Assembly: GCA_027579435.1 (NCBI GenBank)
Contig: JANBPK010000265.1
Coordinates: forward strand, 1 to 19,330
Reading direction: 5' to 3'
DNA from: Candolleomyces eurysporus
Lineage: Eukaryota > Basidiomycota > Agaricomycetes > Agaricales > Psathyrellaceae
Length of the DNA: 19,330 bases
The notes below the pieces were generated by a model. It ran no database searches, had not been told where the DNA came from, and saw only the letters and a list, made by a program, of their open reading frames with translations. The position numbers were made by a program, and so were the translations under genes. Positions 1-19,330 of the stretch are shown here, in pieces. The first letter of the stretch is position 1, and each line of letters starts with the position of its first letter.

Positions 1-353
1 CCTTGATACCCTCATGTGATTGTGTTTCTTATTTCTCTCTGTCTCTGTCATCTGTTTGTCTCTCTGTCTGTTTGCCAAGTAATAATTATCTATATATACA
101 TGTCTGTGTTATTTATTATAGCATTAGCAGGTAGCTAGCATTTGTATTTTGTCTCGGGACCATGTTCCCAGGAATCTACAAGAGCCATCTGTTATCGAGA
201 AAAGAGTGTTTAAGTTCGCGAAGTCAATCAGAGTCGTATCGCTTACATTTATCGAATCGTTCTTGCGTTAAAGTTGCTCGAGGCCGTGCCCTCTGTTCGT
301 GAAGTTATCTGTCGTATCTTGAACCTTACTGTGTGTTAGCAAAGTCACTTCCA
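1..353 (+). repeat. LTR-like dispersed repeat, left copy
   Basis: No coding frame was found. The segment starts with a pyrimidine-rich TCTG-type stretch (about 35-72), has a TATA-like CTATATATAC near 91-100, and ends with a block (254-350) that recurs in inverted orientation at 19234-19330 with about seven mismatches. A TATA-bearing, repeated, non-coding block beside copia fragments suggests an LTR, but no LTR boundary, primer-binding site or target duplication could be fixed. The assignment as LTR is inference; the repeat itself is seen directly. Confidence 0.5.
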
Positions 354-901
354 CTGATAGTGATTGTTCTGAAAGCAGAGAGGAAGAGACACCCCGTAGC
401 ATCTCTTCTGGGATAATTCTATTTGGAAACTTGGTATGCGCCCACAGACTCCAGGGTTCTAATTGTTGTTATTTGGAAACCTGTTCACAGCCACATCATA
501 ATTTGTGACTGATGAAAGGCCATGTGCAAGACGCTTCCTTTAAGCGCTATGAGATACTATCAGCAGTGTCCAGATTGAAAGTATTCCAGTCCATCTCCAC
601 CATCTTGCATGATACCTTCCAAGATAGATATGAAGCAGCAAATGGGGCTCCTCTTGATCCTGCACTGTGCAAGAACACAATGCCTGGATCTTCTTTCATG
701 TTCTGTAAGATAAGGATTGGGCAAGGTCATCAATGCACCCTGGTTTTTCTCAGGAGAAGGAACTCAAATTGGACTTTATGCAATTGATAGAGTCCCTGTC
801 AAGGAAACCAATGATAGTGAATATCATGGATACCCATGCCCAAGCTCCACAGGTGATAAGGTGGCCAAAGGTACACAGGACCCTACCTAATACGTTATAA
901 A
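354..901 (+). other. Degraded region with an unrecognised coding remnant
   Basis: An open frame with an ATG runs 512-787 (91 codons). Around 730 the coding look moves to another frame, which reads about 50 residues (including WFFSGEGTQIGLYAIDRV) to a TAA near 887. Together they could be one frameshifted coding fragment. I do not recognise the product. It follows the LTR-like block and precedes the foldback repeat, so it may be internal sequence of another retroelement in plus orientation, but nothing in it matches copia gag that I can see. Confidence 0.25.
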
Positions 902-1274
902 CACAGGGTTTTCTGCTCCATATTTTGAATCCAACTACATAGAAAATACATAGAAAAAACACCATATATTTTTAGTGTATTTTTACAAAAAAATACGAAA
1001 AAAATACAAGAGATTTGTATTTTCTGGAAAAAATACTGAGAAAATACTAAACTATTATGGGTCAAAACTAAGTTCCATTGGATTGATTTCTACTCACCAG
1101 GCAAACCAATAGAATTTGACTTTTGACCCATGATAGTTTTGTATTTTTTCTAGAAAATATATACCTTCTGTATTTGTTCTGTATTTTTTGTAAAAATACA
1201 CTAAAAATATATGGTGTATTTTCTATGTATTTTCAATGTATTTAGGCTCAAAATATGTGGTCAGAAACTCTGTG
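902..1274. repeat. Large AT-rich foldback (inverted) repeat
   Basis: The segment is close to a self-complementary hairpin. The left arm (about 902-1080) and the reverse complement of the right arm (about 1107-1274) share long runs such as ACCATATATTTTTAGTG, with a loop of about 25 bases near 1082-1105 (ATTGATTTCTACTCACCAGG). It abuts the copia integrase remnant on its right side, whose reading is lost at about 1270. It could be a MITE-like or foldback DNA element, or the product of an inverted duplication. No target duplication was found at its edges. Confidence 0.75.
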
Positions 1275-1674
1275 ACTGGTCCCCATACATTGCTGTGATA
1301 ACCTTCTCCTGGAGTGTTGGATCGTGTTTCAGCCTGCTTGGGAAAGAACTGGTGTGTCAACTTCGCTTCCAAGCATGGAATACAGGTAGGGGATGGAATG
1401 GATGATTCATCAACATCAAATCCGTTGACGAGTTTCTGATTGTGCATCCATTCAAGAGTCATCATCCCAATGTGTCTGAATACCTGGTGCCACTGGTCCC
1501 AGGTTTTGGCTGATGGATTTGTGAGATTTGCACGCTCTCAATGGAGTATGGCGCAAGCATCCAGGAGGTACAACCTTTCCAATTTCCTTCCCTTCCCCAC
1601 AACCTTTCCATTTCAGTCCTTCAGCTCACAGAGACCTTTCACAAAATGGACTTGCCCTCCACTTTCGTCAAACC
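1270..1674 (-). pseudogene. Ty1/copia pol fragment: GAG-pre-integrase and start of integrase
   Basis: Reading the minus strand from 1674 down, one frame gives FDESGGQVHFVKG, then a KLERLYLLDA block, the pre-integrase motif KTWDQWHQVFRHIG, a CxxC (CIPC) and the start of integrase (NTPGEGYHSNVWGP). This order is typical of the GAG-pre-integrase domain leading into copia integrase. Two in-frame TGA codons interrupt it (1613-1615 and 1538-1540). The homology ends at about 1270, where the foldback repeat begins. The upstream protease part of the same polyprotein is at 18920-19020, on the far side of the KDZ element, so the two pieces are halves of one retroelement split by a later insertion. Confidence 0.82.
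1667..1674. repeat. Left target-site duplication of the KDZ element (GTCAAACC)
   Basis: The 8-mer GTCAAACC is repeated exactly at 18920-18927. Removing everything between the two copies, plus one copy, rejoins the copia frame as LLSLSRFD followed directly by ESGGQVHF. That makes this a target duplication and not a chance match. An 8-bp duplication is, as I recall, the size reported for Zisupton-type elements. Confidence 0.85.
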
Positions 1675-2101
1675 AGGTCAATCAGCAGCAAATCAAAAGT
1701 GAGATGCCTTAGCTGGGTTTGGATCATATCAAGAATGATGACCCATTTTGGCCCAGCAAGGACGGTTGATGCCGGAGATTGTATACTCTAGCTGGGCCAG
1801 ATACGGCAGTTACATAATATTTGATTCCAGCGGGGCAGGATGTAGCTGTTTTTGCCTCTGTGACATGAGAAGGTCGGGTGGCTTCTTATGGACATGTTAT
1901 TGGAATACCCCCGAAATGTCAGGACTTCTGAACAGACGGACAGAAATGTACAAGAGAGAGCATTTGCAAGAGCATAGCAATAATTGATTGGGAAATGCAG
2001 AACACCGAGGCAGCCTTGCCTTGTGGCAAGATTAAGGTTAAAACCGGAGAAGCAGGTGGTTGTGTGCTACTCAACGCACTTCCTCTCCAACCCAGCTGGA
2101 A
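1675..2101. other. Left end of the KDZ element: subterminal repeats and dioxygenase leader
   Basis: No convincing gene is seen here. AGCTGGG occurs at 1711-1717, its reverse form GGCCCAGC at 1750-1757, and AGCTGGGCC again at 1790-1798. The same motif family occurs near the right end (CCCAGCT 18875-18881, GGCTGGCC 18835-18842, AGCTGGG 18784-18790). Such repeated subterminal motifs are usual transposase-binding candidates. The rest, to 2101, would hold the promoter and 5' leader of the dioxygenase gene; no clear TATA box was identified. Confidence 0.55.
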
Positions 2102-3460
2102 ATGGCGACTGAGGATAAGGATGTCCCGCCCGGCCTCAAATACTTGAAATTGTGTGCGCGCTATACACAAGACCTTGTTCGGGAACGCACAACTCAGGGT
2201 GGCGCCGTATTGCGCAACCGACATATCCCTCTCGATGTCAAAGTTGAGCTCGAAACAATGGTGGAAGTTTTTTGTGCTGCATGGAAAAACCCAGGTCAGT
2301 ATGTGGAATGGCCCTTCACCTGGTTATACCCCACTCATGGAGGAGCATCCTCAGTCATTATAGAAGGCAGCTTCGAGGAGCTTGTTGAAGTCTCCAAAAG
2401 CAAAAAAAGGGGGCCAGAGCAAGGACCAGGCCCTCCAGAATGCGTGGAAGCCGCCTTTCCAAACCCGATCCGATGGATCGAGAGTTGTTCTTACTTGGCC
2501 GACCATGTTCATGGATCGGGAGCACGTAGTATTCGCATGGTATCTTCCCGGTATTTTCACATCCCACCGATCAGTGAGTGTCTCTTTCTCTGTATCACAC
2601 TTTCTGGCTTCAGCTAGGTCTTCGGCAGGATATGGTTTTTGAGCATGTTAGGCGTGCTGGTTGTGAGACAAATAGTGTGCTCAGCATCGCCAAAGCTGGT
2701 AACGAAAATTGGAGGTGTGACGCTGAAACCTTTGCCGACCCGACCTGATGCCAGATCCCTCCCGGTCATGCAAATTTTAGTGCTTGTTGGTATGCTCAGG
2801 GTCATGGAGTGAGTCTACAGCGTATAGTCTCATTTTTTGTACAGCTGGGCTTATCCTTCTACCTTGAATAGCCACCCAACCACCTCCCAGGTCCCTCAAG
2901 CATGTTGAGCCCAAAGAAGGGGGGGACAAAACAGGGGACCTGAACTGCTTGAGAATTTGGAGGACACCAACATTCTTATTGGGACGTTGCTTTTGCTGGT
3001 GCATCCGGACCTTTTTGATATGCAGTATAAGGTGCTGCTTGAGGTGTACCGCAAGTTGCACTCTCAACGATGTCCCGTTTCTGATCCCAAGCTGACCAAG
3101 GAGGTGTTCAAGCACTGGTCCACACCATTCAGCGGGTTCGCCATCATTGCTAATCTGGAAACGCCCTTCCATCGTGATACAAAGGGTGGAAGGACCATGC
3201 TGGATATTCTCTCGGTATTTGGCAACTATTTGGGTGGCAGGCTCGAGATCCCTCTGCTCAATGCCCGATTTGTGTACAATCCAAGGACCGTGTTCGTTCT
3301 TCCTGGCTACTTGATGCAGCATGGTGCCAGCCGTACTGAAGGAGAAAGGGTGTGCATTGCTAGCTTCATGCGCCCTGCCGTAGGAGAAGGAATATTGAAA
3401 GGAGGGTACGAAACATTGGGACCTCATTGGCCGATGACCTCATGGAGTCGCTCGGGTTGA
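2102..3460 (+). pseudogene. TET/JBP-family 2-oxoglutarate/Fe(II) dioxygenase, interrupted
   Basis: The family oxidises methylated pyrimidines in nucleic acids. The model has four exons, 2102-2294, 2371-2573, 2614-2808 and 2891-3460; they join in frame to 387 codons. Exon 2 holds an AWYLPG motif, exon 3 PPGHANFS followed by an AQGHG, and exon 4 a VHPDLFD, all consistent with fungal TET/JBP proteins. The catalytic core is intact in exon 4: HRD (HxD iron ligands, codons 3170-3178), the second iron His in LMQHG (3320) and the 2OG-binding Arg nine residues on (3347) in GERVCIASFMR. A TGA at 2746-2748 stops exon 3. A second TGA at 2906-2908 depends on the chosen acceptor; one at 2953 would bypass it. 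This copy is therefore probably not functional at full length. The ATG at 2102 is the first that fits exon 1. Confidence 0.82.
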
Positions 3461-3531
3461 TGCGCGCGGAGGCACCTGCAGTCAATATTTGGGGACTCTA
3501 GATACAGACAGATACAACCGTAATTGAGAGA

Positions 3532-4302
3532 TTAGAATGCCCCAGTTGCCCGGTCAACTTTTCCCAACTGATGTGCCCAACAATTAAACCGGTCCAACAA
3601 TACATGAGTTCTGCCCTGTGAGGCCCGAAGCTCCGCAACATATGTGCCTGTGGCATGCATCGAGGCATCTAGCATTTTGATCAAGGCCTTCAACGTCTTC
3701 TGCCTATCGGGGGATGTGAGAGAGGGAGGCATTTTGAACCTGAGTTTCATCCGAACATCTGCCCAGTCTGCAATGACAACGTTGATGTCGGGAGACGGCC
3801 GATTTTCATCCCACCAAGTATTGATGAGGTCCAAACCTTTGGGCTCCTCATAGTCTAGACCGTCAACCAGGGTACCGGATGCCAATGCTCCCCAAATCAG
3901 CTTGTCTGAATGACTATAGAGAGTGACGCGACAGATGATATCGGTGAACGAGTCAATCAAGAGGCCTTGGGGAGTGAGACAGGCCTGCAATCTCTGAATC
4001 ACAATTGAAATTTCCTGTACCCTGTGGGTTGAGCTCAATATCGGGCGCGATGGGGCCAAACATACGAGTTCCTCAATGAATAGTTGGATTAGCCGTGCAG
4101 ACGAAGGCTTCAGTGTTTCCACGTTGGTATGAACAAACCGCAGGAACTTATCACGTCGGAAGGAGAGAAAAAGCAGCAATGAATGCCATTCATTGTCTGT
4201 CAAAGAGAATAGTCCGTTGAGGGACATGAGGAGAGGAGATGAAAGCAAAGTCAGTCGGGTCAGGTCGGGCATGGGGGGCATTGATCGGTGTTCATGTGAC
4301 AT
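3532..4302 (-). CDS. Uninterrupted hypothetical protein, 256 residues
   Basis: I do not recognise this gene. It is a single-exon frame from an ATG at 4302 to a TGA at 3532, without internal stops. The protein is mostly helical in appearance, with leucine-rich N-terminal sequence (LTRLTLLSSPLLMSLNGLF) and charged, tryptophan-containing segments toward the C-terminus (NTWWDENRPSPDINVV, IADWADVRMKLRFKMPP). No signal peptide, zinc motif or known catalytic motif is visible. It lies convergent to the dioxygenase gene (72 bases between stop codons) and downstream of 4413-5261 on the same strand. The frame stays open upstream into the ambiguous bases at 4314-4315, so the true start could lie further up. 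Being open while its neighbours are broken suggests either recent function or shorter decay. Confidence 0.55.
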   Translation of the reverse strand: MSHEHRSMPPMPDLTRLTLLSSPLLMSLNGLFSLTDNEWHSLLLFLSFRRDKFLRFVHTNVETLKPSSARLIQLFIEELVCLAPSRPILSSTHRVQEISIVIQRLQACLTPQGLLIDSFTDIICRVTLYSHSDKLIWGALASGTLVDGLDYEEPKGLDLINTWWDENRPSPDINVVIADWADVRMKLRFKMPPSLTSPDRQKTLKALIKMLDASMHATGTYVAELRASQGRTHVLLDRFNCWAHQLGKVDRATGAF

Positions 4303-4313
4303 ATGTATTATTT

Positions 4314-4315
4314 NN
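4314..4315. other. Ambiguous bases (NN) beside a G homopolymer
   Basis: Two undetermined bases precede a run of eight G, just upstream of the ATG of the 256-residue gene. This is most likely a sequencing or assembly uncertainty at a homopolymer, and it makes the exact 5' end of that gene unsafe. Confidence 0.9.
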
Positions 4316-4412
4316 GGGGGGGGTATGTACGGAGACAACGATGCAGGATTCACTGTACAAGCACCTCAATTGAGAGGTATACGGCTTCGGGGAGGCAAAT
4401 GGGGGTGGATTG

Positions 4413-5261
4413 CTAGTGTCCTCTGTCCTCCGACCCAATGTTCTCCCTCTCCTTCCCTTTGGCTGAACGCAAGCCTCCCAGACCGGCCGAGGGGTCTCTA
4501 GAGGCCGCTTGAGCAACCTGTACCTTCTCTGAAATGACCCGTTCTTCAATCACCTGGAATTGTTGCTTCAGCGTGGTTGTGAGTCCGATCGTGGTTCCAA
4601 TATGAATAAGTTCCGCATACAAGCACTTCTCTGAAAGATCCAGCTCCTGAATTGCATCGATTGCTAGCAAACAGCCCGTCTCCAGCTCTTGTCAGGAGGG
4701 ATATTGCAGGTTGGCCAGGTTGGTACCTGGGACGTCCACCGCAGGATTGGTATTGCGTGCTTGCGCTTGTCAGGCATCGATAATCGCAGACAGATCGAGG
4801 TTGAATCCGTCCGGAGGTGGGAAGGCTGCCCACCAGTTCAACGCATACCCTTCGAGCACGGTATCTGTCGGGTCGCTGTTGTCGAGGATGATATCACGTA
4901 GTTTAGGTTTCAGGGTGAGTTGGTCTGCAACAAACAAGTGGCCACATGCTTGAATTCCACGAGGAACAGAAAGCGAGTTGGGATGGAGCATCATACCCAA
5001 TCCCAATAAGTGCATTCCGAAAAGCTAATACAAAATACAAAATAGATAAATGGGCTGAGCATGGAGCTCATACAAGATACTCACTAGCTCGTGGGTGAGG
5101 TACTCTTGAAATTTTTGGCTTTCCTCGGCCGTGAGAGACTCCTCAGATATGAGGTATGAAAGAGCAGCAGCTTGGACTCGGCTTGAGGAATAGTTTAGGA
5201 GGGATTGAAACGATGGTCGGTCGATTCCGTGGAGAATGGGAAGTGTTTTGCGAGACAACAT
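4413..5261 (-). pseudogene. Unrecognised protein, about 262 residues, two in-frame TGA codons
   Basis: Two exons, 5261-5085 and 5024-4413, are joined by a 60-base GT-AG intron and read in one frame from ATG (MLSRKTLPILHGIDRPS) to TAG. The N-terminal part is helical; the middle has a hydrophobic LFGMHLLGLGMMLHP stretch just after the splice and an NWWAAFPPPDGFNLDL segment; the C-terminal part (from about residue 175) is helical and charged, ending in a polar tail. TGA codons at 4770-4772 (after IIDA) and 4692-4694 (after LQYPS) interrupt it, while the frame stays plausibly coding on both sides. No family is recognised. It starts only about 120 bases after the transposase stop on the same strand, so it may be transcribed as a separate downstream cargo gene. 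Confidence 0.55.
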
Positions 5262-5384
5262 AATGGTGGTGCAAGTAAGAAACTGATTGTGCTCGCAGAC
5301 AACTATGTATCAGATCAACCCTAACCTTACAACTGTACAATAGGTTTAGCATCAGTATCTAACACCCCAAACTGAAGGTCAGTC

Positions 5385-8300
5385 TTAATAATTGCTAGCG
5401 TCAGGTTTGAAGTCAGCATGCGACCCCGCGCAGGAAACAGCCACACCAGCTTTCAGCAGGAACTCGGCCAATGCCCAATCACCCAATCTCCTCCACATAT
5501 CTGCCTGGCGAAGAGCATATTCGTCACAGCCGTCCCCATAACCCATCCATGAATGCGCTGTTTCCGAGCGCTTAGTGCAGTATTGTACAAACCGGTCCAT
5601 CTCTGATTTCACCAGCGATATTTCCTCGTTCCACCAATCTCGGCGAGATGTTGCACGGATCCAATTAACCTGATACACTGTGTGGCCGGTGTTAAAAACA
5701 GGTATGAGTGAATGTACCGAGAGACCTCCATACCTTTGGCGAGGTAAGCAGCGTTCTCAGGAGAATTGGATTTGGTGTTGATGGTCCAGATCCAGGATAA
5801 GGTCACATCATGCTGACCTCTTGCATTTGGGTCGTATACGTTCGTTACCACCTTCGTATGCTCGGGTTTGATCTCTTCAAATATCGGGTACTTTCACTGC
5901 ACGTCTAAGCGATCCAAGGCCCATACGGCAGCATCGTACCGTTTTACATGGAAGCGAATTCCTTTGTCCACGTTCCGAATTGCATTATAGCCTCTGGTTT
6001 TGGCCTTCTTGCCTGCTGAGGCAGTGCCCTGATTCGCCCAATAAAGGTACGACTTGTGTGCGATCTCCACCCTCAAAGCCTCCAAAGCCTCATGGGCCTG
6101 CCCTACACGGAGTTGCTCTTCCACAGTTTCAACATGACTCCACCCACCGGGGCGGGTGTCAAAAGACGATGGTAGTGGCACAATAGCATGCTCCACATCC
6201 AATGGTTTGGGTCGAGGGTTCAACAACATGGCCATTTCATCAGCGCAGGTGCATTCATCATTACAGAGACAGATCTCATGGAGAATGGGTGCGCGTCCGA
6301 GCATTTGCTCCAACCTCGCCTGGGGAATTAGAACCTCCCCCTCTACCATGGTCAAGTTGAGCTTCTTTAAGATCATTTCCCGCTTCTTCTGAATCTCAAC
6401 AGACTGACTTGGCGTTGGTGATCGTCTGTGAGACCTGACTAGGTCGGCAAGCTGAATTCTGAAGTTAGATGGTAAATTGACAAGCACGAATCAAAGGGAC
6501 AAAAACGTACTGATGCTCCTGTAAATCAATGGCTTCGGCTACCCATCGGGTAACACCCAGCTGGGTATTATTGGCCTGCTCTTGCGCCATCAGCCTCACT
6601 TGAACGTCTTTCTTCGGTTCCACTAACACGTAAAATAAGCAAAAATTGCAAATAGGACGCAAGCTAACAGGTGAAATTTTGCTCACCTTTGTCTATGGCG
6701 ATGCAATAGATGTCCATCAAGCTTGGATCGGACCCGCGGTCTGCATTGGCCATGGTCATCTGTTGACGCCACAGCACCCTTTGCTCAGGGGTGACCGCTG
6801 CATCCACATCCTCAAATGAGGTCTGGGCTTCATCATGCTCTTCCTCTGCCTTTTTGACCTGGCAAATCAGGAACGGGACTAAAGATGCAAGTTACAGTTA
6901 TAGGGTTGACGTCGGCAAGTGAGTCAGGGACTGGATGCTTACTGAGGCCCTGTAGCTTCCTCCAATTGATGTCAGCCATGCAGGCATCCAGCATTTCCTG
7001 TTGATGTGACACAGTCATCGTGTGGGTGATATTGGCTGCACCATTGAGCTGTGACCAGAGAGATTCAATGATTTCTCCACTAGCAACACCGGCGCCAGGA
7101 CTCAGGTATGAAGGTGCAAAGCGCCACAAACACTCTTCCTTGTGACCATGCACATGGAACAGGCCAATGAGGTATGTGACAGGAAGGTTTGGGGGGAATC
7201 GAAGACCCAAATTGGCAATCCAACAGCAAAAATTGACACAGTACTGGCAGTTGATGTCATATGCAAATAACAAGCCATTCGTACTCTCAGCAGAGGTGGT
7301 TATGCATGCTTCAGTGAGGGAATAGTCAACGTTGAGCTGCCTATTCACGTGGTACCATTAGAGCTTGTAACAACACAGAAAGAATTGGCGGCTATTGTGA
7401 TTATACCTTTCACCCTTCTGCATATCTACAACACTTCCTGGAGCGAAGCATCCATGTCAACTACAGGCAATGGCCACAAGACCAGTGGAATCATAGCCCC
7501 TCTTAGCTTTGTTCTTGTCAGCGACGGCGCGATGCTCATAACACATGGATAGCTGAGGGATAGATCGGCCGAGATGAGGACAGGCCGTGGGTGTGGAAAT
7601 ACTGAATCGTACCTCATTGTATTCTGTTGTCTTCTGCACATAATCGTCATAGCAGGCTTTTTCAGACATATAACAAGTGCCATCCGCCAAAAACACGGTC
7701 TTATCCTTGTTGAGACCATGCGATTGCAAATGGTTCAGGACAAAGTGCCATCAGCTACGAGATAACGACAGTATTTCCAGCTAACATCCAGGAATCAGGT
7801 TCGGGAAGACACTGATAAAACCACCACCACTCACGTATCAGGATTGTCTTTCCAATCATCGGGCAAGTTCTCATTGGGCTGTGGACAAGCAGCACAGAAC
7901 AGCGCTAGGTCCCCCCTACCTGGCTTACAGCCCTGATTCTTGTGCCCGAAGCCATATCGTTTCAGGTTGATGAGATGATTCCACTGTTGCCAGGCTCGGC
8001 CGAGCTCACGTTGTTGGTCCTGCACGGGCAGAAGTACATGAGCTTATGCCTAATGTCAGATAATTGGAGACTGACCGGTGTGTCATCAGGGAAGACAAAA
8101 CTAGTGAGTCACCTGAGGAGAGTACTGTAGTTCTCGGTTGACAGATGCGTTTGAACTTTGATAAGATGGAAGAATTTCAAAGCTTCAAAGGTAAACACAG
8201 TGGAGGGATCTTTGGCAGACGCGGGGTACAAGCGGGAATGGAGGAGCTGAATATCAACATCAACCTTCTTGTTGCACATACAGGGATATACAGGGAGGTG

Positions 8301-9112
8301 ATGAAGGCCGTTGATGTGGATGACCGTCATTACCTTCCCATTCCCCAGGGCCTGGGAGGTAGGTTTTGCTCCATAGGTCGGGTCGGCCGAGAAAGTCGGG
8401 TCGGTTTTCATCATATTGTTGACCCTCAGGCAGCGATGGACCAACTTGTCTGGAGTAGTTAGATACCCTGGGCATAGTAACCCCTTGTGACCCAAGAAAA
8501 TAGCCGCCCCCACATGCCAGAGCCAGGCTGGTTGAAAGAAGGATCCGTTCCACCGTTCAATTCGGTGAAATGGATGCAGGTTATGGGCTGAGCAGCAGCA
8601 TGCCCGACAAAGGGTTTTGTCGGACATACAATCCATACAACGCCATAGCATGGTATCGTCCACTCCACACCAAAAGCAGGTATGTATGCCGAGAGCTTCT
8701 GTCTTCAGAATGGCCTGAAGATAGATCTCACACTTGTTTTGTACCCACTCCTCCATGTAATCCAGGGTCGTCTAGAGGTGGAGGATGGAAAGTGCAACGT
8801 GAGCAACCAGGTACTGACCTTTCCTTGGCTGGTACGGTCATCAAAGGGGATAAACGCATGGTCCAAATAGGGATGATCTATCCCAATGGGTTGGGAAGAT
8901 GTAATGTTGCCAGATGGGCTCAGGTCGGCCAATGGTGGATCATAGATGTCCTCGCAGACTCTAACCTTTGGCAAGGGTCGGGTGGATCTTTTGACCGGCA
9001 AGGCTGAATGAGAGGGTTTCAATCGAGAGGTTCGGGACCGGTGCCGAGATCTCTGCGAAACGGGGTCTTCTTCGATATAGCTGGTACTGACGGTGTGCCA
9101 CTGTGAAGGCAT
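5385..9112 (-). pseudogene. KDZ transposase with CxC2 cysteine cluster, nine exons, interrupted
   Basis: This is the DNA-cutting and joining enzyme of the element. Exons: 9112-8819, 8771-8076, 8019-7835, 7780-7407, 7340-6943, 6878-6687, 6622-6511, 6458-5734, 5677-5385; all junctions are GT-AG with matching phases. The original product would be about 1,089 residues. An N-terminal basic tail is followed by the CxC2 zinc cluster (8678 to about 8550: CFWCGVDD, RCMDCMSD, LCRACCCSAH), a further CAAC near 7890, and the RNase-H-like core with FAYDINCQYC (Asp at 7256-7258), FHVHGHKEEC and GEIIESLWSQLN (about 7045-7080). The C-terminal part is helical (SWIW, then RDWWNEEISLVKSEMDRF). Breaks: TGA at 8109-8111, 7457-7459 and 5894-5896, and one base missing near 7745 in exon 4 (GTFVLNH frame). 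The key core residues I can see are still present. Confidence 0.93.
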
Positions 9113-9354
9113 CAGAGCATACAGCAAACAGGTCACTGAGGCTGGGTATTTATACCAGACCTCAACTCTGCCATATTTCAACATGTCCTTCGGCCCCTCC
9201 TTGCAAATCTCCTCCATCCGGCATGTCCTCAGATCCTGCCCCCATTCCCCAACTTCCCGACACCTCGGGCAATCTTGCCAGTACCTCGGATGCAGAATTA
9301 GAGCCTTATCATGGCCTCGAGGATCATGAGACCTTTGTCTGAGAAAGCCCCACA
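9113..9354. promoter_or_regulatory. Divergent promoter between transposase and HMG-protein genes
   Basis: These 242 bases separate the start codons of two genes that point away from each other, so they must hold both promoters. A TATA box for the transposase is visible on the minus strand (TATAAATA, 9147-9154). No equally clear TATA element was found for the HMG gene. Several plus-strand open frames cross the segment but have no coding support. Confidence 0.55.
9147..9154 (-). promoter_or_regulatory. TATA box of the transposase gene
   Basis: TATAAATA on the minus strand lies 34-42 bases upstream of the ATG at 9112. That spacing would give a very short leader and supports the chosen start over an upstream in-frame ATG near 9184. 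Confidence 0.5.
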
Positions 9355-11582
9355 ATGGACAGTCGGTTCCACACCGTACAGCTGGCCTACCTGCAGTCTT
9401 GTTGGGTAGAGTACTTGTTTGCGACAGCTGAGCAGAAAAAGGAGATCCCGTTAACCGCAACTGATCACCTGGTTGCGCTTGTGGAAAAGGCTGGGCGACA
9501 GGTTTCTGATACTGAAAGGACTGGGCTGCAGAAGGTCAGGCCCAAAAGTACATTGAAGAAGTCCTGGATACTCACAACTATTTCTTCATAGAATGTTCGG
9601 GAGTGGTTTATGCAGAAATGTCGGAGGAAGAAAGACCTCCCCAAGTTTGGGCCCAAGTACACCGGTCTGTCTGTCTTTGCCCAGACGAACAAGCTGAGGA
9701 TTGCTGCTTGACAGCGCCAGCTCTTTCATAAGCAGCTTGGGTATGAGGCTCCGGGTGAGTCTATCAAATTTGAACTCCCCATCGACCCGCCTTCATCAGA
9801 CGAAGAGCAGGATGAGGACAAGTTGCCTGACTATGGCGGGAAATCCCCGACACTGTTCTACTTTTACAAGAAGGCCTTGAAGCATGAGTGGGACCTCCTT
9901 ACTGAAGATGAAAAGCTATCGTATGAGAAGAAGGCAGCCGAGTGGCGTGAACACAGGGCAAATGAGGAGGATAAAGTCCGGTAAGGCCACATCTTCTGCA
10001 ATTAAGTCCAAGGTCTAACCCAAGCATCCAATTTCCTCAGTTTGGCTGAGAATGACCTGGTGCCGTACGTAGAACATTTCTGCCACACAATGTTCAACCA
10101 TCTTGGTGTTTGTGTTGCAGTCCTGTGTGGTAGGGTGAACCTTGCAGGCAAACTTAGAATCTGTGAAAATATCCCCTCTTTAAAAGTGTCCCACTGGCTG
10201 AAGTTTGAATGACAGCAATGCTCAACTTCAATGAGAACCATGGTGGGACCGGGTTCAAGCAGACCAAGCAGGAGGGGATTAAGAACACAGGTATTATGCC
10301 CCTCTGGGCAAAGTACAATGCATCGGTCATGGGGCTGTCGTCAAACCCATATGAAATTCCCTGGGAGCTAAAGGTGAATGAGTATGGGGAGCCACTCCTC
10401 AAGGATCCAATGAACATACCGGATCTATATCAATGCTGGAGCACTCTTCCAAAGGTTCTGAGAGCCTTCATCAAAGGCCACTATGGTGAGTCCATAGAAA
10501 TCTTCATGTTGGTCATGCTGACGCCTCAGTGACCAGCCTGCGCATCCGGACGCAATCCTAGCAAAGTGAGACCCCCATGGGGCGAGATGTTCAAGCAACC
10601 TCAATCTTTCTTCTTGGCCGACCATGTTCCCGAGAAATATTTTCCCATTTTTTGTGATCCCTCCAAAGTCAATGTTGGCTTGGTGGAGGAGTTGTTGAAT
10701 CTCTTTTATGGGAAGCAAAAGGAAGGAAGGATTGCTTTTGAATTCCACAGCTATCTTGGGTCGAAGGGTGTCTTCCATCTACGCCTTCCTCGAGAGGCCA
10801 TTCAGGCATCGTCAGCTGAGGATGGACAGTCCATGCCTCTTCTAAAGCCTAAGCTCAAGAAGAGGGCACGAAAGGCCCAGAAGCAATCTGTAACCTCGGC
10901 AACAGTCTTTCAGGGAAGTCACCTAGAAACAAAGGTCGATGGAGGTGGTGAGAAGGTGAAGGTTTACACCCCTCCCCCCATGGCAGGCCCGATTGCCCAG
11001 GTGCTGGCTACCCCTGCTTCTAATGATGAGGCAAATTGGGAGGATGTTTTGCTGCAGGCCCCGATTTCAAAGCCCATGCATGTCCCTGCCCGAAAGAAAG
11101 CAGTCATTCTGGACAGTGATGATGACACTGCCGACCCGCACTCACACTCCACTCCAGCACTTCCAATGGAATCTATGCCTGAAAAGCCATCTGGGCGTCT
11201 GATTCAATCCATACCGGCCACGGTGAAGTCCAGCCCTCTTCAACCCATATTTTCTCCAGCCAAACTGAAGACCAGGCACAAGGCACCACAAACTCCCACC
11301 ATGCCACCCAATGCGACTCCACTTCCTTCCGCTGATGACGATGCCACACCACCTCCCATCACCCCTCTGACCATTGACACCCCTGTTCATAGAAAGCACA
11401 AGGCTGCCAAGAGCAGTAAAACCGAGGTGACAAAAGGACGAGAACAAGTTGGGGGCTCCTCTGCCCCAGCAGCAAAACCATCCTCGTCGGCCAAGGAGAA
11501 GGCTCTCCTTGCAGATGCAGCATCAATCGGAGCGTTGGAGATTGGAAAGAGAGTTCGTAAGCCTAGGATACGAGATTCATAG
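9355..11582 (+). pseudogene. KDZ-associated divergent HMG-box protein, interrupted
   Basis: Four exons (9355-9534, 9592-9980, 10041-10485, 10537-11582) are joined by GT-AG introns of 51-60 bases; the ancestral product is about 686 residues. Exon 2 carries an HMG-box-like helix set (TLFYFYKKALKHEWDLLTED, then EKLSYEKKAAEWREHRA, about 9848-9960), matching the divergent HMG proteins known on KDZ elements. Exon 4 starts with a conserved WGEMFKQPQSFFLADHVP block and ends in a long Ser/Pro/Lys-rich low-complexity tail with basic, NLS-like patches (KLKKRARKAQK, KRVRKPRIRDS). A TGA at 9709-9711 breaks exon 2. Near 10210 in exon 3 the frame shifts by one base (after HWLKFE, resuming at AMLNFNENHGG); an unrecognised mini-intron is an alternative. 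The gene is divergent from the transposase and probably acts with it on element or host chromatin. Confidence 0.78.
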
Positions 11583-11731
11583 TAGATCGGACTCACACCT
11601 GTTACCATGAAATGTATATTCATTCCTCTGATCACCGTGCTTCCCATTTCCATCTTATGAGTTCAAGAGCCATGATATTCAAGATATGTCGTATCGCATA
11701 GTAAGTAAATAGATAGAAAAGATCGGATCTG
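11583..11731. other. Short convergent intergenic region
   Basis: About 150 AT-rich bases separate the stop codon of the HMG gene from that of the kinase-like gene, which is read on the opposite strand. It presumably holds both 3' ends. No canonical polyadenylation signal or other feature was found. Confidence 0.4.
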
Positions 11732-13607
11732 TCAACCCTCAATCACATCGATCCCCCACTTCCTCAAAAATGCCTGGTCTGGACAACTACAGTGCTTACA
11801 CTCTTTGAGGGGTACCGAAAGGTTGAAGTCGATGAGTGTGAGCTTGCCATGGGCATCGATCATCATGTTGTCGGGTTTGATGTCATGGTGATGCCACCCA
11901 AGCTCATGCATTGGCTTGACGATTCTATTATAGAGGTTGTTGCTGCGTTTGTCAGCCAAAATTTCTGAGTGAATAAGAAAGATCAACTCACACAATAGAC
12001 TTATCGAAATTCTGGAGAGGCGCTCCATGGTACGTCATGACAAGGAAGGGGACAGGGGATGCCCAAGGCCTAGCAGCAGTTGTGCCATGAGCAATGAGAG
12101 AAGGGGAATGCTCCATGCATGCAAGGCCTTGCAAGGCCTTGAGCTCCCTCTCAAATCCACTCTCCTCCAAAGCATACTTGATTACAAACCCCCATTTTTG
12201 ATAGAGGCAGATTGTTGCAACATCCCAATACATGATTGAGTCGGGAGGGAGAGGCGCATGAATGAAATGAGTCCAGTCGCTTCTGTAAGACATTTTATGA
12301 GTATGTACACAACTGAAATGAGAAAGCCACTCACGAACTAATGATTGACGAAACGGTGACCGGACTGGTATCGAATGACTTGATAAATTTGAAAGGAAGC
12401 TGGGGTCCAAGAAGGTTGAACAAACAAGAGAGCGAGTACTGGAGTATCTTCTTGATTGGCCAGAGGATTGACCCAAGAGCTCCCAATGGCTTCTGAGAAC
12501 CAAGGGTCCGAGACTCATCTGGACAAATTGTTCTCTCAATTGAATCCTTCCACTCTTTCCACATCGGGTGCTCCTCCATCCCTTTCTGAACCCCTTCCAA
12601 TGCCTTGACCCAAACACAGAAACTGAACCACATGGATTCACAGAAGAATTTTTGCCATACATTTGGGTCCCAAGCATCTGCACTCCGTGGTATCTGATTG
12701 TCGCCTAGGAACGCATGTGCTTCGTTGTTGTCCGTTCCCATAACGCAGGCCGGACAAAAAAGGAAAGGCAGTGCAATAAGGCAGCCAACCTTTAGCTGAG
12801 CCTTGTAACACACCTCGAGCACCTTTGTCATAGCTTAATGATATGATTTGTGAGAAACAAAAAACTCACTCACTTGGCTGAGGATTTTTAAAGCCACTTC
12901 GTCATGGTCTTCATTCAACGCCTCGGAGGCCCCAATCGCCTGCCCCCGGAAGCTGTCCAAGCCTTCATTGAGCCCAGAGGACCCTCCTGCCATGGGTCCC
13001 TTCCCCTCCATAAATGCCAGGCGGGGTTCAGTCCTTTTAGAATATTTTCTCTTCCCATCGTCGACTAGGTTGCCTATGTAGGCTGAGATGTCGGGAGCAG
13101 TTTTTGTTCGACCTTTTTGATCCCTGATGATAATGATGTTCTGTTCCTTGAGGATGATCTTGAACGCCTGGAAGAATATAATGTTCAGGCACTGCAATGC
13201 AGGCACGACAATGTTTTCTATCACCAGGGTCTCCTTCAACTCGCATGGCTGCTGCAGACCCAGGTTTCCAAAGGCCATTTTCACGTTCTCCCACTTGAGG
13301 TCCCATGTGTGGTCCAAGAAGGACTTGGGAGGGCCGGGATAATTCCACGTGTGCAGGTAAATTTTCATGCTGTCAAGTAGATCTGCTGCAGCTTTGGAGT
13401 GGTGACTGGATGGGGTTGCGGGCCCCGGGCCAGCTAGACCTGGTATGACTAGTACCTGACTCCAGTGATGGGCGAGCTTCCGGGGGGAGGAGATGTCATA
13501 CATTGCGTCCATGGGTGAGATGAGGTGAGGGTAAAGGGTACAGACACGTTTAACCCAGTCTGAACACAAGCTTATCTCAATCACACATCATGCTTACTGA
13601 TATGCAT
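11732..13607 (-). CDS. Protein kinase-like protein, 561 residues, intact
   Basis: Five exons (13607-13598, 13559-12874, 12822-12335, 12282-11992, 11942-11732) join to exactly 562 codons with no internal stop. The first 350 or so residues are unrecognised. Exons 4-5 carry a small kinase-like fold: a GFVIKYALEE strand with the candidate ATP-binding Lys (12177-12179), FERELKALQGL as helix C, a PVPFLVMTYHGAP hinge, the catalytic-loop motif HHDIKPDN (Asp 11882-11884) and LTLIDFNLS, where DFN replaces DFG. The chain ends about 35 residues later, so most of the usual C-lobe is missing. It resembles the small atypical kinases expanded in mushroom fungi. The first exon (10 coding bases, MHI) and its 38-base intron are the weakest part of the model. 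It is the only intron-rich gene in the element without a lesion. Confidence 0.75.
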
Positions 13608-13741
13608 TTCTGCTCTATATCTATATCTAGCAAGTGGTGCAAGACTTGCAGTTCTCTGAACCTTGAGGATTGCAAGAGTGCCATATAGTATTCAAAGCAT
13701 ATCATATAGCATTGTAAACGGATAGAAAAAATTGGGAGGAG

Positions 13742-13998
13742 GGATCAAGTACGTGGGTGTGATTGCCCCAACGCTTCTGATGCCAACCCAGTAGGGGGAG
13801 ACCTCGGGCAAGGACGGTGCTCCTGAGGAGTGGAAACATTACTGAGCGAGGGTCGGGTGACACCTGACACAATGGCTCCGGGGCTCGGGAAACTTGGTGC
13901 TGAACTTTGACGCTGGCTCAAGGCCAACAGATATTGCTGATACTCTCAAAACTGACCCCTCACAGTGCTGAATGACTGCTCCTGTATGCATTGGGAAG
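13742..13998 (-). pseudogene. Duplicated 3' fragment of the coiled-coil gene
   Basis: This segment is a direct repeat of 14488-14745, roughly 80% identical by eye. It shares CGCTTCTGATG, GAGGAGTGGAAACATT and GGGGCTCGGGAAACTTGG. On the minus strand it encodes the same Ser/Pro-rich C-terminal motif (TRPSLSNVSTP) as the coiled-coil protein, with frames now broken. It sits between the kinase-like gene and the tail of the parent gene. Confidence 0.75.
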
Positions 13999-14004
13999 TT
14001 CAGC

Positions 14005-14095
14005 AAAGCTGGGACTGGGGTAAGATGTTCAAGCAGCCTGGGTTGTTCTTTGCAGACCACGCACCTGATAAATATCTTCCCACCAATGGAGATGC
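14005..14095 (+). pseudogene. Fragment of a second HMG-protein gene copy
   Basis: From AGCAAAG onward this stretch matches the start of exon 4 of the HMG gene (10559-10650). It encodes WGKMFKQPGLFFADHAPDKY where the full gene has WGEMFKQPQSFFLADHVPEKY. Identity is only about 75% at the base level, so it derives from a diverged relative and not from a recent copy of the neighbour. Nothing else of that gene is present. Confidence 0.6.
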
Positions 14096-14429
14096 GGGGA
14101 TTCAAGCAAAGCATCGGGTGATGAGCCGGCAGCCTTACGCCAGACAACAAATGTGTCGAAGTGATAATGAGTAGATAAGTGGTGTCTCGCCCCATTTCCC
14201 CAGGCCATTGAGAATTTGAACTTGATTTGACCAACATGACTGAAGGGGATGGCAGAATGGAATGTTCAAATTGTTGCTAAGGCAAATTATATACAAAAAA
14301 ACGTGGCGCTAGAGATAGACTGCATAGATGTTACCATAAGCAAGGCCCACAACAGACCAACAGGGCCATAAGGCAAGGAGAGACCGATCAATGTCCTCTC
14401 GCTTCACCTCTTGCTGTGGCCCGTGTTTG

Positions 14430-17400
14430 TCAAGGGGCTACATCAACTTCAGCCTCTTCTTCTTCAGCTGGCGGGGCCTGGGGAGGGAGATCAGTATGTG
14501 AATATGATTGCCCTGACGCTTCTGATGTCAACCCAGTGAGGGGAGACCCCGGGCAAGAATGATGCTCCCGAGGAGTGGAAACATTGCTGAGTGAGGGTCG
14601 GGTGGCACCCAATGCATTGGGTCTGGGGCTCGGGAAACTTGGCATCGAACTTGACGCCAACTTGAGGATGGCAGGTATTGCTGATGCTCCCAAAACTGAC
14701 CCCTCTGCCACACTGAATGGCGTCTCCAGTGTGAAAATGCATCCTGGGTTGGTCACTGATTTCAGAGCTGCTGAGCTGACCGAACTCCCTTGAAGTTGTC
14801 GATGAGGCATTAAATGCCCGAGAGAGACTGGAGCAAGCATGAACTTGCTGCTCGTTTTCATGCTTTCTCCCAGAGCGTGGGTCATCAGGCTGTTCACAGG
14901 AACCAATGGAGGGGCAGCTGGACCTCCCAAGGTGTTGCCAGACAGGCTGGGTGCGCTCCTCCCACCCTCTCAATTCCAAGGCACCGTTACATCCGGGCAA
15001 AGCAAACTACCCACCGCCTCCACCACGTCCATTGCTTCCACAATACGGCCTGTAGTTTCCCCTCTGGGTGCCATGCCTCCTGACTCATCCATCTGTTCTT
15101 TATAGTCCAGACTGATGCGTCGAGAGTGTCTTGACGCAACTTTATCTCGTTGAGGAGAAGATCAGATAATTTCTTTGAATTGTCAAACAGCCTCCAAAAC
15201 ACTGCTGAAGTTCTTGTAAAGCTCAGCTTGTGCTTGAGTTTGTTGCAACATCATCTCGTGGACACTGTGGAGGTGGGTGTGAACTTCCGTTTGCACTTCT
15301 TGGCCGTGGGCCACCAGTGTTTGTCCCATTTCACTCTTGAGTTGCTCAATCTGTAGACGTACGCCTTCTTTCTGCACTCAGATGAGCTCTTCTAATGCCT
15401 TCAAGGAGTTAGCCAATGCCAACCCCTCCCCTGATGTCTCTTCTCGGTTTGCCATGCTTCTGAGTTGGGTCTCAAAGCCACCCAGTCGCTCGCTGAGCTC
15501 CTTGCTGCTATTGTCCTCGGCCATCTGTGCTTTGAGACTTGATAGACGTTCCATCAGCTCTTCCAATTCCTTTCCAACAATCTCATCAACTCTCTTGTTC
15601 ACCGCCTCTTCCATCCGCTCCAGCAAGAACCATGAAATCTTCTGATGAACGATAGCTTCCAACTCCTTGGAATCAACCACCATCCCATTGCCAGCGGCAC
15701 CAACACCCTCTTGACCTCCATTTTTTGTCATCTTGGCAAGTTTTAGGTCGATAATATTCTCGGCCTGGTCCTGGGTGAGGGATGACACACCCAAGGGAAC
15801 TGTCCCTCCCTGTTTGAGTAATTCCACTCTCTCAACAGATTGGTCACAGATTCCTCGACTCGCTTCATCTCCTGTGTTTGTTTCTTGCTCATGGTGGCAA
15901 TCTGCAACTGAATCGATCTCTGGGTCTTGTTGACAAAAGGGCGAATGTCGAGGTTTTGGAATCGCCCGTCGAGGCTCTCAAAGTCCTCCTGCAGCTTCTC
16001 AATGGCATCCTGGTTGTGCTCATCACGTTTGTAGAGCTCGGATACCTTGGATATTATCCCTTCCAACTCCCGTCATACGCCTGAGAGTTGCCCTCGAAGC
16101 TCAGACATGGTCATCTCGTGGGAGACGGCTCTCTCAATATACGTGGCAACTGCATCCTCTATATTCTCGGCAATGAATTCATGTTGAGTTCCAGGGACAA
16201 CTCTTTGCCTGCCCTGGTGTTGATCACGACTCCCTGACTTCTTCGATCACAGCCTCGCTCAGCTGTGCTACCATCGGGTCAGAAGAGGTTCACGTACCTT
16301 GGTCGTCTTTCCACTCTCTTTCGATGTTGACAACTGGCCAGACCCGTTTGACTTGCCGGGTGCTTTACGATTCGCTTCACCTGATGCCTATTGCGAGTGG
16401 TAAGGACAAACGAAAGGATTGCATGCGGATGGAAGTCCTCACCTGCTTTTTAACTTGGCCTTTCCCTTGCTCCTTTGCTGCCTTTGGTCTCTTCTCCATC
16501 TCATTGTCACATTTGCTCTCACAGTAGGAGTCCGAGCCCACATTTCCACCGGTACTTTGATGTTTAGCTTTAGGGGCACGTTTTGCTGGACCCTTGGATA
16601 CCCTGCTGTGGCCTTTGGCAGACTGATTTTCAGACTTGCGTGCAGGCAGCTTTGTCTTGGGTTTGGGTTTGGACTCTTCTGCCTCCAGTTCCAGTTCATC
16701 TTCTTCTCCATCCCCTGCCCCACCCTTCGCATATTGACACTTGAGCTTACTCTTTGAGCATTCAGTACACGCCTGATTCTCAAACCATGTGGAGCATTCC
16801 ACCTTGCGCCGTGCACATGTTTGGCATGGCGGGTCGTACACCTTCATCATCTCCAATTTCTGCGGCTGTTGCTTCTTTGCCTGAGCTCGTGCCTTCCCCT
16901 TTGCCAATTTGGGCTCTCCCGGTACATCCCCACCCTGACCCAGTTCATGCCCCGCAACTCCTCCCACCCGCCGAAAAGTTTCAAGGTCTGTCTTTTGTCG
17001 TTTGGTTGGAACTTCTTGTTCCAGCGGCTCCATCTCATCATCAGAGACAATCGGTGTTCTTCGTTTCTTCCCCCCAAATTCCTCAGGCTTGGGAGCATCC
17101 AAATTCATCGGCTCTCCCCCATGCCAGAAGTCCCGCCCCTTGGCCGTCCCTTCCTGCTTCTTCTGCTCCACATGTTCGCCGCCATCCCGAGTATCCGTAT
17201 TCTTCGGGTCCGTGCCTTGGGCTGAATCTGTCTCAAAGTCTCCAGTTTGTGGATCCACAGGTAGTGGTTCTGGATTTGAGAACACAGAGAGATCAAGGGG
17301 TGCTTTGGGATCGGATATCCAGTCATCATGCTGCACAAGGATGGCGACCCATGCCTCAACTCTTGGGCAGCATTTTTTGGCGGTATCAATGGCGCCCCTG

Positions 17401-17646
17401 GCAGCTATTGCCATCTATAAAATGGATGAGTCAGGCCCTACATTAATAAAGTTAAGATTCACGCGCCATGGGACTAAGAAGGAGCCGTCTGGCCTTCATG
17501 AGGTCCGTGTCCTTTGCTATCCACTGAGGTGCAGCGGTCAGGCAGTGGTTGAGGAACCCGATTACTTCAGGTAGGGCCTTCTTTTCAACGCTGTCGGTGA
17601 ATGGAAGCAGCTCCTCAACAGTTTGGAAGTCAGCATAGGAAGACAT
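14430..17646 (-). pseudogene. Zn2Cys6 zinc-cluster protein with long coiled coil, interrupted
   Basis: Exons 17646-17463, 17404-16443 and 16387-16298 join in phase, and a long last exon runs from about 16262 to 14430. Exon 2 encodes an acidic/basic linker with NLS-like KKRRTPIV and TKRQK, then a six-cysteine cluster with the exact spacing CX2CX6CX8CX2CX6C (16826 to about 16735), the Gal4-type fungal binuclear zinc pattern. The last exon encodes some 300 residues of heptad-rich coiled coil (for example RLQIEQLKSEMGQ and KELEELMERLSSLKAQMAE) followed by a Ser/Pro-rich tail ending in an EEEEAEVDVAP segment. Breaks: TGA at 16224-16226, 16073-16075, 15378-15380 and 14970-14972, and frame shifts near 16215, 15845, 15195 and 15120. 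It may be a DNA-binding or scaffold cargo protein. The region from 16300 to 16050 is the least certain. Confidence 0.65.
14488..14745. repeat. Parent copy of the direct duplication
   Basis: This is the 3' coding end of the coiled-coil gene. It recurs in the same orientation at 13742-13998, about 745 bases away. The two copies have diverged by many substitutions, so the duplication is not recent. Confidence 0.75.
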
Positions 17647-17823
17647 GGAGGTTCGACTAGAAGTAAGTGCGCTGGAACGAAGAAGAGTGGATGGAAGTAG
17701 TAGTCGAGGCAAGGTTCCAGCATACATTCACGTGGTACCTGATTTAGAACTCCGTCGGGTGATCAATCCCCACATTCTCAATTTGTATCTATTCTTGGCC
17801 GTTCACGCTCTACATCCAGGCCA
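17647..17823. promoter_or_regulatory. Divergent promoter region, coiled-coil gene and small plus-strand gene
   Basis: Only 177 bases lie between the start codons of the minus-strand coiled-coil gene (17646) and the plus-strand gene (17824), so both promoters must share it. No clear TATA box was found on either strand. The arrangement repeats the one between transposase and HMG gene. Confidence 0.4.
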
Positions 17824-18579
17824 ATGTCCAAAGAAGTGGAAGGATGGGAGAATGTGGGGGATGGCATATTAATGAGGAAGTCGAAGCTAGGTAAGTACCC
17901 TTGCACACTCACTGCCCGTCATTGTTCTGGACTTTGCCTTTCATTCTCTGCAGATCACAACGTCCAAATGAACGATGCAACTGAGGATCGTGATAAGAGC
18001 ATAAAAGCCAAGCCAAACCCAGGTGCGCGTCTCAAAGCATATCAGGACCGCCTGACCTGATTGTTTGCGCCAGAGGAACAGTGGGCACAGTACCGGGACC
18101 AGCTCTTCAATGTCCCTCAATAGGTGGACGCTGTTGGTTCCCTTACAATTCCCTTGCAACCGGAGGCTTCTGATGTGGTCGATCCAGTTCCCAACCACGT
18201 TTCTCAGGTGGCATCATCAACAGAAGCTTTGAAGAGACTGGCTAATTCTGCGAGGTTGTCGTTAATGCACTCCTTGCCCGACAACGAGGCTGCTGGCCCT
18301 TCCAGTCGCTCAGGTGGCACAGGTGGAATGGACAACACCAATCTGTCAGTCGCAGATATGCTTGACTGGAATCTTCATTCCATTGGTGCCATCGCCGTTT
18401 CGTCCAAGTTCCTCGAATCCCATCTTTGGGACCTAGAGTGGATGCGACTTTGCCTAGAGGAGCACTATGGGCAGACGTTGCGTCTCCGTCTGATGGCAGA
18501 GAAGAACTTAGCTGCCATTGAACATGCGCTTTTCATGGAAACCCAGAGGAATATGCTTGCAGAGGCAATTGCGAGGTGA
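17824..18579 (+). pseudogene. Unrecognised small gene, about 230 residues, two nonsense codons
   Basis: Exons 17824-17890 and 17954-18579 are joined by a 63-base intron (GTAAGT...GCAG) and read in one frame from ATG (MSKEVEGWENVGDGIL) to TGA. The N-terminal part is polar and charged. The C-terminal 75 residues are a strongly helical, leucine-rich, coiled-coil-like segment (LDWNLHSIGAIAVSSKFLE and onward to NMLAEAIAR). A TGA at 18058-18060 (after QDRLT) and a TAG at 18121-18123 (after FNVPQ) interrupt it; the TAG could also be the end of an unrecognised intron. No family is recognised. Its position beside the coiled-coil gene suggests a partner protein, but that is a guess. Confidence 0.5.
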
Positions 18580-18919
18580 GCAGAGTAGAGTAGTTGCTAC
18601 CTCCCTTATACTACATTGTATTTCATGTCACTTATCTTTGATCTGTCACTGTGCATATATGGGAACACCAAGATTTAGACCACCCGATGCACAATTGTAT
18701 TGGATTCTATCCGAGGGCCTGGCTAGTGACAGGCCGACATCTGATGATCCTGGTGCATCACATTGATCTATGGCAGTTGACAAAGCTGGGAAGGTCCCTC
18801 CTAGTGTTACCTTATGGGGATTGAGACTGACCCAGGCTGGCCAAGATTTAGCATCAGTCATGGACCTGATGCACCCCAGCTGAGCCATATGTCATTGATC
18901 CTGGCTATGTCATAGGGTG
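18580..18919. other. Right end of the KDZ element: subterminal repeats
   Basis: No gene is seen. AGCTGGG (18784-18790), GGCTGGCC (18835-18842) and CCCAGCT (18875-18881) belong to the same motif family as the left end. Reverse-complemented, positions 39-84 from this end match positions 37-83 of the left end at AGCTGGG, TGATG and TTGGCC. The outermost bases contain a near-palindrome CTATGTCATAG (18905-18915). Confidence 0.55.
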
Positions 18920-18927
18920 GTCAAACC
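18920..18927. repeat. Right target-site duplication of the KDZ element (GTCAAACC)
   Basis: An exact copy of the 8-mer at 1667-1674. On the minus strand it completes the copia motif SRFD, which continues across the element at the left copy. Confidence 0.85.
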
Positions 18928-19020
18928 GACTAAGCGATAAGAGGCAGTTCGGTGCCCCTGGAACATATAGCACATTCTTGAGCTCATGAGTGACGACATT
19001 GATGTGCAGGTAGCGAACTA
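18920..19020 (-). pseudogene. Ty1/copia pol fragment: end of the protease region
   Basis: The minus strand from 19020 encodes THELKNVLYVPGAPNCLLSL and then SRFD, the conserved block that follows the copia aspartic protease. It stops exactly at the KDZ target duplication and its continuation lies at 1674-1270. Gag, the catalytic protease triad and the rest of pol are absent from the window. The frame is lost near the ambiguous base at 19021. Confidence 0.78.
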
Positions 19021-19021
19021 N
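19021..19021. other. Ambiguous base (N)
   Basis: This single undetermined base lies where the copia coding sequence ends abruptly, only about 210 bases from LTR-like sequence. That is too short to hold gag, so the position may mark a deletion or an assembly join. Confidence 0.7.
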
Positions 19022-19233
19022 GGCTCTCTAACCAACAAAACTATAGAACTCAAACACACACACACAACCACAATAACACAACACACCAAATACCTTTGTG
19101 AAGATAAAGGCGGGCAAGGGGTATAGGTAAAAGCTCTAAGTCAAGTCGACAGAGGCTTCTAGAACTCTTCTTGTACAATCGCAAGTTCGAGGGGGAGCTA
19201 AGGCTCAACCAGCAACAATAGAAATGCTTCACA
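19022..19233. other. Non-coding spacer with a CA-rich simple repeat
   Basis: A CA-rich low-complexity tract occupies about 19053-19088 on the plus strand. The remainder shows no coding frame or recognisable site. It separates the copia fragment from the LTR-like block and may be leader sequence of that retroelement. Confidence 0.45.
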
Positions 19234-19330
19234 AAGTGACTTTGCTAACACACGGTAAGGTTCAAGATACGACGAATAACTTCACGAACAGAGAACATGG
19301 TCTCGAGCAACTTTAACGCAAGAACGATTC
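19234..19330 (-). repeat. LTR-like dispersed repeat, right copy (runs off the window)
   Basis: The reverse complement matches 254-350 over 97 bases with about seven mismatches, and homology stops at the same point in both copies (after AAAGTCACTT). It lies upstream of the minus-strand copia protease fragment, as a 5' LTR would. The outer part of the repeat is cut off by the window end. Confidence 0.65.

What the first reader, a model, noticed from the sequence alone, without database searches (positions are those of the whole stretch)
1675..18919. A complete-length, cargo-rich KDZ transposon with its target-site duplication, nested in a copia element
Seen: GTCAAACC flanks the 17,245-bp segment on both sides, and joining the flanks rebuilds a copia protein (LLSLSRFD to ESGGQVHF). 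The segment encodes a KDZ transposase, a TET/JBP dioxygenase and an HMG-box protein. Known: basidiomycete KDZ elements often carry TET/JBP and HMG genes. Inference: the other five genes are also cargo, which would make this an unusually large multi-gene element.
Basis: partly seen in the sequence, partly recalled or inferred. Interest (0 to 1): 0.92.

Follow-up and report, generated by a model that had tools for sequence, protein, structure and literature searches.

The report
Seven-gene TET-carrying Kyakuja transposon
This mushroom DNA holds a 17-kilobase jumping gene that landed inside an older one; it carries seven genes, among them one predicted to erase DNA methylation marks, a related element in the same genome carries the same seven, and this copy likely can no longer move on its own.

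Summary
The element is 1674-18919 (17,246 bp, CAG...GTG) with a 7-bp duplication (GTCAAAC); the eighth shared base is the element's own first C. Another copia copy (contig C176) spans the site without it. The host is Candolleomyces eurysporus. A sister subfamily (copies 96.5-99.2% alike) has the same terminal positions; 5 of its 8 left flanks match a right flank over exactly 7 bases. One of its copies carries the same seven genes: TET/JBP dioxygenase, unknown G2, KDZ transposase, HMG-like, kinase-like, Zn2Cys6/coiled-coil and small helical proteins. All seven show dN/dS below 1 (0.09-0.33). Termini, duplication length and TET type match published TET+ Kyakuja elements, so this is a known kind. 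Not found in the papers searched: this gene set; an 8.7-kb inversion of the transposase/HMG-like/kinase block separating the subfamilies; a kinase gene 92% identical between subfamilies inside DNA about 75% identical, introns included, implying recent exchange; matched subterminal inverted repeats. The window copy is degenerate: 15 stops in 26 compared stretches, 13 of them TGA, and more CpG loss than its relative.

The parts
1667..1673 (.). left copy of the 7-bp target-site duplication GTCAAAC
1674..18919 (.). the element, CAG...GTG, 17,246 bp
   Evidence: related copies stop at these positions in different surroundings
1698..1763 (+). left subterminal inverted repeat (approximate limits), proposed transposase site
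   Evidence: aligns to the inverted right repeat at matched distance; 19 of 2000 shuffles reach the score in the window, 0 of 2000 in the sister subfamily
2102..3460 (+). G1, TET/JBP dioxygenase (with introns; limits estimated)
   Evidence: PF12851 E 1.2e-17; CcTET E about 1e-24; dN/dS 0.086
3532..5261 (-). G2, unknown protein (limits estimated; two TGA against C25)
   Evidence: dN/dS 0.173
5385..9113 (-). G3, CxC2 + KDZ transposase, broken in this copy (limits estimated)
   Evidence: PF18758, PF18803; stops and a frame break; dN/dS 0.129
9223..11582 (+). G4, HMG-like protein, two TGA in this copy (limits estimated)
   Evidence: weak HMG_box_2
11732..13503 (-). G5, kinase-like protein (VIK, HHD, DFN read by eye); its DNA is 92% identical to the sister subfamily
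   Evidence: Pkinase just below cut-off; island
13700..14150 (.). debris: partial duplicates of G6 and G4
   Evidence: direct repeats D1, D2, D6
14430..17646 (-). G6, Zn2Cys6 / coiled-coil protein, several TGA in this copy (limits estimated)
   Evidence: Zn_clus E 0.0063; cysteine pattern kept in C25, C138, C48, C1219, C532
17824..18579 (+). G7, small helical protein (limits estimated)
   Evidence: long C-terminal helix predicted
5461..14144 (.). block (G3, G4, G5) that is inverted in the sister subfamily
18831..18895 (-). right subterminal inverted repeat (approximate limits)
18920..18926 (.). right copy of the 7-bp duplication GTCAAAC
1223..1666 (-). copia host element, left flank (GAG-pre-integrase)
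   Evidence: PF13976 E 1.4e-06; C176 match from 1275
18927..18994 (-). copia host element, right flank
   Evidence: C176 match

Best explanation
The 17,246-bp segment at 1674-18919 is a seven-gene, TET-carrying DNA transposon of the Kyakuja type, inserted in a copia retrotransposon with a 7-bp target duplication, and it likely moved by cut-and-paste when its KDZ transposase still worked. Shown: ends, duplication, a paralogous empty site, the gene set, and a sister subfamily with the same gene set and terminal positions. Inferred: the CxC2/KDZ transposase binds the subterminal inverted repeats about 25-90 bp in from the CA...TG ends, excises the element and inserts it. The TET enzyme would oxidise 5-methylcytosine on the element and so slow silencing and CpG decay. 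The Zn2Cys6 and HMG-like proteins would bind DNA, and the kinase would modify element or host proteins. Cargo can likely be rearranged and exchanged between subfamilies: the transposase/G4/kinase block was inverted once, and the kinase gene was exchanged recently. This copy is degenerate and would move only with transposase supplied by a relative.
For: Matched 7-mers at 5 of 8 left flanks plus the window's own pair; empty copia site C176; KDZ, CxC2 and Tet_JBP above Pfam cut-offs; CcTET residues HRD, the following G and D, and the third H kept; all seven genes on C25; five of seven in the distant family C532 in the same order and strands; dN/dS 0.086-0.332 for the seven genes; subterminal inverted repeats. 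Published TET+ Kyakuja: 7-bp duplication, CA..TG, no terminal repeats (PMC12730594).
Against: No reference Kyakuja transposase could be placed in a tree. No sister copy was seen complete from end to end on one contig (C25 lacks the outermost left part). Contigs C1062 and C25, which share a 7-mer, overlap in sequence (98.9%), so haplotypes or assembly error may be involved; pair C395/C1219 matches only 6 of 7; five flanks have no partner. C532 lacks a detectable G2 and kinase, and C767 likely lacks kinase and G4, so not all genes always travel. HMG, kinase and Zn-cluster hits are below Pfam cut-offs. No intact transposase was established in any copy; C25 itself has an ambiguous base and frame change in that gene. 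The copia flank is as CpG-poor as the element (0.49 against 0.55), so the depletion is not special to it. Methylation, expression and transposition were not measured.
Confidence: 0.9

Rival explanations
1. A smaller TET + KDZ transposon swollen by chance: the other genes are host genes or nested elements caught once and not maintained.
For: The kinase is not detected in C532, its DNA is far more alike between subfamilies than the rest, and C767 likely lacks kinase and G4. Homologs of G4, G5 and G7 were found only in Candolleomyces.
Against: The seven genes are shared by two subfamilies about 75% identical, with dN/dS well below 1 for each; five of them recur in the 22-65% identical family C532.
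Confidence: 0.07
2. Assembly artefact or chance repeat: the two flanks were joined wrongly and the shared 8-mer is accidental.
For: The window is a whole contig of a fragmented assembly with three ambiguous bases.
Against: Flanking copia continuity in C176, related elements ending at the same positions, and five further pairs of matched 7-mers, where about 0.004 exact pairs are expected among 8 x 9 flanks (my arithmetic).
Confidence: 0.01
3. For the kinase island only: strong constraint on the kinase gene, not recent exchange, keeps it alike between subfamilies.
For: The kinase dN/dS is below 1 (0.212).
Against: Its introns are 90-97% identical (131 bases) and its dS is 0.29 against 0.64-1.38 in the other six genes, with sharp edges at the gene.
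Confidence: 0.1

Closest known systems
TET+ Kyakuja DNA transposons of Agaricomycetes (Kojima 2025, PMC12730594: Kyakuja-1_LB, Kyakuja-2_LB)
   Same: KDZ transposase, AG-type TET, 7-bp duplication, CA..TG termini, no terminal inverted repeat, mushroom host
   Different: Here a seven-gene set with kinase-like and Zn2Cys6/coiled-coil genes, subterminal inverted repeats, an inverted-block subfamily and a kinase exchange; the paper's text parts that I read do not describe the other genes of Kyakuja, and its supplement was not available
KDZ transposons with TET/JBP and divergent HMG genes (Iyer et al. 2014, recalled; not held)
   Same: Association of TET/JBP, KDZ transposase and an HMG-like gene
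   Different: That work, as recalled, inferred linkage of genes; here ends, duplication and copies are base-exact
Cryptococcus KDZ1-KDZ3 (PMC12810828, passages)
   Same: KDZ transposase with a cysteine cluster, about 9-11 kb
   Different: Those have 139-241-bp terminal repeats, 4-8-bp duplications and CxC1; here no terminal repeat, 7 bp, CxC2 and a TET gene
Starship elements (recalled; search listing)
   Same: Large cargo-carrying fungal elements
   Different: Starships use a tyrosine recombinase and are mostly much larger; here a KDZ transposase with a 7-bp duplication

Membership tests
TET+ Kyakuja (KDZ) | KDZ transposase domain with a cysteine cluster | tested here: met
   PF18758 E 9e-23 and PF18803 CxC2 E 8.4e-21
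TET+ Kyakuja (KDZ) | 7-bp target-site duplication | tested here: met
   window pair and five exact pairs in the sister subfamily
TET+ Kyakuja (KDZ) | 5'-CA..TG-3' termini | tested here: met
   CAG...GTG in the window and in the sister ends read
TET+ Kyakuja (KDZ) | no terminal inverted repeats | tested here: met
   10 of 40 terminal bases match; the repeats found are subterminal
TET+ Kyakuja (KDZ) | AG-type TET (CcTET-like, HxD with the following G and D) | tested here: met
   alignment to CcTET, 7vpn and 8jkk; residue roles from PMC12730594
TET+ Kyakuja (KDZ) | transposase falls in the Kyakuja clade | not tested
   reference transposase sequences were not at hand
Zisupton / Cryptococcus KDZ | 8-bp duplication (4-8 bp in Cryptococcus KDZ2 and KDZ3) and terminal inverted repeats | tested here: not met
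   7-bp duplication and no terminal repeat
Starship | tyrosine recombinase captain at one end | tested here: inconclusive
   no such Pfam domain among the 27 proteins and open frames scanned; not every frame was scanned

The most novel reading that the evidence does not exclude
Kyakuja elements are modular cargo vehicles of mushrooms: a conserved five-gene core (TET, KDZ, HMG-like, Zn2Cys6/coiled-coil, small helical protein) plus exchangeable cassettes such as the kinase, with gene blocks that can flip and cassettes that pass between subfamilies, forming a self-contained anti-silencing package.
Probability: 0.35. Interest if true: 0.72.

Novelty: new variant of a known kind. Interest (0 to 1): 0.52.

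Why it matters
It gives base-exact ends, an empty site, a recently expanded sister family (96.5-99.2% identity between copies) and a seven-gene set under purifying selection, for a transposon group whose cargo roles are open. It makes testable whether transposon-borne TET enzymes protect their own element from methylation: the window copy shows more CpG loss and mostly TGA stops, while the young copy C25 is less CpG-depleted. The kinase island and the inversion suggest that cargo is exchanged and rearranged in modules.

Tried and rejected
An 8-bp duplication was rejected because the eighth base is the element's first C at each left end read. Kinase loss in C1062 and C138 was considered and dropped: both contigs leave the element at the same repeated sequence, in opposite orientations, so they say nothing certain. 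RIP-type hypermutation was rejected: CpG transitions are raised about two-fold in both directions of comparison, with no TCG preference (ACG is slightly higher). The lack of a stop in the TET catalytic exon is not significant: about 0.5 would be expected in its 169 codons (my arithmetic). The direct repeats 13748/14493 as cause of the inversion: in the window they lie on the same side of the block, so they do not explain it. C312 was fetched to see the block edge in a closer relative, but 18501-21000 has no match to the window. Structure prediction of G4 failed (mean pLDDT 32.3); that of G7 shows one confident long helix (mean pLDDT 57.8). Fold searches were therefore not run.
Full report
Host and location. 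The window is the whole contig C865 of a 65.85-Mb, 1296-contig genome. A protein search returned the window's own kinase as a protein of Candolleomyces eurysporus on a contig of 19,330 bp, a mushroom of the Psathyrellaceae.

Ends and target site. The flanks share GTCAAACC. Besides the window and C176, a search of the same genome with the left end gave 8 places and with the right end 9, each stopping at or within six bases of the element boundary; searches with sister ends added the left end C491 (82%) and a partial match, C990, that does not reach the end. Search lists are lower bounds. Reading the flanks, each left end begins CAG and each right end finishes GGGTG. Of 8 distinct left flanks (C650 and C456 share one) and 9 distinct right flanks, five pairs share an exact 7-mer: GGTTAGG (C1102/C463), AACGTTT (C501/C1070), CCTGTCC (C1125/C7), TGTGCGC (C650, C456/C138), GGTCTCA (C1062/C25). 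A sixth pair, C395/C1219, matches 6 of 7. Left flanks C354 and C491 and right flanks C48, C1056 and C1157 have no partner. The window's own pair is GTCAAAC. The duplication is therefore 7 bp and the element runs from 1674 to 18919. One caution: C1062 and C25 overlap in sequence at 98.9%, so they are not simply the two parts of one copy; haplotypes or assembly error may be involved.

Empty site. In contig C176 one stretch matches the left flank (7855-7456) and the right flank (7463-7389), overlapping on a single GTCAAACC. The joined flanks align to it across the site, and its translation reads LLLLSRFDKVGGQVHF. The left flank encodes a GAG-pre-integrase domain. C176 is a different copia copy, not the pre-insertion allele.

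Genes. Seven: TET/JBP (2102-3460 +), G2 (3532-5261 -), CxC2/KDZ transposase (5385-9113 -), G4 HMG-like (9223-11582 +), kinase-like G5 (11732-13503 -), Zn2Cys6/coiled-coil G6 (14430-17646 -), G7 (17824-18579 +). Limits are my estimates from open frames and from conservation with C25. Pfam supports Tet_JBP, KDZ and CxC2 above cut-off. Pkinase (31.2 bits for the last exon against 31.7), Zn_clus (17 against 21) and HMG_box_2 (15.2 against 22.4) are below cut-off. The Zn2Cys6 cysteine pattern is present in G6 of the window, C25, C138, C48, C1219 and the distant C532. The TET catalytic exon aligns to CcTET (7vpn, 8jkk; E about 1e-24) with HRD, the following G and D, and the third H conserved; their roles are taken from PMC12730594. 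Homologs of G4 were found only in C. eurysporus (4 proteins), of G5 (5 proteins) and G7 (2 proteins) only in Candolleomyces; these searches need shared 5-residue words and scored at most 8000 candidates each.

Travelling together. Match lists for seven exon queries (tallied) give C25 7 of 7 genes besides the window, C354 5, and C1102, C767, C138 and C532 4 each. A direct comparison of C532 adds G6, making five: TET+, KDZ-, G4+, G6-, G7+, at 22-65% residue identity; G2 and the kinase were not detected there. Many contigs end or break off inside the element, so missing genes are often no evidence of absence. In C767 the TET-to-KDZ spacing is 4.4 kb instead of 10.3 kb in C25 and neither kinase nor G4 is listed: likely an internally shorter copy (sequence not obtained).

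Selection. Between the window and C25, dN/dS (Nei-Gojobori, exon pieces) is 0.086 TET (169 codons), 0.129 KDZ (660; one exon without a hit), 0.173 G2 (366), 0.191 G7 (162), 0.212 kinase (320; first exon without a hit), 0.255 G4 (695) and 0.332 G6 (842). A cruder run with mixed frames gave 0.19-0.47. The seven genes were thus likely kept by selection for much of the time since the subfamilies split.

Inversion. In blastn the outer parts (2102-5289 and 14371-18919) run colinear with C25, while 5461-14144 runs in reverse. The left edge is seen in C25, C354, C1102, C1125 and C1062, the right edge in C25, C138 and C1219. The block holds three genes (KDZ, G4, kinase). C532 has the window's arrangement, and C735 and C368 agree for the TET/KDZ pair, so the sister subfamily is likely the derived one.

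Kinase island. Within 11830-13503 the window is 91.7% identical to C25, against 76% (74% with gaps counted) over the rest of the aligned element; C354 and C1102 give the same. In 100-bp bins it is 86-97% from 11800 to 13499, next to 66-69% and 78%. The three introns are 97%, 90% and 97% identical (131 bases in all, limits approximate) and kinase dS is 0.29 against 0.64-1.38 for the other genes, so protein constraint does not explain it; recent exchange or gene conversion does. The direction is unknown.

Termini. There is no terminal inverted repeat (10 of 40 bases match), but an imperfect inverted repeat lies at matched distances of about 25-90 bp from both ends. Of 2000 shuffles, 0 reach the score for the sister ends (left from C1125, right from C25), 19 for the window, and 1 and 3 for the two crossed comparisons; direct orientation scores 16 against 40 and 24. 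I propose these as transposase sites.

State of the copy. Against C25 frames, 15 stops fall in 26 matched window stretches (13 TGA; 8 stand where C25 has arginine); a few lie near exon ends, one is the G6 end itself, and these may not count. The TET catalytic exon has none; the kinase frames have one, in the tail of a stretch. The transposase also shows a frame break near the VADG stretch. Of 702 C25 CpG sites, 306 read TpG or CpA in the window; the reverse is 160 of 509; GpC controls are 161 of 907 and 130 of 847. By context, CpG transitions are 0.25 and 0.18 in the two directions against 0.11 and 0.10 elsewhere, without a TCG preference. CpG observed/expected is 0.55 for the element, 0.72 for C25, 1.05 for C25's flank, but also 0.49 for the window's copia flank, so the depletion is not special to the element. 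This fits loss of methylated CpG in an old copy; methylation was not measured. I did not establish an intact transposase in any copy.

Literature. Kojima 2025 (PMC12730594; text parts 1-5 of 7, figure legends and passages seen; supplement not available) reports TET+ Kyakuja with 7-bp duplications, CA..TG termini and no terminal repeats, in five orders of Agaricomycotina. That is what this element is. Passages only were seen of PMC12810828, PMC7641404, PMC8290104 and PMC8889193; Iyer 2014 is not held and is cited from recall. Searches for cargo, kinase or HMG with Kyakuja or KDZ and for transposons in Candolleomyces listed no title or abstract that describes this gene set.

Noticed in passing
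window 902-1274: A palindrome-like, MITE-like stretch (arms 902-1003 and 1173-1274, 82% complementary) sits in the copia flank; the C176 copia match begins at 1275, so it is likely another insertion.
   Followed up: partly
window 254-350 and 19234-19330: LTR-like pieces in inverted orientation at the two ends of the window (93% complementary), so the left LTR piece does not belong to a simple copia element in the orientation of the coding flank.
   Followed up: no
G000 contig C767: A sister copy with TET-to-KDZ spacing 4.4 kb instead of 10.3 kb and no listed kinase or G4: a likely natural short variant.
   Followed up: partly
G000 contigs C312, C1047, C976: Fragments 80-85% identical to the window's G6 or G7 proteins: closer relatives of the window subfamily, decayed or cut at contig ends.
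   Followed up: partly
G000 contigs C1224, C152, C1278: More distant TET genes on contigs that also carry kinase genes 47-53% identical to G5; C1224 and C152 also match the KDZ exon.
   Followed up: no
G000 contig C1062:1866-4139: Open frames with a P-loop (GAAGAGKS, read by eye) that look like a NACHT-type NTPase gene, beyond the point where this contig leaves the element.
   Followed up: no
window 13748-13961 and 14493-14705: Direct repeat (83% and 78%): partial duplicates of the G6 end next to a G4 fragment, close to one inversion edge.
   Followed up: partly
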